This document shows, in pieces, positions 1 to 64,000 of a stretch of DNA of 64,000 bases; the stretch's first letter is position 1, and each line of letters begins with the position of its first letter. A program made the position numbers and the translations under genes. Where the stretch lies: positions 806,001 through 870,000 of the forward strand of contig NC_019962.1 of NCBI RefSeq assembly GCF_000230735.2, in the 5' to 3' direction. This stretch comes from Natrinema pellirubrum DSM 15624 (GTDB taxonomy: Archaea; Halobacteriota; Halobacteria; Halobacteriales; Natrialbaceae). The notes under the pieces are model-generated. The model did no database searches, was not told the origin of the DNA, and worked only from the letters and a program-made list of their open reading frames with translations.

Positions 1-2634
1 GTCGCCGAGGAAGGACCGCCGGAGGGGTTGGGCGCGCTCTATATTACCCCGCTGCGGGCGCTCAATCGCGACATGCGCGAGCGCCTCGAGTGGTGGGACG
101 AGTACTTAGACCTCGAAGTCGACGTTCGCCACGGCGACACCACCGACTACCAGCGGCGCAAGCAGGCCGAGGACCCGCCGGACGTGCTGATCACGACGCC
201 CGAGACGGTCCAGGCGATGCTCACCGGCGAGCGGCTGCGCGAGGCGCTTTCCGACGTCTCCCACGTCGTAATCGACGAGGTCCACGAACTCGCCGCCTCC
301 AAGCGGGGCGCACAGTTGGCGATCGGTCTCGAGCGGCTGTACGACCTCGCCGGCCCGTTCCAGCGGATCGGGCTCTCGGCGACGGTCGGCGATCCCGGCG
401 AAGTGGGGCAGTTCCTGACGGGCGGCCGACCCTGCGAGATCCGGGAGATCGACGTGGGGAGCAACGTCGACGTGACGGTTCGCGAACCCGAGATTACGGA
501 GGAAGACGAGCGCCTGGCCGGCGAACTGATGACCGAGGCCGATACCGCCAGCCACGTCCGGCTGATCCGCGATCTGGTCGCCGATCACGAGTCGACGCTG
601 ATCTTCGTCAATACGAGGCAGACGGCGGAGGCGCTGGGGTCGCGGTTCAAGGAACTCGACCTCCCGATCGGCGTCCACCACGGCTCGCTCTCGAAGGAGG
701 CCCGGATCGACGTCGAGGACCGCTTCAAGGCCGGCGAGATAGACGGGCTGCTGTGTACGTCCTCGATGGAACTCGGCATCGACGTGGGACAGGTCGATCA
801 CGTGATCCAGTACAAGAGCCCGCGGCAGGTCACCCGCCTGCTCCAGCGGATCGGCCGCGCGGGCCATCGACAGGACGAGGTCTCGAGCGGGACGGTCGTG
901 ACGACCCGTCCGGACGACACCTTCGAGGCGCTGTCGATCGCGCGCCGGGCCCGCGACGGCGAGGTCGAGCCGGCGGCGATCCACGAGGGGAGCCTGGACG
1001 TGGTCGCCAACCAGTTGCCCGCGATCGTCCAGAGCCGCGGCGACACGTACCTCGACGAGGCGATCGAGACGATCACTCGCTCCTATCCGTTCCGAAACGT
1101 GCCCGAGGCGACGATCCGCGAGATCGCGGGAGAACTGGACCGCAATCGAATCCTCTGGTTCGACGAGGGTGAAGATCGCATCGAGACCACCGGCGGCACG
1201 TGGCAGTACGTCTACGCCAACCTCTCGATGATCCCCGACGAGGAGACCTACGAGGTCCACGACATCGCCTCGGGGGGCCAGATCGGGACCCTGGACGAGC
1301 GCTTCGTCGTCAACTTCGCCCAGCCCGGCGAGGTGTTCATCCAGCGCGGCGAGATGTGGCGGATCGCCGAGATCGACGACGAGGAGGGCCGAGTCAAGGT
1401 CAGCCCGATCGAGGACCCCGCGGGCGAGGTTCCATCGTGGATCGGGCAAGAAATACCCGTCCCCGCCGCGGTCGCGGGCGAAGTGGGTGAAATTCGGGCC
1501 GTGGCGGAGCCCCAACTCGGGACGGGAGCCGACGCCGCCGCGGTCGGCCGCGAACTCGCTCATCGGTACCCCGCTGACGAGTACACGCTGACCGAGGCCT
1601 GCACGCAACTCGCACAACAGGTCGACGACGACGCGCCGATGCCGACGGCCGACCGCCTGGTCCTCGAGCGACGGGGGCGGACGATCGTCATCAACGCGCC
1701 GTTCGGCCACACGGCCAACGAGACGCTCGGCCGGGTGCTGTCGGCGCTGCTGGGCCAGCGGGCCGGCTCCTCGGTCGGCCTCGAGACCGACCCCTACCGG
1801 ATCGAACTCGAGGTGCCGAACTCGATCGCGACCAGCGAGGTACTCGAGGTCATAGAGGAGACCGACCCGGACCACGTCGAGGCGATCGTCGAACTCGGGC
1901 TGAAAAATTCCGACGCGCTCGCCTTCCGGCTGGCGCAGGTCTCGGCGAAGTTCGGCGCGTTAAAGCGCTGGCAGGGCTCGGGCCGACTCTCGAACGATCG
2001 CCTGCTGGCGGCCTTGGAGGACACCCCCATGTACGAGGAAGCGATCCGGGAGGTGTTCCACGAGGACCTCGACATCGAACGTGCGAGTGCGGTCCTCGAG
2101 CGGCTCCAGTCGGGCGACCTCGAACTGGTGACCCACCGCGGCCACACGCCGATCGGGAAGGGAGGCCGGTCGTCAGGCGGCAAGGAACTGCTCGCGCCCG
2201 AAAACGCTGACGCCAGCGTCATCGAGACGGTCCGGGAGCGCCTGCAGAACGATCGGGTCATCCTGCTGTGTACCCACTGTACGGAGTGGAAGGTGAAAAC
2301 GAAAGTCAAGCGGGTGGCCGACCAGCCCGAGTGCCCGGAATGTGGCTCGACCCGGATCGCCTCGCTGAACCCGTGGGCCGACGAGATGGTCCAGGCGGTC
2401 CGAGCCCAGGAAAAAGACGAGGAACAACAGCGAATGACCGAACGCGCGTTCCGGGCCGCGAGCCTCGTCCAGAGTCACGGCAAGCAGGCCGTAATCGCGA
2501 TGGCCGCCCGCGGGGTCGGGCCGCACAACGCCGCCCAGATCATCAACAAACTCCGCGAGGACGAAGCGGAGTTCTATCGCGACATCCTCTCGAAAGAGCG
2601 AGAGTACGCCCGGACCCAGTCGTTCTGGGACTGA
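1..2634 (+). CDS. lhr: Lhr-type DEAD/DEAH superfamily 2 helicase, 5' end missing
   Basis: This is the C-terminal 877 residues of a large ATP-dependent helicase of the Lhr family; the frame is open to base 1, so the Walker A motif lies outside the window. Visible motifs are Ia (TPLRAL), II (DEVH, about nt 274-285), III (SAT, about nt 376), V (TSSMELGIDVG) and VI (QRIGRAGHR). The long C-terminal region is typical of Lhr proteins, which unwind DNA or RNA-DNA hybrids in repair. Two CxxC pairs near nt 2270-2345 look like a zinc ribbon. The family call is firm; the Lhr subtype is not resolved. Confidence 0.93.
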   Translation, partial: VAEEGPPEGLGALYITPLRALNRDMRERLEWWDEYLDLEVDVRHGDTTDYQRRKQAEDPPDVLITTPETVQAMLTGERLREALSDVSHVVIDEVHELAASKRGAQLAIGLERLYDLAGPFQRIGLSATVGDPGEVGQFLTGGRPCEIREIDVGSNVDVTVREPEITEEDERLAGELMTEADTASHVRLIRDLVADHESTLIFVNTRQTAEALGSRFKELDLPIGVHHGSLSKEARIDVEDRFKAGEIDGLLCTSSMELGIDVGQVDHVIQYKSPRQVTRLLQRIGRAGHRQDEVSSGTVVTTRPDDTFEALSIARRARDGEVEPAAIHEGSLDVVANQLPAIVQSRGDTYLDEAIETITRSYPFRNVPEATIREIAGELDRNRILWFDEGEDRIETTGGTWQYVYANLSMIPDEETYEVHDIASGGQIGTLDERFVVNFAQPGEVFIQRGEMWRIAEIDDEEGRVKVSPIEDPAGEVPSWIGQEIPVPAAVAGEVGEIRAVAEPQLGTGADAAAVGRELAHRYPADEYTLTEACTQLAQQVDDDAPMPTADRLVLERRGRTIVINAPFGHTANETLGRVLSALLGQRAGSSVGLETDPYRIELEVPNSIATSEVLEVIEETDPDHVEAIVELGLKNSDALAFRLAQVSAKFGALKRWQGSGRLSNDRLLAALEDTPMYEEAIREVFHEDLDIERASAVLERLQSGDLELVTHRGHTPIGKGGRSSGGKELLAPENADASVIETVRERLQNDRVILLCTHCTEWKVKTKVKRVADQPECPECGSTRIASLNPWADEMVQAVRAQEKDEEQQRMTERAFRAASLVQSHGKQAVIAMAARGVGPHNAAQIINKLREDEAEFYRDILSKEREYARTQSFWD

Positions 2635-2710
2635 AATCCCCTTCTCTGTATCCGCTGCCCGGCTCGTGCCATCCGTAACGGCCATACGAGTCGGTCGCCT
2701 CAGTTCTCCC

Positions 2711-3463
2711 ATGAACGTCGCGCCGGGGGCCTGGAAGTACGCTATCGTTCCGCTACTTGCCGCCCCGTTCGCACTCGTTATCAGCGTCACCGCGAGCCTC
2801 GTCGCGCTCGCGGTCGGCGCCGGTACTCTCGCCTTTTTCCGCGATCCCGACCGTACCCCACCGCCGACCGGCGTCGTCTCGCCGGCCGACGGGAACGTCT
2901 CGGTCCTCCGGGAAGAGGGCGACCGCGTCCGGCTGGGGGTCTTCATGAACGTCTGGCACGTCCACGTCGTCCGCGCCCCCTTTGCCGGCCGCGTTACCGA
3001 CGTCGAACACGTCTCCGGTGCCAACCGCCCCGCCTTCTCGAAGGAGTCCGACCGCAACGAACGCGTCCACGTCCGCCTCGAGACCGACTCGCCAAACCTG
3101 CCGTCCGCGGCAGACGCCGACTCCGCTGCGGTCGAGACCGACGGCTCGGCGTCCCATCCCGACGAACCCGACTCCGACGCCGAGGTGACCCTGATCGCTG
3201 GGGCGTTCGCCCGTCGGATCCACCCCTACGCCGAGCGTGGCGACACCCTCGAGCGCGGCGACCGCATCGGCCACATCGCCTTCGGTAGCCGCGTCGACCT
3301 GCTCTTTCCGCCGACCGTCGACATCGAGGACGTTGCCGTCGATATCGGCGACTCGATGACCGCCGGCGAAACCGTCGTCCTCGAGTCGGGCCCCGGCGAA
3401 CTCGGCGAGGGGTTCGACCTCGAGGTCGGTTCGGGCTCTGGCTCAGACGGTCGAGACGAGTAA
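2711..3463 (+). CDS. Phosphatidylserine (archaetidylserine) decarboxylase, short type
   Basis: This 250-residue protein matches the short archaeal type of phosphatidylserine decarboxylase, which converts serine phospholipid headgroups to ethanolamine at the membrane. An N-terminal hydrophobic stretch (about residues 10-40) gives membrane association. Family motifs include FFRDPDR, SPADG and FMNVWHVHVVRAPF. The C-terminal FGSRVD contains the Gly-Ser pair where the proenzyme cleaves itself to form the pyruvoyl group. An acidic linker of about 25 residues in the middle is a halophile feature. The ATG at 2711 was chosen because homology begins there; an upstream in-frame extension to 2666 has no support. 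Confidence 0.9.
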   Translation: MNVAPGAWKYAIVPLLAAPFALVISVTASLVALAVGAGTLAFFRDPDRTPPPTGVVSPADGNVSVLREEGDRVRLGVFMNVWHVHVVRAPFAGRVTDVEHVSGANRPAFSKESDRNERVHVRLETDSPNLPSAADADSAAVETDGSASHPDEPDSDAEVTLIAGAFARRIHPYAERGDTLERGDRIGHIAFGSRVDLLFPPTVDIEDVAVDIGDSMTAGETVVLESGPGELGEGFDLEVGSGSGSDGRDE

Positions 3464-3517
3464 CGACTTCGCGGCCGCGCCTGAACCGGTCCCGCTCGGC
3501 CGCGACCGGGAGCGGAC

Positions 3518-3548
3518 CTTTATCCGACAGCGAGCGGCCAACGCGGCC
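3518..3548 (+). promoter_or_regulatory. Leaderless promoter of the MinD-containing operon
   Basis: The 31 nt before the GTG at 3549 begin with a TATA-like CTTTATCC and carry GCGGCCAACG in the same position relative to the start codon as the GCGGCCAGCG block before the secretion ATPase gene (start 16582) and the subunit gene (start 12835). The spacing fits a leaderless transcript. Confidence 0.5.
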
Positions 3549-3911
3549 GTGATCGACCTCGACTGGGAGATCGACCGCATCGACGGCGTAACGCTCGTGT
3601 CGGCGACGATCGAAACCGCCGCGACGACCCCACAGCGGGTCCGACTCGAGAGCCGACTCGACGGCCCCGTCTGGCCGCCGACGGACGGCGATCGGACTGC
3701 GGCATGGACCGACGCCGTCTGGGAGGGCGTGATCGAACCCGACCGCCGTCACGGAATCGGCTTCGCGAGCCCGGCGTCGCCGGTCGAACCGCCGCTGGCC
3801 GTGACTGATCACCGACGGGCCTCGAGCGACCGGTCCCCGAAGCCGGCGGCCGTCCTCGCTTCGCTGACCGAGTGGAAACCGACACCGACCGTCGTCGGAC
3901 GGGAGCGATGA
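3549..3911 (+). CDS. Conserved haloarchaeal protein, DUF7857-like, upstream of minD
   Basis: A 120-residue acidic protein with no recognised catalytic motif; the DUF7857 label is from memory and uncertain. The N-terminal half alternates hydrophobic and polar residues like a beta-sandwich (VTLVSATIETAAT, VRLESRLDG). The last codons overlap the MinD-type gene as ATGA (3908-3911), so the two are almost certainly co-translated. The GTG start is chosen because it lies 31 nt downstream of a TATA-like element. No transmembrane segment is seen. Function is unknown; the overlap suggests a partner or regulator of the ATPase. Confidence 0.75.
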   Translation: MIDLDWEIDRIDGVTLVSATIETAATTPQRVRLESRLDGPVWPPTDGDRTAAWTDAVWEGVIEPDRRHGIGFASPASPVEPPLAVTDHRRASSDRSPKPAAVLASLTEWKPTPTVVGRER

Positions 3912-4630
3912 TCGTTGCAGTCACCGGCGGGAAAGGGGGCGTCGGTAAGTCGATGCTCGCATTGAACCTCGCGTACGAACTGGACGGGGTCGTCGTCGAC
4001 GGCGACTTCACGACCCCGGACCTTCCCCGCGGCGGCGGCCCCGGCCTGCACGACGTCCTGGCTGACCGCGCCGACCCGCTCGAGGCGGTCGACCGACGCG
4101 GTCCGGTTCGGCTGCTTCCCTGCGGCCGAACGCTCGCCGGTGCCCGCGCGGCCGAGCTGTCGGTGTTCCCGCGGATCGTTCGACGGCTCGAACGCGAGTT
4201 CGGCCACGTCGTGATCGACTGCCCCGCCGGGCTGGCACGCGACGTGGGCCGACAACTCGCGAGCGCCCACGCGGCCGTTCTCGTCACGACCCCGACCGAA
4301 CCCGCACTCGCCGACGCCATGCGAACGCGACAGGTCGCACTCGACCTCGAGACGCCGATCGCCGCCGTCGCCCTCAACAGGACGTCCGGAGCGGTCGCCG
4401 ACGGCATCGCCGAGCGCATCGAACGAACCGTCAGCGCCCCGGTACTCGCCCTTGAGGAGCGGTCGGCCGTCGCCGACGCACAGCGGCGCGGACGTCCCGT
4501 TGCCGCCGTCGCTCCCGACTGCCCGGCGGTCGAACCCCTTCGGACCCTCGCCCGGCGGCTCGAGCGCTGTACGACGCACGATACCGATCGGAGCGACGCT
4601 CACGATCGATCGCCGGCCGCGCTGGACTAG
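3908..4630 (+). CDS. MinD/ParA-type deviant Walker A ATPase
   Basis: A 240-residue P-loop ATPase of the MinD/ParA/SIMIBI class. The deviant Walker A motif GGKGGVGKS (residues 7-15) has the signature lysine at position 9. VVVDGDFTTPDLP is the A' motif and HVVIDCPAG the Walker B region. Such proteins dimerise on ATP, often on the membrane, and position divisomes, archaella, pili or chromosomes. No clear C-terminal amphipathic membrane-targeting helix is seen; the tail is short and polar. It overlaps the preceding gene by 4 bp. Haloarchaea carry several MinD paralogs, so the cargo cannot be assigned from this sequence alone. Confidence 0.9.
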   Translation: MIVAVTGGKGGVGKSMLALNLAYELDGVVVDGDFTTPDLPRGGGPGLHDVLADRADPLEAVDRRGPVRLLPCGRTLAGARAAELSVFPRIVRRLEREFGHVVIDCPAGLARDVGRQLASAHAAVLVTTPTEPALADAMRTRQVALDLETPIAAVALNRTSGAVADGIAERIERTVSAPVLALEERSAVADAQRRGRPVAAVAPDCPAVEPLRTLARRLERCTTHDTDRSDAHDRSPAALD

Positions 4631-4648
4631 CATAACCCGATACCGACC

Positions 4649-4667
4649 GTCCAGCCGATAACTGGAC
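4649..4667. terminator. Small stem-loop between convergent minD-like genes
   Basis: GTCCAG and CTGGAC form a 6-bp stem around a 7-nt loop in the 44-nt gap between two convergent genes. No U-tract follows, so a terminator role is only suggested by position. Confidence 0.25.
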
Positions 4668-4674
4668 TCGGCTC

Positions 4675-5964
4675 TCAGGATCGGTTGTCGGTCGCCTCGA
4701 TCGACGCCGGCGACCGGCCGTCGAACGCGAGCCGGATCCGTTCGGTCCCCGCGTTGTCACCTCTGAACTTCGAGATCGACAGTGTATGGTCGGTCCCATC
4801 CGCTGCCGGCTCCGACTCGAGTTCGAAGACCGCGTCGGCGGCGTGAAGCGTTGCCGTCCGATTCGCCGGCACCGCCGGCCCCTCGAGACAGTGCAACAGG
4901 CCGATGCTCTCCGTCGCGACCAGCCGTTCCGTGAGCGCGTCGAGAAAGGAGACGTACGTCGCCCGGTCCGCGGTCTCCATCGCATTCGTCGGATCGACGA
5001 CGAGCGTCGACGCCGCCGGCAGCGTCTCGAGCAACTCCGCCGCGTCGTCGAGCCCGGTCTCGCCACCGAGGCGGCGCACCGTCGGGTTCCCGGTCTCGAT
5101 CGCTGCGGCCTCGAGCGCCCGCGAGACGTTCGCCGTCGACCGCTCGGTCGACAGATAGAGCGTCCCGCGGACGGCGGTCGTTCCGTAAAGCAGCTGCTCC
5201 GACTGACTGGCGGGCTCCGCGACCACCGCGACGAGTGACCCCGGTTCAAGTCCGCCCCCGAGCGCCCGATCGAGCGCGTCGATCCCCGTCGGCAGCAAAT
5301 CCTCGTCGTACGCCACTGGCGTCCGATCCGGGGCCAGCCGCCGTTCTATCGTCCGTGCGATCCCCTCGTAGGCCTCCCGCGTCGCCTCGTCGGTCAGCGG
5401 TGCTTCCCCATCCGGAATCCGCCCCAGAACCGGGACCCGCGTCCACGAGTCGACCGCTTCCGGCACGCGGTCGCACCGGTTTACCACCGCGCCGAGTATC
5501 GGCACCTCGAGCCGGCGCGCCATCTCGATCGTCGTCTCGGCGGCCGTGAGACTGCGTTCCGTCTCCGCCGTGACCACGATCACCCCGTCGGCGGCCGACA
5601 GCGCTTCGACGACGTCCGGGCCCGCACCCGACGGGCAATCCACGAACGCCCGCTCGGCCGCCCCCTCGAGCCGATCGAACTCTGTCTCGAAGTCGATCCG
5701 GTCGGACGGCTCCGGTGCCGCGACCAGCCCCACGTCGTCCGTCCGCGGACTCGACTGGACGACCGTCTCGGCGACGGCCGACTCGGACTCGAGCCCTGCG
5801 AGCGTCGGCTCCCGATCGACACCACCGGCCACGTGGAGGTTCGGCAGCTGGCGGTCGGCGTCGACCGCGATCGCCGTCGTCGTCTCCCGTGCGACCGCCT
5901 CCGCGAGTCCGATCGTCGTCACCGTCTTTCCACAGCCGCCTTTCGCTCCTGCGATAGCGATCAT
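4675..5964 (-). CDS. MinD/ParA ATPase fused to a degenerate RecA/KaiC-like domain
   Basis: The 429-residue protein has two halves. Residues 1-210 are a MinD/ParA ATPase with deviant Walker A GAKGGCGKT (6-14, signature Lys8), A' motif VDADRQLPNLH (34-44) and VDCPSG (108-113). Residues 220-429 begin TGIDALDRALGGGLEPGS, typical of KaiC/RadA-like RecA folds, but the Walker A position reads AEPASQSEQ (249-257), without the Gly-Lys-Thr needed for nucleotide binding. A Walker B-like STLVVDP follows at 319-325. The second half may match DUF7125 (from memory). It is probably a regulatory pseudo-ATPase joined to an active switch ATPase. It converges on the MinD gene at 3908. Confidence 0.85.
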   Translation of the reverse strand: MIAIAGAKGGCGKTVTTIGLAEAVARETTTAIAVDADRQLPNLHVAGGVDREPTLAGLESESAVAETVVQSSPRTDDVGLVAAPEPSDRIDFETEFDRLEGAAERAFVDCPSGAGPDVVEALSAADGVIVVTAETERSLTAAETTIEMARRLEVPILGAVVNRCDRVPEAVDSWTRVPVLGRIPDGEAPLTDEATREAYEGIARTIERRLAPDRTPVAYDEDLLPTGIDALDRALGGGLEPGSLVAVVAEPASQSEQLLYGTTAVRGTLYLSTERSTANVSRALEAAAIETGNPTVRRLGGETGLDDAAELLETLPAASTLVVDPTNAMETADRATYVSFLDALTERLVATESIGLLHCLEGPAVPANRTATLHAADAVFELESEPAADGTDHTLSISKFRGDNAGTERIRLAFDGRSPASIEATDNRS

Positions 5965-6132
5965 AGCGACAGTCCCGCGGCTTCCTTTTTGAACGTCCGC
6001 CCGCTCCGTCTCGCCGTTCTCGAGTCGGTTTCGGTCACTCGCTCAGTGCTGCCGGATCCGCGTCTCATCTGTCGGTCCGTCACGGGCTGGTGTCACCTCT
6101 CGGAAATCACAGCCCGGATAGAAGATAAAGAG

Positions 6133-6140
6133 TTTACATT
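6133..6140 (+). promoter_or_regulatory. TATA box of the beta-propeller lipoprotein gene
   Basis: TTTACATT lies 26 nt before the ATG at 6166, inside an AT-rich stretch within GC-rich DNA. The distance fits a leaderless transcript. Confidence 0.5.
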
Positions 6141-6165
6141 ATGGGGTTAATTTTGGTATTGTACT

Positions 6166-7374
6166 ATGGGTTGGAAACCGAACCGAACTCGCCGGACCTG
6201 GCTGGCGAGTTGTGCCAGTACCGTTGCCGGCGTTTCGGTCCTCGCTGGCTGTACGAGCGATAGTTCCGAAACGAACGAGGACGAGCCCGAGAACGACGAC
6301 GCGCTTTCAGCCGACACGTGGCCCATGTACGGCGTCGATCCACAGAACACGGGGTATCATCCGACGGCGACTGGCCCGACTAGTGAGGATGTTACAGCTA
6401 AATTACTACTTGAATCAAATGGAACAGTTAGCGACAGTCCAGCTGTTATTGGTGACACTCTCTACACCGCTGCTGACAACCAATTATATGCGATTAATAC
6501 AGAGACTGGAGAAAACGAATGGCGGTCCGACTTCCCTGATATACGTGGTGCCTACCCAGCCATCTCTGATAACCGCATATATGTCGGAATGAATGAGGGA
6601 ATTGCTACAGTTAATCGAAATAACGGAAATCTCATTTGGCAAAATAGCGTTGGTATCAGTAATGTTTGTCCAGTAGTTGATAGCGGCGCGGTTATTGCTT
6701 CTGAAAACCTTTTGTTATATCAATTCGATATTGACAACGGTGAAGAAACAATAATTCATAATCTTAGAGATGACAACCTCGGGCGGCCATATACAAGTAT
6801 CCCAGCATATGACGACGGGAGTGTATATTTTGCGGGGGAACATGTTTTATACTCAGTAAATGCCAAAAATGGTTCTGTAGAGTGGACTTTTGAAAACCCT
6901 GAAGGAAAATCTATGGGAGAATGTAATCCAGCAACTGATGGTGAAAACATCTATATAAGCGGTGCGGATAAACGACTGTACACGATTGATACTGAAGATG
7001 GCACACAAAAGTGGTCAATCAAAACAAAAAGTGAAACTCCTCAAAGCCCTTCTCTCGCAAATGGGATTCTATACGTAGTCGCAAGTGATGGTGTTCTGTC
7101 TGGTGGTGGCAGTTGGCTACTCGCTATTGACACTAAAAAGGAAGAGGTGATTTGGGAAGATAGTTTGCAATCGAATATAAATTATAAGCCAGTTATTTCC
7201 AATAGTAGTGTATACCACGCGAACAGCAGACAGGTATTAGCATATGATAGGGAAACAGGGGACAGACGGTGGAAAATTGACGAATTCAATGAACCAATCG
7301 CTGGACCACCGACTATCTCTGATGATCATGCCTTTATATCTCTTAAGTCAGGAGAGATCTATTTGATAACGTAG
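6166..7374 (+). CDS. PQQ-like beta-propeller repeat lipoprotein
   Basis: A 402-residue exported protein. The N-terminus has a twin-arginine motif (TRRTWLA), a hydrophobic stretch and a lipobox LAGC, so Cys29 is probably lipidated after Tat export. At least six repeats of the type D-x-x-x-G-x-x-x-W follow (for example INTETGENEW, VNAKNGSVEW, IDTEDGTQKW, YDRETGDRRW), predicting a BamB-like beta-propeller on the outer face of the membrane. Ligand and partner are unknown; haloarchaea have many such paralogs. The first 70 or so codons are GC-rich like the host, whereas the propeller from about nt 6390 on is strikingly AT-rich, suggesting partial replacement by foreign DNA. Confidence 0.88.
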   Translation: MGWKPNRTRRTWLASCASTVAGVSVLAGCTSDSSETNEDEPENDDALSADTWPMYGVDPQNTGYHPTATGPTSEDVTAKLLLESNGTVSDSPAVIGDTLYTAADNQLYAINTETGENEWRSDFPDIRGAYPAISDNRIYVGMNEGIATVNRNNGNLIWQNSVGISNVCPVVDSGAVIASENLLLYQFDIDNGEETIIHNLRDDNLGRPYTSIPAYDDGSVYFAGEHVLYSVNAKNGSVEWTFENPEGKSMGECNPATDGENIYISGADKRLYTIDTEDGTQKWSIKTKSETPQSPSLANGILYVVASDGVLSGGGSWLLAIDTKKEEVIWEDSLQSNINYKPVISNSSVYHANSRQVLAYDRETGDRRWKIDEFNEPIAGPPTISDDHAFISLKSGEIYLIT

Positions 7375-7392
7375 TGGGCCCAGATTTTGTGT

Positions 7393-10300
7393 CTATTTCA
7401 CTGGAAGTGGTTGGGGAGCGTCATCTGATATGCATCCATGTCTATTATTCATATCATATTTTGTGCCAGCATTTTTCCAACCTTCTGAACAGTGTTCTCG
7501 TGGTGAATTTATATTTCCATAGCGCCACATGTCTCCAACACCCGGCGAACCCTTGGTTACCAATTGTGGACTTGGTACAATGACTGGCACTACAAGTTCA
7601 TTCTCAAACGAGATCGGTTCGACAGAACCAACTGTAAGCTCGTCTTGTGCTGCCCGCGTAGGTGTCTCGATTGTTGTCTCAGTATCTTGCCGGACATACG
7701 TTAATCCAGTAGCGCTCGTTGGGTCACCGTCGGCAGCTCGCACCTCGAACCGGGCGTATTCTCCCTGGACACCAACATAATACGCGTCAAGTTGGAGGTA
7801 GAATAAAGATGGCCACGGCATGAGAGGGAATCCAGGATAGCCGATTCCATCGAAATATCCGGCACCCATGGGCGCATGTTCCGTACTGTTGCTGTCGTCG
7901 ATTGAGAGCGTTTCACCACCGTCCGGACGCACCGCTGGAACGTCGGTTCGATTGACGGGTTCCAAGGTGAGGTAGGTCGGTGATGCTTCGACTTGATAGT
8001 TCACGTCCTCCATCAACGGCGAACTCTCGAGCGATCCCTGCGTCTCCTCGGGTCGCGTTTCGGGATCCATCATCCTATCGACGAAGTCCATCGGTCCGCC
8101 GAGAAGATCGTTACTTGTGTCGAGAAGTCCACCGAGGAGATCATTGAGTATGGAGCTACTCTCACCAAGTGTCGTGTCGTGCCATCTGCTAACTTTGTCG
8201 ATGTTATCGTACGTATTCTCGAAGTACTGTTTGCGAACTTCCGCTCGAAGGAGATCTGCAGTGTTGGCGTATGGTTCGGACGTGTTTTGATACACTAGTT
8301 CGAGTTCGACATCTCTTACGTTGCTCTCGGCGTTCCTGAGCGGACTCGGCCGTTCGACCATATTCCAGAGGTCCGTTCGATGTGGCTTGACACGCGTGAG
8401 GACTTCGTAATGGGTATGGTTGAGTTCGGAAAGCGCCCATTCGTAGAGTTTATCCTCGTTTCGTGGGCTGACATCGATATCGGGATCCGCTGAGTAGGGT
8501 ATCTCCTCTTCGAAGTCACGTTCCGTGATTATCGAAGTACTCGAGGCTTCAAGCGCTCGCTCAAGTTCCCGTTCCTGGGCGTGGAAAGTAGTCGAGTCGA
8601 GATTGAAGGTTTCGCTGACCGCTTTCGTCTTGACACCCTCAAAATTCCCGACGAACTCATAATCTTCGTCCCAGGAGTCTGTTTGGAACGGGGATTCGAT
8701 TCCACGACTTTCCCGCTCCACATCGATGTCATCAGAGACGAGATCGGTACTGATCGTATAGCTCGCGCTGTATGTGATATTGTCTTTCCAATTCCAGTCC
8801 GTATGAGGGGATCGATTCTCGTCTTTATGTTCCCACTCAGCACTAACTCCGATAGAGTTCTCATATTCAACCTCAATTTTGGCGACATTACGATCATCAA
8901 AACTTGTATCCTGATCTTCTGTGAGGACATCAATCGAAACGTCCGCATCAGCTTGAGATGTACTAGCAAAATATGTTGTATTATAAGGTCCAGACCAATT
9001 CCCCGGGTCTTGTGCCCATTCAGTAGGAGAAGAGGGGGTCGGTAAACTCCGATGCTTGTGTGGTCCAGACTCTCTCGTAGATACCTCAATATCATACCCC
9101 TGTTCTATAATATCATTAACATCGTTTTCTAGCCTAACATCCTCATATAGCTGAGCTAGCCCCTCCACTGGGTTATTATCATCTGTAATTGATCCAATAT
9201 CTCCAGCTACGTCCTGATTATTCAACTTATTTGAGAAATAATGGCCCAGATATTGATTACTGAAACGGTTACTTTCTCCAAGAGACTGATTAAACTCCGC
9301 CTCTATCTGCGCCATATCCATCCCAGCCGCCATCTGCATATACCCCAGATCGGCGAACGGATGGGCCTGAACCTCGACATCGGTTTCGACGTTGTCCTCG
9401 AGCATCGTCAGTGCAATCTCCTGAACGGTCGGCGGGTCGGGTAGCTCACCGTCTTGATCGAGTAGGTTGGCGTTACAGAGGTCGGTCTCGTTGGCGAGGG
9501 CGCTGTCGTTAGCGACGAAGTCCTCGGTCTCGATGTCGCCCGCGTTCGAGGTGAGATCGCCGGCCATACACAGCGTCGGTTGGAGCATGGCGCGGTCCCT
9601 GTAGGGGTCGGTCGTGCCGAAGGTTCGCTCTTGCAGGCCGAAGATAGCGTCGTTGACCATGACCTCGGTGTGGTCGTTGGGCGTCAGGTTATCGAACGCC
9701 GGCTGGCCGCTCGAGAGGCGGTCGTAGTAGGCCTTGCCCCAGGTGTAGGGAAACAGCCGGGCAGCCGTATATCGACCGAGGCCGTCGTACTCGTCGGTTT
9801 CGAAAAAGCCGGTGTTGAGCTGGCGCTGGAACTCGTCGGTTCGGTCCTTGAGCTGGTAGAGCGGGGTCGCGACCGAGACGGTCAGATCGCGGCGTTCGGT
9901 GATCGGTTCGCCGTCGCTTTCGTTCCCGATGAGTTCGACGTCTGCGACTTCGACGGTAAGGACACCGGTGTCGGGTCGCTCGAGCGAGATACGGTCGATC
10001 GCGGCTGCGAGATCGTCGCTGTCGTTCCAGTCGATACGGTCGATGGTGACGCCGGCGGCGGTATCGTGGCCGACCTGTTGCGGAGTGGTCGCGAACGATT
10101 CGGCTACCTCCCGGTAGACGAGGAGCTTGAGGTATTGGTCGAAGACGGGCTCGTCATCGTCGAACGCTGCTTCGACGGTCGGGCTCGCACCGTCGGTCGA
10201 CGTGACGGGTGCGCTTGCGGCTGTCTCGGTCGCTCGGAGGACCGATCGCCGCAACTCCGAGACGGCGACCGATTCGGCGCGGTCGATGGCCACTGCTTGT

Positions 10301-10446
10301 TCGGTCTCGACCTCGGGTGTGTCTCTGGAGCCGAGGACGCCGACGATGGCGATGCTGCTGATCAACAGGAGAACTGCGATCAGGGCGAACGGAACTCGGG
10401 CGCGGTCGTCTGCTGCGATCGAAACTGTGGGTTGACTGTCGGTCAT
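7393..10446 (-). CDS. Large membrane-anchored protein of the pilus-like locus (DUF7286-like)
   Basis: A 1017-residue protein with one N-terminal membrane segment (about residues 17-38, FALIAVLLLISSIAIVGVLG) after a short charged leader, followed by a very long acidic, Asn/Thr-rich outer region. The architecture resembles an oversized pseudopilin or surface adhesin. It is the last gene of the locus, starting 1 bp after the stop of the gene at 10448. DUF7286 is assigned from memory of haloarchaeal families. Codons for the N-terminal third (10446 to about 9350) are GC-rich; the rest is AT-richer, although the frame stays open. A beta-rich extracellular stalk is inferred, with no known enzymatic motif. 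Confidence 0.8.
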   Translation of the reverse strand: MTDSQPTVSIAADDRARVPFALIAVLLLISSIAIVGVLGSRDTPEVETEQAVAIDRAESVAVSELRRSVLRATETAASAPVTSTDGASPTVEAAFDDDEPVFDQYLKLLVYREVAESFATTPQQVGHDTAAGVTIDRIDWNDSDDLAAAIDRISLERPDTGVLTVEVADVELIGNESDGEPITERRDLTVSVATPLYQLKDRTDEFQRQLNTGFFETDEYDGLGRYTAARLFPYTWGKAYYDRLSSGQPAFDNLTPNDHTEVMVNDAIFGLQERTFGTTDPYRDRAMLQPTLCMAGDLTSNAGDIETEDFVANDSALANETDLCNANLLDQDGELPDPPTVQEIALTMLEDNVETDVEVQAHPFADLGYMQMAAGMDMAQIEAEFNQSLGESNRFSNQYLGHYFSNKLNNQDVAGDIGSITDDNNPVEGLAQLYEDVRLENDVNDIIEQGYDIEVSTRESGPHKHRSLPTPSSPTEWAQDPGNWSGPYNTTYFASTSQADADVSIDVLTEDQDTSFDDRNVAKIEVEYENSIGVSAEWEHKDENRSPHTDWNWKDNITYSASYTISTDLVSDDIDVERESRGIESPFQTDSWDEDYEFVGNFEGVKTKAVSETFNLDSTTFHAQERELERALEASSTSIITERDFEEEIPYSADPDIDVSPRNEDKLYEWALSELNHTHYEVLTRVKPHRTDLWNMVERPSPLRNAESNVRDVELELVYQNTSEPYANTADLLRAEVRKQYFENTYDNIDKVSRWHDTTLGESSSILNDLLGGLLDTSNDLLGGPMDFVDRMMDPETRPEETQGSLESSPLMEDVNYQVEASPTYLTLEPVNRTDVPAVRPDGGETLSIDDSNSTEHAPMGAGYFDGIGYPGFPLMPWPSLFYLQLDAYYVGVQGEYARFEVRAADGDPTSATGLTYVRQDTETTIETPTRAAQDELTVGSVEPISFENELVVPVIVPSPQLVTKGSPGVGDMWRYGNINSPREHCSEGWKNAGTKYDMNNRHGCISDDAPQPLPVK

Positions 10447-10447
10447 C

Positions 10448-11497
10448 TTACCAGGTCTGAATCGTGATGGTTACCTCGGCGGTCGATACCTCGTCGGCGA
10501 GCAGCGCTGCGATCCGCTCGTCGCGGGCGGTGCCGCTGTACTCGTCGTCGATCGTCGCGATTTCCTCGGCGAAGGCGTCCTGCAGATCCTCGGCGAGCCA
10601 CTCTCCGAGCCCGTCCCGGCCGAATCGGTCCGCGTCAGCGATCCCGCGTCGAACCTGTGCGTTTGCCTCGAGAGCGTCCGCTTTCTCGCGTTTGAGCGGG
10701 CCATGATGGGCGGGGTTCGTCGTCCCGGAGAACTCGTACTCGAGCGGCGCGACCATGCGCTGGTACTGGAAGACGGCGAGTTCGCGGGAGAGGCCCTGAC
10801 TCTCGAGTGCCAGTTGCGTCTCCTCGGGCGGGAAGTAGCCCCGAACGATCGCGTCCCCGAGGACCATACCCGCGGCTTCGAAACCGGCCGAGTCGGAATC
10901 CGCAACGAGGTCGGTTCGATCGCCAAGGCGGTCGTTCCAATCGGTCCCGCCCTCGAGGGACGCGCGTTCGATCTCGTCGGCGTCGACGGCCGGCAGTCCG
11001 CTCGAGGCGGTCAGCGTCACGCTCGAGACGTCCGCGGTCGGTGGCGGCCGTTCGCCGGCGGTCGCCGTCCCGTTGATCGAGGCGTTCTCGTAGGGTTCCC
11101 ACTCGGCGACGGCGTAGAACTCGCGGTCGGACCCGATCAGTGCGCTCCCGATGGCGGCGTCGACGGCGGCCTCGAACTCGTCGCCCGTGGGGCGGATCGG
11201 CGTCCCGTCGATGCGGGCGTTCGCGACGGCCGCATCCGCGAGCAGGCCGGTTGCGGACCCGTACTCGGTCCGGTGGTACTCGCCGGGTCGTTCGGCGACT
11301 GGATCGGCGTCGGCGAGGCTGTACTGGACGCTGATGGTCGTCGCGCCGAGTACCGCGGCCGTGTGGTCGGCCCGGTCCCCGTCGGGGTCGGGTGTGGTCC
11401 CGTACAGGTGGGTACCGAGCAACAGGACGCTCGCACTGACGAGCAGCAGTGCCATCGCAACGTCCATGACCGTACTCACCGCACGATCCGACCTCAT
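10448..11497 (-). CDS. Pseudopilin-like anchored protein (DUF7284-like)
   Basis: A 349-residue protein starting MRSDRAVSTVMDVAMALLL. The charged leader, Arg-Ala-Val and uninterrupted hydrophobic stretch (about residues 9-30) resemble archaeal class III (prepilin) signals cut by PibD/FlaK. The remainder is acidic and predicted extracytoplasmic. The ATG at 11497 is preferred over one 9 nt upstream because it gives an ATGA overlap with the preceding gene's stop. It is the third of four subunit genes behind the promoter at 12836. DUF number from memory; the substrate role is inferred from neighbours. Confidence 0.8.
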   Translation of the reverse strand: MRSDRAVSTVMDVAMALLLVSASVLLLGTHLYGTTPDPDGDRADHTAAVLGATTISVQYSLADADPVAERPGEYHRTEYGSATGLLADAAVANARIDGTPIRPTGDEFEAAVDAAIGSALIGSDREFYAVAEWEPYENASINGTATAGERPPPTADVSSVTLTASSGLPAVDADEIERASLEGGTDWNDRLGDRTDLVADSDSAGFEAAGMVLGDAIVRGYFPPEETQLALESQGLSRELAVFQYQRMVAPLEYEFSGTTNPAHHGPLKREKADALEANAQVRRGIADADRFGRDGLGEWLAEDLQDAFAEEIATIDDEYSGTARDERIAALLADEVSTAEVTITIQTW

Positions 11498-11955
11498 CCG
11501 TCCCACACCCCCACGAGCAGCGTCCCGCCGCGCACGTCGCCGGGAGCCGTCGCCACGGGGATCGAGCGCTCTGCCACGCCGGCCTCCTCGGGCGGGCCGT
11601 CGAGTTCCGCCTCATCAATTGCGTCCGGGCTCGACGTTCCGTCGGTTCCGAACACGGCGGTTCCGACGACGGTTTCACGACCGTCGGCGACGATCGTGAG
11701 TCGGACGTAGACGTTCCGGCCGTGTGGCAAGGATCCGGTCTCGATTCCGTCCGCGAGATCGCCGTCGTGGGCGCGAACGACGCCGTCGCTCTCGAGGTCA
11801 TCGGCGATCCGCTCGAGCGCCGTCGTTTCGGTGGTTCGATCGGTCGTTCCGGGAAGGGTATCGGTGAGATAGAGTCCGTAGAGACCGATCCCGGCGATAA
11901 GCGCCGAGACGGCGACGAGTGCGGCGAGGGGGTCGGTCTGCCCCCGGTTAGACAT
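11494..11955 (-). CDS. Pilin-like small protein (DUF7285-like)
   Basis: A 153-residue protein whose N-terminus MSNRGQTDPLAALVAVSALIAG is the best prepilin-like signal in the locus: Arg-Gly-Gln followed by a hydrophobic helix that would form the filament core. A short globular domain follows (about residues 35-153). The true start is the ATG at 11955; the open frame extends far upstream only as a shadow of the next gene. It overlaps the neighbouring genes by 8 and 4 bp, so it is translationally coupled. A structural subunit or minor pilin is inferred. Confidence 0.8.
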   Translation of the reverse strand: MSNRGQTDPLAALVAVSALIAGIGLYGLYLTDTLPGTTDRTTETTALERIADDLESDGVVRAHDGDLADGIETGSLPHGRNVYVRLTIVADGRETVVGTAVFGTDGTSSPDAIDEAELDGPPEEAGVAERSIPVATAPGDVRGGTLLVGVWDG

Positions 11956-12835
11956 CGACGAGCGTGACATAGAACGAATCAGCCTCCGTATCGCGACGAA
12001 CGTAGCCTCGATCGTCGATACCGGTCGTCTCGAGGGTCTTTCCGCCGGGCGGACAGATCCTGACGGGCTGGTCTCCTCGGTCGGTCCGAACGGTTTCGGT
12101 ACACAGTTGGGTGCCGCCGGCGTTGACCCGCAGGTCGATCGGGAACGACATCGCAGAGTTCTCGTCGAACTGCGCGACGGTCTCGGTCTTCCGCGTTGGC
12201 GTTCCCGTGACCCGCTCGTCGATATGTCCCCGGTCGTCGCTCCCGCTTGCCCGCAGCCGGATCCCGGTTTCTGCGGTCGACTCGTACTCGAAGGTCGCTT
12301 CGTGTGTCTGGTCGCCGGGAACGAGTTCGATGTCGACGGTAGCGCTGACGGACGGTACCGCGCCCGTCGCGACGGTCCGCGTTCGTAACGGCCCGTTCGC
12401 GGTCTGCCACTCGTCGGTGTTCGTCTCGTATGCCGATTCGACGTCCGCCAGAAAGGCATCGATCGCGTTCCGACTCGGATCCCGGACTGCCCCCGCGTAC
12501 TCGTCCTCGACGGCACGGCCGGCGGAGACGTTCTCGAGCCGTTCGTTCCCCGCGACGGGGACCACGTGGCCGTAAGTGAGCGTCGCCCGCGTCGTGCCGT
12601 GTTCGTTTCGCATTGCGACGGTGCGGCCGGTGACCTTGATCGCGGTCGCGTCGTGGTCGTAGGTCGAACTCGCCTCGTAGGGACTGCCGGCCGTCTCCTC
12701 GATGGCGTTGGCTGCTCGGTTCGCGTCCGGTGGCGGGCCGGTCGGTAGACCGAGCGCAACGGTACCGACGGCGGCGCTGACGATGGAGACGGCGAGCCAG
12801 ACGTACCAGCCGTCGATCGGTGCTTCCAGGTGCAT
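11948..12835 (-). CDS. Membrane-anchored protein of the pilus-like locus (DUF7283-like)
   Basis: A 295-residue protein with one N-terminal membrane segment (about residues 10-30, VWLAVSIVSAAVGTVALGL) and an outer domain with two cysteines near the C-terminus (QLCTE and RICPPGG). The ATG at 12835 is chosen because a TATA element sits exactly 31 to 24 nt upstream. It is the first gene of a four-gene block and overlaps the next by 8 bp. It resembles a minor pseudopilin by layout only; no enzymatic motif is seen. Confidence 0.8.
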   Translation of the reverse strand: MHLEAPIDGWYVWLAVSIVSAAVGTVALGLPTGPPPDANRAANAIEETAGSPYEASSTYDHDATAIKVTGRTVAMRNEHGTTRATLTYGHVVPVAGNERLENVSAGRAVEDEYAGAVRDPSRNAIDAFLADVESAYETNTDEWQTANGPLRTRTVATGAVPSVSATVDIELVPGDQTHEATFEYESTAETGIRLRASGSDDRGHIDERVTGTPTRKTETVAQFDENSAMSFPIDLRVNAGGTQLCTETVRTDRGDQPVRICPPGGKTLETTGIDDRGYVRRDTEADSFYVTLVDV

Positions 12836-12866
12836 GCCCTCGCTGGCCGCGTGTTCGTATTTAAAC
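12836..12866 (-). promoter_or_regulatory. Leaderless promoter of the subunit block
   Basis: Read on the minus strand, the 31 nt before the ATG begin GTTTAAAT and contain CGCGGCCAGCG. Twenty-three of the 31 positions, including these two blocks, are identical and in register with the region upstream of the secretion ATPase gene (16583-16613). This looks like a TATA box plus a shared operator near the transcription start. Confidence 0.6.
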
Positions 12867-12918
12867 CTCAGTCGCGGTGGGGAGCCGACCCGGGCCGGAC
12901 GGAAGTGGGAGCGAGCGG

Positions 12919-14631
12919 TCAGAGGACGGCACCGATGAGGGCCACCGTCACGACGTACAACACCATCGCGGAGACGAGCGTCCGACCCACGTGATAGCCG
13001 ACGAGAGCGCGATCGATCCCGTGACGCAGCGCGATCGAGAGCGGTGTGATGATGACACACAGCAGTAGCAGGTAGACCCCGATGACGATCCCCAACGACT
13101 CCGTGGGGAAGGCGGCCGCGTCGACCTCGCCAGACGCGACGAGCGCGTCGCTGGCCATCATGTCGGCCATGCCGACGGTGGCACCGGCCACGAGCGGCGC
13201 GAAGTACGCCGCGGTGTTGTCGAGGGTCCCGGTCACCTGTTCGAGGTTCCGCTTGGTCTCTGCCTCGACGGTCTCGAGTTCCTCGAGGTGGTCGGCCATG
13301 GAGACGATGGCGCGACCCGCTGGTTTCCCCTCGTCGGCCGCGATCGCAAGCAGGGCGGCGGTCCCGCGAGCGCGCGGGCTGGGAACGTATCGGAGCGCGC
13401 CGTACTCGCCGAGGAAGGCCTCCCTGACGCCGGTCTGGAGCCGCCGCTGGAGGCCGGCCGCGCGCTCGAAGACGGCGCCGGTTTCGCCGGGGACTCGGTC
13501 GCCGGCGAGTTCGACGGCGGACTCGACGGACTCCCCCTCGGCGACCTGTTGGCCGACGACGTACAGCGCGTCGGTGAGGTGGGCCTCGACGTCGCGGACG
13601 TGGTGTCTGACCGCGAGGATCGGTCGGTAGGTGACCAACAGCGCGACCCCGAGCCCGATACCGATGGCGGCGACGGGCGCGAGGTGTGTCGGACCGACCG
13701 CGACGAGAACGGGATAGCTGCTGCCGCCGGCGGCCACGCCCCAGAGCGGCCGTAGTCGGAGGCGATCGGGGAGCGAGGGGTGGTCGTGACCGATCGTCGG
13801 CGGCGGAAACGCGACCGGCCGGCGAACGAGCAGCCAGAGGCTGGCCCCGACGAGCGCACCGGGCAGCACGACGTTGTACAGGAGGACGACGAGCCAGATA
13901 TTGACGGCATAGCCGACCATCGGCACCGCCGGGACCAGCGAAACCAGCGCGAGCGGGAGCATGATCCCGAAGGCGAACAGTCCGGTCGCCGGCGCACGAA
14001 TAGCCGACGTGAACTCGGCCATCTGGCTACGCGTGCCGTCGAGGACGGCCGACAGCGCGCGATCGAGCGTCCGCAACCGCTCGGCTTCCGGAGCGTCCTG
14101 GGCGGTCGCGAGTAGGTGTGCTGACCGGCGTAACGCCGGGAACCACTCGGCCCACTCCTCGGCGAAGGCCAGCAGCCCCGTCCCCGCGGTGCCCACCGTG
14201 CGATCGATGTGTGCGTCGAGACTCCGCGACAGCGGGCCCGAGCCGGTGTCGGCTGCGAACCGGATCGCGCTCTCGAGGGCGGGCTGGACCTGCATGCGCA
14301 ACACCGCCCGGCCGATCAGGTTCGGGGTGTCGCCGAGGGCTTCGGTCCGTCGAAACGCCGCCCGTAGATGGGGGATCGAGTGAACCGTGTGGATCGCCGC
14401 GATCGGGGCCACGAGGACGAAAAACGCTACGAACGGGAGCGGTGCCGGCGTCAGCAACAGTCCCAGCGGGAGGACGGCAGCGATGATTCCGGCCCCGTAC
14501 CCCGCTCTGACGACCGTCTCGGGGTCGTGGGGCGAACCGGTAAACGACAGCGACTCCGCGAGGCCGTCACTGGCGTCGACCTCGGCCGGGTACAGTGCCG
14601 CCAGCGTACGAACGACGGGCACGGCCGTCAT
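12919..14631 (-). CDS. Type II/IV secretion F-domain membrane protein, TadC-like
   Basis: A 570-residue polytopic protein. It has duplicated blocks of membrane helices (about residues 45-95, 215-270, 305-335 and 490-570) separated by cytoplasmic helical segments, the arrangement of archaeal PilC/TadC platform proteins with two T2SSF domains. The platform sits in the cytoplasmic membrane and is driven by the cognate ATPase, encoded 7 bp upstream. The motif TGTLDNTAAYFAPLVAGATVG near residue 490 is a typical T2SSF ending. Together with the ATPase this defines a type IV pilus-like or secretion machine. Confidence 0.9.
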   Translation of the reverse strand: MTAVPVVRTLAALYPAEVDASDGLAESLSFTGSPHDPETVVRAGYGAGIIAAVLPLGLLLTPAPLPFVAFFVLVAPIAAIHTVHSIPHLRAAFRRTEALGDTPNLIGRAVLRMQVQPALESAIRFAADTGSGPLSRSLDAHIDRTVGTAGTGLLAFAEEWAEWFPALRRSAHLLATAQDAPEAERLRTLDRALSAVLDGTRSQMAEFTSAIRAPATGLFAFGIMLPLALVSLVPAVPMVGYAVNIWLVVLLYNVVLPGALVGASLWLLVRRPVAFPPPTIGHDHPSLPDRLRLRPLWGVAAGGSSYPVLVAVGPTHLAPVAAIGIGLGVALLVTYRPILAVRHHVRDVEAHLTDALYVVGQQVAEGESVESAVELAGDRVPGETGAVFERAAGLQRRLQTGVREAFLGEYGALRYVPSPRARGTAALLAIAADEGKPAGRAIVSMADHLEELETVEAETKRNLEQVTGTLDNTAAYFAPLVAGATVGMADMMASDALVASGEVDAAAFPTESLGIVIGVYLLLLCVIITPLSIALRHGIDRALVGYHVGRTLVSAMVLYVVTVALIGAVL

Positions 14632-14638
14632 CGCGCGA

Positions 14639-16582
14639 TCACTCGTCGGTCCGGTCCGCGTAGGCTCGCGTGACCGCGTCGGGACTCGTTCGGCCCTCGC
14701 CGGCGAGCCGCGAGAGCAGGTCAGTCCGGGCCGCGATCGCCCGGCGCACGTCGGCGTAGGACTCGGTCGGTCCGGCGAGCCGGTCCACCAGCCGGCTCTC
14801 GCCGCGGTCGATCCGACCGGTTGCGACCGCGTCCTCGCCCTCGAGTTCGTACAGCGGTTCGAACCGGTGGGTGTCGCCGTCGTCGATCACCTCCTCGATG
14901 GCGGCGAGGCGGCGGGTTCGGCCGTCGGGGGTCCGGTGGGTCTGGACGGTCACGATCAGATCCGTCGCGGCGAACGAAGAGGGTTCGACACCGAGGTCGG
15001 TCACGACCCGCTCGGCGACATCATCGGCCCCGTCGCCGTGGATCGTCCCGAGGACGGCGTTGGCGTTGGCCCCGACGCGCATCGCCTCGTAGAGGACCCC
15101 CGCCTCCTCGCCGCGGATCTCGCCGACGACGAGCGCGCCGTCGCCCAGCCGGAGGGCGGTCCTGAGTGCCTCGTCCGGGGCGATTTCGGGCCCGTCGCCA
15201 GTACCGGTCCGGAGCGCTTGTACGTCGCGACCGACCGACTGTAACGTGTCGACGGGCAGCTCCGGCGTGTCCTCTATCAGGACCGTCCGCGTCGCCGGCG
15301 GAAGTTCGTACAGCAGCGTGCCAAGCAGCGTCGTCTTGCCGGCCCCTCTCGTGCCGGCGATCAGGGCGGCGGCGTTTCGCTCGACGGCCACCGAGAGCAA
15401 CGCCGCGGCCGCCGCCGATACCGTTCCGTTCGCGACCAGCGCGGGGAGGGTGAACCGCTCGTCCGGCCGCTCCCGGAACGCGAACGCGATTCCGTCGGCG
15501 ACCGGTTCGGTGACGCCGGCCACTCGGATGCCGGTCCCGTTCTCGAGCGCGGCCGTCGCGTCGACGGTCGGGCTCGCCCGGGAAAAGGCCCGGCCGCTGG
15601 TGCGTCGAACCCGGGACGCAAGTGCCTGTGCGCCCGCTCGAGTGAGCGAGACGTTCGTCGGCATCGACTCCCCGTCGACGACGACCCGGATCGGGTTCGC
15701 CGAGACCGGCGAGGTGACGAAGACATCGGTCACGCGCGGGTCCGCGAACAGGTCCTCGAGGACGCCGTAGCCGGCCGTATGCTTCGTGAGAACGCCCGCC
15801 AGTTGGGGAGTGGCCGGCTCCCCGCTCGCGCGTTCGATCGCCCGCGGTCCCGCTCGGTCCCCCTCGACGACCCCCTCGGCGATCGCCTCGTAGCCCTCGA
15901 GGAGGAGCCGGCGGTCACTCTCGGAGAGGGTCGTATCGACGATCTCGAGGGCGTACTGCGGCGTCTCGTCGGGGCGGTCGTAGATCCGTGCCTCGCTGCC
16001 GGTCGACAGCGATCGCGCATCGACGAGACGCGCCCCGTCGGCGATCGACCGATCGACGAAGTAGTGACCGATCGTGAGTCCGACGGTCGCGGTCAGGGCC
16101 GACTCGTAGCCCTCGGCGCGCTCGGCGGCCGCCACGAGTCCCGATTCGACGCCGATGTCCGCGACTGGACCGACTCGGGTCCGGAGTTCCTCGCCGACGG
16201 CGAGCGGGTCCCGAGCGGCGGCCGACGCCAGCCGGTCGTCGCGATGACCAAGCAGCGCGACGAACCGACCGGCCGAGCCCAGCAGGGCGACGCCGCGGTC
16301 TGCGTACCGGCGCTCGAGGCCGTTCGATCGCACGACGATCGCGTTCGCTTCGCGGTCGGCGAGTGCCTCGATCGCGGTCCGGCGACAGGGGACGGACGAC
16401 TCGAGGCAGCCGTCGCAGTCGCTCGCGTCGATCCGGAGCGTCTCCGCGTCGACGGCCGTTCGACACGTACACCCGGTGTCCGGTTCGTCGCCCCAGTTGT
16501 CGAAGAGGCCCCCGAGACCGAGCCGCGTGCCGTCGACGCGATCGACGACCGAGCGGAGCCGCTCGGGTGGGTTCTGTAACAT
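14639..16582 (-). CDS. Secretion/pilus assembly ATPase, TadA/PilB-like (T2SSE)
   Basis: A 647-residue hexameric assembly ATPase. Walker A is GTRGAGKT (410-417), the Asp box is VLIEDTPE (435-442), Walker B is LVVGEIRG (484-491), and the His box contains TIHGDG (513-518). It powers subunit insertion through the TadC-like partner. The N-terminal region is unusual, with five cysteines (38, 40, 56, 59, 66) in CxC and CxxC spacing, likely a metal site. It has its own apparent leaderless promoter just upstream. Direction (assembly rather than retraction) cannot be told from sequence. Confidence 0.93.
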   Translation of the reverse strand: MLQNPPERLRSVVDRVDGTRLGLGGLFDNWGDEPDTGCTCRTAVDAETLRIDASDCDGCLESSVPCRRTAIEALADREANAIVVRSNGLERRYADRGVALLGSAGRFVALLGHRDDRLASAAARDPLAVGEELRTRVGPVADIGVESGLVAAAERAEGYESALTATVGLTIGHYFVDRSIADGARLVDARSLSTGSEARIYDRPDETPQYALEIVDTTLSESDRRLLLEGYEAIAEGVVEGDRAGPRAIERASGEPATPQLAGVLTKHTAGYGVLEDLFADPRVTDVFVTSPVSANPIRVVVDGESMPTNVSLTRAGAQALASRVRRTSGRAFSRASPTVDATAALENGTGIRVAGVTEPVADGIAFAFRERPDERFTLPALVANGTVSAAAAALLSVAVERNAAALIAGTRGAGKTTLLGTLLYELPPATRTVLIEDTPELPVDTLQSVGRDVQALRTGTGDGPEIAPDEALRTALRLGDGALVVGEIRGEEAGVLYEAMRVGANANAVLGTIHGDGADDVAERVVTDLGVEPSSFAATDLIVTVQTHRTPDGRTRRLAAIEEVIDDGDTHRFEPLYELEGEDAVATGRIDRGESRLVDRLAGPTESYADVRRAIAARTDLLSRLAGEGRTSPDAVTRAYADRTDE

Positions 16583-16613
16583 ACCGGCGCTGGCCGCGGC
16601 ATCCGATTTAAAC
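16583..16613 (-). promoter_or_regulatory. Leaderless promoter of the secretion ATPase gene
   Basis: On the minus strand the 31 nt before the ATG start with GTTTAAAT and contain CGCGGCCAGCG, in the same register as the promoter at 12836-12866. It fills the entire gap between the preceding stop codon and this start. Confidence 0.6.
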
Positions 16614-17078
16614 TCACAGGCGGCTCGCGACGACGACCGGCTTCCCGTCCGCGTCGGTCCGAAGCGTCAACGCGAGCCTGTTCTCGCCACGCTCACGGAC
16701 TACGAACGGCTCGGTGTCGTCGGGATCGCCCCCGACGATCCGTTCGTCGATGATCGTCTCACGGACCCGTCCGTCCGCGAGCGCGTACCGGACGACGGTG
16801 GCGCGTCGATCGGCCCGCGGAACGATCCGAACGTGGTCGACGGCGACGGTCGTAAGCGAGCGACGCGGGAGCGTCAACTCGACGACGCGTCGGGGGTTCG
16901 GGTGGCCGTCGGGCGACGGCTCCTCGGTGGCGACGAGATCGGTCGCGGCGTCGTCGATCGATGCGATCCCGGTCTCGACCTGCCGGTTCGTGTTCATCGT
17001 CGCGCCCCGCTCGATCGCCGGTGCGGCGAGCGCGGCGAGCGCGACCGTCAGGACGGCGGCGACGACGTAGCGGTTCAC
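16614..17078 (-). CDS. Small anchored protein of the pilus-like locus (DUF7311-like)
   Basis: A 154-residue protein with an N-terminal hydrophobic segment (residues 4-22, YVVAAVLTVALAALAAPAI) that may act as a signal anchor, and a soluble beta-rich remainder ending in TLRTDADGKPVVVASRL. It overlaps the upstream coiled-coil gene by 4 bp (ATGA). No catalytic motif is visible. DUF7311 is from memory. Its constant position beside the ATPase suggests an accessory or pseudopilin role. Confidence 0.78.
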   Translation of the reverse strand: MNRYVVAAVLTVALAALAAPAIERGATMNTNRQVETGIASIDDAATDLVATEEPSPDGHPNPRRVVELTLPRRSLTTVAVDHVRIVPRADRRATVVRYALADGRVRETIIDERIVGGDPDDTEPFVVRERGENRLALTLRTDADGKPVVVASRL

Positions 17079-17704
17079 GGGAGTCTGTCCCGGAGCGATC
17101 CGAGGATGCCGGTCGCCCCGTCCGCCTCGTCCGTGGCTGCCGCTCCGTCCACCTCGCTCTCCGACAGCGGGTCGCCGCTCGAGCCTCCGTCGTCGGCCGT
17201 CGACACGATCGCCTCGACGGTCCGTTCGACGCCGGGGCGTTCACCGCTTTCCCCGGCCGCGTCCGCCGACGCGATGGGCGGGCTCCCCGACTCGCGTTCG
17301 TCTCGAGCGTCGGCCGTCGATTTCGGCGCTGCTCGCTCGGCCGCCCCCTCGTCACCCGGTTCGGAACCGGACCGCGAACCGTTTCGATCGTGGCGGCCCT
17401 CGAGGGCTCGCTCGAGGCCGTCAATGCGGAACTCGAGCCGGTCGACCGCCGCCACGGCCGCGTTGGCCCGCCGTTCGACCGCGTCGTCAACCGATTCGAC
17501 GCCGCCGACGGCACCCTCGACCGCGTCGACGCGTCCCTCGAGATCGGCGAGCCGTCGGTCGTGTGCCTCGAGGCGCTCGACGGCCGTTTCGAGGTCGGCG
17601 GCGAGCGACGCGCGGTCCTCGAGCGCCGGTACCTCGGGGTCGCCGTCGACGACCGCGCGCTCGAGCGCCGACAGCCGCTGTTCGATCCGTTCGATGTCGC
17701 TCAT
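17075..17704 (-). CDS. Coiled-coil protein heading the pilus-like locus (DUF7310-like)
   Basis: A 209-residue soluble protein. Residues 1-95 show heptad-like spacing rich in Leu, Val, Glu and Arg (IERIEQRLSALERAV, LEAHDRRLADLEGRV), predicting a long coiled coil; the rest is a low-complexity acidic/Ser-rich tail. A TATA element 27-31 nt upstream makes it the first gene of the locus. It may be a cytoplasmic scaffold or regulator of the secretion ATPase, but this is inference from position. Confidence 0.78.
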   Translation of the reverse strand: MSDIERIEQRLSALERAVVDGDPEVPALEDRASLAADLETAVERLEAHDRRLADLEGRVDAVEGAVGGVESVDDAVERRANAAVAAVDRLEFRIDGLERALEGRHDRNGSRSGSEPGDEGAAERAAPKSTADARDERESGSPPIASADAAGESGERPGVERTVEAIVSTADDGGSSGDPLSESEVDGAAATDEADGATGILGSLRDRLP

Positions 17705-17735
17705 GGCGAGCGTTGCCCCGCGATCACGGATAAAC
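17705..17735 (-). promoter_or_regulatory. Leaderless promoter at the head of the pilus-like locus
   Basis: On the minus strand the sequence GTTTATCC starts 31 nt before the ATG, the same spacing as the two internal promoters. A looser version of their block (CGCGGGGCAACG) occupies nearly the same position. Confidence 0.5.
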
Positions 17736-17900
17736 CTCCGTCCGGGTTCGTTCGCGACCGCTCATCGTGACGATGAACGAGTCGTTTCCGTCGGTAAACG
17801 GAACGTTCCGTCGACCGAGTCCGGCTGAATCCGGGGTAACCGACGAAACGGTCGACCCGGTATATGCACCGCGGCGGGCAATGATCGATCGACGAGTTCG

Positions 17901-18176
17901 ATGGCGAGTCCTCCCTCCCTCGACGACCGACGATCCGCGGGCTCGAACGTGCCGGACGGCCGTCCCGACGAGGACCACGGCGTCCTCGAGCGCGCCGTCC
18001 CGGGACTGGCGACGCCGATCCGCGCCGTCGGATTCTGGGCGGCGATCGTTCTCCCCGCGGCCTACCTTCCCCTGCTCGCGACCGGCCTCTCCTCGGCGCT
18101 CGAGGGCGGGCTCTTTCTCGGCCTGCTCGCCGGCAACTTGCTATCGCTGTACGTCGGCCACGCCCATCGCCGGTAG
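17901..18176 (+). CDS. Small haloarchaeal membrane protein, two helices
   Basis: A 91-residue protein with a polar N-terminus (about 35 residues) and two hydrophobic segments (about 41-62 and 66-86, the second rich in Gly-Leu). A TATA-like TATATG at 17861-17866 is 35-40 nt upstream of the ATG, giving a short leader. It is divergent from the pilus-like locus and ends 8 nt before the convergent transporter gene. Function is unknown; no family motif is recognised. Confidence 0.65.
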   Translation: MASPPSLDDRRSAGSNVPDGRPDEDHGVLERAVPGLATPIRAVGFWAAIVLPAAYLPLLATGLSSALEGGLFLGLLAGNLLSLYVGHAHRR

Positions 18177-18183
18177 GGGCCGC

Positions 18184-19107
18184 CTACTCGCTCGCCTCCC
18201 GGGACCGGACCTGCCCCAGCTCCCGGCGGATCGCCCGGCGTTTCACGAGGAGGAAGCCGACGACGATGACGCCGAACCCGACCAGTGCGGCGGTATCAAC
18301 GACCTCGCCGAGGTAGAGCCAGCCGACCACGGCCGCGACGATCGGGGCGACGTAGGACACCATGTTGATCTCGACGGCACCCAGCCGCTCGAGCAGTTCG
18401 AAATAGATGAGGAAGCCGACGGCGCTTGCTCCCACCGCGAGGTACGCGAGCGCGCCGATCGCCTCGGGATGGATCCAATCGGTCGGCACGATCGGTTCGC
18501 CGAGCGCGAGGCTCACGAGATGGAGCATGGCCGCGCCGCCGAGCATCGACCAGGCCTCCATCGTCTCGATCGCGAGGTCGGCGTCGATGCGGCGGGTGAG
18601 GACGCTACCGAGGGCAAAGGCCAGCGCGGCACAGAAGACCAGTCCCTTGGCCACGGCGTCCGCCGCGAGCAGGCTGCCCGGATCGGGGCGGACGACGATG
18701 GCAACGCCGACGAGTCCGACGACGACGCCGACGAGACCGACGGGAGAGAGGGCGTCCGTGGGGACGAGCGCCCGCGCGAACCCGGTACTCAGGACCGGTG
18801 AGAGGCTCACCACGATGGCTGCGGCCGCGGCGGTCGTGTGCAGCTGGCCGACGAACAGGAATGCGTGGTAGGCCGCGATCAGGAGCCCGGCACCGACGAG
18901 GACCTGCCACCAGCCGGCCCGGTCGCGCGGTCGCCAGTCGGCGACGGCGGCCGCGTAGCCGAGCATCAGGAGCCCGGCGATGTCGTATCGAAGCGCCGCA
19001 AACAGTATCGGCGGGAGATGCGACAGCCCGGCACTGATCGCGACGAACGCTGCTCCCCACAACGCTGCAAGCACCAGAAAGAGCGAGAGGGTCTGATATC
19101 GGCTCAC
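18184..19107 (-). CDS. EamA/DMT-family transporter
   Basis: A 307-residue integral membrane protein with ten predicted helices in two homologous EamA halves (about residues 1-140 and 150-290). ALWGAAFVAISAGL near the N-terminus and the ending WLYLGEVVDTAALVGFGVIVVGFLLV are typical of the drug/metabolite transporter superfamily. Such carriers export amino acids, nucleosides or other metabolites; the substrate cannot be assigned. The short Arg/Glu-rich tail is cytoplasmic. Confidence 0.9.
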   Translation of the reverse strand: MSRYQTLSLFLVLAALWGAAFVAISAGLSHLPPILFAALRYDIAGLLMLGYAAAVADWRPRDRAGWWQVLVGAGLLIAAYHAFLFVGQLHTTAAAAAIVVSLSPVLSTGFARALVPTDALSPVGLVGVVVGLVGVAIVVRPDPGSLLAADAVAKGLVFCAALAFALGSVLTRRIDADLAIETMEAWSMLGGAAMLHLVSLALGEPIVPTDWIHPEAIGALAYLAVGASAVGFLIYFELLERLGAVEINMVSYVAPIVAAVVGWLYLGEVVDTAALVGFGVIVVGFLLVKRRAIRRELGQVRSREASE

Positions 19108-19202
19108 GGTGACTGTTCCGTGAGAACGTGCCTATGAATTTCGGTTCGAGTCGACGCCAGCGGCGACTCCGGCGGTCGATCGGCCGCCACCGGGACGGTG
19201 TC

Positions 19203-19568
19203 TCAGAGCGAGGGCAGTTCGCGGATCTCGACTTTCTCCTCGGTCTGTTTGAACTGCTCGAGCAGTGGTTTGATGTCGTCGAACCCGTCATCGAGGACGA
19301 CGTCGCCGCTGCGGAGGTCGTAATCGATGATATCGTAGTCGGCGAGCCGCGGGAGGTGGTTGTGGACCAGCGAGACGTAGATCCGCTGGCGCTGTTCCTT
19401 CCCGATCGTCGCAGGACGGGCATCGAGTTCCCAGGCGGCGACCTGCGTGACGACGTCCTCGAGGTTCGCGGTCGCGTCCTCGGCCAGTTGATAGAGGAGA
19501 TACCGGCGTTCGGACTCGGCGAGAAGGGAACAGGCCGCTTCCATCCGGCTCGCGTTCGTCTGGTTCAT
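19203..19568 (-). CDS. DUF7344-like winged-helix protein
   Basis: A 121-residue protein with the haloarchaeal pattern LLAESERRYLLYQLAE followed by QRIYVSLVHNHLPRLADYDIIDYD, the layout of the DUF7344 winged-helix-like family, often predicted to be transcription regulators. The ATG at 19568 begins MNQTNASRMEAACS; five residues further upstream are unsupported. It stands alone between the transporter and the dpp operon. Target genes are unknown. Confidence 0.8.
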   Translation of the reverse strand: MNQTNASRMEAACSLLAESERRYLLYQLAEDATANLEDVVTQVAAWELDARPATIGKEQRQRIYVSLVHNHLPRLADYDIIDYDLRSGDVVLDDGFDDIKPLLEQFKQTEEKVEIRELPSL

Positions 19569-19743
19569 ACGTCGAGCAGGCACCCAGTGGTATTACACCT
19601 ACTGCCAATACAGATTGGGTCCGTATCCCCGGCGAGTAAGCGTCGATCTCGGGACCGGTCGCCAGATACGCTGTACTCGCTCAGTATGCCGAATTCGCCG
19701 TTTGTATGCCTTCTCGAGACTGTTACGTTCGTCGAACCGCTCA

Positions 19744-21060
19744 TCAGTCCAGGGAGTCGGGAGCCGGTGTTCGATCGATCGTATCGTCGTGGAGGTGACA
19801 GGCCACCGGATGCGATCCGTCTCCCAGTTCTGGGCGATCGCGCTCGCAGACGCTTTCGTACGCCGCCCGAAGTCGGTCCTCGGCCGCGTCCCAGTCCCCG
19901 GTCGCCAGTTCGGCGAGGACGTCCTCGACGATCGTGTCGTGTCGCGGCGGCAGGTCGACCGCGAGCAATCGGTCTTTCAGTGCCGCGACGAACGCGGGAA
20001 CGTCAGAGTCCGGCACCCCACCGTCCTCGATCGTGAACCGATCGTCTCCGCCGACCGATTCGAGGGAGATGTCCCGCTGCTCGATCCGCTGGCGGAGCGT
20101 CATGAGGGCGCGATAGGTCTCCCGTTCGACCTCGAGATCGTCGGGTGGAATCACCATCGGACATCGGGTCCGGAACCGGCAACCGCTCGGCGGATCCCGG
20201 GGGGACGGCACGTCGCCGGCGAGCGTCTCCCGATCGCGCTCCCGTTCGTCGGTCGACGCGCGCGGGACGCTCTCGAGCAACGCCCGCGTGTAGGGGTGAT
20301 CCGGGTCTTCGAACAGGTCCTCGACGGGGCCGATCTCGACGACTTCGCCGAGATACATCACCGCGACGCGGTCACAGACGTGCCGAATCACGGAGAGGTC
20401 GTGACTGATCAGGAGATACGTGAGATCGAACTCCGCTTGCAGGTCGTCGAGCAGGTTCAACACCTGTGCCTGGACGGAGACGTCGAGCGCCGACGTCGGC
20501 TCGTCGAGAACGACGAACTCGGGCTCGAGCGCCAGCGCGCGAGCGATCCCGATCCGCTGGCGCTGGCCGCCGGAGAACTCGTGGGGGTAGCGATCGACCT
20601 GGTCGGCCGAGAGGCCGACGCGCTCGAGCAGGTCCCGAACCCGCTCTCGCCGCTCGATGTCGGTCCCGACCTCGTGGACATCGAGGGGCTGTCTGACGAT
20701 ATCGCCGATCGTCATTCGTGGATCGAGACTCGAGAAGGGGTCTTGGAAGACGACCTGTGCGCGCCGGCGGAAGTCGGTGAGAGCGGCCCCGCTGAGATCG
20801 TAGACGTTCTCGCCGTCGAACTCGACCCGGCCCTCGGTGGGATCCTGCAGGCGAAGCAGCGTTTCCCCCGCCGTCGACTTCCCGCAGCCGGACTCGCCGA
20901 CCAGCCCCAGCGTCTCGCCCTCGTGGATGTCGAAGCTGACGCCGTCGACGGCGCGAACGGGGACCGGTTCGTCCCCGAACAGGCGATCGAGAACCGAATC
21001 GTTCTCCCAGAAGTACTTCCGGAGGTCGTCGACGCGAACGAGCGGATCGTCGGCGCTCAC
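19744..21060 (-). CDS. dppF: Dipeptide/oligopeptide ABC transporter ATP-binding protein, DppF-like
   Basis: A 438-residue ABC ATPase. Walker A is GESGCGKST, the signature is FSGGQRQR, and Walker B is [12 protein letters not shown]. The oligopeptide-transporter C-terminal region begins [17 protein letters not shown], but is then interrupted by about 100 acidic residues before ending ACHLHDD. It couples ATP hydrolysis to peptide import with the other ATPase and the permeases. It is the last gene of a five-gene operon and overlaps the preceding gene by 4 bp. The exact substrate (dipeptide, oligopeptide or nickel) is not determined. Confidence 0.92.
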
Positions 21061-22391
21061 TGGTGTTCACCTCCGGTGGTCTCGGCCGGCTGTCGTGACC
21101 GCTCTTCGGGAGGTTCGGTCTCGGGCTCTTCCGGCCCCGCGTGTTCGTCCCCGGCCGACCGTTCCCTCTCGTCGAAGTAGCCGTCCGAGAGCGCCGCGCC
21201 CTCGTCGTACTCCGTTTCGGCGAGGACACAGCGCGCTCGGTGGTCATCGCTCCCGCCGGCCGGATACTCCGGCGGGTGTTCGAGACACGCCGTCATCGCT
21301 TTCGGACACCGATCGGCGAAGTGACACCGATCGCCCATTTCGTGGTCGAGGAGGCTCGGCACGTTCCCCGGAATGGGCTGGAGCCGGCCGGCCGCATCGT
21401 CTCGCGACTCGGCCGCTCGACTCTCCGCATCGCGTCGCGCCGCATCTCCCTCGAGGTCGGGAACCGAGCCGAGCAGTCCCGCCGTGTAGGGGTGGACCTG
21501 CTCGTCGAAGACGTCCGCTAAGGTCCCGCGTTCGACGATCTCTCCCGCGTACATCACGCCGACCCGGTCGCACATGCGGGCGATGACGCCGAGGTTGTGC
21601 GTGATCAGCAGGATCGTCATCTCGGTCTCCGCCTGCAACTCGTCGAGGAGATCGAGGATCTGGGCCTGGATCGTCACGTCGAGCGCCGTCGTCGGCTCGT
21701 CGGCGATCAGCACGTCCGGCTCGCCGGCCAGCGCCTGCGCGATCATCGCTCGCTGGAGCATGCCGCCGGAGTACTCGTGTGGGTACTCGTCGGCTCGCTC
21801 GACCGGATCCGGAATGCCGACCAGCTCGAGCAGTTCGATCGCCCGGTCGCGGCTCTCCTCGCTAACGTATCGCCGCGAGGGGAGTACTTTGGAGAGCAAC
21901 AGCGATCCCAGCGAGTACTCCGCGGACTCGGTTCGCGCGCGGGTCGACCGCGGGTTGGCGCTGGCCCGGCGCTGGACCTCGACGGCCTCGGCGAGTTGTT
22001 CGCCGACGGTAAGCGTCGGGTTGAAACTGCTCTCCGGGTCCTGGAAGATCATGCTAAACGACGTCCCTCGCAGCGACCGCCTGACGTCGTCGGGGAGTTC
22101 GAGCAGTTTCACGAACTCCCCGTCGATCGCGTCCGGGTGGTCGTCGGCGATCGCCTCGACGAGATCGGGGTTCCGATAGCGGATCTCGCCGTCCGTGATC
22201 TCGCCCGGCGGGTCGATCAGGTTCATGACGGAGCGGGCGGTGACGCTCTTCCCGCTTCCGCTTTCACCGACGATCCCGAAGACCTCACCGCGTTCGATTC
22301 CGAGGTCGAGCGACGAGACCGCGTTTACCTGTCCCTCCTGCGTGAAGTAGCGCGTCGAAAGGTCGGAGACGCGAAGTATTTCCTCTGTCAT
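21057..22391 (-). CDS. dppD: Dipeptide/oligopeptide ABC transporter ATP-binding protein, DppD-like
   Basis: A 444-residue ABC ATPase with Walker [12 protein letters not shown], signature YSGGMLQR and Walker [13 protein letters not shown]. Between the Q-loop region ([17 protein letters not shown]) and the signature there is an extra segment of about 40 residues. The C-terminal cysteine-containing peptide-transporter motif ([14 protein letters not shown]) is present, which in some relatives carries an iron-sulfur cluster. It overlaps both neighbours by ATGA and is thus co-translated. Confidence 0.92.
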
Positions 22392-23383
22392 CTGCCTTCA
22401 CCTTCGATGTTCGGATCCAGTGCATCGCGGAGCCAATCGCCGAGCAAGTTGACGCTGATCACCGCCAGGACGATCCCGATTCCCGGCACCATAGCGACCC
22501 ACGGTCGAGTCCGCAGGACGTCCTGTCCGCGTTCGATCTCGTAGCCCCACGAGAGCGTCGTCCCGGAGAAGCCGAGATACGCCAGCGAGGCCTCGAGCAG
22601 GATGATCGCCGCGACCTGAATCGTCGCGAGGACGATAATCGGCGTGAGGCTGTTCGGGAGCACGTGTTTGAGCAGGATCGTCCTGTCACTCGTCCCGAAA
22701 CTCCGCGCGGCCTTGACGTACTCCTCGCTGCGGATCGACAACGCCTCGCCGCGAGCGACGCGCGCGAACCAAACCCAGGTGACGAGTCCGGCGACGATCG
22801 TGACCGTCCCCGGAATCGGAATCGAGTCGGGCATCCCGTCGACCAGCCCGAGCGCTACGATCGGATCGGGGACGTATATCGGCGATTCCCCGAAGACGCC
22901 GATCAGCGCCAGGGCGAGGACGAGCGCCGGGAACGCGAGCATGGTGTCGGCGATGCGCATCAGCCCGTCGTCGACGCGGCCGCCGTAGTAGCCCGCAGCC
23001 AGCCCGATCGGAACGCCGATCACCACTGCCAGTGCCGTCCCAAGGAGGCCGACGAGCAGCGAGACTCGCGCTCCGTAGAGGAACCGGGAATAGACGTCCT
23101 GTCCGACGTTGTTCGTCCCGAGTACGTGTTCGGTGGTCGGCTCGACCGTCACGTCGACGATGTCGCCGTCGTCAGCGACCGATGTCGTGTATTCGTGGCC
23201 GAGCGGGGGATACTCCGCACCCTGTTCGTCGTAGTAGCCCGTCCGCGTCGGATTGTGGGTGGCCAGTACCGGCGCGAACACCGCCATGAAGACGATCGAC
23301 GCCAACAGCACCAACCCGAGCTTCGGGAGCAGGCTCTTCCTGAACGTCTGCCAGAGATTCGATCTGATTCGGTCCGAGATCAT
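22388..23383 (-). CDS. dppC: Dipeptide/oligopeptide ABC permease, DppC-like
   Basis: A 331-residue permease with an N-terminal helix (about residues 22-42), a long outer loop and a binding-protein-dependent transport domain with five further helices. The EAA-type loop reads EYVKAARSFGTSDRTILLKHVLPNS, which docks on the ATPases. The ATG at 23383 overlaps the previous gene's stop (ATGA); a longer upstream frame is only the shadow of dppB. It forms the import channel with the DppB-like protein. Confidence 0.92.
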   Translation of the reverse strand: MISDRIRSNLWQTFRKSLLPKLGLVLLASIVFMAVFAPVLATHNPTRTGYYDEQGAEYPPLGHEYTTSVADDGDIVDVTVEPTTEHVLGTNNVGQDVYSRFLYGARVSLLVGLLGTALAVVIGVPIGLAAGYYGGRVDDGLMRIADTMLAFPALVLALALIGVFGESPIYVPDPIVALGLVDGMPDSIPIPGTVTIVAGLVTWVWFARVARGEALSIRSEEYVKAARSFGTSDRTILLKHVLPNSLTPIIVLATIQVAAIILLEASLAYLGFSGTTLSWGYEIERGQDVLRTRPWVAMVPGIGIVLAVISVNLLGDWLRDALDPNIEGEGR

Positions 23384-24447
23384 TGCTCGCTCACCCGCGG
23401 ATCGAGATAGTTGTAGACGGCGTCGACGGCGATGTTGATCGTCACGAACGCGATGGCGATGAACACCACGATCCCCTGCATGAGCGGCCAGTCTCGCGTT
23501 CCGAGCGCGTCGATGAGGCGAAGCCCGAGGCCCGGCCAATTGAACACGGTCTCGGTGATGACTGCACCGCCCATCAGGGTCCCCATCTGGAGCCCGAGGA
23601 CCGTAATGACCGGGATCATCGTGTTCCGCAGCACGTGCTTGTAGCGAACGAGTACCGAGGGGAGCCCCTTCGCTCGACTCGCCGTGACGTAGGGCTTCCC
23701 GAGTTCGTCGACCATGCCGCTCCGGGTGAGGCGGGTGATGAGCGCGGTGAAGTACGTCCCGAGCGTAAGCGCCGGGAGCGCGATGTGTTTCAGCCAGACC
23801 AGCAGGTCATAGACCGACCCGTACCGGACGAGCGTCAGCACGGCCTCCCCGAAGCCGACCGGTCGACGACCGGTCGGGAAATCGTAGAAGCCGACGCTCG
23901 GGTAGGGGATGCTGATGCTTGCCAGCGAGACCCACGACAGACCAAAGGTCGGGTACGGGATTCCGAACCAGACGCCGAACACGAGGATCAGCATGAGCCC
24001 GAGCCAGAAGTTCGGCGTCGAGATGCCAAGCAGCGAGAACAGCGTGGCACTGTAGTCGGCGGGCTCGTTCCGCCGCGTCGCCGAAATCACGCCCAGGGGG
24101 ATCGCGATGACGAGGGCGACGATCGTCGCGGCGATCGTCAGTTCGATCGTCGCGGGGATCCGTTCGATGACCATCGCTTCGACCTCCCGGTTCGACTGCC
24201 AGGAGTATCCGAAGTCGCCGGTGATCAGTTCCCGCACGTAATCGAAGTACTGGACGTAGACCGGTTCGTTCAGTCCTTCTTCTCGTCTGACCTGTTCCAC
24301 TAACTCCTGAGTTGCCCCTTCCGCGAGCATCAGGTTCGCCGGATCGCCGGGCGCAACTGCCCGGAGTCCGAACATGATCGTTACGACTCCCCAGATGACG
24401 ACGATTCCCTGCAGCAATCGCCGTACGAGGAACTTAGCCATCGACAT
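23380..24447 (-). CDS. dppB: Dipeptide/oligopeptide ABC permease, DppB-like
   Basis: A 355-residue permease with six predicted helices. The start FLVRRLLQGIVVIWGVVTIMF is the classic DppB opening helix, and the EAA-type loop is KPYVTASRAKGLPSVLVRYKHVLRN. An ATG six bases further in is equally plausible as the start. It lies about 60 nt downstream of the substrate-binding protein gene and is fused to dppC by a 4-bp overlap. Confidence 0.92.
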   Translation of the reverse strand: MSMAKFLVRRLLQGIVVIWGVVTIMFGLRAVAPGDPANLMLAEGATQELVEQVRREEGLNEPVYVQYFDYVRELITGDFGYSWQSNREVEAMVIERIPATIELTIAATIVALVIAIPLGVISATRRNEPADYSATLFSLLGISTPNFWLGLMLILVFGVWFGIPYPTFGLSWVSLASISIPYPSVGFYDFPTGRRPVGFGEAVLTLVRYGSVYDLLVWLKHIALPALTLGTYFTALITRLTRSGMVDELGKPYVTASRAKGLPSVLVRYKHVLRNTMIPVITVLGLQMGTLMGGAVITETVFNWPGLGLRLIDALGTRDWPLMQGIVVFIAIAFVTINIAVDAVYNYLDPRVSEQ

Positions 24448-24511
24448 GTGATAGTCTCATTAAATTGGAGGGTCGGGGACCGTCTCGTTCACTCTCAGGC
24501 GTGGTCCGGTG

Positions 24512-26107
24512 TTACGTCTCCATGCCCCAGATGTAGACGGTCTCGTCCTCGCGGGGCTCCCACTGGATGTCCTCTCTCACGCCGTAGATGCTCTCCTGGG
24601 TGTGGAGGAACAGGAACGGTGCTTTCTCGTGGGCCAATTGGTTGACTTCCTCGAGTTGCGCCCGGCGATCGTCGGGGTCCTCGATCTGTTGGCTCTCGAG
24701 GATCGCGTCGCTGAGTTCCTCGTCGTCGAACGTCCGGTTCGGGTTGTCCGGGATCGTAAAGAAGCCCTGGACGCCGTAGTCGGTGTCGCCAGTAATGGTT
24801 CCCCAGCCGATCATGAAGAAGGGGATCTCGAACTCGTCGGGGTCGACCCCGGCCTGATTCGCGTCCGAGACGATGCCGAAGTCGACGATGTTGGCGTCGC
24901 AACTGACGTTCTCGAGTTGGTCGATCTGGTCGGCGACCGTCTCGGCGACGTCGGCGTCGTTGAGGTAGCGGCCCTGTGGTGCGGTCAGTTCGATCTCCAC
25001 GCCGCCGTACCCGCTCTCGTCGACGAGGCTCTCGGCCATGCCGACGTCCTGTTCGTAGGGTTCGATCTCGTCGTTGAAGCCGTTGATCCCCGGCGCAACG
25101 GGCTGGCCGCGCGGTTCTCCGAACCCGCTGAGGATCGTGTCGACGATCTCTTCGTTGTCGACGGCGTAGTTCATCGCCTGTCGGAACTCCAGACTGTCGA
25201 ACGGTTCGACGGTGTTTTTCATCGGACAGAAGATGTTCCGGAAGCTCGTTACCTGCCTGATTTCGACGTCGTCGGCACTCCGAACCGTATCGACGTCCTC
25301 CGGGAGAACGTTGATCGTCAGGTCCGTCTCTCCCGTCTCGAGCGAGTTTACCCGACCGCTGGATTCGCCGTCCGCGTTGAAGACCACGCGCTCGAACGGC
25401 GGCTCGTCGCCCCAGTAGTCGTCGAACCGCTCGAGGACGATCTCCTCGCCCGACGTGAAGTCGACGACCTCGTAGGGCCCCGTCCCGTTGAAGACCTCGG
25501 GATCGGCGCCGGAGATCGCCTCGTTCTCGGCGTCGTGGTTTTCGATCGCCCACTCCATGTTCATCGCACGGGCGTAGTTCCCGAACTCGAACTCCGCGAG
25601 TCCGGGTGCGGCGGAGTACTCGACCGACACCGTCGTCTCGTCGACCGCGCTCGCACCATCGATCGACCCCAGTCCGAAGGTCCCGATCGGACTCGGGACG
25701 CCCATCTCCGGATCGACGGTCCGATTGATCGTCCACGCGACGTCTTCCGCGGTCAGATCGTCCCCGTTGTGGAACACCACGTCGTCCCGCAGGGAGAGTT
25801 CGGTCGTCCCGTCGCCCTGGGCCTCCCAGTCTTCGACGACCCGGGAGAAGATGCCTTCCCCGGGCTCGAAGTCGAACAGCGGCTCGTAGATGTGGTCGTA
25901 TACGTCGAAGAAGTCCCCGGTGATGTGATCGAGCGGATCCACCGTATCCGGGAACTGTGAGAGCGTGATCGTGAGTTCGTCGGTGCCGTCGTCGTCGGAT
26001 GGATCACCGAGACAGCCACTCATCGCCGCGAGACCCGTCGTCCCCGCGGCACCGGTGAGTTTCAGCAGCGTTCGTCGATCGAGTCGCGTAGTGTCCATGG
26101 TTCCCAT
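24512..26107 (-). CDS. dppA: ABC transporter peptide-binding lipoprotein, DppA-like
   Basis: A 531-residue extracytoplasmic solute-binding protein (SBP family 5). It carries a twin-arginine signal (DRRTLLK) and a lipobox SGC, so it is Tat-exported and lipid-anchored. Family features include TLSQFPDTVDPLDH, YEPLFDF and DVVFHNGDDLTAEDV. Three starts are possible (GTG 26113, ATG 26107, ATG 26098); 26107 is preferred because in the sequence before the IS insertion a TATA box sits about 26 nt upstream of it. It is the first gene of the operon, and its native promoter is now cut off by an IS66-type element 26 bp upstream. Confidence 0.92.
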   Translation of the reverse strand: MGTMDTTRLDRRTLLKLTGAAGTTGLAAMSGCLGDPSDDDGTDELTITLSQFPDTVDPLDHITGDFFDVYDHIYEPLFDFEPGEGIFSRVVEDWEAQGDGTTELSLRDDVVFHNGDDLTAEDVAWTINRTVDPEMGVPSPIGTFGLGSIDGASAVDETTVSVEYSAAPGLAEFEFGNYARAMNMEWAIENHDAENEAISGADPEVFNGTGPYEVVDFTSGEEIVLERFDDYWGDEPPFERVVFNADGESSGRVNSLETGETDLTINVLPEDVDTVRSADDVEIRQVTSFRNIFCPMKNTVEPFDSLEFRQAMNYAVDNEEIVDTILSGFGEPRGQPVAPGINGFNDEIEPYEQDVGMAESLVDESGYGGVEIELTAPQGRYLNDADVAETVADQIDQLENVSCDANIVDFGIVSDANQAGVDPDEFEIPFFMIGWGTITGDTDYGVQGFFTIPDNPNRTFDDEELSDAILESQQIEDPDDRRAQLEEVNQLAHEKAPFLFLHTQESIYGVREDIQWEPREDETVYIWGMET

Positions 26108-26124
26108 ACCCACACATTACGATA

Positions 26125-26132
26125 GTATTATT
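26125..26132. repeat. Target-site duplication, left copy
   Basis: GTATTATT directly abuts the left end of the insertion sequence and is repeated exactly at 27783-27790. Eight base pairs is the usual duplication length for IS66-family elements. Confidence 0.9.
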
Positions 26133-27782
26133 GTACGTGTTTAGCCCCGTCTGATTTCGTCACTGTCTCGTAGGTGGTGGCCTGTGACAGATACATGGTC
26201 TGTCAGCAGGGAGTCAGTCTACATTCTCAGGGATGGTCTCCGCTGCCCGGAGACCATCCCGTCGGCCCTGCTGTCGTCGTTTCGAGGTGGAATCGATGAG
26301 CTGGGACGATCTCTCCAAGGACGAACTCCTCTCGCGGTTTCTCCAGATGGAGGAGCGAATCGACGAGCTGGAAGAGAAGATTGCCCAGAAGGACAAGCGG
26401 ATCGAGGAACAGAACGAACGGATCGAAGAGCAGCAAGAGCGGATCGAAGAGCAGCAAGAGCGGATCGAAGAACTCGAAACACGTCTCCGGAAGTACGAGA
26501 ATCCACACACTCCACCCAGTAAGCGACGGTCGGGGACCGACGAGTCCCCGACCTCGCAGGACGACGAAGACGACGATGTCCGAACTGATGGTGGTACTCC
26601 CGGTCGAAAGGACGGTCACAACCCGGAGTGGCGCTCTCCGCCCGATCCTGATGAAGAAATCGAGGTCACCTCTGACTGTTGTCCCGAGTGTGGCGACCAC
26701 TTCGACGAGTCGGTGGGCGTCAGCCCCCGACTCGTCGAGGAAGTCCCGGATCCACAGCCACCAGAAGTCACCCAGTACAACCGACACCGCTACCAATGCG
26801 ACTCCTGTGGAACTGAGACGGTTGCGACTCACCCCGACTGCCCCGATGAGGGGCAGTTCGGGGTGAACGTCATCGCGCAATCTGCCCTGTCACGGTACGA
26901 TCACCGCCTTCCCTACCGGAAAATCACGGACCGCTTCGAGCAACTTCACGGACTCGAACTCTCAGGTGCATCCGCGTGGCACGCGACCGAGCGCGCTGCG
27001 CGCGCCGGTCGCTGTGAGTACGAGCAGATCCGTCGAGAGATTCAGGAGGCTGAAATCGTCCACGTTGACGAAACCGGCATCAAGCGTGACGGTGACCAAG
27101 CGTGGATCTGGACGTTTCGGACGGACGAGCATACGCTGTACGCGGTCAGAGAGAGTCGTGGGAGTGATGTTCCCGCGGAAGTCCTTGGCGAGGACTTCGC
27201 GGGAACGGTCATCTGTGATGGGTGGACGGCGTATCCAGCGTTCAGCAGTACGCTTCAGCGGTGCTGGGCACATCTTCTCCGGGAGGCTGAAGACGTTGCT
27301 AGTGACCACGAGGAGGCAGAACCGGTGTACCGGTATCTCAAGCAGATGTTCGTCGGTCTCCAGTCGTGGCTGGAGACCGACCCAGATCCTCGTGCGAGAG
27401 CACAGATGCATCGAGCGTGTCAGGACGGCCTCAGATCGCTCGTTGAGCGGTCAGTGACCGACGAACCAGTGGCAACACTCCTCGGGAAGATCGAAGGTGG
27501 ACTCGACCACTGGCTCACCTTCGTCGGTGAGCCAGCGGTCTCCCCGACGAACAATGCCGCAGAAAACGCCCTTCGTGAACCTGTTGTTCTCCGGAAAATC
27601 ATCGGAACACTCCGGAACGACCGTGGCATGTTCGTTCACGAGACGATCTTGTCCCTGCTGGCGACGTGGCGCCAGCAGGGACGCAACCCATACGAGGAAC
27701 TTACGCGGGTTGTCCACGACAACGAAATGATCTCACGAGAGCAGACTGTGCCGGTTGTTGAGACCTCGGGGTAAACACGTAC
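26133..27782 (+). mobile_element. Intact IS66-family insertion sequence, ISBst12-like, 1650 bp
   Basis: Both ends carry terminal inverted repeats: the left end begins GTACGTGTTTAGCCCCG and the complement of the right end begins GTACGTGTTTACCCCGA, so 11 bp match perfectly and continue with a one-base gap. Exact 8-bp duplications flank it. A single transposase gene without tnpA/tnpB helpers fits the ISBst12 subgroup of IS66. The transposase stop codon lies within the right inverted repeat. The intact frame, ends and duplications point to recent insertion. Confidence 0.93.
26296..27774 (+). CDS. tnpC: IS66-family transposase
   Basis: A 492-residue DDE transposase. Residues 15-66 form a coiled coil with a repeated (R)IEEQQE heptad. 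A zinc ribbon follows (Cys129/Cys132 and Cys168/Cys171), then the catalytic core with Asp258 (HVDETG), Asp308 (ICDGW) and Glu423 (AAENALR). The IS66 sequence NNAAENALR is diagnostic. The ATG at 26296 is chosen because the coiled coil starts there. The frame is complete, so the element is probably active. Confidence 0.93.
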   Translation: MSWDDLSKDELLSRFLQMEERIDELEEKIAQKDKRIEEQNERIEEQQERIEEQQERIEELETRLRKYENPHTPPSKRRSGTDESPTSQDDEDDDVRTDGGTPGRKDGHNPEWRSPPDPDEEIEVTSDCCPECGDHFDESVGVSPRLVEEVPDPQPPEVTQYNRHRYQCDSCGTETVATHPDCPDEGQFGVNVIAQSALSRYDHRLPYRKITDRFEQLHGLELSGASAWHATERAARAGRCEYEQIRREIQEAEIVHVDETGIKRDGDQAWIWTFRTDEHTLYAVRESRGSDVPAEVLGEDFAGTVICDGWTAYPAFSSTLQRCWAHLLREAEDVASDHEEAEPVYRYLKQMFVGLQSWLETDPDPRARAQMHRACQDGLRSLVERSVTDEPVATLLGKIEGGLDHWLTFVGEPAVSPTNNAAENALREPVVLRKIIGTLRNDRGMFVHETILSLLATWRQQGRNPYEELTRVVHDNEMISREQTVPVVETSG

Positions 27783-27790
27783 GTATTATT
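27783..27790. repeat. Target-site duplication, right copy
   Basis: GTATTATT immediately after the right end of the IS, identical to 26125-26132. Confidence 0.9.
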
Positions 27791-27798
27791 TATATATA
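27787..27798 (-). promoter_or_regulatory. Orphaned TATA box of the dpp operon
   Basis: The AT-rich run next to the right target duplication reads AGTATATATAAATAAT on the minus strand. Removing the IS and one duplication places its centre about 26 nt upstream of the dppA ATG at 26107, ideal for a leaderless transcript. It now lies beyond the IS and can no longer serve dppA at that spacing. Confidence 0.6.
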
Positions 27799-27968
27799 CT
27801 GGTTATTGAACGCGCAGTTAGTAGTTGTGAGAAGGACAGTGCTATTTTGTACAATATTGTACTCGTTCTGCCGTTTCCTTTGTTGATTCTCCCGATGCAG
27901 TCCGTGGTTCGCTCACAGCGGCCGAGTACTGGCATAACTTTAAGAAACCTACACCGCATACTACGGAT

Positions 27969-28607
27969 ATGGCCGCTCACGGCCGGCCCGCACTGCGGGA
28001 TCTGTTCGACGAGTCGCCCACGCCTCACATCGCCCACCCCCCGCGGACCCACCACCGAGACTTCTACGTCGCCACCGACGGGTCCTTCCGGGAGGCCGGT
28101 GGCGGGCTGGGTGCCGTTATCGAAACCCGCGACGGTACCCGCGTCGCACGGATCGCGACCGCGGATACGCCGCCGGACAACAACGTCGCGGAGTATCGCG
28201 CGTTGCACCTTGGATTGGACGTCCTGGCCGCTCGAGCGCCGCGAGACGCCTCCGTCGGCGTCCTCCTCGACCACGACGCGCTCGCCAGCAACGTCAACAG
28301 TACCATCCTCGCGACGCGCCATCCAGACGGGAAATCGCCCCGTCCCGTCTCCGTCCCGGCCGCAACGCAGTATCACTGGCGTGGCATCCGTGCCCGTCTC
28401 AACGGGTTCGACGAGGTGCGGGCCGCCCGCATCGACAGCGACCAGAACCCCGCCCACCCGCTCGCGAACGCGCCCGACCAGTACCGCCACGTCAACCGCG
28501 AGCCCGCCCGCTGTGTCCTTCCCGAAACGTCGGAGTCGACCGCCGGCGAGTTCCCGCCGCCGTCCCGGGCCGACCGCAACAGCGGTGGCGGCCGTGCCTC
28601 CGACTGA
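27969..28607 (+). CDS. rnhA: Ribonuclease HI family protein
   Basis: A 212-residue RNase H-fold protein that cleaves RNA in RNA-DNA hybrids. Catalytic acids are visible as Asp37 (VATDGSF), Glu75 (NVAEYRALHLGL) and Asp101/Asp103 (VLLDHDAL). The N-terminal 30 residues and the polar C-terminal 45 residues flank the core, as in other haloarchaeal homologs. ACTTTAAGA lies 24-32 nt upstream of the ATG, fitting a leaderless promoter. The gene is right of the IS element and unaffected by it. Confidence 0.88.
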   Translation: MAAHGRPALRDLFDESPTPHIAHPPRTHHRDFYVATDGSFREAGGGLGAVIETRDGTRVARIATADTPPDNNVAEYRALHLGLDVLAARAPRDASVGVLLDHDALASNVNSTILATRHPDGKSPRPVSVPAATQYHWRGIRARLNGFDEVRAARIDSDQNPAHPLANAPDQYRHVNREPARCVLPETSESTAGEFPPPSRADRNSGGGRASD

Positions 28608-28689
28608 TCGCCCGCGGCCGGCGCTGCCCGCGAGCGCGGACCGTCCGTAACCGTCATCGTTTTCTCGCCGCTCGAGCAAGTCGTCGCCG

Positions 28690-29148
28690 ATGAGTCTCCG
28701 CGTCGCGGTCGCGGCCCCGTTCATCCAACACGGGAGCCGCCGGCTCGAGGAAAACGAGTTCGTCGTCGCACTCTCGCTCGATCGGGACTGGTTCTCCCCC
28801 GATCAGGCCAAGCGGCTGATCGACATTGCGACGGAGGAGGGGCTGTTGGACCGAACCGACGACGGACTCGCAGCGACCTTCGAGCCGGGCGAGGTGACGA
28901 TCCCCGAGGACTTCGACCCCGACGAGGACCTCCTGCGGAAACGGTCGGCGTTCGAACGCGTCCTCGATTCGCTGGTCGCCGAGGGCATGGAGAAACACGA
29001 GGCCGTCGGGGCGATCAACACTCTCCAGGGTGAACTTGGGCTGACCATCGAGGCCGCCGCGGTGGTCTACGCCCGCCGCGAGGGGATCGACGTCGACGAC
29101 CTCGCCCCGGTCGCCCGCGAGGCCGTCCTCGACACCGAAGGGGACTAG
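28690..29148 (+). CDS. DUF2240 family protein
   Basis: A 152-residue archaeal protein matching DUF2240: MSLRVAVAAPFIQHGSRRL, a helix-turn-helix-like segment (SPDQAKRLIDIATEEGLLD) and the C-terminal pattern VLDSLVAEGMEKHEAVGAIN. Homologs are found across euryarchaea and are often annotated as unknown; the winged-helix-like middle suggests nucleic-acid binding. It lies 82 nt after rnhA and 24 nt before the next gene, in the same direction. Confidence 0.85.
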   Translation: MSLRVAVAAPFIQHGSRRLEENEFVVALSLDRDWFSPDQAKRLIDIATEEGLLDRTDDGLAATFEPGEVTIPEDFDPDEDLLRKRSAFERVLDSLVAEGMEKHEAVGAINTLQGELGLTIEAAAVVYARREGIDVDDLAPVAREAVLDTEGD

Positions 29149-29172
29149 TCCCGCCGTCACGACCGACTGGAT

Positions 29173-29562
29173 ATGGTCGAGGACCGGATCACCGACGGTC
29201 GCCGCATCGCCGAACTCCTCTCGAGCGAACTCGACGGCCGCGAGGACGGCCTGCTCGAGCGCGTCGCCGTGACCAACGCCGACCGGGACGTCGAGCCGTC
29301 GGCCGACGGCACTCGCGCGTACGATGTCACCTACCGCGACGAGCGTCTCGCCCGCGTGTTCGTTCACGAGGACCGGGCCCGCCTCGAGTTCGAGGCGGGA
29401 CAGGACCGAGCGGCCGACGCGGCGTCGGCCCTCGAGCTTCGGGTCCGACCCAAGGCGACCGAGCCGCCGAAGACGCTGGTCTTCCTCGAGAGCGGAGCCG
29501 CGGTCAAGCGCGCGACCGACGTGGTCCAGCGAGTTGGGCGAGAACTCGAGGCCGACGCATAG
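29173..29562 (+). CDS. Conserved haloarchaeal hypothetical protein
   Basis: A 129-residue acidic protein with no recognised catalytic motif. It begins MVEDRITDGRRIAELLSSEL and has alternating strands (YDVTYRDERLARVFVHEDRARLEF) followed by a C-terminal helix (VKRATDVVQRVGREL). The alpha-beta pattern suggests a small single-domain fold. It is probably co-transcribed with the DUF2240 gene 24 nt upstream. Codon use is typical of the host. Confidence 0.7.
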   Translation: MVEDRITDGRRIAELLSSELDGREDGLLERVAVTNADRDVEPSADGTRAYDVTYRDERLARVFVHEDRARLEFEAGQDRAADAASALELRVRPKATEPPKTLVFLESGAAVKRATDVVQRVGRELEADA

Positions 29563-29777
29563 AATCCCAGCACAGCGAACTGTCGTATTCTCGGCGGTGG
29601 CGCGCGCTGTCAGGTGGCCGAGCGAAAGCGAGGCTACCCGACGATACTGCGCGAGGGATGAGTGAGCGACTGAAAAGAACGAATGAATCGGCTGGGGAGG
29701 ATGTGGCAACTCCGTATTGTCACGATAGCAGAACGATACGTTCGCTCAATCTGTACGCCGGTCGGGTGACGCGAATA
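29563..29777. other. Non-coding stretch, possible degenerate interspersed repeat
   Basis: No coding potential is seen in these 215 nt. Segments such as GCGCGAGGGATGAGTGAGCG and AATCGGCTGGGGAGG resemble, from memory, an intergenic repeat common in Natrialbales genomes. Nothing within the window duplicates it. Confidence 0.3.
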
Positions 29778-29863
29778 CTATAGTAGCTCTTGAAAGTCAA
29801 TGCACACCCGATCGCAGGACCGTGTTGTGATCGGTGTGTAAATCGTTTCAAGAGCTACTATAG
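29778..29863. repeat. 86-bp MITE-like palindromic element
   Basis: Perfect 18-bp inverted arms (CTATAGTAGCTCTTGAAA at 29778-29795 and its complement at 29846-29863) enclose 50 nt that contain a second imperfect dyad (CACACCCGATC against GATCGGTGTG). The whole unit would fold into one long hairpin. It has the size and layout of a miniature inverted-repeat transposable element; no clear target duplication is visible. Confidence 0.6.
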
Positions 29864-29895
29864 CTTCGTAGGTAGAGTACGACTCTGGAAGCAGA

Positions 29896-30555
29896 TCACT
29901 CGAGCCCCTCGAGAACCCCCGGTAACGCCGCCGCGAGATCGTCCTGCTCGAGGTGGGCGACGGCCCGCGGATCCGGCCCAGGCCCGTCCGACAGCAGCAC
30001 CTGTACGGCCCGCATCCCGGCCTCGGTCGCGCCCCGAACGTCGGCCTCGACCTCGTCGCCGACGTAGACCGCCTCGTCGGGCGCGACGCCGAGTTCGTCC
30101 GTGATCGCCCCGAAGGCCCGCGGATCGGGTTTGCCCGCCTCGAGTTCGCCGGTCACCAGGGCGGCGTCGAAGGCGTCCTCCCACCCCAGCGTCTCGAGTT
30201 TGTCCCGCTGGGCGCGGACGGGGCCGTTGGTCAGCAGGCCGACGCGGTAGCTCCCCCGGAGATCGGCGAGCATGGCCTCGACGCCGGGCAGGGGCTCGAG
30301 CGAGTCCGAAATCGTCTCCCGATACGCGGTCGCGACGGCGGCCGGATCGGCGTCGCTGTCGGTACCCGCGAGCAAGTCCTCGAAAATGGGTTCGCGCGTC
30401 TCGCTGGTGAGGTTCCGGCGGTGGGCCTCGAGGTAGGCCTCGCGGGAGAGCGAGGGCGCACCCGTCGCGGTCGCGGCTTCCTCGAGGATGGTCGTCCGAT
30501 CCCGCCGGGGAACGGCGAGCGTGTAGTCGAGGTCGAAGACGACCGCGCGTGGCAT
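29896..30555 (-). CDS. HAD family hydrolase
   Basis: A 219-residue haloacid dehalogenase-superfamily phosphatase. Motif I is DLDYTLA (residues 8-14), motif II LLTNGP, motif III the lysine in EAGKPDPRAF, and motif IV VGDEVEADV. A helical cap lies between motifs I and II, as in subclass I phosphatases such as phosphoglycolate phosphatase-like proteins. The ATG at 30555 gives the canonical start MPRAVVFDLD; a longer frame is unsupported. Substrate is not determinable. Confidence 0.9.
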   Translation of the reverse strand: MPRAVVFDLDYTLAVPRRDRTTILEEAATATGAPSLSREAYLEAHRRNLTSETREPIFEDLLAGTDSDADPAAVATAYRETISDSLEPLPGVEAMLADLRGSYRVGLLTNGPVRAQRDKLETLGWEDAFDAALVTGELEAGKPDPRAFGAITDELGVAPDEAVYVGDEVEADVRGATEAGMRAVQVLLSDGPGPDPRAVAHLEQDDLAAALPGVLEGLE

Positions 30556-30668
30556 GGATATGTGAGGGGGCTCGAGCCGGTTGAAGCTATCCCTTCCGGT
30601 CGGCGAGCGTCTCGAGTCCTCGAGGCGTGGCTGCTGGGCTGGGTCACCACCGGATCTTCGGCGGCTTC

Positions 30669-30785
30669 TCAGTCGTCGAACCCCGAGATGCCCCGCCCGC
30701 GCTCGAGCAGCACGATTCCGATCGGCTCGAGTCGATCGAAGTACTGCACGAGCGACGTCCCGAGGACGCTCTCGTGGACAGTCAT
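30669..30785 (-). CDS. 38-residue microprotein candidate
   Basis: An open frame of 38 codons beginning MTVHESVLGTSLVQYFDRL and ending ERGRGISGFDD. It is amphipathic and acidic, with a hydrophobic middle (IGIVLL). It lies in the 296-nt gap between two divergent genes. Its protein-like composition argues for a gene, but no family is recognised and chance cannot be excluded. Confidence 0.4.
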   Translation of the reverse strand: MTVHESVLGTSLVQYFDRLEPIGIVLLERGRGISGFDD

Positions 30786-30851
30786 CCGTATCGGGTTCGA
30801 CGCCGGACGCGGCGGCTATCGACTTTTGTGCGTGGCGACCGACCATCGGTC

Positions 30852-31652
30852 ATGGAGGATCCGACCGACGCCGACGACCGATCGGCGAGACACGTCTGGT
30901 CGGCCGGCCGGTACCCCGCGATGGCACCGAACATGCTGCCGGCCATCGCACGGCTGGTCAACGCCGCCGGCATCGACCCGGGCAACCGCGTCCTCGACGT
31001 CGGCTGTGGAACCGGCAACGCCGCGCTGACCGCCCGCCGAGCCGGTGCCGACGTGGTCGGCCTCGATCTCGCACCCGAGATGCTCGAGCTGGCCCGTGAC
31101 AACGCCGGACTCGCGGGCCACGACGATATCGGCTGGCTCGTCGGCGACGCCGAGACGCTCCCGGTACCCGACGACGCGTTCGACGTCGTCCTCTCGAACT
31201 TCGGGCACGTGTTCGCGCCGGACTCGACCCGCGCCGGGGCGGAACTCCGGCGGGTCACGACCGCCGGCGGCCGGGTCTGTTTCACCGCGTGGTCGCCAAG
31301 CGGTGTCGTCGGGGACCTCACCGAGGTCCTGACCGACCACGTCACGGCACCGCCGAGCGATCCGTGGGCCCACCTCGAGTGGGGCGAGCCCGACTTCGTC
31401 CGCGAGCAGTTCGCCGACGTGGCCGACCTGTCCTTCCAGCGACGGTTGCTCGACTTTCGCTACGCCACGCCGCGGCATTTCTGGCGGGAGTTCGCCGAGG
31501 AGTCCGGCCCGCTCTCGCCGGTCCTGCGGCGGATGGACGACGACGATGCCCGGGCCGCGCTCCGCCGGGACGCCGTGGGGGCGCTCGAAGACTGGTTCGG
31601 TGACAACGCGATCCGCGTCGAGTACCTGCAGGTCCGGGCCGTCGTCGCGTAG
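30852..31652 (+). CDS. Class I SAM-dependent methyltransferase
   Basis: A 266-residue Rossmann-fold methyltransferase. Motif I is VLDVGCGTGNAAL, followed by VVGLDLAPEMLELA, the acidic motif VGDAETLPVPDDAFDVVLS and TAGGRVCFTAW, all of the UbiE/COQ5-like Methyltransf_11 type. The C-terminal part would form the substrate lid. The ATG at 30852 is chosen because the family's N-terminal helix follows. It is likely transcribed together with the dehalogenase gene 54 nt downstream. Substrate unknown. Confidence 0.9.
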   Translation: MEDPTDADDRSARHVWSAGRYPAMAPNMLPAIARLVNAAGIDPGNRVLDVGCGTGNAALTARRAGADVVGLDLAPEMLELARDNAGLAGHDDIGWLVGDAETLPVPDDAFDVVLSNFGHVFAPDSTRAGAELRRVTTAGGRVCFTAWSPSGVVGDLTEVLTDHVTAPPSDPWAHLEWGEPDFVREQFADVADLSFQRRLLDFRYATPRHFWREFAEESGPLSPVLRRMDDDDARAALRRDAVGALEDWFGDNAIRVEYLQVRAVVA

Positions 31653-31706
31653 CACGAGCCGAAGTTGGGGCGAACCTATTTCGATGTCAGTCGGATAGGC
31701 GCTTCC

Positions 31707-32390
31707 ATGCCGTTCGAACCCGACGCGGTCGAGACCGTGACGTTCGACTCGTACAGCACGCTCGTCGACGTCGACGCGGCTGAACGGGCGCTGGCCGACC
31801 GGGTCGCCGATCCCGAACCGATCTCGCGGCTCTGGCGGCTCCGGTCGCTCGAGTACACGCTCGTCGCGAACTACCTCGACGCCTACCAGCCCTTCTACGA
31901 GATGAACCGCGACGCTTTGCAGTACGCGCTGGGCGTCCACGGCGTCGACGTCGGCCCCGACGAGCGCGACGAGATCCTGGCAGTCTATCACGAACTCGAG
32001 GTCTTCGACGACGTCCGCGACGGGATCGAACGGCTGCGGGAGGGCGGTTACGACTGTTATGTCGTTTCGAACGGCGATCCCGACATGCTCTCCTCGATGG
32101 TCGCCCACGCCGACGTCGACGACCTCCTCGCGGACACGATCAGCGCCGACGAGGTAGAGACGTTCAAGCCGGCCGCCGAACTCTACCGCCACGCGGCCGC
32201 CCGGACCGGCACCCCGATCGACGGGATCGTCCACGTCACCGCCGGCTGGTACGATGTCATGGGTGCGAAACACGCCGGTATGCAGGGCGCATGGGTCGAC
32301 CGGAAGGGCCGCCCGTGGGAGCCGGTCGCCGGCGACCCGGACCTGACCGTCACGTCGTTCCACGACCTGGCCGACGCACTCGGCTGCTGA
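31707..32390 (+). CDS. Haloacid dehalogenase type II
   Basis: A 227-residue HAD enzyme of the L-2-haloacid dehalogenase type. The nucleophile motif is TFDSYSTLVD (Asp at about residue 13), with VVSNGDPDML, the lysine of VETFKPAAELYRHAA and HVTAGWYDVMGAKHAGMQGAWVDR for the remaining motifs. Type II enzymes hydrolyse 2-haloacids, though many homologs have other natural substrates. The start at 31707 yields MPFEPDAVETVTFDS; upstream codons are unsupported. Confidence 0.9.
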   Translation: MPFEPDAVETVTFDSYSTLVDVDAAERALADRVADPEPISRLWRLRSLEYTLVANYLDAYQPFYEMNRDALQYALGVHGVDVGPDERDEILAVYHELEVFDDVRDGIERLREGGYDCYVVSNGDPDMLSSMVAHADVDDLLADTISADEVETFKPAAELYRHAAARTGTPIDGIVHVTAGWYDVMGAKHAGMQGAWVDRKGRPWEPVAGDPDLTVTSFHDLADALGC

Positions 32391-32465
32391 CGCTCCGGGG
32401 AGTCCCCTCGTTTTCCCCGCGTGATCGCCGGCGAGACGGGCCGAGTGCCGACCGACTCGAGCGAC

Positions 32466-33884
32466 TCAGTCCTGCAGAGTCCCGCCGAGGACCTTCGCCG
32501 CCACGAGGACGGGGTCCCACGTGGTGTTAAAGGGCGGCGCGTACGCGAGGTCGTAGTTCTCCACGTCGGCGACGGTCGCGCCTTCCGAGAGCGCGGCGAC
32601 GACGGCGTGGCTCCGGTGGACCGCGCCCTCGCCGTACTCGCTGGCGAGGCTGGCACCCAGTACCCGTCCGGAGACGCGGTCGGCGGTCAGCGTGATCCGG
32701 ACGTTCCCGCCCTCGGGGTAGTAGCCAGCCCGCGACTTCGCGGTCACCGTCTCGCTGACGGGATCGAAGCCGGCCGCGCGGGCCTCGTCGTGATCCAGAA
32801 TCCCGGTACGGGCGGCTTCGACGTCGAAGGCCTTGACCGCGGCCGTGCCGGCCACGCCGCCGCCTTCGGTCGGGGTTCCGGTAACCGTCTGCCCGATCGC
32901 GCGCCCGTGGCGGTTGGCCGTCAGCGCGAGCGGGACGTAGGTCGGCTCGCCCGTGACGACGTGGGTCGCCTCCGCGCAGTCGCCGGCGGCGTAGACGTCG
33001 GGGGCGCTCGTCTCGCGGTAGGCGTCGGCCGCGACCGCGCCGGTCTCGCCGCGTTCGATCCCGGCGTCTTCGGCGAGGTCCGTCCGCGGTCGGACGCCGG
33101 TGCCGAGCAGGACCATCTCGACTTCGATCCGATCGTCGGCAGTGACGACGGCCTCGACGCGGTCGCCGCCCGCAAGTTCCCTGACCTCGGCCCCGAGACG
33201 GAGCGTGACGTCCTCCTCTCGGAGGTGGTCGGCGACGTACTCGCTGGTCTCGTCGCTGAACCCCTTCAGCACGCGGTCGCCACGCTGGAAGAGGGTCACC
33301 TCGAAGCCGTTCTCGGCCAGCGCCTCCGCCATCTCGATCCCGATGTAGCCCCCGCCGACGACGCCGACCGGCCCCGTACAGTCTTCGAGGAAGCGACAGG
33401 CCGGGCCCCGGTCGGGCTGTTGAAAACCCTCGCCCTCGCGGGCGCGGGCGACGTACTCGCGGAGTTCCTTCCCGTCGCTCATCGACCCGAGCGTGTAGAC
33501 GCCCTCGCGGTCGGTGCCGTCGATCGATGGGACGACGGCTTCCGCGCCGGTCGCGAGCAGGAGATCGCCGTAGGACTGCGTGACGGTTCCCGCCTCGCCC
33601 TCGGCGGTGACCGTCCGGGCTTCGGTGTCGATCGCGACGACCTCGTGGCCCGCCCGAAGGTCGATGTCGCGTTCCTCGCGGAACTCCTCGGGCGTGACCG
33701 AGACGAGGTCCTCGAGCGACTGGATCTCCCCCTTGACGTAGTAGGGGAGTCCACAGGCTCCGTAGGATACCCACTCCCCCTTCTCGAAGACGACGATCTC
33801 GCGGTCCGGTGCCTCGCGTCTGGCCTTGCTCGCCGCGGACATTCCGGCTGCGTCACCGCCGACGACGACGAACGGATCGCTCAT
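32466..33884 (-). CDS. FAD-dependent CoA-disulfide reductase/NADH oxidase-like protein
   Basis: A 472-residue flavoprotein disulfide reductase of the single-cysteine class. The FAD site is VVVGGDAAGMSAASKARR; the redox cysteine is Cys44 in SYGACGLPYYV, as in CoA-disulfide reductases and NADH oxidases. The NAD(P)H-binding GVVGGGYIGIEMAEAL and the second FAD motif DVYAAGDCAEA follow, then a dimerisation domain. It keeps CoA or a related thiol reduced, or reduces oxygen; the two cannot be separated here. Confidence 0.92.
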   Translation of the reverse strand: MSDPFVVVGGDAAGMSAASKARREAPDREIVVFEKGEWVSYGACGLPYYVKGEIQSLEDLVSVTPEEFREERDIDLRAGHEVVAIDTEARTVTAEGEAGTVTQSYGDLLLATGAEAVVPSIDGTDREGVYTLGSMSDGKELREYVARAREGEGFQQPDRGPACRFLEDCTGPVGVVGGGYIGIEMAEALAENGFEVTLFQRGDRVLKGFSDETSEYVADHLREEDVTLRLGAEVRELAGGDRVEAVVTADDRIEVEMVLLGTGVRPRTDLAEDAGIERGETGAVAADAYRETSAPDVYAAGDCAEATHVVTGEPTYVPLALTANRHGRAIGQTVTGTPTEGGGVAGTAAVKAFDVEAARTGILDHDEARAAGFDPVSETVTAKSRAGYYPEGGNVRITLTADRVSGRVLGASLASEYGEGAVHRSHAVVAALSEGATVADVENYDLAYAPPFNTTWDPVLVAAKVLGGTLQD

Positions 33885-34047
33885 AGCGACCGTATCAATG
33901 GGGAGCTACATAACTACTGACCGGACTGTCTCGGCCCGGCACCGAACCGGACCGCAGGGACGCCGGATCTAGAGGACTACCGACGGTCGTTTCCGATGTA
34001 ACCGTGACTGCCTGCGGTTGTACCGGGACATCGTTCCAGCAGTCCGA

Positions 34048-34422
34048 TCAGGCGATCGACTCCGATTCGTCCGCCGCGGCCGCGAGGTGTTCGCGCCCCC
34101 ACTCGCGCATCTCCGTGATGACGGGCTCGAGCGACTGGCCGAGGTCGGTCAGCGAGTACTCGACGCGGACCGGTTTCTCGCTGACGATCTCGCGGTTCAC
34201 GAGCCGCTTCTCTTCCAAATCCTCCAGGGCGTCCGAGAGGACCTTGCTCGAGATGCCGTCGACCTCCGCCTCGAGGGCGGAGAACCCGAGCGGGCCGTTG
34301 GCGAGCAAGCGATGAATGATGACCGTATGCCATTTCTTGCCCAACAGCGTCGCAGTCGAGGTGATCGGGCACCACTCTTCGCCAGCACACCAGACCTCGA
34401 GTTCCCGTGTCGACTCTTCCAT
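34048..34422 (-). CDS. HxlR-family winged-helix transcriptional regulator
   Basis: A 124-residue HxlR/MarR-like regulator. CPITSTATLLGKKWHTVIIHRLL is the family N-terminus, followed by the recognition-helix region GISSKVLSDALEDLEEKRLVNRE and the wing VRVEYSLTDLGQSL. Cys18 in EWCPIT could be redox-sensing. It is divergent from a thioredoxin-reductase-like gene. A TATA box (CTATAAAC, minus strand) about 27 nt upstream fits a leaderless transcript, and GTTAC boxes lie just beyond it. Confidence 0.92.
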   Translation of the reverse strand: MEESTRELEVWCAGEEWCPITSTATLLGKKWHTVIIHRLLANGPLGFSALEAEVDGISSKVLSDALEDLEEKRLVNREIVSEKPVRVEYSLTDLGQSLEPVITEMREWGREHLAAAADESESIA

Positions 34423-34452
34423 GCATGTGAATTGGTGCTGGAGCCGTTTATA

Positions 34453-34590
34453 GTTACCACCTGTTACTGACTTACTACCAGTTACCGTTCGGCCCAGATA
34501 GTCGGGCTGCCGTGGGTCACTTACCGACCAGTAACCGGGTTACCTCAACGATAGCTGACAGTTATCCGTGAGCGGTCGTAACCGAGTTAC
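34453..34590. promoter_or_regulatory. Divergent regulatory region with paired GTAAC dyads
   Basis: Two near-identical 13-bp dyads, GTAACCGGGTTAC (34531-34543) and GTAACCGAGTTAC (34578-34590), lie upstream of the reductase gene; the second ends one base before the ATG at 34592. Single GTTAC half-sites occur at 34453, 34463 and 34481 near the regulator's own TATA box. They are plausible operators for the HxlR protein. Confidence 0.55.
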
Positions 34591-34591
34591 A

Positions 34592-35638
34592 ATGAGTGAC
34601 CCAGACGGGACGACCCGCGATTCGATCGCAGCGGACCGCCGGTACGATGTCGCCGTCGTCGGCGGCGGCCCGGCGGGGCTGACGACCGCGCTGTACGCCG
34701 CGCGGCTCGGCCACGAGACCGCCGTCTTCGACCGCGGCGGCGGCCGCGCGGCCATGATGCAGGAGACACACAACGTTATCGGCACGCCGGAGTCGGTGTC
34801 GGGCAACGAGTTCCTCTCGACGGCCGTCGACCAGCTCCGGTCCTACGGGGCCGACTACCGGCGGGAGTTCGTGACTGGCATCGAACGGGCCGACGACTCG
34901 TTCGCCCTCGAGACGACCGAAGGGCCGGCCGCCGCGGAGCGCGTCGTCCTCGCGACCGGCTTCAGCGACGAGCGGCCCGAGCCGCCGCTGCCCCGGACCG
35001 GTCGGGGCCTGCACTACTGCCTGCACTGTGACGCCTACATGTTCGTCGACGAGTCGGTCTACGTGATGGGATCGGGTGAGAGTGCCGCCCACGTTGCGAT
35101 GATCATGCTGAACTTCACCGACGACGTCGACCTGCTGCTGCGGGGCGACGAGCCGACCTGGAGCGATGAGACCGCGACCCTGCTCGAGGGCCACCCCGTC
35201 GATATCGTCCACGAGGACGTGACCGGCGTCCGGAACGGCGACGACGGCTGGCTCGAGGCGCTCGAGTTCGAGGACGGGAGCGTCCGCGAGTACCGGGGCG
35301 GTTTCGCGATGTACGGCAGCGACTACAACAACGACCTTGCGGCGTCGCTCGGCGCTGCGATCAACGACGACGGTACGGTCGCGGTCGACGATCACGGCCG
35401 CACGAGCGTCGACGGGCTCTACGCCGTCGGTGATCTGACGCCCGGCCACAACCAGATCCCCGTCGCGATGGGCCAGGGCGCGAAGGCCGGCCTCGCGATC
35501 CACAAGGAACTGCGGGCGTTCCCGAAGTCCCTCGAGGAACTCGAGGCCGAGGGCTCGGTTTCGGCGAGCGACGTTCCCGCGATGCCGGCCGCGTTGCGAA
35601 CTCGGGCGAGCGATCACGCCTCGACGGCGGACGATTGA
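34592..35638 (+). CDS. Thioredoxin-reductase-like FAD/NAD(P)-dependent oxidoreductase
   Basis: A 348-residue pyridine nucleotide-disulfide oxidoreductase. It contains the FAD motif VVGGGPAG (residues 22-29), a redox CxxC (Cys143, Cys146 in HYCLHCDAY), the nucleotide motif MGSGESAAH (159-167) and the closing GLYAVGDLTPGHNQIPVAMGQGAKAGLA. It transfers electrons from a nicotinamide cofactor to a thiol partner. The ATG at 34592 directly follows a GTAAC dyad; an upstream GTG at 34568 would put that dyad inside the gene. Control by the divergent HxlR protein is inferred. Confidence 0.92.
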   Translation: MSDPDGTTRDSIAADRRYDVAVVGGGPAGLTTALYAARLGHETAVFDRGGGRAAMMQETHNVIGTPESVSGNEFLSTAVDQLRSYGADYRREFVTGIERADDSFALETTEGPAAAERVVLATGFSDERPEPPLPRTGRGLHYCLHCDAYMFVDESVYVMGSGESAAHVAMIMLNFTDDVDLLLRGDEPTWSDETATLLEGHPVDIVHEDVTGVRNGDDGWLEALEFEDGSVREYRGGFAMYGSDYNNDLAASLGAAINDDGTVAVDDHGRTSVDGLYAVGDLTPGHNQIPVAMGQGAKAGLAIHKELRAFPKSLEELEAEGSVSASDVPAMPAALRTRASDHASTADD

Positions 35639-35856
35639 ATCCCGTGAGAGCGGGTGTGCCACCGGACGGCTCGAGTCGCTGAACCCGCTGACCGACGGGG
35701 AACGAGACGGCAGGACCACTGCCGATGGTGATTCGACTCGGCGAGCCGGCCGCTCCGCTCGGGGAGGAAGTCACCCGCGAGTGGACGGCCGTCACGTGGG
35801 ACGCGGCCCGCTCCGCAGACGGAAGCGTTTTTTCTTCGCGCTGGGACGACCGACTC

Positions 35857-36276
35857 ATGACAAACTGCAGTGCCCACCACGTCGGCCTCACGGTCAGCGA
35901 TCTCGAGGAGACGCTCGCGTTCTACCGCGATACGCTCGGTCTCACCGTCGTCGATCGGTTCGGCGTCGGTGGCGAGGCCTTTTCCGAGGCCGTCGGGGTC
36001 GAGGATGCAAGCGCCGATTTCGCCCACCTCGAGGCCGACGGCGTCCGGATCGAACTCGTCGAGTACGAGCCGGAAGCCCGAGGCTCGCCGGCGGCGGGGC
36101 TCAACCAGCCGGGTGCCTCCCACGTCGGACTCTCGGTCGACGATCTCGAAACCTTCGCCGCCGACCTTCCCGACGACGTGCCGACGATCAGCGGGCCGCG
36201 GACGACCGAGAGCGGCACCACGATCATGTTCCTGCGCGATCCGGAGGGGAACCTGATCGAGATCCTCGAGGCCTGA
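35857..36276 (+). CDS. VOC family (glyoxalase/bleomycin-resistance fold) protein
   Basis: A 139-residue vicinal-oxygen-chelate protein with two beta-alpha-beta-beta-beta modules (residues 5-70 and 82-137). HHVGLTVSDLEETLAFYRDTLGL and SHVGLSVDDLETF are the repeat openings, and FLRDPEGNLIEILE the usual ending. His7/His8, Glu68, His87 and Glu136 are candidate metal ligands. The ATG at 35857 matches the family's N-terminus; upstream codons are not supported. Substrate unknown. Confidence 0.9.
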   Translation: MTNCSAHHVGLTVSDLEETLAFYRDTLGLTVVDRFGVGGEAFSEAVGVEDASADFAHLEADGVRIELVEYEPEARGSPAAGLNQPGASHVGLSVDDLETFAADLPDDVPTISGPRTTESGTTIMFLRDPEGNLIEILEA

Positions 36277-36298
36277 TACGGGTCGCTGGAACGATGTC

Positions 36299-36333
36299 AC
36301 GGTGCAACCACAGAGCGGTCGCGGTTGCACCGT
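36299..36333. terminator. Stem-loop between convergent genes
   Basis: ACGGTGCAACC and its exact complement GGTTGCACCGT form an 11-bp stem around a 13-nt loop. It lies between the ends of the VOC gene and the convergent zinc-ribbon gene, so it may mark transcript ends for both. No U-tract is visible. Confidence 0.4.
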
Positions 36334-36380
36334 CAATGACGGACAGTCGATCGTCTGACCGCCGGCAGTGCGCTCGCGGC

Positions 36381-36662
36381 CTACCGGTTACAGGCGAGCG
36401 TCGATCGAACCCGTTCTACGTCGGTTTCACACTGCGAACAGACCCGCTTCTCGGCGTCGATGTAGACGAGCCCGCAGTTGGAACAGTGAAACAGGTTGCC
36501 GGGCGCGTCCGGGTCCCCGCCGCGGTCCCCTGCCGACGCTTCCGCCGCGTCGGTGCCACCGTCCGTCTCCGTGTCCCGTGAGCGTCCCGGCACCAGCAGC
36601 GTCGATCGGACCCGTTCGCGGAGGCGACTCGAGAGCGACTGTGATTTCCGTCGGCTATCCAT
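36381..36662 (-). CDS. Small zinc-ribbon protein
   Basis: A 93-residue protein with a basic N-terminus (MDSRRKSQSLSSRLRERVR), an acidic linker and a C-terminal zinc ribbon FHCSNCGLVYIDAEKRVCSQC with two CxxC pairs. Such haloarchaeal microproteins are common; most are of unknown function and may bind RNA, DNA or proteins. It is convergent with the VOC gene and divergent from pyrF. Confidence 0.8.
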   Translation of the reverse strand: MDSRRKSQSLSSRLRERVRSTLLVPGRSRDTETDGGTDAAEASAGDRGGDPDAPGNLFHCSNCGLVYIDAEKRVCSQCETDVERVRSTLACNR

Positions 36663-36817
36663 ACAGTGTTCGATCAGGATACGAACGAAGTACGTGATGC
36701 CTGAAGGATTTGGAACGGCGTCGTGACGCGGTCGCCGCTCGCGGCGGTCGAGTCGAGGCCGCCGACCCGCGCGGACCGGATAGCAACCTTTTCGACCGTC
36801 GCGGGGCCACTCCCGCC

Positions 36818-37615
36818 ATGAACTTCTTCGATCGCCTGCACGACCGCATCCGAACGGTCGACAGCGTCGTCTCGGTCGGGCTCGATCCCGACCCGTCGCG
36901 GCTCCCCGACCACCTGCAGGACCACGACCTCCCCCGGTGGGCGTTCAACCGCCGCATCATCGACGCGACACACGAACACGCCGCCGCGTTCAAGCCCAAC
37001 GCCGCCTTCTACGAGGACCCGGACGGCTGGGCCGCCCTGGAGGAGACCATCGCCTACGCCCACGGCAAGGACGTGCCGGTCCTGTTGGACGCCAAGCGGG
37101 CCGACATCGGCAACACGACCCGCCAGTACGCCCAACTGCTCGAGAAGGCCGACGCGATCACCGTCAACCCCTACATGGGCCGGGACTCGCTGCAGCCGTT
37201 TCTCTCGAACGAAGAAGCCGGCGTCTTCGTCCTCTGTCGGACTTCCAACCCGGGCGGGGCCGACATCCAGGACCTCGAACTCGAGACGGGCGAACCCGTC
37301 TACGAGCGGGTCGCCGCGCTCGCGGATCTCTGGAACGAGAACGACAACGTCGGCCTCGTCGTCGGCGCGACCAAGCCCGAAGAACTCGAGGAACTGCGCG
37401 AGCAGGTGCCCGATCTGCCCTTCCTCGTGCCCGGGATCGGCGCGCAGGGCGGCGACGCCGAGGCGGCCGTCGAGTACGGACTGGCCGACGGTGTCGGGTT
37501 GGTCAACTCCTCGCGGGGGATTATTTTCGCCGGCGAGGACGACGGCGAGGACTTCGCGAGGGCCAGCGGGCAGGCCGCGAAGCGACTCAAGAGGCGGCTC
37601 AATCAGTACCGATAG
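36818..37615 (+). CDS. pyrF: Orotidine 5'-phosphate decarboxylase
   Basis: A 265-residue decarboxylase making UMP in pyrimidine synthesis, of the longer type 2 form. The catalytic Lys-Asp network is seen in VLLDAKRADIGNTTRQYA; VNPYMGRDSLQPF and FLVPGIGAQGGD line the phosphate site. The start MNFFDRLHDRI is typical of this subtype. A T-rich TATA-like element lies about 30 nt upstream. No other pyrimidine genes are adjacent. Confidence 0.95.
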   Translation: MNFFDRLHDRIRTVDSVVSVGLDPDPSRLPDHLQDHDLPRWAFNRRIIDATHEHAAAFKPNAAFYEDPDGWAALEETIAYAHGKDVPVLLDAKRADIGNTTRQYAQLLEKADAITVNPYMGRDSLQPFLSNEEAGVFVLCRTSNPGGADIQDLELETGEPVYERVAALADLWNENDNVGLVVGATKPEELEELREQVPDLPFLVPGIGAQGGDAEAAVEYGLADGVGLVNSSRGIIFAGEDDGEDFARASGQAAKRLKRRLNQYR

Positions 37616-37718
37616 TAGCTGGCGCGCTCGAGGCGATCGCGACGGTCTTGAGCCGGCGATCGTCGTCGGTACAGCGGTGGTCGGCGCACTCCTCGCGCCG
37701 GCGAAACACCTACAAAGA

Positions 37719-37737
37719 TGAATTCACTATGAATTCA
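37719..37737. promoter_or_regulatory. Tandem palindromic operator upstream of vapB
   Basis: Two copies of the palindrome TGAATTCA (37719-37726 and 37730-37737) are spaced 11 bp centre to centre, one helical turn, and end just before the vapB ATG at 37739. This is a typical layout for an autoregulatory toxin-antitoxin operator. Confidence 0.55.
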
Positions 37738-37738
37738 T

Positions 37739-37936
37739 ATGAGTCGAACGTCTATTCCGGTCGATTCGGCCACCAAAGAACGGCTGGACCGATTGAAGCG
37801 AGACGGCGAAACCTGGGACGAATTCTTAGAACGAGTCACCGCTACTGAAGAACCGATCGAAGCCGGGGCATGGTCGGACGAGCAAGCAGAACGGGCAAAG
37901 GAGTCGATCAGGCAGTCTCGGGAGAACTGGCGATGA
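37739..37936 (+). CDS. vapB: VapB-type antitoxin
   Basis: A 65-residue protein beginning MSRTSIPVDSATKERLDRLK, with a ribbon-helix-helix-like N-terminus for DNA binding and a charged C-terminal tail (WSDEQAERAKESIRQSRENW) that would wrap the toxin. It overlaps the toxin gene by 4 bp (ATGA), standard for vapBC. Palindromes immediately upstream suggest repression of its own promoter by the complex. Confidence 0.88.
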   Translation: MSRTSIPVDSATKERLDRLKRDGETWDEFLERVTATEEPIEAGAWSDEQAERAKESIRQSRENWR

Positions 37937-38328
37937 CGTTTCTCGACAGTTCGACCATCATCGAATATCTGCGGAACGACCGAACTGTCATCGAGTATCT
38001 CGATGAGCGACAGCCGTGGTGGACGTCGACGATTTGCGTGTTCGAGGTCCTGAACGGGCCTGCGGGATCGCAAGACTTCGACCCGACCGAAGAACGGCAG
38101 AAATTCAGCGGTGTGCAGGCGCTCGAGTTCAACGAACAGCTGGCTTTGGAAGCCTCACGGTTACAGAATGAGGCTATCGAGGACGGAAGCGAACTGTCCC
38201 ACCGAGACGCCATGATCGCCGCAACTGCACGTTCGACCGGGGACGAATACGTGGTTGCCGATAGTGACTTCGAGATCCGGCCGCTCGAGGACGTGATGGA
38301 CGTTACGAACCTTCACAACGAAGAGTGA
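37933..38328 (+). CDS. vapC: VapC-type PIN-domain toxin ribonuclease
   Basis: A 131-residue PIN-domain protein. Candidate metal-binding acids are Asp5 (FLDSSTII), Glu38 (CVFEVLNG), Asp92 (SHRDAMIAATA) and Asp110/Asp112 (VVADSDFE). VapC toxins cleave tRNA or rRNA and are neutralised by VapB. The set of acids is complete, so the toxin should be active. RNA target unknown. Confidence 0.92.
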   Translation: MTFLDSSTIIEYLRNDRTVIEYLDERQPWWTSTICVFEVLNGPAGSQDFDPTEERQKFSGVQALEFNEQLALEASRLQNEAIEDGSELSHRDAMIAATARSTGDEYVVADSDFEIRPLEDVMDVTNLHNEE

Positions 38329-38336
38329 GCGACCGA

Positions 38337-38525
38337 TCAGTACGGTAGACGACGAAAGCCGACCGTGTCGTTCGAGACGTATCCTTCGTCGAACATGGGC
38401 CACTGTCTATCGCTTCGATCGTTCCACTGTCCGTATTCGACTCGAGTGACTGGGACGATCTCGAGGCCGTCCTCGAGCAGTATCGGTGTCGCTACAGTCC
38501 GAAGGCGCAGCAACGAGAACGGCAA
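38337..38525 (-). CDS. Doubtful 62-codon open frame
   Basis: A short frame convergent with vapC, ending MFDEGYVSNDTVGFRRLPY. Base composition here is less GC-rich than in neighbours. It has no recognised motif and could be a decayed remnant or chance. Listed because the 200-nt gap holds nothing else. Confidence 0.2.
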   Translation of the reverse strand: MPFSLLRLRTVATPILLEDGLEIVPVTRVEYGQWNDRSDRQWPMFDEGYVSNDTVGFRRLPY

Positions 38526-38529
38526 AAAG

Positions 38530-38787
38530 TTACGCGTTTTGAGGACCGGATGCGACCACTCGCCCTGCGATCCGCCCGTCGACCACCCGATCGACTATCT
38601 CGACCGTCACCGGCTCCGTCGGCGGTCGTTCCTCGAGCCGGTCCAGTCCCTCGACGACGGCGATGTCCATCGGACTCGAATCGTTCGGGTGGGCGGCGAC
38701 GAGGATGCCGTCGCGTTCCTCGAGGCGCAGGTAGTACCGCTGGCCGACGCCGACCGCCTCGCCCAGCAGGTCGCGGATCGAGGTCAC
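38530..38787 (-). CDS. Small conserved haloarchaeal protein, GTG start
   Basis: An 85-residue protein beginning (V)TSIRDLLGEAVGVGQRYYLRL and ending VDGRIAGRVVASGPQNA. The strand-rich pattern (YYLRLEERDGILVAAHP, PVTVEIVDRVVDGRIAGRVV) suggests a small beta-barrel. The GTG start at 38787 is chosen because the preceding gene's stop codon ends 2 nt before it; longer upstream frames run through that gene. Likely co-translated with the zinc microprotein. Confidence 0.65.
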   Translation of the reverse strand: MTSIRDLLGEAVGVGQRYYLRLEERDGILVAAHPNDSSPMDIAVVEGLDRLEERPPTEPVTVEIVDRVVDGRIAGRVVASGPQNA

Positions 38788-38789
38788 GC

Positions 38790-38969
38790 TCAGAACCGGT
38801 TGATCTCCACGTCGTCGTTGCCCGGCCCCGGCTGGGCCTGCGACGCGCAGTCGGCACACAGCTCCATGCTCTCATCGAAGTGAACCTCGCAGGCCAGTGT
38901 CCCGCAGTTTGAACACCGCTCCTGTGCGGGCCGGGACTCACAGATCTGACAGAGGCCGCTAACGCTCAT
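38790..38969 (-). CDS. 59-residue zinc-finger microprotein
   Basis: A compact open frame starting MSVSGLCQICESRPAQERCS. It has four cysteine pairs or pseudo-pairs: CQIC, CSNC, CEVH and CADC, a cross-brace pattern like HIT-type or B-box zinc fingers binding two zinc ions. The tail is GNDDVEINRF. It is the first gene of a two-gene unit with the GTG-started gene 2 nt downstream. The partner is unknown; a role as an adaptor is inferred. Confidence 0.78.
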   Translation of the reverse strand: MSVSGLCQICESRPAQERCSNCGTLACEVHFDESMELCADCASQAQPGPGNDDVEINRF

Positions 38970-39115
38970 ACCGGCGGTACGCGCTCGAGGGGCTTGAAAC
39001 CGGGCCCGGCACGCTCGACTGGCAGACGTCGGCCGTCCCGAATCGGGCGGCCTACTGTGCTATACAGTCCCAAACCACGAGAAGGCTTTTGCCGTGTGCC
39101 TGCCTACCAGTGGCC

Positions 39116-40717
39116 ATGAGCCGTGACCGGGCCCTCCTCGAGCGGGCCCTGGACCGTGGCGAACAGGACGGTGGCAACGTCGAGTTCAAAGAGCGATTGT
39201 CACGGGACGTCCACCTCGAGGGTGGGCGGCGGGAGAGTCTCGCCGCGCAACTGCGACATCGTCTCCTTTCGGGCGACGGCGAGGCGACCTACGTCGTCGG
39301 CGTCACCGACGACGGCGGTCTCGCCGGCATCGATCCCGACACCTTCTCCGAGACGATGGACGTCCTCTCCTTGCTGGCCGAGGAGGCCGACGCCCATATC
39401 GAGGACGTCCAGACGTGGGGCATTAACGACGGGCTGGTCGGCGTCGCACAGGTCCGGGAGGGCGGCGTCCTCGAGACCGACGACGAACACGTCGTCGTCG
39501 GGACCGCCGGCCACGTCGACCACGGGAAGAGTACGCTCGTCGGCTCGCTGGTCACGGGCAAAGCCGACGACGGGGACGGCGCGACGCGGGCCTTCCTCGA
39601 CGTCCAGCCCCACGAGGTCGAGCGGGGCCTCTCCGCCGATCTGTCCTACGCCGTCTACGGCTTCGACGATGAGGGGCCAGTCCGGGTCCGGAATCCGAAT
39701 CGCAAGGCCGACCGCGCGGACGTCGTCCAGAACGCCGACCGGCTGGTCTCGTTCGTCGACACGGTCGGCCACGAGCCGTGGCTCCGAACGACGATCCGCG
39801 GGCTGGTCGGCCAGAAACTCGACTACGGGCTGTTGGTCGTCGCCGCCGACGATGGCCCTACTCGCACCACGCGGGAACACCTCGGCGTCTTGCTCGCCAC
39901 CGACCTCCCGACGATCGTCGCGATCACGAAGACCGACACCGTCGACCAGCAACGCGTCGACGAGGTCGAACGCGAGGTCGAGCGGCTCCTCCGAGAGGTC
40001 GACAAGTCGCCGCTTCGCGTCTCCCGTCACGGCGTCGACGCCGCCGTCGACGAGATCAGCGAGCGTGTCGTTCCGATCGTCGAGACCAGCGCGATCACCA
40101 TGGACGGCCTCGAGACGCTGGATGAGTTGTTCGATCGACTCCCCAAGACCTCCCAGGACACCGGCGAGTTCCGGATGTACGTCGACCGCAGCTACTCGGT
40201 TACGGGGGTCGGCGCGGTCGCCTCCGGCACCGTCATGGCCGGCGAAGTCGAGGCCGGCGACGAACTCCTGATCGGGCCGATGGCCGACGGCCGCTTTCAG
40301 GAAGTCGAGGTCCGATCGATCGAGATGCATTATCACCGGGTCGACAAAGCGCAGGCCGGCCGGATCGTCGGCATCGCCTTGAAGGGGATCAAAGAGAGCG
40401 CCATCGAGCGCGGCATGGTCTTGCTGCCCCGCGAGGCCGACCCCGACCCTGTCCGGGAGTTCGAGGCCGAGGTCATGGTGCTGAATCACCCCACCCGGAT
40501 CGGTGAGGGGTACGAACCCGTCGTCCACCTCGAGACGATCGGCGAGGCCGCGGCCTTCTATCCGGAGAACGGCCGGCTGCTGCCGGGCGATTCGGGGACG
40601 ACGACCGTCCGGTTCAAGTTCCGCCCGTACCTCGTCGAGGAGGGCCAGAAGTTCGTCTTCCGCGAGGGTCGCAGCAAGGGCGTCGGGACGGTGACCGACG
40701 TCACCCCAATGGAGTGA
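39116..40717 (+). CDS. GTPBP1/EF-Tu-like GTP-binding protein
   Basis: A 533-residue translational-type GTPase. The N-terminal domain (1-120) begins with VEFKERLSRDVHLEGGRRESLAAQL. The G1 motif is GHVDHGKST (132-140), G3 DTVGHE and G4 TKTD. Two beta-barrel domains resembling EF-Tu domains II and III follow. Animal GTPBP1 relatives act in ribosome quality control and mRNA turnover; the archaeal role is not established. The ATG at 39116 is the first in the conserved region. Confidence 0.9.
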   Translation: MSRDRALLERALDRGEQDGGNVEFKERLSRDVHLEGGRRESLAAQLRHRLLSGDGEATYVVGVTDDGGLAGIDPDTFSETMDVLSLLAEEADAHIEDVQTWGINDGLVGVAQVREGGVLETDDEHVVVGTAGHVDHGKSTLVGSLVTGKADDGDGATRAFLDVQPHEVERGLSADLSYAVYGFDDEGPVRVRNPNRKADRADVVQNADRLVSFVDTVGHEPWLRTTIRGLVGQKLDYGLLVVAADDGPTRTTREHLGVLLATDLPTIVAITKTDTVDQQRVDEVEREVERLLREVDKSPLRVSRHGVDAAVDEISERVVPIVETSAITMDGLETLDELFDRLPKTSQDTGEFRMYVDRSYSVTGVGAVASGTVMAGEVEAGDELLIGPMADGRFQEVEVRSIEMHYHRVDKAQAGRIVGIALKGIKESAIERGMVLLPREADPDPVREFEAEVMVLNHPTRIGEGYEPVVHLETIGEAAAFYPENGRLLPGDSGTTTVRFKFRPYLVEEGQKFVFREGRSKGVGTVTDVTPME

Positions 40718-40894
40718 CCGGGCGTTCGGGTTTCGTTCGCTCCCTCGAGCGGCCGAATGACCGGGCTTAGACCGATCGGCGTTTGGATCGGGCAGGTTTT
40801 GCGCCCGTTCGTCCGCAAAACGTATTAATTAGACGCAGCTAAACCACGCCGTGACTGGTGTCGTCGTCGAGCGTCCGCAGTGGTTGGGACTCGT

Positions 40895-41590
40895 ATGACC
40901 GGCTGGCTCGAGGTCCTCGTGGCCGCGTTCGTCCTGCAGCTGTCGGTTCTCCCCGGCGAGAAGGTCCAGTTCATCATCGCGGGGCTGGCGACCAGATACG
41001 ATCCCCGAATCGTCGTCGCCGCCGCGGCGACGGCCTTCGCCGGCTGGACGGCCATAGAGATCGCCTTCGGTGCGGCGATTCAGGGCGTGTTGCCCACCGT
41101 CTACCTCGAGGCGATCACGGCGGGACTGTTCCTCGTCTTCGCGGCGTTGCTCGTCCGGTCAGCACCCGGCACGAGTCGGCGGCCGGTGGCGGCAAACGGC
41201 GGCGCGGCGACGACCGACGCGGTCGACGTCTCGCTGCTCGGCTACGACGTGCCGCCGTACCTCCGGGGGTTCGTCCCGATTTTCGCCCTGATGGCCGTCG
41301 GGGAATTCGGGGACAAGACCCAACTCGTCACGATCGGACTGGCGCTCGAGTACGGGGCCCGGCCCGCGATCTGGGCCGGCGAGATGCTCGCGATCGTCCC
41401 CGTGAGCGCGGTCAACGCGTACTTCTTTCACCGGTTCTCCCACCGCTTCGACGCCAGGCTGGCTCACTTCGCCGGTGCGGGACTGTTCCTCTTCTTCGGG
41501 CTCGACACGCTGTTACAGCTCCTGACAGGGTTCTCAGTCTGGGAGACGATCGTCGAGGGAATCTCGACGGTCATCCTCGGGCTCGGCTGA
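40895..41590 (+). CDS. TMEM165/GDT1 (UPF0016) family cation transporter
   Basis: A 231-residue membrane protein with six or seven helices in two homologous halves. The second-half signature is EFGDKT (about residues 136-141), the metal-binding motif of this Ca2+/Mn2+ exporter family. The first-half counterpart reads LPGEKV (about 19-24), lacking the first acid and with Asp replaced by Glu. A soluble loop of about 35 residues joins the halves. The ATG at 40895 is preferred over a GTG at 40880. Confidence 0.88.
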   Translation: MTGWLEVLVAAFVLQLSVLPGEKVQFIIAGLATRYDPRIVVAAAATAFAGWTAIEIAFGAAIQGVLPTVYLEAITAGLFLVFAALLVRSAPGTSRRPVAANGGAATTDAVDVSLLGYDVPPYLRGFVPIFALMAVGEFGDKTQLVTIGLALEYGARPAIWAGEMLAIVPVSAVNAYFFHRFSHRFDARLAHFAGAGLFLFFGLDTLLQLLTGFSVWETIVEGISTVILGLG

Positions 41591-41697
41591 CCGCTCCGGG
41601 ACGAGACGATCGCCGTCGGCTCCGGACACGCGACGGTCCTCCCGACCGAACGAAACCAAAGTTGGTATGACCGCCTCGGTTCCTCCGTTAGAGCAAG

Positions 41698-42486
41698 ATG
41701 GTACAGACGAGCGTTATCGGTTGTGGCAACATGGGGAGTGCCCTGATAAAGGGCCTCCATCGATCGGGGAATCACACGGTGACCGCGTGTGACCTCGATC
41801 CCGACGCACTCGAGTCGGTCGCCGACTACGTCGATCACACGACTTCGGAGGTCTCCGAAGCGGTGACCGACGCCGACGTCGTCGTCGTTGCCGTGAAGCC
41901 GGACATCGTGGGCGCGGTGCTTTCGGATCTCGATCTCTCGCCGGACCAGACGCTGCTCTCTATCGCCGCGGGCGTCCCGACCGACTACGTCGAGGCCCGG
42001 ACCGACGCGAACGTCGTCCGGATCATGCCGAACCTCGCCGCCGAGACGGGCGATATGGCCGCGGCCGTCACCGGCGACGACATCCCCGGCGAGGTGCGGC
42101 AGCTGCTCGACGACGTCGGTGAATTCGCCGAAATCGACGAGGGCCAGATGGACACCGCGACCGCCGTCAACGGGAGCGGCCCCGCGTTCGTCTTCTATCT
42201 CATTCAGGCCATGGCCGAGGCGGGCGTCGAGGGCGGCCTCGAGGAGTCGGACGCGGAGACGCTGGCCGCCCAGACGTTCAAGGGCGCGGCCGAGACCGTT
42301 CTCCGGTCGGACCGCAGCACCGAGGAACTGATCGACGCCGTCTGCTCACCCAACGGGACGACCATCGAGGGCATGGAGGTCCTGTGGGACAGCGACGCCG
42401 ACGCGGACGTCACCGCGGCGGTCCGGGCGGCCGAAGAACGATCCGCGGAACTGGCCGCCGAGTTCGGCGATGAGAACGATGCGTGA
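41698..42486 (+). CDS. proC: Pyrroline-5-carboxylate reductase
   Basis: A 262-residue enzyme for the last step of proline synthesis, reducing pyrroline-5-carboxylate with NAD(P)H. The nucleotide fold starts [16 protein letters not shown], and the C-terminal signature is [22 protein letters not shown] followed by [11 protein letters not shown]. It is the first gene of a proC-proB-proA operon with overlapping ends, so all three proline enzymes are made together. Confidence 0.95.
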
Positions 42487-43312
42487 GGAACTCGAGGAGT
42501 CTGGCGTCGAGGAAGCACGCCGGCTGGCGGCCGACGCCGACCGGGTGATCGTCAAGGCCGGGACCAACTCCCTGACCGACGAGGACTCGAATCTCGACGA
42601 CGGGAAACTCGACAAGCTCGTCGACGACCTCGAGGACCTCCTGAAGCGGGACAAAGAAGTCATTCTCGTCTCCTCGGGCTCGATCGGGGCCGGGACGGGT
42701 CGAATCGAACAGTCGAGCGGCACCGTCGAGGAGTCCCAGGCCCTCTCGACCGTCGGCCAGAGCCTCCTCATGCACCGCTATACGGAGAGCTTCGACCGCT
42801 ACGACCGAAAGGTCGCACAACTGCTCTTGACCCAGCACGACCTCGAGAACCCCGAACGATTCACGAACCTGCGGAACACGATCGAGACGCTGCTCGACTG
42901 GGGCGTCGTCCCGATCATCAACGAGAACGACGCCGTCGCGACCGAGGAGATCCGAATCGGCGACAACGACATGCTCTCGGCGGCGACGACGATGGGCGTC
43001 GACGCCGATCTGTTAGTGACGCTGACCGACGTCGGCGGCGTCTACACCGGCAACCCGAAGGAAGACGACGACGCCGAGCGCATCGACGCCGTCGGCACCA
43101 ACTACGACGACGTTCAAGGGATCATCAGCGAGACCACGTCCGACGGCTTCGGCGGCATCAAGACCAAGGTCGAGGGGGCACGCGACGTCAGCGAACACGG
43201 CGTCCCGGCGGTCATCGCGAAGTCGACCGCCCCCGACGTCCTCGAGAAGATCGCTACTGCCAAGCCCGTGGGTACCATATTCGTTCCCATCAACGGTGTG
43301 AGCGATGACTGA
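42479..43312 (+). CDS. proB: Glutamate 5-kinase
   Basis: A 277-residue amino acid kinase phosphorylating glutamate, the first step of proline synthesis. It shows [46 protein letters not shown] and [12 protein letters not shown]. It stops after the kinase domain and lacks the C-terminal PUA domain of bacterial ProB. Start is either 42479 or the in-frame ATG at 42470; both overlap proC. Confidence 0.95.
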
Positions 43313-44642
43313 AACCGACATCGAAGCCGACGTCGCGGAGGCACAGGGCGCGGCCCTCGAGCTGGCGAAGCTCTCCGACGAGGAGCGGCAGACAACGCTG
43401 TACGAGATCGCCGACGCCATCGAGGCCCGAACCGACGAGATCCTCGCCGAAAACGAGAAAGACGTCGAAGAGGGCCAGCGGCTGCTCGAGGAAGGCGAGT
43501 ACACCCAGGCACTGGTCGACCGACTGAAGCTCTCGGAGTCGAAGATCGAGAGCATCGCCGACATGGTCCGCAGCGTCGCCGAGCAGGACGACCCCCTCGG
43601 GAAGACCCTCTCGGCGCGGGAACTCGACGAGGACCTCGAGCTGTACAAGGTCGCAGTCCCGATCGGCGTCGTCGGCACCGTCTTCGAGTCTCGGCCCGAC
43701 GCGCTCGTCCAGATCGCGTCGCTGGCCCTGAAATCGGGCAACGCCGTGATCCTCAAGGGCGGCAGCGAGGCGCTGCACTCCAACCGGATCCTCTTCGAGA
43801 CCATCGAGGAGGCCGCGGCCGACGCCGGGATCCCCGACGGCTGGGCCCAGCACATCGAGGCCCGCGAGGACGTCGATCGGCTCCTCGAGATGGACGATTC
43901 GATCGACCTCCTGATGCCACGGGGCAGCTCCGCGTTCGTCAGCTACATCCAGGACAACACGAGCATCCCCGTGCTGGGCCACACGGAGGGGATCTGTCAC
44001 GTCTACGTCGACGACCAAGCGGACCTCTCGATGGCCGAAGACATCGCCTACGACGCCAAGGTCCAGTACCCCGCCGTCTGTAACGCCGTCGAGACCCTGC
44101 TGGTCCACGAAGACGTCGCCGCGGAGTTCCTGCCGGCGATCGCGGACCGCTACGAGACCGCCGACGTCGAGATCCGCGGCGACGAGGCCACGCGCGAGAT
44201 CGTCGACGTCACGGCCGCGACCGGAGACGATTGGGACACCGAGTACGGCGACCTGATCGTCTCGATCAAGGTCGTCGACTCGCTCGCGGCCGCGATCGAC
44301 CACATCACGACCTACGGCTCGAAACACACCGAGTCGATCGTTACCGAGGACGACGAGCGCGCGCGGACGTTCATGCGCAGCATCGACTCGGCGAGTGTCT
44401 TCCACAACGCCTCGACCCGCTTTGCCGACGGCTACCGATTCGGGCTCGGTGCCGAGGTCGGCATCAGCACCGGCAAGATCCACGCCCGCGGTCCCGTCGG
44501 GCTCGAGGGCCTGACGACCTACAAGTACCACCTCGAGGGCGACGGCCAGCTCGTCGCGACCTACGCCGGCGAGGACGCGAAGCCGTACACCCACGAGGAA
44601 CTCGACGCCGACTGGTCGCCCGGCCGGCTCTCGGACGAGTAA
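43305..44642 (+). CDS. proA: Glutamate-5-semialdehyde dehydrogenase (gamma-glutamyl phosphate reductase)
   Basis: A 445-residue aldehyde-dehydrogenase-fold enzyme that reduces glutamyl phosphate made by ProB. The catalytic cysteine is in [14 protein letters not shown]; the N-terminus [24 protein letters not shown] and [16 protein letters not shown] are typical of ProA. It overlaps proB by 8 bp. The unstable intermediate would benefit from co-translation of the two enzymes. Confidence 0.95.
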
Positions 44643-44660
44643 CGCCTCGAGGGTTCTCTT

Positions 44661-45230
44661 CTACTCGCGCGTAAGCGCGACCCGATAGCCGTCGTCCGCT
44701 CGCTCCGCGAGCCCCAGCAGTACCGCCCACTCGAGGAGTCGCTCGACCCGTTCCGGGTCGACCCGGTTTCGGCGGGATCGTCGCCCCTCGGCGGCTCGAT
44801 CGTCGCCGAGCGTGTCGATGACTTCGCTGACGGTCAGTGCCTCGTCGGCGTCTTGCCGAATTTGCGAGCCAGGGCTCGTGGAACCGCGTTCCACGGCGGC
44901 CTCGAGCGCGGCACAGACTGCGTCGGCACCATCCACGCGTGCCCGGAACGCCCGGCCGAGCCGATCGCGATCGAGCGCCGCCAGATCGGCCGCGCCACCG
45001 CTCGAGTCCGTCTCGAGGCGGCGAAAACTCCCCGACTCCTCGACCGCGAGTTCGAGCGCACGCAGGAAGGTGAGCCACGTCGCGGCTTTCTCGCGGTCCT
45101 CGATCGGCGTCTCCTCGACGAGGTGGGCACAGCAGTCGTCGATGTCGTCGACCCTCGTAGGGAGGGCACGGTAGACCGTTTCGAGGGTCTCGACGTCGGC
45201 GGGCGGCTCGGGGACCGGCTTGAACCGCAC
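44661..45230 (-). CDS. Conserved haloarchaeal hypothetical protein
   Basis: A 189-residue, mainly helical acidic protein. The N-terminus reads MRFKPVPEPPADVETLETVYRALPTRVDDIDDCCA (first part given), and the C-terminal 45 residues (RVDPERVERLLEWAVLLGLAE) resemble a winged-helix segment. It begins 2 nt after the stop of mch and is probably co-transcribed with it. Function unknown; a regulatory role is only a guess. Confidence 0.75.
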   Translation of the reverse strand: MRFKPVPEPPADVETLETVYRALPTRVDDIDDCCAHLVEETPIEDREKAATWLTFLRALELAVEESGSFRRLETDSSGGAADLAALDRDRLGRAFRARVDGADAVCAALEAAVERGSTSPGSQIRQDADEALTVSEVIDTLGDDRAAEGRRSRRNRVDPERVERLLEWAVLLGLAERADDGYRVALTRE

Positions 45231-45232
45231 GG

Positions 45233-46165
45233 CTACAGGTCGAAGGAGTCGACGAGCAGGTCCTCGTCGGTCTCGCCGTGGACGTAGGTGGGCCCGCCGA
45301 TCACGTCGACCGTCACCGTCGCGGGCGCGAAGAGATCCGAGGGGACCTCCTCGAAGTCCCAGTCGAGGTCGTCGAAGACCTCGCCGAAGGGACGGCCGTG
45401 ATCCTCGGCGGCCGTCGAGGGCACCGAGTCGAAGACGTCGGCGTCCTCGCGGACGGTGAGGTGGGCGCGGCCGCCGTAGGCGATGGCGTCGTTCGTGCGC
45501 GCGATGGCCGTGCGCTCGTCGCCCGCGACGGGCGCGACGGGCGCGCGCCCGGTCGCGGAGACGATATCGAGTGGGTCGTACCCCAGTTCCGAGAGCCGGA
45601 AGGTCGCCAGTTCGGCCGCGCGGGCGGCGTTGGTGATCGAGCCGACGAGGCTCGCGGTCGGGTAGGCAAGCAGGAAGACGCTGCTCGTCTCGACCTCCGC
45701 GAGGTCGGCGACCTGCTCGGCCGCGGCCGCGGTCGGCTCCTGTTCGGTCTCGAGGGCCAGCGCCGTCAGATCGAAGGCGTCGGTGTAGCCGATCCGGCGG
45801 AACTCCTCCTCGCGGGCGACCAGCGCCCGGGCCGGACCGCTGCCCAGCCCCTCGAAGTCCTCGGTCGTCAGCTCCCAGCCGGCCTTCTGCGAGCAGAGCA
45901 GCGCGAGCGCCGGCTGGTCGGTCGAGAGTTCGACGTAGGGAATCGACGCCTCGCCGAGTTCGCCCAGTTCGTAGCTCGGCGTCGCCATCCCGGCAGTCTG
46001 GATCTCGGTCAGCAGGAGGCCGGCCTCGATGCCGCCGTCGAACTCCAGGCCGAAGTCCAGTACCGTCGATTCGTTCTCGAGGTCGTAGCCTCCGATGTTC
46101 AACTCCTCGGCGTAGTCGAGGGCCTCGTCGACCAGCTCGATCGCCATGCGATTGAGACTTTCCAT
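45233..46165 (-). CDS. mch: Methenyltetrahydromethanopterin cyclohydrolase
   Basis: A 310-residue Mch-family protein: MAIELVDEALDYAEELNIG, GIEAGLLLTEIQTAGMA and TNDAIAYGGRAHL are family hallmarks. In methanogens it interconverts methenyl and formyl tetrahydromethanopterin. Haloarchaea lack methanogenesis, and the enzyme is thought to work in one-carbon metabolism, likely on tetrahydrofolate; that is inference. The ATG at 46165 is used; an inner ATG at 46147 is possible. Confidence 0.92.
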   Translation of the reverse strand: MESLNRMAIELVDEALDYAEELNIGGYDLENESTVLDFGLEFDGGIEAGLLLTEIQTAGMATPSYELGELGEASIPYVELSTDQPALALLCSQKAGWELTTEDFEGLGSGPARALVAREEEFRRIGYTDAFDLTALALETEQEPTAAAAEQVADLAEVETSSVFLLAYPTASLVGSITNAARAAELATFRLSELGYDPLDIVSATGRAPVAPVAGDERTAIARTNDAIAYGGRAHLTVREDADVFDSVPSTAAEDHGRPFGEVFDDLDWDFEEVPSDLFAPATVTVDVIGGPTYVHGETDEDLLVDSFDL

Positions 46166-46291
46166 GGGGCGGGATTCAGCCTCCGGGGTAAAACCGTTTG
46201 TCCGTTCGTGTCCGACCAGCGGCTGACGGCTGTCAGCTCGGTGCCGGGTGTTCCGCCTCGAGAACCTACCGTCGACCGGGTCGTCGATCGC

Positions 46292-46606
46292 TCACTCCTT
46301 TCGGCTTCGGGCCGGTCGGCCGAGGTGGTCCTCGACGACCTCGACCTTCTCCGCGGCGTCGACCTCCCGGGTGCGCTTGTCGTCGATCTTCAGGACGGTA
46401 CTCACGCGGTCGGCGTCGACCGCGTCGTGAGCCGCCTGCGCGGCCGCGAAGAGTTCGTCGGTACTCTCGGCCTCGATCACCGTTCCCATCGGATTCGTCT
46501 CGTAGCTCACGTCGAAATCCTCGAGGGCGTCGACCGCCTTCGCGACTTCGCTGGCCATGCTGTCCTCGATCACCGGTGCGACGCTCAAGAGCGCGACTAC
46601 CGTCAT
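46292..46606 (-). CDS. MTH1187-type thiamine-binding domain protein
   Basis: A 104-residue ferredoxin-like fold protein of the MTH1187/YkoF group: MTVVALLSVAPVIEDSMASEVAKAV and YETNPMGTVIEAES are diagnostic. The family binds thiamine or related ligands as a tetramer and is often linked to thiamine uptake or salvage. No thiamine genes are adjacent here, so the role is inferred from family only. Confidence 0.9.
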   Translation of the reverse strand: MTVVALLSVAPVIEDSMASEVAKAVDALEDFDVSYETNPMGTVIEAESTDELFAAAQAAHDAVDADRVSTVLKIDDKRTREVDAAEKVEVVEDHLGRPARSRKE

Positions 46607-46774
46607 GGGCAGCGGTGATGATCGGGAGTACCCTAAAGCCGTGCCATGCGGCCGGCTTCGCCGCTGATCGCCAACTCGAGCGTCGGTTCGATCGCGGACG
46701 CTCGTCGGTTCGGCCGGTCGCGGCGCTGGGGAGCGAGCGTCGCCGGAAAAACGATCAGGACGGGACGTGTGACC

Positions 46775-47128
46775 TCAGTTCGTCGTCGGGGTTCGGGGCG
46801 TCTCCGCAGGTGGGTAGATGATGACGTCGCCGTTCGCGTAGACGTACACCTCGTGTTCGAGGGCGGTGAAGGCGATGTGACCGCCAGTACGTTCGGTGCC
46901 GTCGGCCTTCTTGCCGAAGATTCGATCGAGCGCGTCCGGGTCGACGCTGTCGTAGAGGGAGAACTCCCCCTGGGAGACGTCGGTCTCCGCGATCGACGCG
47001 AGCGCGTGGACGATCGTCGTCGTGATCGTCGCGGTACCGTCGGGATCGTGGTGGAAGACGTACCGATCGTTGGGCTGGTCGTACTGGAGATCGTCCGTGC
47101 CCGCTGCGGGTGAGATTTCTGTCTGCAT
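46775..47128 (-). CDS. HalOD1 output-domain protein
   Basis: A 117-residue stand-alone HalOD1 domain, a haloarchaeal module often attached to signalling proteins. The pattern includes ATITTTIVHALASIAETDV, SLYDSVDPDALDRIF and FTALEHEVYVYANGDVIIYP. No sensor or kinase domain is fused. A TATA box lies about 50 nt upstream on the minus strand. Ligand or partner unknown. Confidence 0.85.
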   Translation of the reverse strand: MQTEISPAAGTDDLQYDQPNDRYVFHHDPDGTATITTTIVHALASIAETDVSQGEFSLYDSVDPDALDRIFGKKADGTERTGGHIAFTALEHEVYVYANGDVIIYPPAETPRTPTTN

Positions 47129-47176
47129 TGCTATATCTGATCGTTCAATCGTGTATTAGACCGTAGTTACTCACAG

Positions 47177-47184
47177 TATAAAAG
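47177..47184 (-). promoter_or_regulatory. TATA box of the HalOD1 gene
   Basis: CTTTTATA on the minus strand, about 50 nt before the ATG at 47128, predicts a leader of roughly 20 nt. It lies in an AT-rich patch between divergent genes. Confidence 0.45.
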
Positions 47185-47562
47185 CCACTCGCAGGCGACA
47201 ATAGTACTCATACGTGAAATACGTCCTCGGATTAGTAATTGAATGAAAATACGCTGGTATCCGTCTATCACGGTCGTTCACGACCGCTCGAGCGGGGGTA
47301 AGCACCGGTTCCCATCCGCTGTCTCGGGGCAAATTCGAACGTTGCCCGCGAAAGCGCCGGTTAGGCTCGTCGATCTCCGCCGGTGGACTGGCGTCGAACG
47401 CCGATCGCGACCGTCTCGCTCGAGCGCGGCGATCCGTCCGCGCGTTCGCGACGCCTGCCGGCCATCGGCTCCCGACCCGTCGCCGGTACGATGCCATCAA
47501 TATCCCTGCCCGCTTGCCACGTCCGTCCGCGTCCTTATCCACGCGGGCATCCAATCGATCCC
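47185..47562. other. Non-coding gap between divergent genes
   Basis: No supported gene is found here. A dyad CGGTCGT-TC-ACGACCG lies near 47268. A TATA-like TCCTTATCC about 30 nt before the ATG at 47563 probably drives the DUF4112 gene. Confidence 0.4.
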
Positions 47563-48006
47563 ATGGCTTCCGACACAACTGAGCGTCGTTCGGAACTCGA
47601 GACACTCATCAACGACCTCCCTGCGGCCGTCGACGACGCGGCGGTCACGCGAATGCGCGTCGTTGCACACGCCCTCGACGAGGGGGTGCCGGTCCCGGGT
47701 ACGGACTTCAGGATCGGTATCGACCCGATCGTCGGCATCCTCCCGGGCGCGGGTGACACCGTTGCGGGGGCCGTCTCGCTGTATCTCGTCGCCGAGGCCG
47801 CACGGCTCGGTGTCTCGCTGTCGACGTTGGCACGCATGATCGCGAACGTCGGCGTCGACACCGTCGTCGGCTCCATCCCCCTCCTCGGGGTCGCCTTCGA
47901 CGCCGTCTGGAAGGCCAACAAATGGAACCTGAAACTGGCCCTGCAGGACCTCGCCGCCGAGGGCGACGAGACTAATACCGGGCCCGACGTCGTGACGATC
48001 GACTAG
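47563..48006 (+). CDS. DUF4112 domain protein
   Basis: A 147-residue predicted membrane protein of the DUF4112 family: TDFRIGIDPIVGILPGAGDTVAGAVSLYLVAEAARLG and IANVGVDTVVGSIPLLGVAFDAVWKANKWN (parts quoted) are the conserved core, with two hydrophobic segments. The family is widespread and uncharacterised. The start at 47563 lies just downstream of a TATA-like element, fitting a leaderless mRNA. Confidence 0.85.
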   Translation: MASDTTERRSELETLINDLPAAVDDAAVTRMRVVAHALDEGVPVPGTDFRIGIDPIVGILPGAGDTVAGAVSLYLVAEAARLGVSLSTLARMIANVGVDTVVGSIPLLGVAFDAVWKANKWNLKLALQDLAAEGDETNTGPDVVTID

Positions 48007-48266
48007 CGGCCGCCGACGCTCGCAACGCGGTCCAGGCGACTCCTCGTGTGACGTTCCGTCGGAGCCGCGCCGACTCGAGACGGCGTTCCGAACTCACCGC
48101 ACCCGCCCGATCGCGTATCGCGGCCGCTCGAGCATCGGCTTTGGAGAAGTGTGCTGGCCGGAGTTCGAACGACACGGAGACGGTCCCGCTCGCTTGCGGA
48201 CTGAGACACCTCTCGTTAAGATTCAGGACGATCTCCGTCACCTAACGGAGTTGAGTACGACAGAAA

Positions 48267-48337
48267 TGCGCTGGCTGGGATTTGAACCCAGGTTGTGACC
48301 ATGGCAAGGTCACGTGATACCACTACACTACCAGCGC
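48267..48337 (-). tRNA. tRNA-Gly (anticodon GCC)
   Basis: The minus strand folds as a cloverleaf of 71 nt. The acceptor stem is GCGCTGG with CCAGCGC and discriminator A. The anticodon loop TTGCCAT sits on a TGACC/GGTCA stem (anticodon GCC at 48303-48305). The T-arm contains GGTTCAAATCC. CCA is not encoded and no intron is seen. Confidence 0.95.
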
Positions 48338-48378
48338 CCGCAGCGCCTCGCTGCACTCATACCTACTGTCGGATGGAT

Positions 48379-48387
48379 GTATAAGGG
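48379..48387 (-). promoter_or_regulatory. Box A of the tRNA-Gly gene
   Basis: On the minus strand CCCTTATAC lies about 42-50 nt before the mature tRNA 5' end, consistent with a TATA box and a short 5' leader removed by RNase P. Confidence 0.45.
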
Positions 48388-48405
48388 TTGCGAATCGAAC
48401 CCGCC

Positions 48406-48427
48406 TCGCCATGCTGCAGCATGGCGA
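48406..48427. promoter_or_regulatory. Perfect 22-bp palindrome
   Basis: TCGCCATGCTG is followed directly by its exact complement CAGCATGGCGA. It lies 70 nt upstream of the tRNA-Gly gene and about 220 nt upstream of the ribosomal operon. It could be a binding site for a dimeric regulator, or the relic of something else. Confidence 0.45.
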
Positions 48428-48582
48428 TTCTCGAGTTATCGCGACGACAGTTCCGCCCCAAAGGCGGCAACATGGGCCGGGTCGGACGTCGGTCGATCGT
48501 GACTAGTCGTCACACGCGAGTGTGTGTCCGTTCGGCACGAATTCGTCGGTGTGAGCCGTTGACAGCCGGGATCGAATCCGCT

Positions 48583-48594
48583 ATTCTTTTAAGA
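48583..48594 (+). promoter_or_regulatory. Promoter of the SPOUT-ribosomal protein operon
   Basis: An AT-rich TATTCTTTTAAG in GC-rich surroundings lies about 60 nt before the ATG at 48650, predicting a leader of about 30 nt. It is the only clear promoter-like element upstream of the long cluster. Confidence 0.45.
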
Positions 48595-48649
48595 CCCTCT
48601 CCGCAATACATCGCTACAGTCTAGTGACGCGGCGCCGAAGCGTTTCGGC

Positions 48650-49525
48650 ATGACCGTCAGCATACTCGTGCCGTCGTCGCTCAGCCGGGAAGCCGAGGAC
48701 AAACGCGAGGCCACTCGCAAACTCGGATACGTCGCCCGCGCGGCGACGGTCTTCCGGGCCGACCGCCTGCTCGTCTATCCCGACCGGGACGGCGAGACGG
48801 GGCGGTTCGACGGCGGGTTCGTGGAAACCGTCTTGCGGTACGCCGCGACGCCCCCCTACCTCCGCAACGAGGCGTGGGGGATGCGGGACGAACTGGAGTA
48901 TGCGGGCGTCTTGCCACCGCTCCGCGCGGTGTCACAGACCGGCTCCGAATCGAACGGTTCGGGGTCGTCAAGACAAGGGATCGTGACCGAGGTCGGACCT
49001 GAAGGGCGCGTCCGGGTCAATTGCGGACTGCAACACCCGATCTCCCTCAACGTACCGCCGAAAATGGCGGTCGAGGAGGGAGAGCGCGTGACCGTCAGGA
49101 TCTCTTCGCGACGACCGGTCCGGGCGAAACTCGAAGACGTTCCCCTTCCGGGGCTCGCCGTCGAGCGGACGGACCTTTCGACAGCACTCGGCCGTGAGGA
49201 CGCCGGCGTCTGCATCGCCGCCTCCCGATTCGGTGAAGAACTCACCGTCGGGCGGCTCGAGACGCTGGCCGGACGCATCGAGGGCGATGGGATGACCGTC
49301 GCGTTCGGTGCGCCCGAACGAGGGCTGCCGGATATCCTCGAAATCGAGGCATCCGCCGTCGGGGCCCCGAAGGACGCGGCCGCCGGCGAGGATGACGGAG
49401 TCGAACCCACAGCCGATCCGGGGTTCGACCTCTGGCTAAACACGGTTCCGGATCAGGGAAGCGAGGTCGTGCGAACGGAGGAGGCTCTGTTCGCTACCCT
49501 CGCGTCCCTCTCACTGCGAGAGTGA
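48650..49525 (+). CDS. SPOUT-family putative RNA uridine methyltransferase
   Basis: A 291-residue SPOUT-fold protein (DUF171 type), of which archaeal members precede rpl3. MTVSILVPSSLSREAEDKREATRKLGYVARAATVF starts the fold, an OB-like insertion occupies residues 108-165 (RQGIVTEVGPEGRVRVNC), and the knot region includes VAFGAPERGLPDIL. It is expected to methylate ribosomal RNA; the target base is not known. It ends 4 nt before rpl3 and is co-transcribed with it. Confidence 0.85.
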   Translation: MTVSILVPSSLSREAEDKREATRKLGYVARAATVFRADRLLVYPDRDGETGRFDGGFVETVLRYAATPPYLRNEAWGMRDELEYAGVLPPLRAVSQTGSESNGSGSSRQGIVTEVGPEGRVRVNCGLQHPISLNVPPKMAVEEGERVTVRISSRRPVRAKLEDVPLPGLAVERTDLSTALGREDAGVCIAASRFGEELTVGRLETLAGRIEGDGMTVAFGAPERGLPDILEIEASAVGAPKDAAAGEDDGVEPTADPGFDLWLNTVPDQGSEVVRTEEALFATLASLSLRE

Positions 49526-49529
49526 AAGC

Positions 49530-50549
49530 ATGCCACAAGCAAATACACCACGCAAAGGCTCACTCGGGTTCGGCCCACGAAAGCGTGCGACCAGCGAGGT
49601 CCCGCGTTTCAATTCGTGGCCGGACACTGACGGACAGCCGACGCTGCAGGGCTTCGCGGGCTACAAGGCCGGCATGACCCACGTCGTCATGGTCGACGAT
49701 AAAGCGAATTCGCCGACCGAAGGGATGGAAGAGACCGTCCCCGTGACGATCGTGGAGACGCCGCCGATGCGCGCGGTCGCGCTGCGAGCGTACGAAGACA
49801 CACCGTACGGGAAGAAGCCGATTACCGAGGTCTGGACCGACGAGTTCGTTCCGGAACTCGATCGGGTTCTCGACATTCCCGGTGACGATTACGACGTCGA
49901 CGCCGCCGAAGACGAGCTTCGGGGCCTCCTCGCGGAGGGCCGCGTCGACGACGTCCGCGTCATCACGCATACGGTGCCCACCGAGATTCCCTCGGTACCG
50001 AAGAAGAAACCCGACGTGATGGAAACGCGCGTCGGCGGCGGCTCCATCGAGGAGCGCGTCGACTTCGCCCTCGAGACTGTCGCCGACGGCGGCGAACACG
50101 TCATGAACGACGTGTTCCGCGCCGGCGAGTACGTCGACGCAAGCGGCGTCACGAAAGGGAAAGGGACCCAGGGTCCCGTCAAGCGATGGGGCGTCCAGAA
50201 ACGCAAGGGCAAACACGCCCGGCAGGGCTGGCGTCGCCGCATCGGCAACCTCGGCCCCTGGAACCCCTCCCGCGTCCGCTCGACGGTCCCCCAGCAGGGC
50301 CAGACCGGCTACCACCAGCGGACGGAACTGAACAAGCGCCTCGTCGACATCGGCGAGGGCGCTGACGCGACGGTCGACGGCGGCTTCGTCAACTACGGCG
50401 AAGTCGACGGCCCGCACGCGTTGATCAAGGGCTCGCTCCCCGGGCCACAGCAGCGTCTCGTACGCTTCCGCCCGGCGATCCGACCCGGAGACCAGCCGCG
50501 CCTCGATCCCGAGGTCCGGTACGTCTCCACCGCATCCAACCAGGGATAA
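49530..50549 (+). CDS. rpl3: Ribosomal protein L3 (uL3)
   Basis: A 339-residue large-subunit protein that organises the peptidyl transferase centre. It opens MPQANTPRKGSLGFGPRKRA and contains the conserved basic loop KGKGTQGPVKRWGVQ and KHARQGWRRRIGNLGPWNPSRVR. The acidic central part is typical of halophiles. It heads the archaeal S10-like ribosomal cluster. Confidence 0.97.
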   Translation: MPQANTPRKGSLGFGPRKRATSEVPRFNSWPDTDGQPTLQGFAGYKAGMTHVVMVDDKANSPTEGMEETVPVTIVETPPMRAVALRAYEDTPYGKKPITEVWTDEFVPELDRVLDIPGDDYDVDAAEDELRGLLAEGRVDDVRVITHTVPTEIPSVPKKKPDVMETRVGGGSIEERVDFALETVADGGEHVMNDVFRAGEYVDASGVTKGKGTQGPVKRWGVQKRKGKHARQGWRRRIGNLGPWNPSRVRSTVPQQGQTGYHQRTELNKRLVDIGEGADATVDGGFVNYGEVDGPHALIKGSLPGPQQRLVRFRPAIRPGDQPRLDPEVRYVSTASNQG

Positions 50550-50552
50550 CAC

Positions 50553-51305
50553 ATGGACGCAACAGTACGAAACCTGGACGGCTCGGACGCGGACACGATC
50601 GAGCTCCCGGCGGTCTTCGAGACCCAGTACCGCCCGGACCTGATCGCTCGTGCCGTTCGCGCCGCCCAGGCAAACCGAAAACAGGACTACGGTTCCGACG
50701 AGTTCGCCGGCCTCCGAACGCCGGCCGAATCGTTCGGTAGCGGCCGCGGCATGGCCCACGTCCCACGACAGGAGGGTCGCGCTCGCCGCGTTCCCCAGGC
50801 CGTCAAGGGACGCAAGGCCCACCCGCCGAAAGCCGAGAAGGACCAGTCCGAATCGATCAACACGAAAGCAAAGAAACTGGCCGTCCGCAGCGCCATCGCT
50901 GCGACGACCGACGCCGAACTCGTCGCCGAGCGCGGCCACGAGTTCGACGAAGACGCCGAGATCCCCGTCGTCGTCGACGACGAGTTCGAGGACCTCCAGA
51001 AGACCCGCGAGGTCGTCGACTTCCTCGAGGCAGCTGGCCTCGCGGACGACATCGAACGCGCCGACGAGGGACGCAGCGTCCGCTCCGGTCAGGGGAAAGC
51101 CCGTGGCCGCAAGTACAAGACGCCGACGTCGATCCTCTTCGTCACCTCCAGCGAGACCGGCCCGTCCCGAGCGGCCCGGAACCTCGCCGGTGCCGACGTG
51201 ACGACGGCCGCCGAGGTCAACGCGGAGGATCTCGCGCCCGGCGCCCAGCCCGGACGGCTCACCGTCTGGACCGAAAGCGCGCTCGAGGAGGTGGCCGAGC
51301 GATGA
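50553..51305 (+). CDS. rpl4: Ribosomal protein L4 (uL4)
   Basis: A 250-residue large-subunit protein lining the exit tunnel. It shows VFETQYRPDLIARAVRAAQANRKQDYG and the extended loop PRQEGRARRVPQAVKGRKAHPPK. It starts 3 nt after rpl3 and overlaps rpl23 by 4 bp. Confidence 0.97.
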   Translation: MDATVRNLDGSDADTIELPAVFETQYRPDLIARAVRAAQANRKQDYGSDEFAGLRTPAESFGSGRGMAHVPRQEGRARRVPQAVKGRKAHPPKAEKDQSESINTKAKKLAVRSAIAATTDAELVAERGHEFDEDAEIPVVVDDEFEDLQKTREVVDFLEAAGLADDIERADEGRSVRSGQGKARGRKYKTPTSILFVTSSETGPSRAARNLAGADVTTAAEVNAEDLAPGAQPGRLTVWTESALEEVAER

Positions 51306-51556
51306 GTTCGGCCATCGAACACCCGCTGGTCACGGAGAAGGCGATGAACGACATGGACTTCGAGAACAAGCTCCAGTTCGTCGTCAATCCGGACGCGACC
51401 AAGCCCGAGATTCGGGACGAGGTCGAGGAGCGGTTCGAAATCTCCGTCGAGAACATCAACACGCAGGTAACGATGAACGGCAAAAAGAAGGCGATCGTCC
51501 GCCTCGCTGAGGAGGACGACGCCCAAGAAGTCGCTTCGCGAATCGGGGTGTTCTGA
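51302..51556 (+). CDS. rpl23: Ribosomal protein L23 (uL23)
   Basis: An 84-residue protein at the tunnel exit, docking site for SRP. IEHPLVTEKAMNDMD and ENINTQVTMNGKKKAIVRL are conserved. It overlaps rpl4 by 4 bp. Confidence 0.96.
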   Translation: MSSAIEHPLVTEKAMNDMDFENKLQFVVNPDATKPEIRDEVEERFEISVENINTQVTMNGKKKAIVRLAEEDDAQEVASRIGVF

Positions 51557-51558
51557 AC

Positions 51559-52281
51559 ATGGGACGACGCATTCAGGGCCAACGACGCGGCCGCGGGACC
51601 TCGACGTTCCGTGCCCCGTCCCACCGATACAAGGCGAAGCTCGACCACAAGAAAGAGGAAGACGACGACATCGTGCGCGGGACGGTCGTGGACATCGAAC
51701 ACGACCCGGCCCGATCCGCACCGGTCGCCGCCGTCGAGTTCGAAGACGGTGACCAGCGACTGATCCTCGCCCCCGAGGGCATCTCGGTCGGTGAGGAACT
51801 GCAGGTCGGCGTCTCCGCCGAGATCAAGCCCGGCAACACGCTGCCGCTGGCCGAGATCCCGGAGGGCGTTCCGGTCTGTAACGTCGAGTCCAACCCCGGC
51901 GACGGCGGCCGATTCGCCCGCGCCTCGGGGACCAACGCCGACCTGATCACCCACGACCGGTCGGCGGCGGTCATTCAGCTTCCCAGCGGCGAGGTCAAGC
52001 GCCTCGATCCGCAGTGTCGTGCCACCATCGGCGTCGTCGCCGGTGGCGGCCGCACGGAGAAGCCGATGGTCAAGGCAGGCAACAAGTACCACAAGATGAA
52101 GGCCCGGGGCACGAAGTGGCCCCGTGTCCGCGGTGTCGCGATGAACGCCGTCGACCACCCGTTCGGTGGCGGCGGCCGACAGCATCCCGGCCAACCCAAG
52201 TCCGTCTCTCGGGACGCCCCGCCGGGACGGAAGGTCGGTGACATCGCATCCCGAAGCACCGGTCGAGGTGGCAACAAATGA
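51559..52281 (+). CDS. rpl2: Ribosomal protein L2 (uL2)
   Basis: A 240-residue rRNA-binding protein essential for subunit joining. [21 protein letters not shown] opens it, and [21 protein letters not shown] contains the conserved histidine-containing loop. It overlaps rps19 by 4 bp. Confidence 0.97.
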
Positions 52282-52700
52282 GTCAGGAGTACCGAACCGG
52301 CCGCGAAGGTGAGTTCACCTACCGCGGTCACACGCTCGAGGAGCTGCAGTCGATGGAGCTCGACGAGGTCGTGGAACTGCTCCCCGCACGACAGCGGCGA
52401 AGTATCGAACGCGGTCTCTCCGTCGAAAAGGAGAAACTGCTCGAGGAGGCCCGCGAAGCGGGCGAAGAGGAAACGGCGAACAACCCGATCCGAACGCATC
52501 TTCGGGACATGCCGATCCTGCCCGAGTTCGTCGGGCTGACCTTCGAGGTCTACAACGGACAGGCCTTCGAGCGCGTTCGCGTCGAACCCGAAATGATCGG
52601 CCACTACCTCGGCGAGTTCCAGCTGACACGGACCTCCGTCGAACACGGTCAGGCCGGCATCGGCGCGACCCGATCGTCGAAGTTCGTCCCACTGAAGTGA
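52278..52700 (+). CDS. rps19: Ribosomal protein S19 (uS19)
   Basis: A 140-residue small-subunit head protein. [23 protein letters not shown] and [15 protein letters not shown] match the archaeal form, which carries an N-terminal extension ([14 protein letters not shown]). Confidence 0.96.
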
Positions 52701-52707
52701 TTATCGT

Positions 52708-53187
52708 ATGGGAATCAACTACTCAGTCGACGCGGATCCCGACGCCACGGCGAAAGCCATGCTTCGGGAGCGTCATATGAGCCACAAGCACAGCAAGGAG
52801 GTCGCACGCGAGATCAAGGGCAAGACCGTCGGCGAGGCCCAAGCGTACCTCCGTGACGTAATCGACGAGAAGCAGTCGGTCCCGTTCAAGTCCCACAACG
52901 CCGGCGCGGGGCATCGCTCCGACGTCGACGGCTGGGACGCTGGCAAGTACCCCGAGAAGGTCTCGGGGGAGTTCCTCGACCTGCTCGAGAACGTCGAGGC
53001 CAACGCGGACCATCAAGGCTTCGACGGCGAGTCCATGGAGATCGTCCACGTCGCCGCCCACAAGATCGGCGAGTCCGTGGGCCGCAAGCCCCGCGCGATG
53101 GGGCGTGCGTCCTCGTGGAACACGCCGGAGGTCGACGTCGAGATCGTCGTCGAAGAACAGGAGACCGAGGAGGAGGACGATAGCTAA
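52708..53187 (+). CDS. rpl22: Ribosomal protein L22 (uL22)
   Basis: A 159-residue large-subunit protein contacting all rRNA domains. It shows ATAKAMLRERHMSHKHSKEVAREIKG and GRASSWNTPEVDVEIVVEEQ (parts quoted). It overlaps rps3 by 1 bp. Confidence 0.96.
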   Translation: MGINYSVDADPDATAKAMLRERHMSHKHSKEVAREIKGKTVGEAQAYLRDVIDEKQSVPFKSHNAGAGHRSDVDGWDAGKYPEKVSGEFLDLLENVEANADHQGFDGESMEIVHVAAHKIGESVGRKPRAMGRASSWNTPEVDVEIVVEEQETEEEDDS

Positions 53188-54137
53188 TGGCTGACGAACA
53201 TCAATTCATCGAGAACGGCCTGCAGCGGTCCCAGATCGACGAGTTCTTCCAGGAAGAACTCGGCCGCGCGGGCTACGGTGGTATGGACGTCGCCAAGACG
53301 CCGATGGGAACCCAGATCGTCCTCAAGGCCGAAAAGCCCGGGATGGTCATCGGCAAGGGCGGCGAGAACATCCGGAAGGTCACGACGACCCTCGAGGAGC
53401 GGTTCAACCTCGAGGACCCCCAGATCGACGTGCAAGAGGTCGAAGAACCCGACCTGAACGCACGGATCGTCGCGGACCGACTGGCCAACGCACTCGAGCG
53501 TGGCTGGTACTTCCGGAAGGCCGGTCACACGACGATCGACCGGATCATGGAAGCCGGCGCGCTCGGTGCCGAGATCGTCCTGTCGGGGAAGGTCACGGGC
53601 GCCCGATCGCGCGTCGAGAAGTTCAACCGCGGCTACATCAAGCACAACGGCGAGCCCGCCGAGACGGTCGTCGACCACGGCCAGGGCGTCGCGGTCATGA
53701 AACTCGGCACCATCGGTGTCGACGTCAAGATCATCCCGCCGGGCGCGGAGCTGCCCGACGACTTCGAGGTCAACGAAGACATGGACCCCGAAGAGATCGT
53801 CCCCGACGCCGTCGAGGTCAACGAGGAAGGCGGCGTCGAGGAACTCCTCGAGGGCGAACCCGAGGAGGCCGAGGCCGCCGAGGCCGAAGCTGACACTGCA
53901 GACGCCGACGAGGCCGACGCCGAGGCCGACCTCGACGAGGACGTCGTCGAGGAGGTCATCGAGGAAGAAGTCGAGGCCGACGCCGACGAGGAGTTCGACG
54001 ACGTCGAAGTCCCCGGCGACGAAGATGTCGAAGAAGACCTCGAGGAACTCGAGGAAGACGTCGAAGCCGAGGCCGAGGAACTCGTCGAGGAGATGGAAGA
54101 GGCCGACGACGACGCGGACGAGGGAGGTGACGCCTGA
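53187..54137 (+). CDS. rps3: Ribosomal protein S3 (uS3) with long acidic tail
   Basis: A 316-residue small-subunit protein at the mRNA entry. The KH domain contains [15 protein letters not shown]. The normal fold ends near residue 200. The last 100 or so residues are almost entirely Glu, Asp, Ala and Val ([20 protein letters not shown]), a halophile-type tail that is unusually long. It overlaps rpl29 by 1 bp. Confidence 0.96.
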
Positions 54138-54367
54138 TGGCGATCCTCCACGTCGAAGAGATCCGCGACATGACGCCCGCCGAGCGGGCGGAAGAACTCG
54201 AGGAACTCGAGACCGAACTGCTGAACCAGAAGTCCGTCCTCGCCGCCGGTGGGGCCCCGGAGAACCCGGGCCGTATCGGCGAGCTTGGTCGTACCATCGC
54301 GCGGATCAAGACGATCCAGCGCGAGGAAGGCGACCTCGAGGACGAAGCGGACGCAACCGCGGAATAA
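54137..54367 (+). CDS. rpl29: Ribosomal protein L29 (uL29)
   Basis: A 76-residue helical-hairpin protein near the tunnel exit: [21 protein letters not shown] and [21 protein letters not shown]. It overlaps rps3 and is followed 10 nt later by rnp1. Confidence 0.95.
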
Positions 54368-54377
54368 CGAGACACAA

Positions 54378-54836
54378 ATGGCACTGACACCCGAGACGCT
54401 GCCGCGACACGAACTCAACGGGCTCCCCGTGCGAGTCGTCGAGAGCGACGACTCCTCGCGGGTGGGCATAGAGGGGCGGGTCGTCATCGAGACGACCAAG
54501 ACCCTGTCGATAGAGGTTCGGACGGACGGCGAGTCTCGGGTCGTGATGGTGCCGAAGTCGGGCTCGACGTTCGAGTTCGCGATCACAGATGACGCCGCCG
54601 ATCCCGCGAAGGGATCGGGGACTGCGTCCAAACTGGCCGATACTCAACCTGGGGCTGCCGAGCAATCGGTCGCCCTAGACCGGGCTGCCGGCGATGCCGG
54701 CAGCCATCGCGGTGATCCCGAAAGGGACCACCGCGCAGCTGGCGAGGACGTAGCCTACGTTACGGTCGATGGATCGCGCTTGCTCTCACGACCCGCCCGA
54801 CGCACGGAAACAAATGGTGACTCACCATGGCAATAG
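54378..54836 (+). CDS. rnp1: Ribonuclease P protein component 1 (Rpp29/Pop4)
   Basis: A 152-residue RNase P subunit that helps process the 5' ends of tRNAs. The Sm-like core includes GIEGRVVIETTKTLSIEV and VMVPKSGSTFEFAI, and closes with DVAYVTVDGSRLLSRPARR. Between these two parts lies a polar insertion of about 55 residues (75-128) rich in Ala, Gly, Asp and Ser, absent from the usual 90-100-residue form. It overlaps rps17 by 10 bp. Confidence 0.92.
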   Translation: MALTPETLPRHELNGLPVRVVESDDSSRVGIEGRVVIETTKTLSIEVRTDGESRVVMVPKSGSTFEFAITDDAADPAKGSGTASKLADTQPGAAEQSVALDRAAGDAGSHRGDPERDHRAAGEDVAYVTVDGSRLLSRPARRTETNGDSPWQ

Positions 54837-55261
54837 GACTAGACGTTGACACCCCTCCGGAACCAGAGAACCCGGAGGAATACGACTACGAGAAGTGTCC
54901 GTTCTACGGCGAACTCTCCGTTCGAGGGCAGATCCTCGAGGGGACGGTCGTCTCGACGGACATGGACAAGACCGTAGTCGTCGAGCGAGAGTACGATGTG
55001 GCGGTCCCGAAGTACGACCGACACATGAAACGACGCTCGCGCATCCCGGCACACGTACCGGGCGTGCTCGAGCCGCTCTCGGTCGGTGACACGGTCAAGA
55101 TCGCAGAGACCCGACCACTGTCGAAGACGAAATCGCACGTGGTCGTCGAAGTAACCGAGGAAGCGACCGCCGAGGACCTCGCGGAGCTGACCAGCCAGGC
55201 CGAGCCTGAGCCGGCGCTTTCCGACGAGGACCTCGCCGCCGCAGAAGAGGGTGATCAGTGA
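54827..55261 (+). CDS. rps17: Ribosomal protein S17 (uS17)
   Basis: A 144-residue OB-fold small-subunit protein: [20 protein letters not shown] and [20 protein letters not shown]-terminal acidic extension of about 30 residues follows the core. Overlaps rnp1 and rpl14. Confidence 0.96.
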
Positions 55262-55659
55262 TGGAGGCGATGAAGGCCGACGTCACGCAGGGCCTGAAGA
55301 AGGGCTCGCTGGTCACGTGTGCCGACAACACCGGCGCGCGTGAGCTGAAGGTCATCAGCGTCGCGGGCTACCACGGCACCAAGAACCGCCAGCCGAAGGC
55401 GGGAATCGGTGACAAAGTGACCGTCTCGGTCACCAAGGGTACCCCCGAGATGCGCCGCCAGGTCCTCGAGGCCGTCGTCGTCCGCCAGCGGAAGTCGATC
55501 CGCCGGCCCGACGGCACCCGACTGAAGTTCGAGGACAACGCGGCGGTCATCATCGACGAGAACGAAGAGCCCCGTGGTACGGAGATCAAGGGGCCGATCG
55601 CCCGCGAAGTCGCGGAACGCTTCGGAGCAATCGCCAGCACGGCGACGATGATCGTATAG
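55258..55659 (+). CDS. rpl14: Ribosomal protein L14 (uL14)
   Basis: A 133-residue large-subunit protein at the subunit interface. It has [17 protein letters not shown] and [32 protein letters not shown] (part quoted). Overlaps rps17 by 4 bp. Confidence 0.96.
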
Positions 55660-55661
55660 AT

Positions 55662-56018
55662 ATGACCGAGCAACCACACAAACAGCGAACGCAGACGGAA
55701 CGCGCGCCGCTGCACAAGCGACAGAAGCAGCTGCACGCGACGCTGTCCGACGACCTCCGCGAGGAGTACGACACCCGTCGAACCCGCGTCAACGCGGGCG
55801 ACACGGTCGAGGTCATGCGCGGCGACCACGCCGGCGACGAAGGCGAGGTCCTCCGTGCGATCCTCGAGGACGGAACGATTCACGTCGAGGACGTGACCGT
55901 CGAGACGGCCGACGGCGAGGAAGTGCCGCGGCCGCTGGACCCGTCGAACGTCCGGATCACGGACCTCGACCTCGAGGACGAGCGTCGCGAGGCGCGTCTC
56001 GAAGGTGATAGCGAATGA
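55662..56018 (+). CDS. rpl24: Ribosomal protein L24 (uL24)
   Basis: A 118-residue assembly-initiator protein with the KOW motif [22 protein letters not shown] and archaeal N-terminus [20 protein letters not shown]. Overlaps rps4e by 4 bp. Confidence 0.96.
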
Positions 56019-56713
56019 CGAAACACCAGAAACGACTATCGGTACCGAAGTCCTGGCCGGTCGAGCGAAAGACCGAGACCTTCACGGTCAAGGCCGACGC
56101 CGGTCCCCACGGTGAAGACGGCGTGCCGCTCGTCGTCCTCCTGCGGGACGTACTCGGCTACGTGGACTCGCGGAAGGAAGCACGGTACGCCCTGAGCGAG
56201 GACGCGATCCTCATCAACGGCGACGCGATCAACGACGAACAGCGCCCGATCGGCATGTTCGACATCGTCGCGTTCCCCGGTCGCGGGGAGTACTACCGCG
56301 TCTTCCCCGACGAGGGCGGTCGGCTCGCGCTGACCGAGATCGACGAGGAGTCGGCCCAGAGCCGCCTCGGCAAGATCGAGGGCAAACAGCAGGTTCCCGG
56401 TGGCGACACGCAGCTCACGCTGCACGACGGGACCAACGTCCTCGTCGACGACGACGAGTACCAGGCAAAGGACTCGATCGTCATCGACAACGACGACAAA
56501 TCGATCGTCGCCCATTTCCCCTACGAGGAGGGGGCGCTCGTGACGGCCGTCCGTGGCAACCACGGTGGCAAGATCGGCGAGGTCGACGCGATCGACGTCA
56601 CGCCGGGCAGCGGCTCGAACCGCGTCGGCGTCTCGACGGACGACGGCGGCTTCGAGACCGTCGAGGAGTACGTCGTCGTGATCGACGAGAACTTCACGGG
56701 TGATGACGAATGA
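56015..56713 (+). CDS. rps4e: Ribosomal protein S4e (eS4)
   Basis: A 232-residue archaeal/eukaryotic-type protein: [20 protein letters not shown], an S4-like RNA-binding part, and a C-terminal KOW-like segment [18 protein letters not shown]. Overlaps rpl5 by 4 bp. Confidence 0.96.
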
Positions 56714-57243
56714 GCGAAGCCGAAGCCGACTTCCACGAGATGCGCGAACCGCGCGTCGAGAAGGTCGTCGTCCACATGGGCGTCGGTCAAGGTGGTCGCG
56801 AACTCGGTAAAGCCGAAGACATCATCGAGGAGATCACGGAGCAGGAAAGCGTCCGGACCCAAGCGAAAAAGACCGAACCCGACTTCGGCATTCGCCAGGG
56901 CGATCCGATCGGCACGAAGGTCACCCTTCGTGACGACGACGCCTACGAGTTCCTCGAGAAGGCGCTGCCGCTGACGGAACTCTCCCCGGCCCAGTTCGAC
57001 GACACGGGTAACTTCAGCTTCGGTGTCGAGGAACACACCGACTTCCCGAGCCAGGAGTACGACCCGAACGTCGGGATTTTCGGGCTGGACGTCACCGTCA
57101 ACCTGGTGCGTCCGGGCTACCGGATCGCCAAGCGCGACAAGGCCACCCGGTCGATCCCGTCGAAGCACCGACTGACCCCCGAGGACGCGCTCGCGTTCAT
57201 CAGGGCGAACTTCGACGTCAGCGTGGAGGCAGACGATGAGTGA
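56710..57243 (+). CDS. rpl5: Ribosomal protein L5 (uL5)
   Basis: A 177-residue 5S rRNA-binding protein: [22 protein letters not shown] and [21 protein letters not shown]. Overlaps rps14 by 8 bp. Confidence 0.96.
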
Positions 57244-57424
57244 AAGCGAAACAGAAGCGGACAACGACCGCACGGGCGAGCACGCCGCAAAGCGGACGGG
57301 ACAGATCGAGTCCTGTCAGCGCTGTGGTCGCGAGCAAGGACTCGTCGGCAAGTACGACATCAATCTCTGCCGACAGTGCTTCCGCGAGATCGCCCGCGAG
57401 ATGGGATTCAAGAAGTATCGATAA
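57236..57424 (+). CDS. rps14: Ribosomal protein S14 (uS14), zinc type
   Basis: A 62-residue protein with two CxxC motifs (SCQRCGRE and NLCRQCFRE) binding zinc, ending GFKKYR. The first 20 residues are an acidic extension ([20 protein letters not shown]). Confidence 0.95.
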
Positions 57425-57425
57425 C

Positions 57426-57818
57426 ATGACCGGAAACGATCCACTCAGCAACGCGCTCTCGGGACTCGACAACGCCGAGAGTGTGGGTCATCTCACCCAC
57501 GAGGTAACGCCCGCCTCGAACGAGATCGGCAGCGTACTCGAGGTCTTCTACGACCGCGGGTACATCGACGGCTTCGAGTACGTCGATGACGGCAAAGCCG
57601 GTCAGTTCGAGGTCGAACTGAAAGGAGCGATCAACGAGTGCGGCCCTATCAAGCCCCGCTACGCCGTTGGCGCTGAAGACTTCGAGAAGTGGGAGAAGCG
57701 CTATCTCCCGGCTCGAGACTTCGGTGCGCTCGTCGTCACGACGAGCAGTGGCATCATGAGCCACTACGAGGCACGCGAGCAGGGTATTGGGGGCCAGGTG
57801 ATCGCATACGTCTACTAA
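57426..57818 (+). CDS. rps8: Ribosomal protein S8 (uS8)
   Basis: A 130-residue protein of the central small-subunit domain: [38 protein letters not shown] and the ending GGQVIAYVY. The ATG at 57426 is 1 nt after the rps14 stop; a longer overlapping frame is not real. Confidence 0.96.
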
Positions 57819-57820
57819 CC

Positions 57821-58354
57821 ATGCGAGTTGAACTGGAAATCCCCGAAAACGTAACCGTCGAGGTCGATCGGTTCGACGTGACCGTCGAAGGTCCGGAAGG
57901 CACCGTTTCGCGGCGCCTCTGGTACCCCGACGTGACCGTCGAGACAGACGACGACCAGGTGGTCATCGAAAGCGGTGCCGAGGACGCGAAGACGAACTCG
58001 ACCGTCGGCACCTTCGAGAGCCACATCACCAACGCCTTCCACGGCGTGACCGAGGGCTGGGAGTACGAGATGGAGGTCTTCTACTCTCACTTCCCGATGC
58101 AGGTCCGTGTGGAGGGCGAGGAGGTCGTCATCGAGAACTTCCTCGGCGAAAAGGCACCGCGACGAACGACTATCCACGGTGAGACGGAGGTTACCGTCGA
58201 CGACGAGCAGCTCGTCCTGTCCGGCCCCAGCAAAGAAGACGTTGGACAGACGGCGGCCGACATCGAGCAGCTGACGAAGGTCAGCGGCAAGGACACCCGT
58301 ATCTTCCAGGACGGGGTCTACATCACCAACAAACCCGCCAAGGGAGGTGCCTGA
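57821..58354 (+). CDS. rpl6: Ribosomal protein L6 (uL6)
   Basis: A 177-residue protein near the factor-binding site with the two homologous halves of uL6. MRVELEIPENVTVEVDRFDV opens it; RTTIHGETEVTVDDEQLVLSG follows in the second half. The ATG at 57821 is preferred over a longer frame. Confidence 0.96.
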   Translation: MRVELEIPENVTVEVDRFDVTVEGPEGTVSRRLWYPDVTVETDDDQVVIESGAEDAKTNSTVGTFESHITNAFHGVTEGWEYEMEVFYSHFPMQVRVEGEEVVIENFLGEKAPRRTTIHGETEVTVDDEQLVLSGPSKEDVGQTAADIEQLTKVSGKDTRIFQDGVYITNKPAKGGA

Positions 58355-58357
58355 TAG

Positions 58358-59068
58358 ATGGCAGACGACGAACCCCAGGAACTCGAGGACATCAGCGGCG
58401 TCGGCGAGAGCAAGGCAGACGCACTACGCGACGCCGGCTTCGAGTCCATCCAGGACGTCAAGGAAGCCGATCAGGACGACCTCGCCGAGGCCGACGGCGT
58501 CGGTAACGCGCTCGCGGCCCGTATCAAGGCCGACGTCGGTGACCTCGAGGTCACCGAGGAGACCGAGGCCGAGATCGAAGACGAAGGCGCAGAAGAGGAA
58601 GAGCCGGACGAAGACGTCGAAACCGAACTGCAGCCCCGCGGGCTGACCGAGAAGACGCCCGATCTCTCCGAGGAGGAGGAGCGACTCCTCAACCGACGGA
58701 AAAGCGAGGGCAAGCCGCAGTTCAACCGGCAGGACTACCACAAGAAAAAGCGGACGCCGGAGTCCTGGCGACGACCCCGCGGGACGCTGTCCAAGCAGCG
58801 CCGCGGCGTCAAGGGCAAGGGCCCGAAGGTCCAGGCCGGCTACCGTACGCCGACGGAAGTCCGCGGGAAGCACCCGAGCGGCTTCGAGGAAGTCTACGTC
58901 GAGAACACGGACGACCTCGAGGGCGTCGACGGCTCCCGCGAAGCGGTCCGGATCGCCTCCTCGGTCGGCGCGCGCAAGCGCGAACGCATCGAGGAGCAAG
59001 CAGAGGAGCAGGGCGTCCGCGTCCTGAACCCGACCTACGAGGAAGTCGAGGTGGAAGCAGATGACTGA
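58358..59068 (+). CDS. rpl32e: Ribosomal protein L32e (eL32) with N-terminal HhH extension
   Basis: A 236-residue protein. The eL32 core (from about residue 95) includes [20 protein letters not shown] and [19 protein letters not shown]. The first 60 residues form a helix-hairpin-helix-like domain ([30 protein letters not shown]) and then an acidic linker, an extension not found in eukaryotic eL32. Overlaps rpl19e by 8 bp. Confidence 0.95.
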
Positions 59069-59510
59069 TCTCTCCGCACAGAAGCGACTGGCAGCCGACG
59101 TCTTGGACGTCGGCGAAAACCGCGTCTGGCTCGACCCCGACGCCCAGGGTGACATCGCCGAAGCGATCACCCGCGACGAGATCCGCGAACTCGTCGACGA
59201 GGGACGCATTCAGGCCGACGAACCCTCGGGCAACTCCCGCGGTCGCGCCCGCGAGCGCAACGCGAAACGCGCCTACGGCCACCAGAAGGGCCAGGGCAAG
59301 CGCCGCGGCAAGAAGGGCGCACGCCAGAACGAGAAAGACGAGTGGCAGGACAAGATTCGCGCACAGCGTCGGAAGCTGCGTGAACTCCGCGACAAGGGCG
59401 AACTCTCGCCCACGCAGTACCGCGAGCTCTATAAGAAGGCTGGCGGTGGGGAGTTCCGTAGCGTCCGGTACCTGTTGAACTACATCGACGACAACTACGG
59501 TGACCAATAA
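59061..59510 (+). CDS. rpl19e: Ribosomal protein L19e (eL19)
   Basis: A 149-residue archaeal/eukaryotic-type protein: [20 protein letters not shown] and the basic helix [20 protein letters not shown]. Overlaps rpl18 by 1 bp. Confidence 0.96.
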
Positions 59511-60058
59511 TGGCGACAGGACCACGATACAAAGTACCGATGCGGCGTCGCCGTGAGGTCCGGACGGACTACCACCAAAGGTTGCGCCTGCTGAAATCGG
59601 GCAAGCCCCGCCTCGTCGCTCGCAAGAGCAACAAGCATACTACGGCGCAGCTGATCACTCCCGGACCTCAGGGAGACGAGACGCTCGCAAGCGCACACTC
59701 GAGCGATCTAGAGGAGTACGGTTGGGACGCACCCACGAGCAACATTTCGGCGGCGTATCTGACCGGCCTGCTGGCCGGCCAGCGAGCCGTCGAGGCCGGG
59801 ATCGAGGAGGCAGTGCTGGACATCGGCCTCAACACCGCGACGCCGGGCAACAAGGTGTTTGCGGTCCAGGAGGGGGCGATCGACGCCGGCCTCGAGATCC
59901 CGCACAACGACAGCGTACTGGCGGACTGGTCGCGCACTCGCGGCGAACACATCGCCGAGTACGCCGAGCAGCTAGACGAGCCGCTCTACAGCGGCGAGTT
60001 CGACGCGACTGACCTCCCCGAACACTTCGACGAGGTACGAGAGGAGATCCTAGAATGA
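59510..60058 (+). CDS. rpl18: Ribosomal protein L18 (uL18)
   Basis: A 182-residue 5S rRNA-binding protein: [40 protein letters not shown] and the ending [14 protein letters not shown]. Overlaps rps5 by 4 bp. Confidence 0.96.
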
Positions 60059-60711
60059 GTGGAAACAACTACAACGACGGCGGATGGGAACCGGTTACCC
60101 GTCTCGGCCGAATGGTTCAGGAGGGCGACATCGAGACGATGGAGGACGCCCTCAACTCGGGCCTCCCGCTGAAGGAGCCCGAACTCGTCGACCAGCTCCT
60201 CCCCGGACTGGAAGACGAAGTACTGGACATCAACATGGTCCAGCGGATGACCGACTCCGGGCGACGCGTGAAGTTCCGCTGTGTCGTCGCCGTCGGCAAC
60301 CGCGACGGCTTCATCGGCTACGCGGAAGGCCGCGACGATCAGGTCGGCTCCGCCATCCAGAAGGCCATCGGTATCGCGAAGCTGAACATGATCCAGGTGC
60401 CCCGCGGCTCGGGCTCCTGGGAGGACCGTTCGGACCGGCCACACTCGCTGACCCGACGGACGACCGGCAAAGCCGGCTCCGTCGAGGTCGAACTCATCCC
60501 CGCCCCCGAAGGGCTGGGGCTGGCCGCCAGCGACACCGTCCGTCACGTCCTCGAGCTGGCTGGCATCGAGAACGCCTGGACGAAGAGCCACGGCAACACG
60601 CGAACGACGGTCAACCTCGCGAAAGCGACCTACAACGCACTCGAAAACGCCTCCCAGTCGCGGCATCCGCGCCGTCGACCCAACCGTGAGGAAGCCGAGG
60701 TGAGCGAGTGA
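60055..60711 (+). CDS. rps5: Ribosomal protein S5 (uS5)
   Basis: A 218-residue decoding-site protein: [40 protein letters not shown] and [19 protein letters not shown]. Overlaps rpl30 by 1 bp. Confidence 0.96.
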
Positions 60712-61178
60712 TGAAGGCGATCGTGCAGGTTCGCGGCGAAGTGAACCGACAGGACGACGTCCAGGACACGCTGGAGATGCTCAACATCCACAGCGTCAAC
60801 CACTGCGCGCTCGTCCCCGAGACCGACGCCTACGAGGGGATGATCGCGAAGGTAAACGACTACGTCGCCCACGGCGAACCCGACGCCGACGTCCTCGAGA
60901 CGCTGCTCGCAAAGCGAGCCGAACCCCTCGAGGGCGACCAGGCAGATGTCGACGAAGCGTGGCTGGCCGACAACACCGAGTACGACGACTTCGGTGAACT
61001 GGCCGACGCGCTCCTGGCGGAGGAGACGACCCTTCGTGACGAAGGACTGTCACCGACGCTTCGACTCCACCCACCGCGGGGGGGTCACGAGGGTATCAAG
61101 AAGCCGACCATCGAGGGCGGCCAACTCGGAAAGCATACAACGGGGCAGATTAACGACCTGCTAGAATCGATGCGATAA
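60711..61178 (+). CDS. rpl30: Ribosomal protein L30 (uL30)
   Basis: A 155-residue archaeal-length uL30: [40 protein letters not shown] and RLHPPRGGHEGIKKP. The ATG at 60711 shares a base with the rps5 stop. Confidence 0.95.
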   Translation: MKAIVQVRGEVNRQDDVQDTLEMLNIHSVNHCALVPETDAYEGMIAKVNDYVAHGEPDADVLETLLAKRAEPLEGDQADVDEAWLADNTEYDDFGELADALLAEETTLRDEGLSPTLRLHPPRGGHEGIKKPTIEGGQLGKHTTGQINDLLESMR

Positions 61179-61180
61179 CC

Positions 61181-61660
61181 ATGACGAGCAAAAAACGACG
61201 CCAGCGCGGATCGCGGACCCACAGCGGCGGTTCCCACAAGAACCGACGCGGTGCGGGCCACCGCGGTGGTCGCGGCCGTGCCGGGCGCAGCAAACACGAG
61301 TTCCACAACTACGAACCGAAGGGCAAACACGGCTTCAAGCGTCCCCACGACATCCGCGAGACGGTCGCGGAGATCGACGTCCAGAAGTTAGACGAGGACG
61401 CGATCCTCTACGTCGCGGAGGACCTCGCCGAGGAGGCCGACGGTGGCTACGCCCTCGACGCTCGCGATATCGTCGAGGACGGCCACGAGGTCGACAAAGT
61501 GAAAGTCCTCGGTTCGGGACAGGTTCGCAACGAACTGACCGTTACGGCTGATGCCTTCTCCGACGCGGCGGAAGAGAAGCTCGAGGCCGCTGGCGGCGAG
61601 GCCGTCCTCACGGAGCGCGCACAGGAGGACGACGCCGACGACAAACGGGACGAGGACTAA
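61181..61660 (+). CDS. rpl15: Ribosomal protein L15 (uL15)
   Basis: A 159-residue protein with the glycine/arginine-rich N-terminus KKRRQRGSRTHSGGSHKNRR and the later KVLGSGQVRNELTVTADAFS. An acidic tail follows. It lies 3 nt before secY. Confidence 0.96.
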   Translation: MTSKKRRQRGSRTHSGGSHKNRRGAGHRGGRGRAGRSKHEFHNYEPKGKHGFKRPHDIRETVAEIDVQKLDEDAILYVAEDLAEEADGGYALDARDIVEDGHEVDKVKVLGSGQVRNELTVTADAFSDAAEEKLEAAGGEAVLTERAQEDDADDKRDED

Positions 61661-61663
61661 CAT

Positions 61664-63124
61664 ATGGGATGGAAGGAAGCCGCTGAACCGGTCCTAACGC
61701 GGATGCCAGCAGTGCGCCGTCCGGAGGGGCACGTCCCCTTCAAGCGGAAGCTGATGTGGACGGCCGGCATCCTCATGTTGTACTTCTTCCTGACGAACGT
61801 CACGCTGCTCGGTCTGCAGTCCGGCGGGGCAAACGACCTCTTCGGCGAGTTCCGCGCGATCCTCGCGGGCTCACAGGGGTCGGTGCTGCAGGTCGGTATC
61901 GGCCCGATCGTCACCGCGAGCATCGTCTTACAGTTGCTCGGCGGGGCGAACTTGCTCGGACTCGACACCGACGATCCGCGGGACCAGGTCCTCTATCAGG
62001 GGCTCCAGAAGCTGCTGGTGGTCATGATGGTGATCCTGACCGGGCTTCCGATGGTGTTCGCCGGCGGCTTCCTGCCAGCCCAGCAAACGCTGCAGCTCGG
62101 CGGCCTCGCTCTCGAGGGAACGCAGGTTCAGCTCCTGATGTTCGCCCAGATCCTCGTCGGGGGGATCCTCATCCTCTACATGGACGAGGTCGTCAGCAAG
62201 TGGGGCGTCGGGAGCGGGATCGGCCTGTTCATCATCGCCGGCGTGAGCCAGCGACTGGTCACCGGGCTCGTCCAGCCCGCACAGGGCGGGTTCCTCTTTG
62301 ACTGGTATCGCATCCTGACCGGTCAGGTCGACGTCGGATCGCTCGTTTCGGCGAGCGGACTCCAGACGCTGCTGATCGGCGAGGGACAGCTCATCGCACT
62401 ACTGACGACGCTGCTGATCTTCGGGATCGTCGTCTACGCGGAGTCGGTCCGCGTCGAGATTCCGCTGAGTCACGCCCGCGTCAAAGGCGCTCGCGGTCGC
62501 TTCCCCGTGAAGCTCATCTACGCGAGCGTCCTGCCGATGATCCTCGTTCGCGCCGTGCAGGCGAACGTCCAGTTCATGGGCCAGATCCTCAACCGGCAGT
62601 GGAGCGGCATGCCCGCCTGGCTCGGTACCTACTCGCAGGGCCAGCCCGACGGCGGGTTCTTCTACTACGTGTCGCCGATCTACTCGCCGCAGGACTGGAT
62701 GTGGTTCACGGCGAACGTCTCCCAGGAGTGGTGGCAAGTGCTGATCCGCATCGGTATCGACGTCACGTTCATGGTCGTCGGCGGTGCGATCTTCGCCATC
62801 TTCTGGGTCGAAACGACCGACATGGGGCCCGAATCGACGGCGAAGCAGATCCAGAACTCCGGGATGCAGATCCCCGGCTTCCGACAGAACGTCGGCGTCA
62901 TCGAGAAGGTCATGGAGCGGTACATTCCGCAAGTGACCGTCATCGGCGGCGCACTGGTCGGCCTGCTGGCCGTCTGGGCGAACATGCTCGGTACCATCGG
63001 TTCCGTCTCCGGGACGGGGCTGCTGCTCGCGGTCTCGATCACGTACAAGCTGTACGAGGAGATCGCCGAGGAACAGCTCATGGAGATGCACCCGATGATG
63101 CGCCAGATGTTCGGCAACGAGTAA
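61664..63124 (+). CDS. secY: Preprotein translocase subunit SecY
   Basis: A 486-residue protein with ten transmembrane helices forming the Sec channel. The plug region after the first helix includes LLGLQSGGANDLFGEFRAIL; later motifs are VVSKWGVGSGIGLFIIAGVS, RVEIPLSHARVKGARGRFPV and the C-terminal cytoplasmic ending MMRQMFGNE. It is the last gene of the cluster, as usual in archaea, placing secretion capacity with ribosome synthesis. Confidence 0.97.
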   Translation: MGWKEAAEPVLTRMPAVRRPEGHVPFKRKLMWTAGILMLYFFLTNVTLLGLQSGGANDLFGEFRAILAGSQGSVLQVGIGPIVTASIVLQLLGGANLLGLDTDDPRDQVLYQGLQKLLVVMMVILTGLPMVFAGGFLPAQQTLQLGGLALEGTQVQLLMFAQILVGGILILYMDEVVSKWGVGSGIGLFIIAGVSQRLVTGLVQPAQGGFLFDWYRILTGQVDVGSLVSASGLQTLLIGEGQLIALLTTLLIFGIVVYAESVRVEIPLSHARVKGARGRFPVKLIYASVLPMILVRAVQANVQFMGQILNRQWSGMPAWLGTYSQGQPDGGFFYYVSPIYSPQDWMWFTANVSQEWWQVLIRIGIDVTFMVVGGAIFAIFWVETTDMGPESTAKQIQNSGMQIPGFRQNVGVIEKVMERYIPQVTVIGGALVGLLAVWANMLGTIGSVSGTGLLLAVSITYKLYEEIAEEQLMEMHPMMRQMFGNE

Positions 63125-63801
63125 ACCGTTCGCCGTATCCCGACGACCTGCCTTTCCTCGTTTTCACCGTCCGATAGCGACGCTCTTCTCGAGGCTCGCT
63201 GCTTCTCGTACCCGATCCGGACCGAACGATAGGGTCGAGCCGGGTCGATTCTGCATGTGTAGCTCTTTCTCTAGCCGAGACGATCCACCGCGAGCGGTAC
63301 ATCACCGAAGCGCCGTCGAGACGGCTTTTTCAGGGAATCAGCAAGCGTCAGTATAAACCGATGACCGACTCGACTGTCTCCGCGACGCAGTTGGGGTCGT
63401 ACTCCCGAGCGGGTGGCGGATTCCGTCGTCAGGCTGCCGGGGTTCGAGCCGAGTGACGGATAATGGACCGGGACGATCGAACTCGGCCTCGGGGACCCTC
63501 AGTAATACAACTCGGCAACGTGAAACCGCGCTCGTTTGCCGTCCGTACCGAACGTTGAGAACGGGTACCCGGCGCTCTCAGTCGGTCGTGGCACCAATTT
63601 CGGTCCTCTGTCACCCAGTCCATCTCCTCGTGGAAAACGGTGCTGTCCGGATTCGTAGGCTCCAGAACCAATCGGTGCTGTCGAGTTTGAACGTGGCTGT
63701 GACAGTCGAGAGGTTACTCGAGCGACGCTAAAGACGAATACGAATCCCGCCCGAGCGGCGGGAGAAAGGACGTGCCCGATCGTTGCGACGAGACGGCGCG
63801 G
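63125..63801. other. 677-nt region without a supported gene
   Basis: Several short frames exist on both strands, but none has a convincing start, motif or protein-like composition. A hairpin with a T-run is at 63312-63330 and a TATA-like AGTATAAACC near 63350. The region may be a decayed gene or simply a long spacer between secY and the oxidase genes. Confidence 0.5.
63312..63330 (+). terminator. Hairpin with T-run downstream of secY
   Basis: GCCGTC and GACGGC form a 6-bp stem with a 2-nt loop, followed directly by TTTTT. It is about 190 nt after the secY stop. The U-tract fits archaeal termination; the distance makes it uncertain which transcript it ends. Confidence 0.4.
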
Positions 63802-64000
63802 TTACTGAATCGAGTACCCAGCAGCGAGGGTCAGCAGGACGACCATGAACGCCGCGGTGAGCATCATGTAGGTGATCGAGCGGGGTTCGTCTTTCAGGTG
63901 CTGGAAGTAGCCGGCGATCAACGAGACCTTGATGGCCGCCAGAATCATCGTCCCGATTATTGCCATCTCGTAGGTGAAAATGTCCGGGAAGTGGAAGAAA
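63802..64000 (-). CDS. Cytochrome c oxidase subunit IV-like protein, partial
   Basis: The C-terminal 65 residues of a small membrane protein, with its start beyond the window edge. It shows FTYEMAIIGTMILAAIKVSL and AGYFQHLKDEPRSITYMM, the pattern of caa3-type/prokaryotic COX4 subunits, with two visible helices. It is a minor subunit of a terminal haem-copper oxidase; other oxidase genes are expected to the right. Confidence 0.8.
   Translation of the reverse strand, partial: FFHFPDIFTYEMAIIGTMILAAIKVSLIAGYFQHLKDEPRSITYMMLTAAFMVVLLTLAAGYSIQ

Follow-up and report, generated by a model that had tools for sequence, protein, structure and literature searches.

This locus raises the question of whether an unusually AT-rich tract across the tails of two convergent genes records a recombination event, and if so, whether its composition is a trace of that event. 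The genes lie in the window, by which we mean the whole analyzed stretch of 64,000 nucleotides (positions 806001-870000 of chromosome 1 of Natrinema pellirubrum DSM 15624, genome 4.35-Mb); coordinates below count from its first base. The propeller gene (6166..7374, + strand) and the DUF7286 gene (7393..10446, − strand) face each other, and according to the ORF list and the sequence their stops are 18 nt apart (7375..7392). As the initial annotation had stated, both frames are open, and the region 6385-9350 is AT-rich, with a GC of 0.464 compared to 0.65-0.72 in the surroundings. The background was a 484-kb sample of the genome, made up of 18 scattered 20-kb samples together with the window and the 60 kb to its left; in this sample the 3-kb windows had a mean GC of 0.652 (SD 0.040), 0.2% of them were at or below 0.49, and the tract was the minimum.

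The propeller gene encodes a predicted Tat lipoprotein of 402 amino acids with a PQQ_2/BamB-like beta-propeller. Pfam PQQ_2 was matched with 118 bits (cut-off 27.6), the AlphaFold2 model (pLDDT 86) has strands from residue 78 onward, and Foldseek retrieved BamB and PQQ propellers, while the score for the BamB equivalog model of NCBIfam (TIGR03300), 110 bits, was under the cut-off of 285.2. Haloarchaeal Tat lipoproteins are recognized by a twin arginine and an LAGC-type lipobox 12-21 residues apart (PMC2945643). The protein fits this description, with RR at residues 9-10, an LAGC lipobox at 26-29 that ends in C29, and 18 residues between; R9, R10, G28, and C29 are invariant across 43 relatives. 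In the propeller gene of genome G022 (L066:9665-10762) an in-frame TGA shortens the protein to 366 amino acids and the similarity runs on past the TGA; it is an allele recently broken or shortened.

The 1017-aa product of the convergent gene belongs to DUF7286 (Pfam PF23957, 340 bits, cut-off 27). It has an N-terminal transmembrane helix at residues 19-39, followed by a weakly pilin-like part (residues 46-198) and a variable C-terminal ectodomain. Its structural model (mean pLDDT 73) came closest to a competence pilin of Thermus, with a middling Z of 5.9. For the C-terminal part Foldseek returned nothing at an E-value of 0.001 or better and a second structural comparison gave only middling Z scores, so we claim no fold for it. 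A sequence search found no solved relative of the protein below an E-value of 0.01, and the literature search found no paper on DUF7286. The cluster continues on the − strand with the DUF7284 gene (10448..11506; PF23955, 285 bits), a DUF7285 coding region (11494..11910; PF23956, residues 284-419 of an ORF ending at 11494), an ORF for a multi-pass membrane protein (12919..14631) that matched no Pfam family and is placed, by position only, as a putative TadC-like platform protein, and a TadA-like type II/IV secretion ATPase (14639..16582; Pfam T2SSE, 68 bits; NCBIfam TadA family, E-value 3.5e-40, under that model's cut-off). With a secretion ATPase in the same cluster, DUF7286 is associated with a Tad-like or type IV pilus-type system. 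DUF7286 is present in 287 of 392 genomes in a sample of the order, compared to 10 of 29 Natrinema genomes, and within the genus the cluster is thus patchy, 19 of the 28 other genomes (G001-G028) giving no DUF7286 match at all. A second dip in identity, without a dip in GC, was seen upstream of DUF7285 at 12001-12400, where the window is 78-82% identical to N. mahii, N. thermotolerans, and G005, and pairs from another clade are about 60% identical. Position, signals and weak structural matches, and these only, suggest that the two proteins may function as a pilus-linked surface pair.

To what extent the tract has been exchanged is best seen in comparison with two relatives, N. thermotolerans DSM 11552 (G007) and N. 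mahii H13 (G004), the genome of the window being G000. Over 124 kb analyzed in 3-kb windows, the identity to N. thermotolerans was 96.3% (SD 1.3) outside the tract, whereas within it only 57% of the bases aligned, at 77%, and the identity profile fell to about 50-80%. To N. mahii, on the other hand, the identity was 92.5% outside the tract and 96.1% inside it, over its full length. The best two-breakpoint fit placed the left border at 6363-6375 and the right border at 9348-9372, and positions up to 6378 on the left and from 9328 on the right were within two log units; the log-likelihood gain was 673, whereas 200 permutations never gave more than 10. The jumps in divergence that the initial annotation had anticipated at about 6390 and 9350 were therefore found within tens of bases of these positions. 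Together with the alignment, the fit delimits the left breakpoint interval (6363..6378) to the codons for HPTATGP, just upstream of the first propeller strand (residue 78), and the right interval (9328..9372) falls on residues ~358-373 of DUF7286. Between them lies the exchanged AT-rich cassette (6376..9347), comprising all propeller blades and DUF7286 residues ~366 to 1017.

The tract shared 921 of 959 informative sites with N. mahii, compared to 226 of 1062 outside. The flank tree paired the window with N. thermotolerans with 100% support and left N. mahii close, the tract tree paired it with N. mahii with 100% support, and in AU tests the tract and flank trees rejected each other's topology with p at most ~0.0015, at 5000 replicates, which are few for AU according to a warning of the program. 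Synonymous divergence (dS) from N. thermotolerans was 0.04 in the N-terminal half of DUF7286 and from 1.5 to saturated in the tract; from N. mahii it was 0.22 in the N-terminal half, 0.10-0.14 in the tract, and 0.17 in the short tip. The sequences on both sides are conserved and GC-rich. The left anchor (6166..6363, +), the 5' part of the propeller gene with the signal, lipobox, linker, and WPMYGVDPQNTG motif, shares 97% of its amino acids with N. thermotolerans and 93% with N. mahii, with mixed informative sites, while the right anchor (9372..10446, −), the N-terminal part of DUF7286, has the low dS to N. thermotolerans. In one homologous replacement, both genes have thus had their C-terminal parts exchanged, and the N-termini, signal, and promoters were kept. 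On this point the initial annotation, which had proposed such an event with AT-rich DNA as its trace, is supported.

Which of the two lineages received the new cassette is a separate matter. Because 15% of the other 3-kb windows match N. mahii as closely as the tract does, the window's cassette could be ancestral and common with N. mahii by descent, N. thermotolerans being the recipient. The flank trees, in which N. mahii stays close, fit this direction as well, but synonymous divergence from N. mahii is about half as high in the tract as in the adjoining N-terminal half of DUF7286, and we give this direction somewhat less than an even chance. It is a question of direction only and is compatible with the explanation preferred below. 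Each species is represented by one genome in these relationships. Elsewhere in the window, 20001-27000 and the part from ~52300 onward are without a counterpart in the compared N. thermotolerans stretch and are mostly present in N. mahii and G005; from ~52300 this may simply reflect the end of the compared stretch.

Several sources of the cassette were considered. The reading as an inserted foreign island was rejected, as an orthologous pair occupies the same site in nine Natrinema genomes, each of a different species. A mobile reservoir of alleles found no support either: no relative of DUF7286 was detected in the plasmid collection or among the IMG/VR viral contigs, and the propeller relatives in mobile elements were distant (under 30% identity), occurring in plasmids and, in two cases, in phage records.

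The base composition of the tract is not uniform. The GC is ~0.41 at 6500-7500, ~0.53 at 7500-8750, and 0.43 at 8750-9250, being lowest at the propeller blades, the DUF7286 tip, and DUF7286 residues 390-520 and milder between them. The dip is strongest at third codon positions: GC3 is 27-41 along most of the propeller gene and 23-70 in the part of DUF7286 inside the tract, compared to 72-90 in the first 320 codons of DUF7286. A dip with the same borders was present in all nine Natrinema species that have the convergent pair, including N. thermotolerans and N. mahii. Because all nine orthologs share dip and borders, the dip is not the mark of the exchange, and the part of the initial annotation that took the AT-rich composition as such a mark fails, all the more as most of the family has the same dip around the propeller. 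It follows that the AT-richness is a lasting, lineage-wide property older than the exchange. If this genome had recently taken up foreign AT-rich DNA in one event, the mosaic and the low GC would both be accounted for, and a replacement with these borders is indeed real; for the composition, however, the nine orthologs refute this scenario, and we regard it as highly improbable. Selection on protein sequence, which the initial annotation had considered the meaning of a composition shift in all orthologs, was rejected too: the shift is there, but it peaks at GC3, and DUF7286 orthologs without a propeller that are ~55% identical keep a GC3 of ~80 throughout. Further AT-rich stretches, with a GC of 0.50-0.55, were seen in the chromosome at L172:6943-18930, L173:1-4681, and L179:3541-15872.

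Could the location alone explain the composition? If mutation pressure were locally different, or codon selection relaxed, where 3' ends converge, no special exchange would be needed, and the drop of GC3 as divergence rises (Spearman −0.70, 71 windows) would be in line with this. Convergent 3' ends are, however, not AT-rich in general in this genome: their mean GC3 is 0.761, compared to 0.771 for tandem ends, and both 3' ends were below 0.60 in one of 37 sampled convergent pairs, the propeller/DUF7286 pair itself. In addition, a faster clock cannot explain the pattern: in one species pair the synonymous divergence increases more than 20-fold across sharp borders, and in another it falls below that of the flanks. 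There is thus very little to be said for a local effect of this kind.

At each of the 45 loci across the family that have a propeller, its GC3 was below that of the first 300 codons of DUF7286, with a mean difference of −0.32; at two of these loci, from genus g46, both genes lie on one strand instead of converging. The GC3 of the C-terminal part of DUF7286 minus that of the N-terminal part was −0.17 with a propeller and −0.04 without one (mean of nine loci, one of them at −0.19), and 30 further DUF7286 loci in other parts of the order were likewise mostly flat. The AT-rich zone extends into DUF7286 in Natrinema, g35, g5, g6, g41, and g40, whereas it ends at the gene end in g8, g43, and g47. 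In G415 and G032 a close DUF7286 ortholog (L129 and L070, 55-56% identical to that of the window) is without a propeller and flat in GC; each of these genomes has a second DUF7286 locus elsewhere, and that of G032 (L073) has a convergent propeller. The main rival that such data bring up is slow amelioration of an ancient acquisition, in which the propeller and the AT-rich C-terminal part of DUF7286 entered the family once, out of a source that was itself AT-rich, and have since undergone ordinary drift with occasional recombination. The AT-richness does follow the presence of the propeller, and loci without one are mostly flat. Against this, the zone ends at different points across genera, and the composition stays low although synonymous sites are near saturation, which calls for a maintaining force. 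We therefore consider the ancient acquisition unlikely, if less so than the recent import.

The alleles themselves are very different even among close relatives. Natrinema pairs with 92-99% identity in DUF7286 residues 1-300 have propellers of 35-75% identity, except for the window and N. mahii (94%). G015 and its sister species N. versiforme JCM 10478 (G026) are 94% identical in these residues and 44% in the propeller, and so possess different propeller types. Within DUF7286, the hypervariable segment (8883..9279, −; residues ~390-521) is 38-52% identical in amino acids across Natrinema species, the window/N. mahii pair excluded, and the variable C-terminal tip (7393..7497, −; residues 984-1017) is 37-44% identical to N. 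thermotolerans and G005. In the family, divergence climbs from the start of DUF7286 to the propeller in most pairs (pS 0.22, 0.37, and 0.73 for G254/G309), while two close pairs of loci without a propeller showed no clear rise toward the C-terminus of DUF7286 (pS 0.20 to 0.23 and 0.21 to 0.23). G220 and G382 have a propeller and no excess divergence in the tract, which counts against the cassette model. Where dS was unsaturated, dN/dS in the tract was 0.07-0.3 and gave no sign of positive selection; higher values came only from the short tip at the C-terminus (up to 0.48) and from one short comparison of the hypervariable segment (0.32). Synonymous divergence in the tract is near saturation between species, a figure that low codon bias may somewhat inflate. 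Given this divergence and the low dN/dS, the alleles are old; they look long kept and moved by recombination, rather than like products of fast adaptive change.

Taken together, the tract is very probably a long-lived, AT-rich, hyperdivergent allelic cassette that is reshuffled between Natrinema species via conserved GC-rich coding anchors. The cassette would combine the blades of the surface propeller lipoprotein with the exposed C-terminal portion of DUF7286, the pilin-like protein, and crossovers would land in the anchors inside both genes. Because the genes are convergent, a single double crossover would swap both ectodomains, and both N-termini, signals, and promoters would stay; the window and N. 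thermotolerans, otherwise ~96% identical, differ by one such exchange. Interspecies homologous recombination has been reported to be frequent in Halobacteria (PMC4500145), and in most of the prokaryote groups tested, core genes that recombine have a higher GC content (PMC4450053). Alleles too divergent for internal recombination would lose GC-biased gene conversion, and the AT-richness may thus reflect alleles long cut off from GC-restoring recombination, an idea with which the low GC and the fall of GC3 at higher divergence agree.

By signal and topology, the variable parts are predicted to lie outside the membrane, and for this reason contact with viruses or other cells is the likely source of the diversity: the variable parts may be contact surfaces kept diverse by viruses or by cell-cell recognition. 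Are the two halves matched? Among the nine Natrinema species, propeller distances tracked those of the hypervariable segment and the tip beyond what the N-terminal part predicts (partial r 0.69 for the segment and 0.78 for the tip, falling to 0.49 and 0.66 when N. mahii is left out), and in 43 family loci the partial r with the whole DUF7286 C-terminal part was 0.45. The propeller and DUF7286 tract trees differ (AU p below 0.001), so the halves have also been exchanged apart and re-paired. That blades and ectodomain are matched partners in self/non-self or contact recognition, with the convergent layout kept for their joint swap by double crossover, is hence a speculative idea that we put forward tentatively.

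Variable outer-membrane proteins of Neisseria are recombination-driven mosaics, in which exposed segments are exchanged homologously between conserved flanks. Natrinema differs from those mosaics in that, owing to the convergent arrangement, two genes have their exposed parts replaced in a single event. Polymorphic toxin systems likewise have a conserved N-terminal part, a variable C-terminal part, and a variable neighbor gene, but here the cassette is single copy and its alleles stay alignable homologs instead of being different domains. Pfam and NCBIfam searches found no toxin or immunity domain, only DUF7286, and a search of G000 with the window's own protein gave one DUF7286 match and no stand-alone C-terminal cassettes. 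Compared to the homologous replacements between haloarchaeal species (PMC4500145), which it resembles, the exchange described here repeatedly affects one defined cassette, which has a base composition of its own and whose anchors are fixed. Among described archaeal systems, VARTIG of Thermococcales comes closest; its hypervariable C-terminal domain is exchanged in place between species (PMC8416519). Both involve a large archaeal surface protein whose hypervariable C-terminal part is swapped in place and does not follow the species tree. The Natrinema pair differs in that it has no Ig domains (none matched in the Pfam search), comes from another group of archaea than Thermococcales, has two convergent genes per cassette, is AT-rich, and is linked to a Tad-like cluster; no small stand-alone donor genes were seen in this Natrinema genome. 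As the VARTIG study searched other archaea via Ig-type domains (PMC8416519), the propeller/DUF7286 pair would escape that search.

The locus also advises caution, in that an AT-rich mosaic tract need not represent recent foreign DNA; a composition can persist while exchanges occur inside the cassette. Self/non-self recognition is poorly known in archaea, and the present analysis points to a variable module beside a pilus-type cluster as a target for tests of virus adsorption and cell contact. For these organisms, the gene layout would let one recombination event replace the exposed ends of two proteins together, and exchange as a unit would keep these exposed parts very different even among close relatives.
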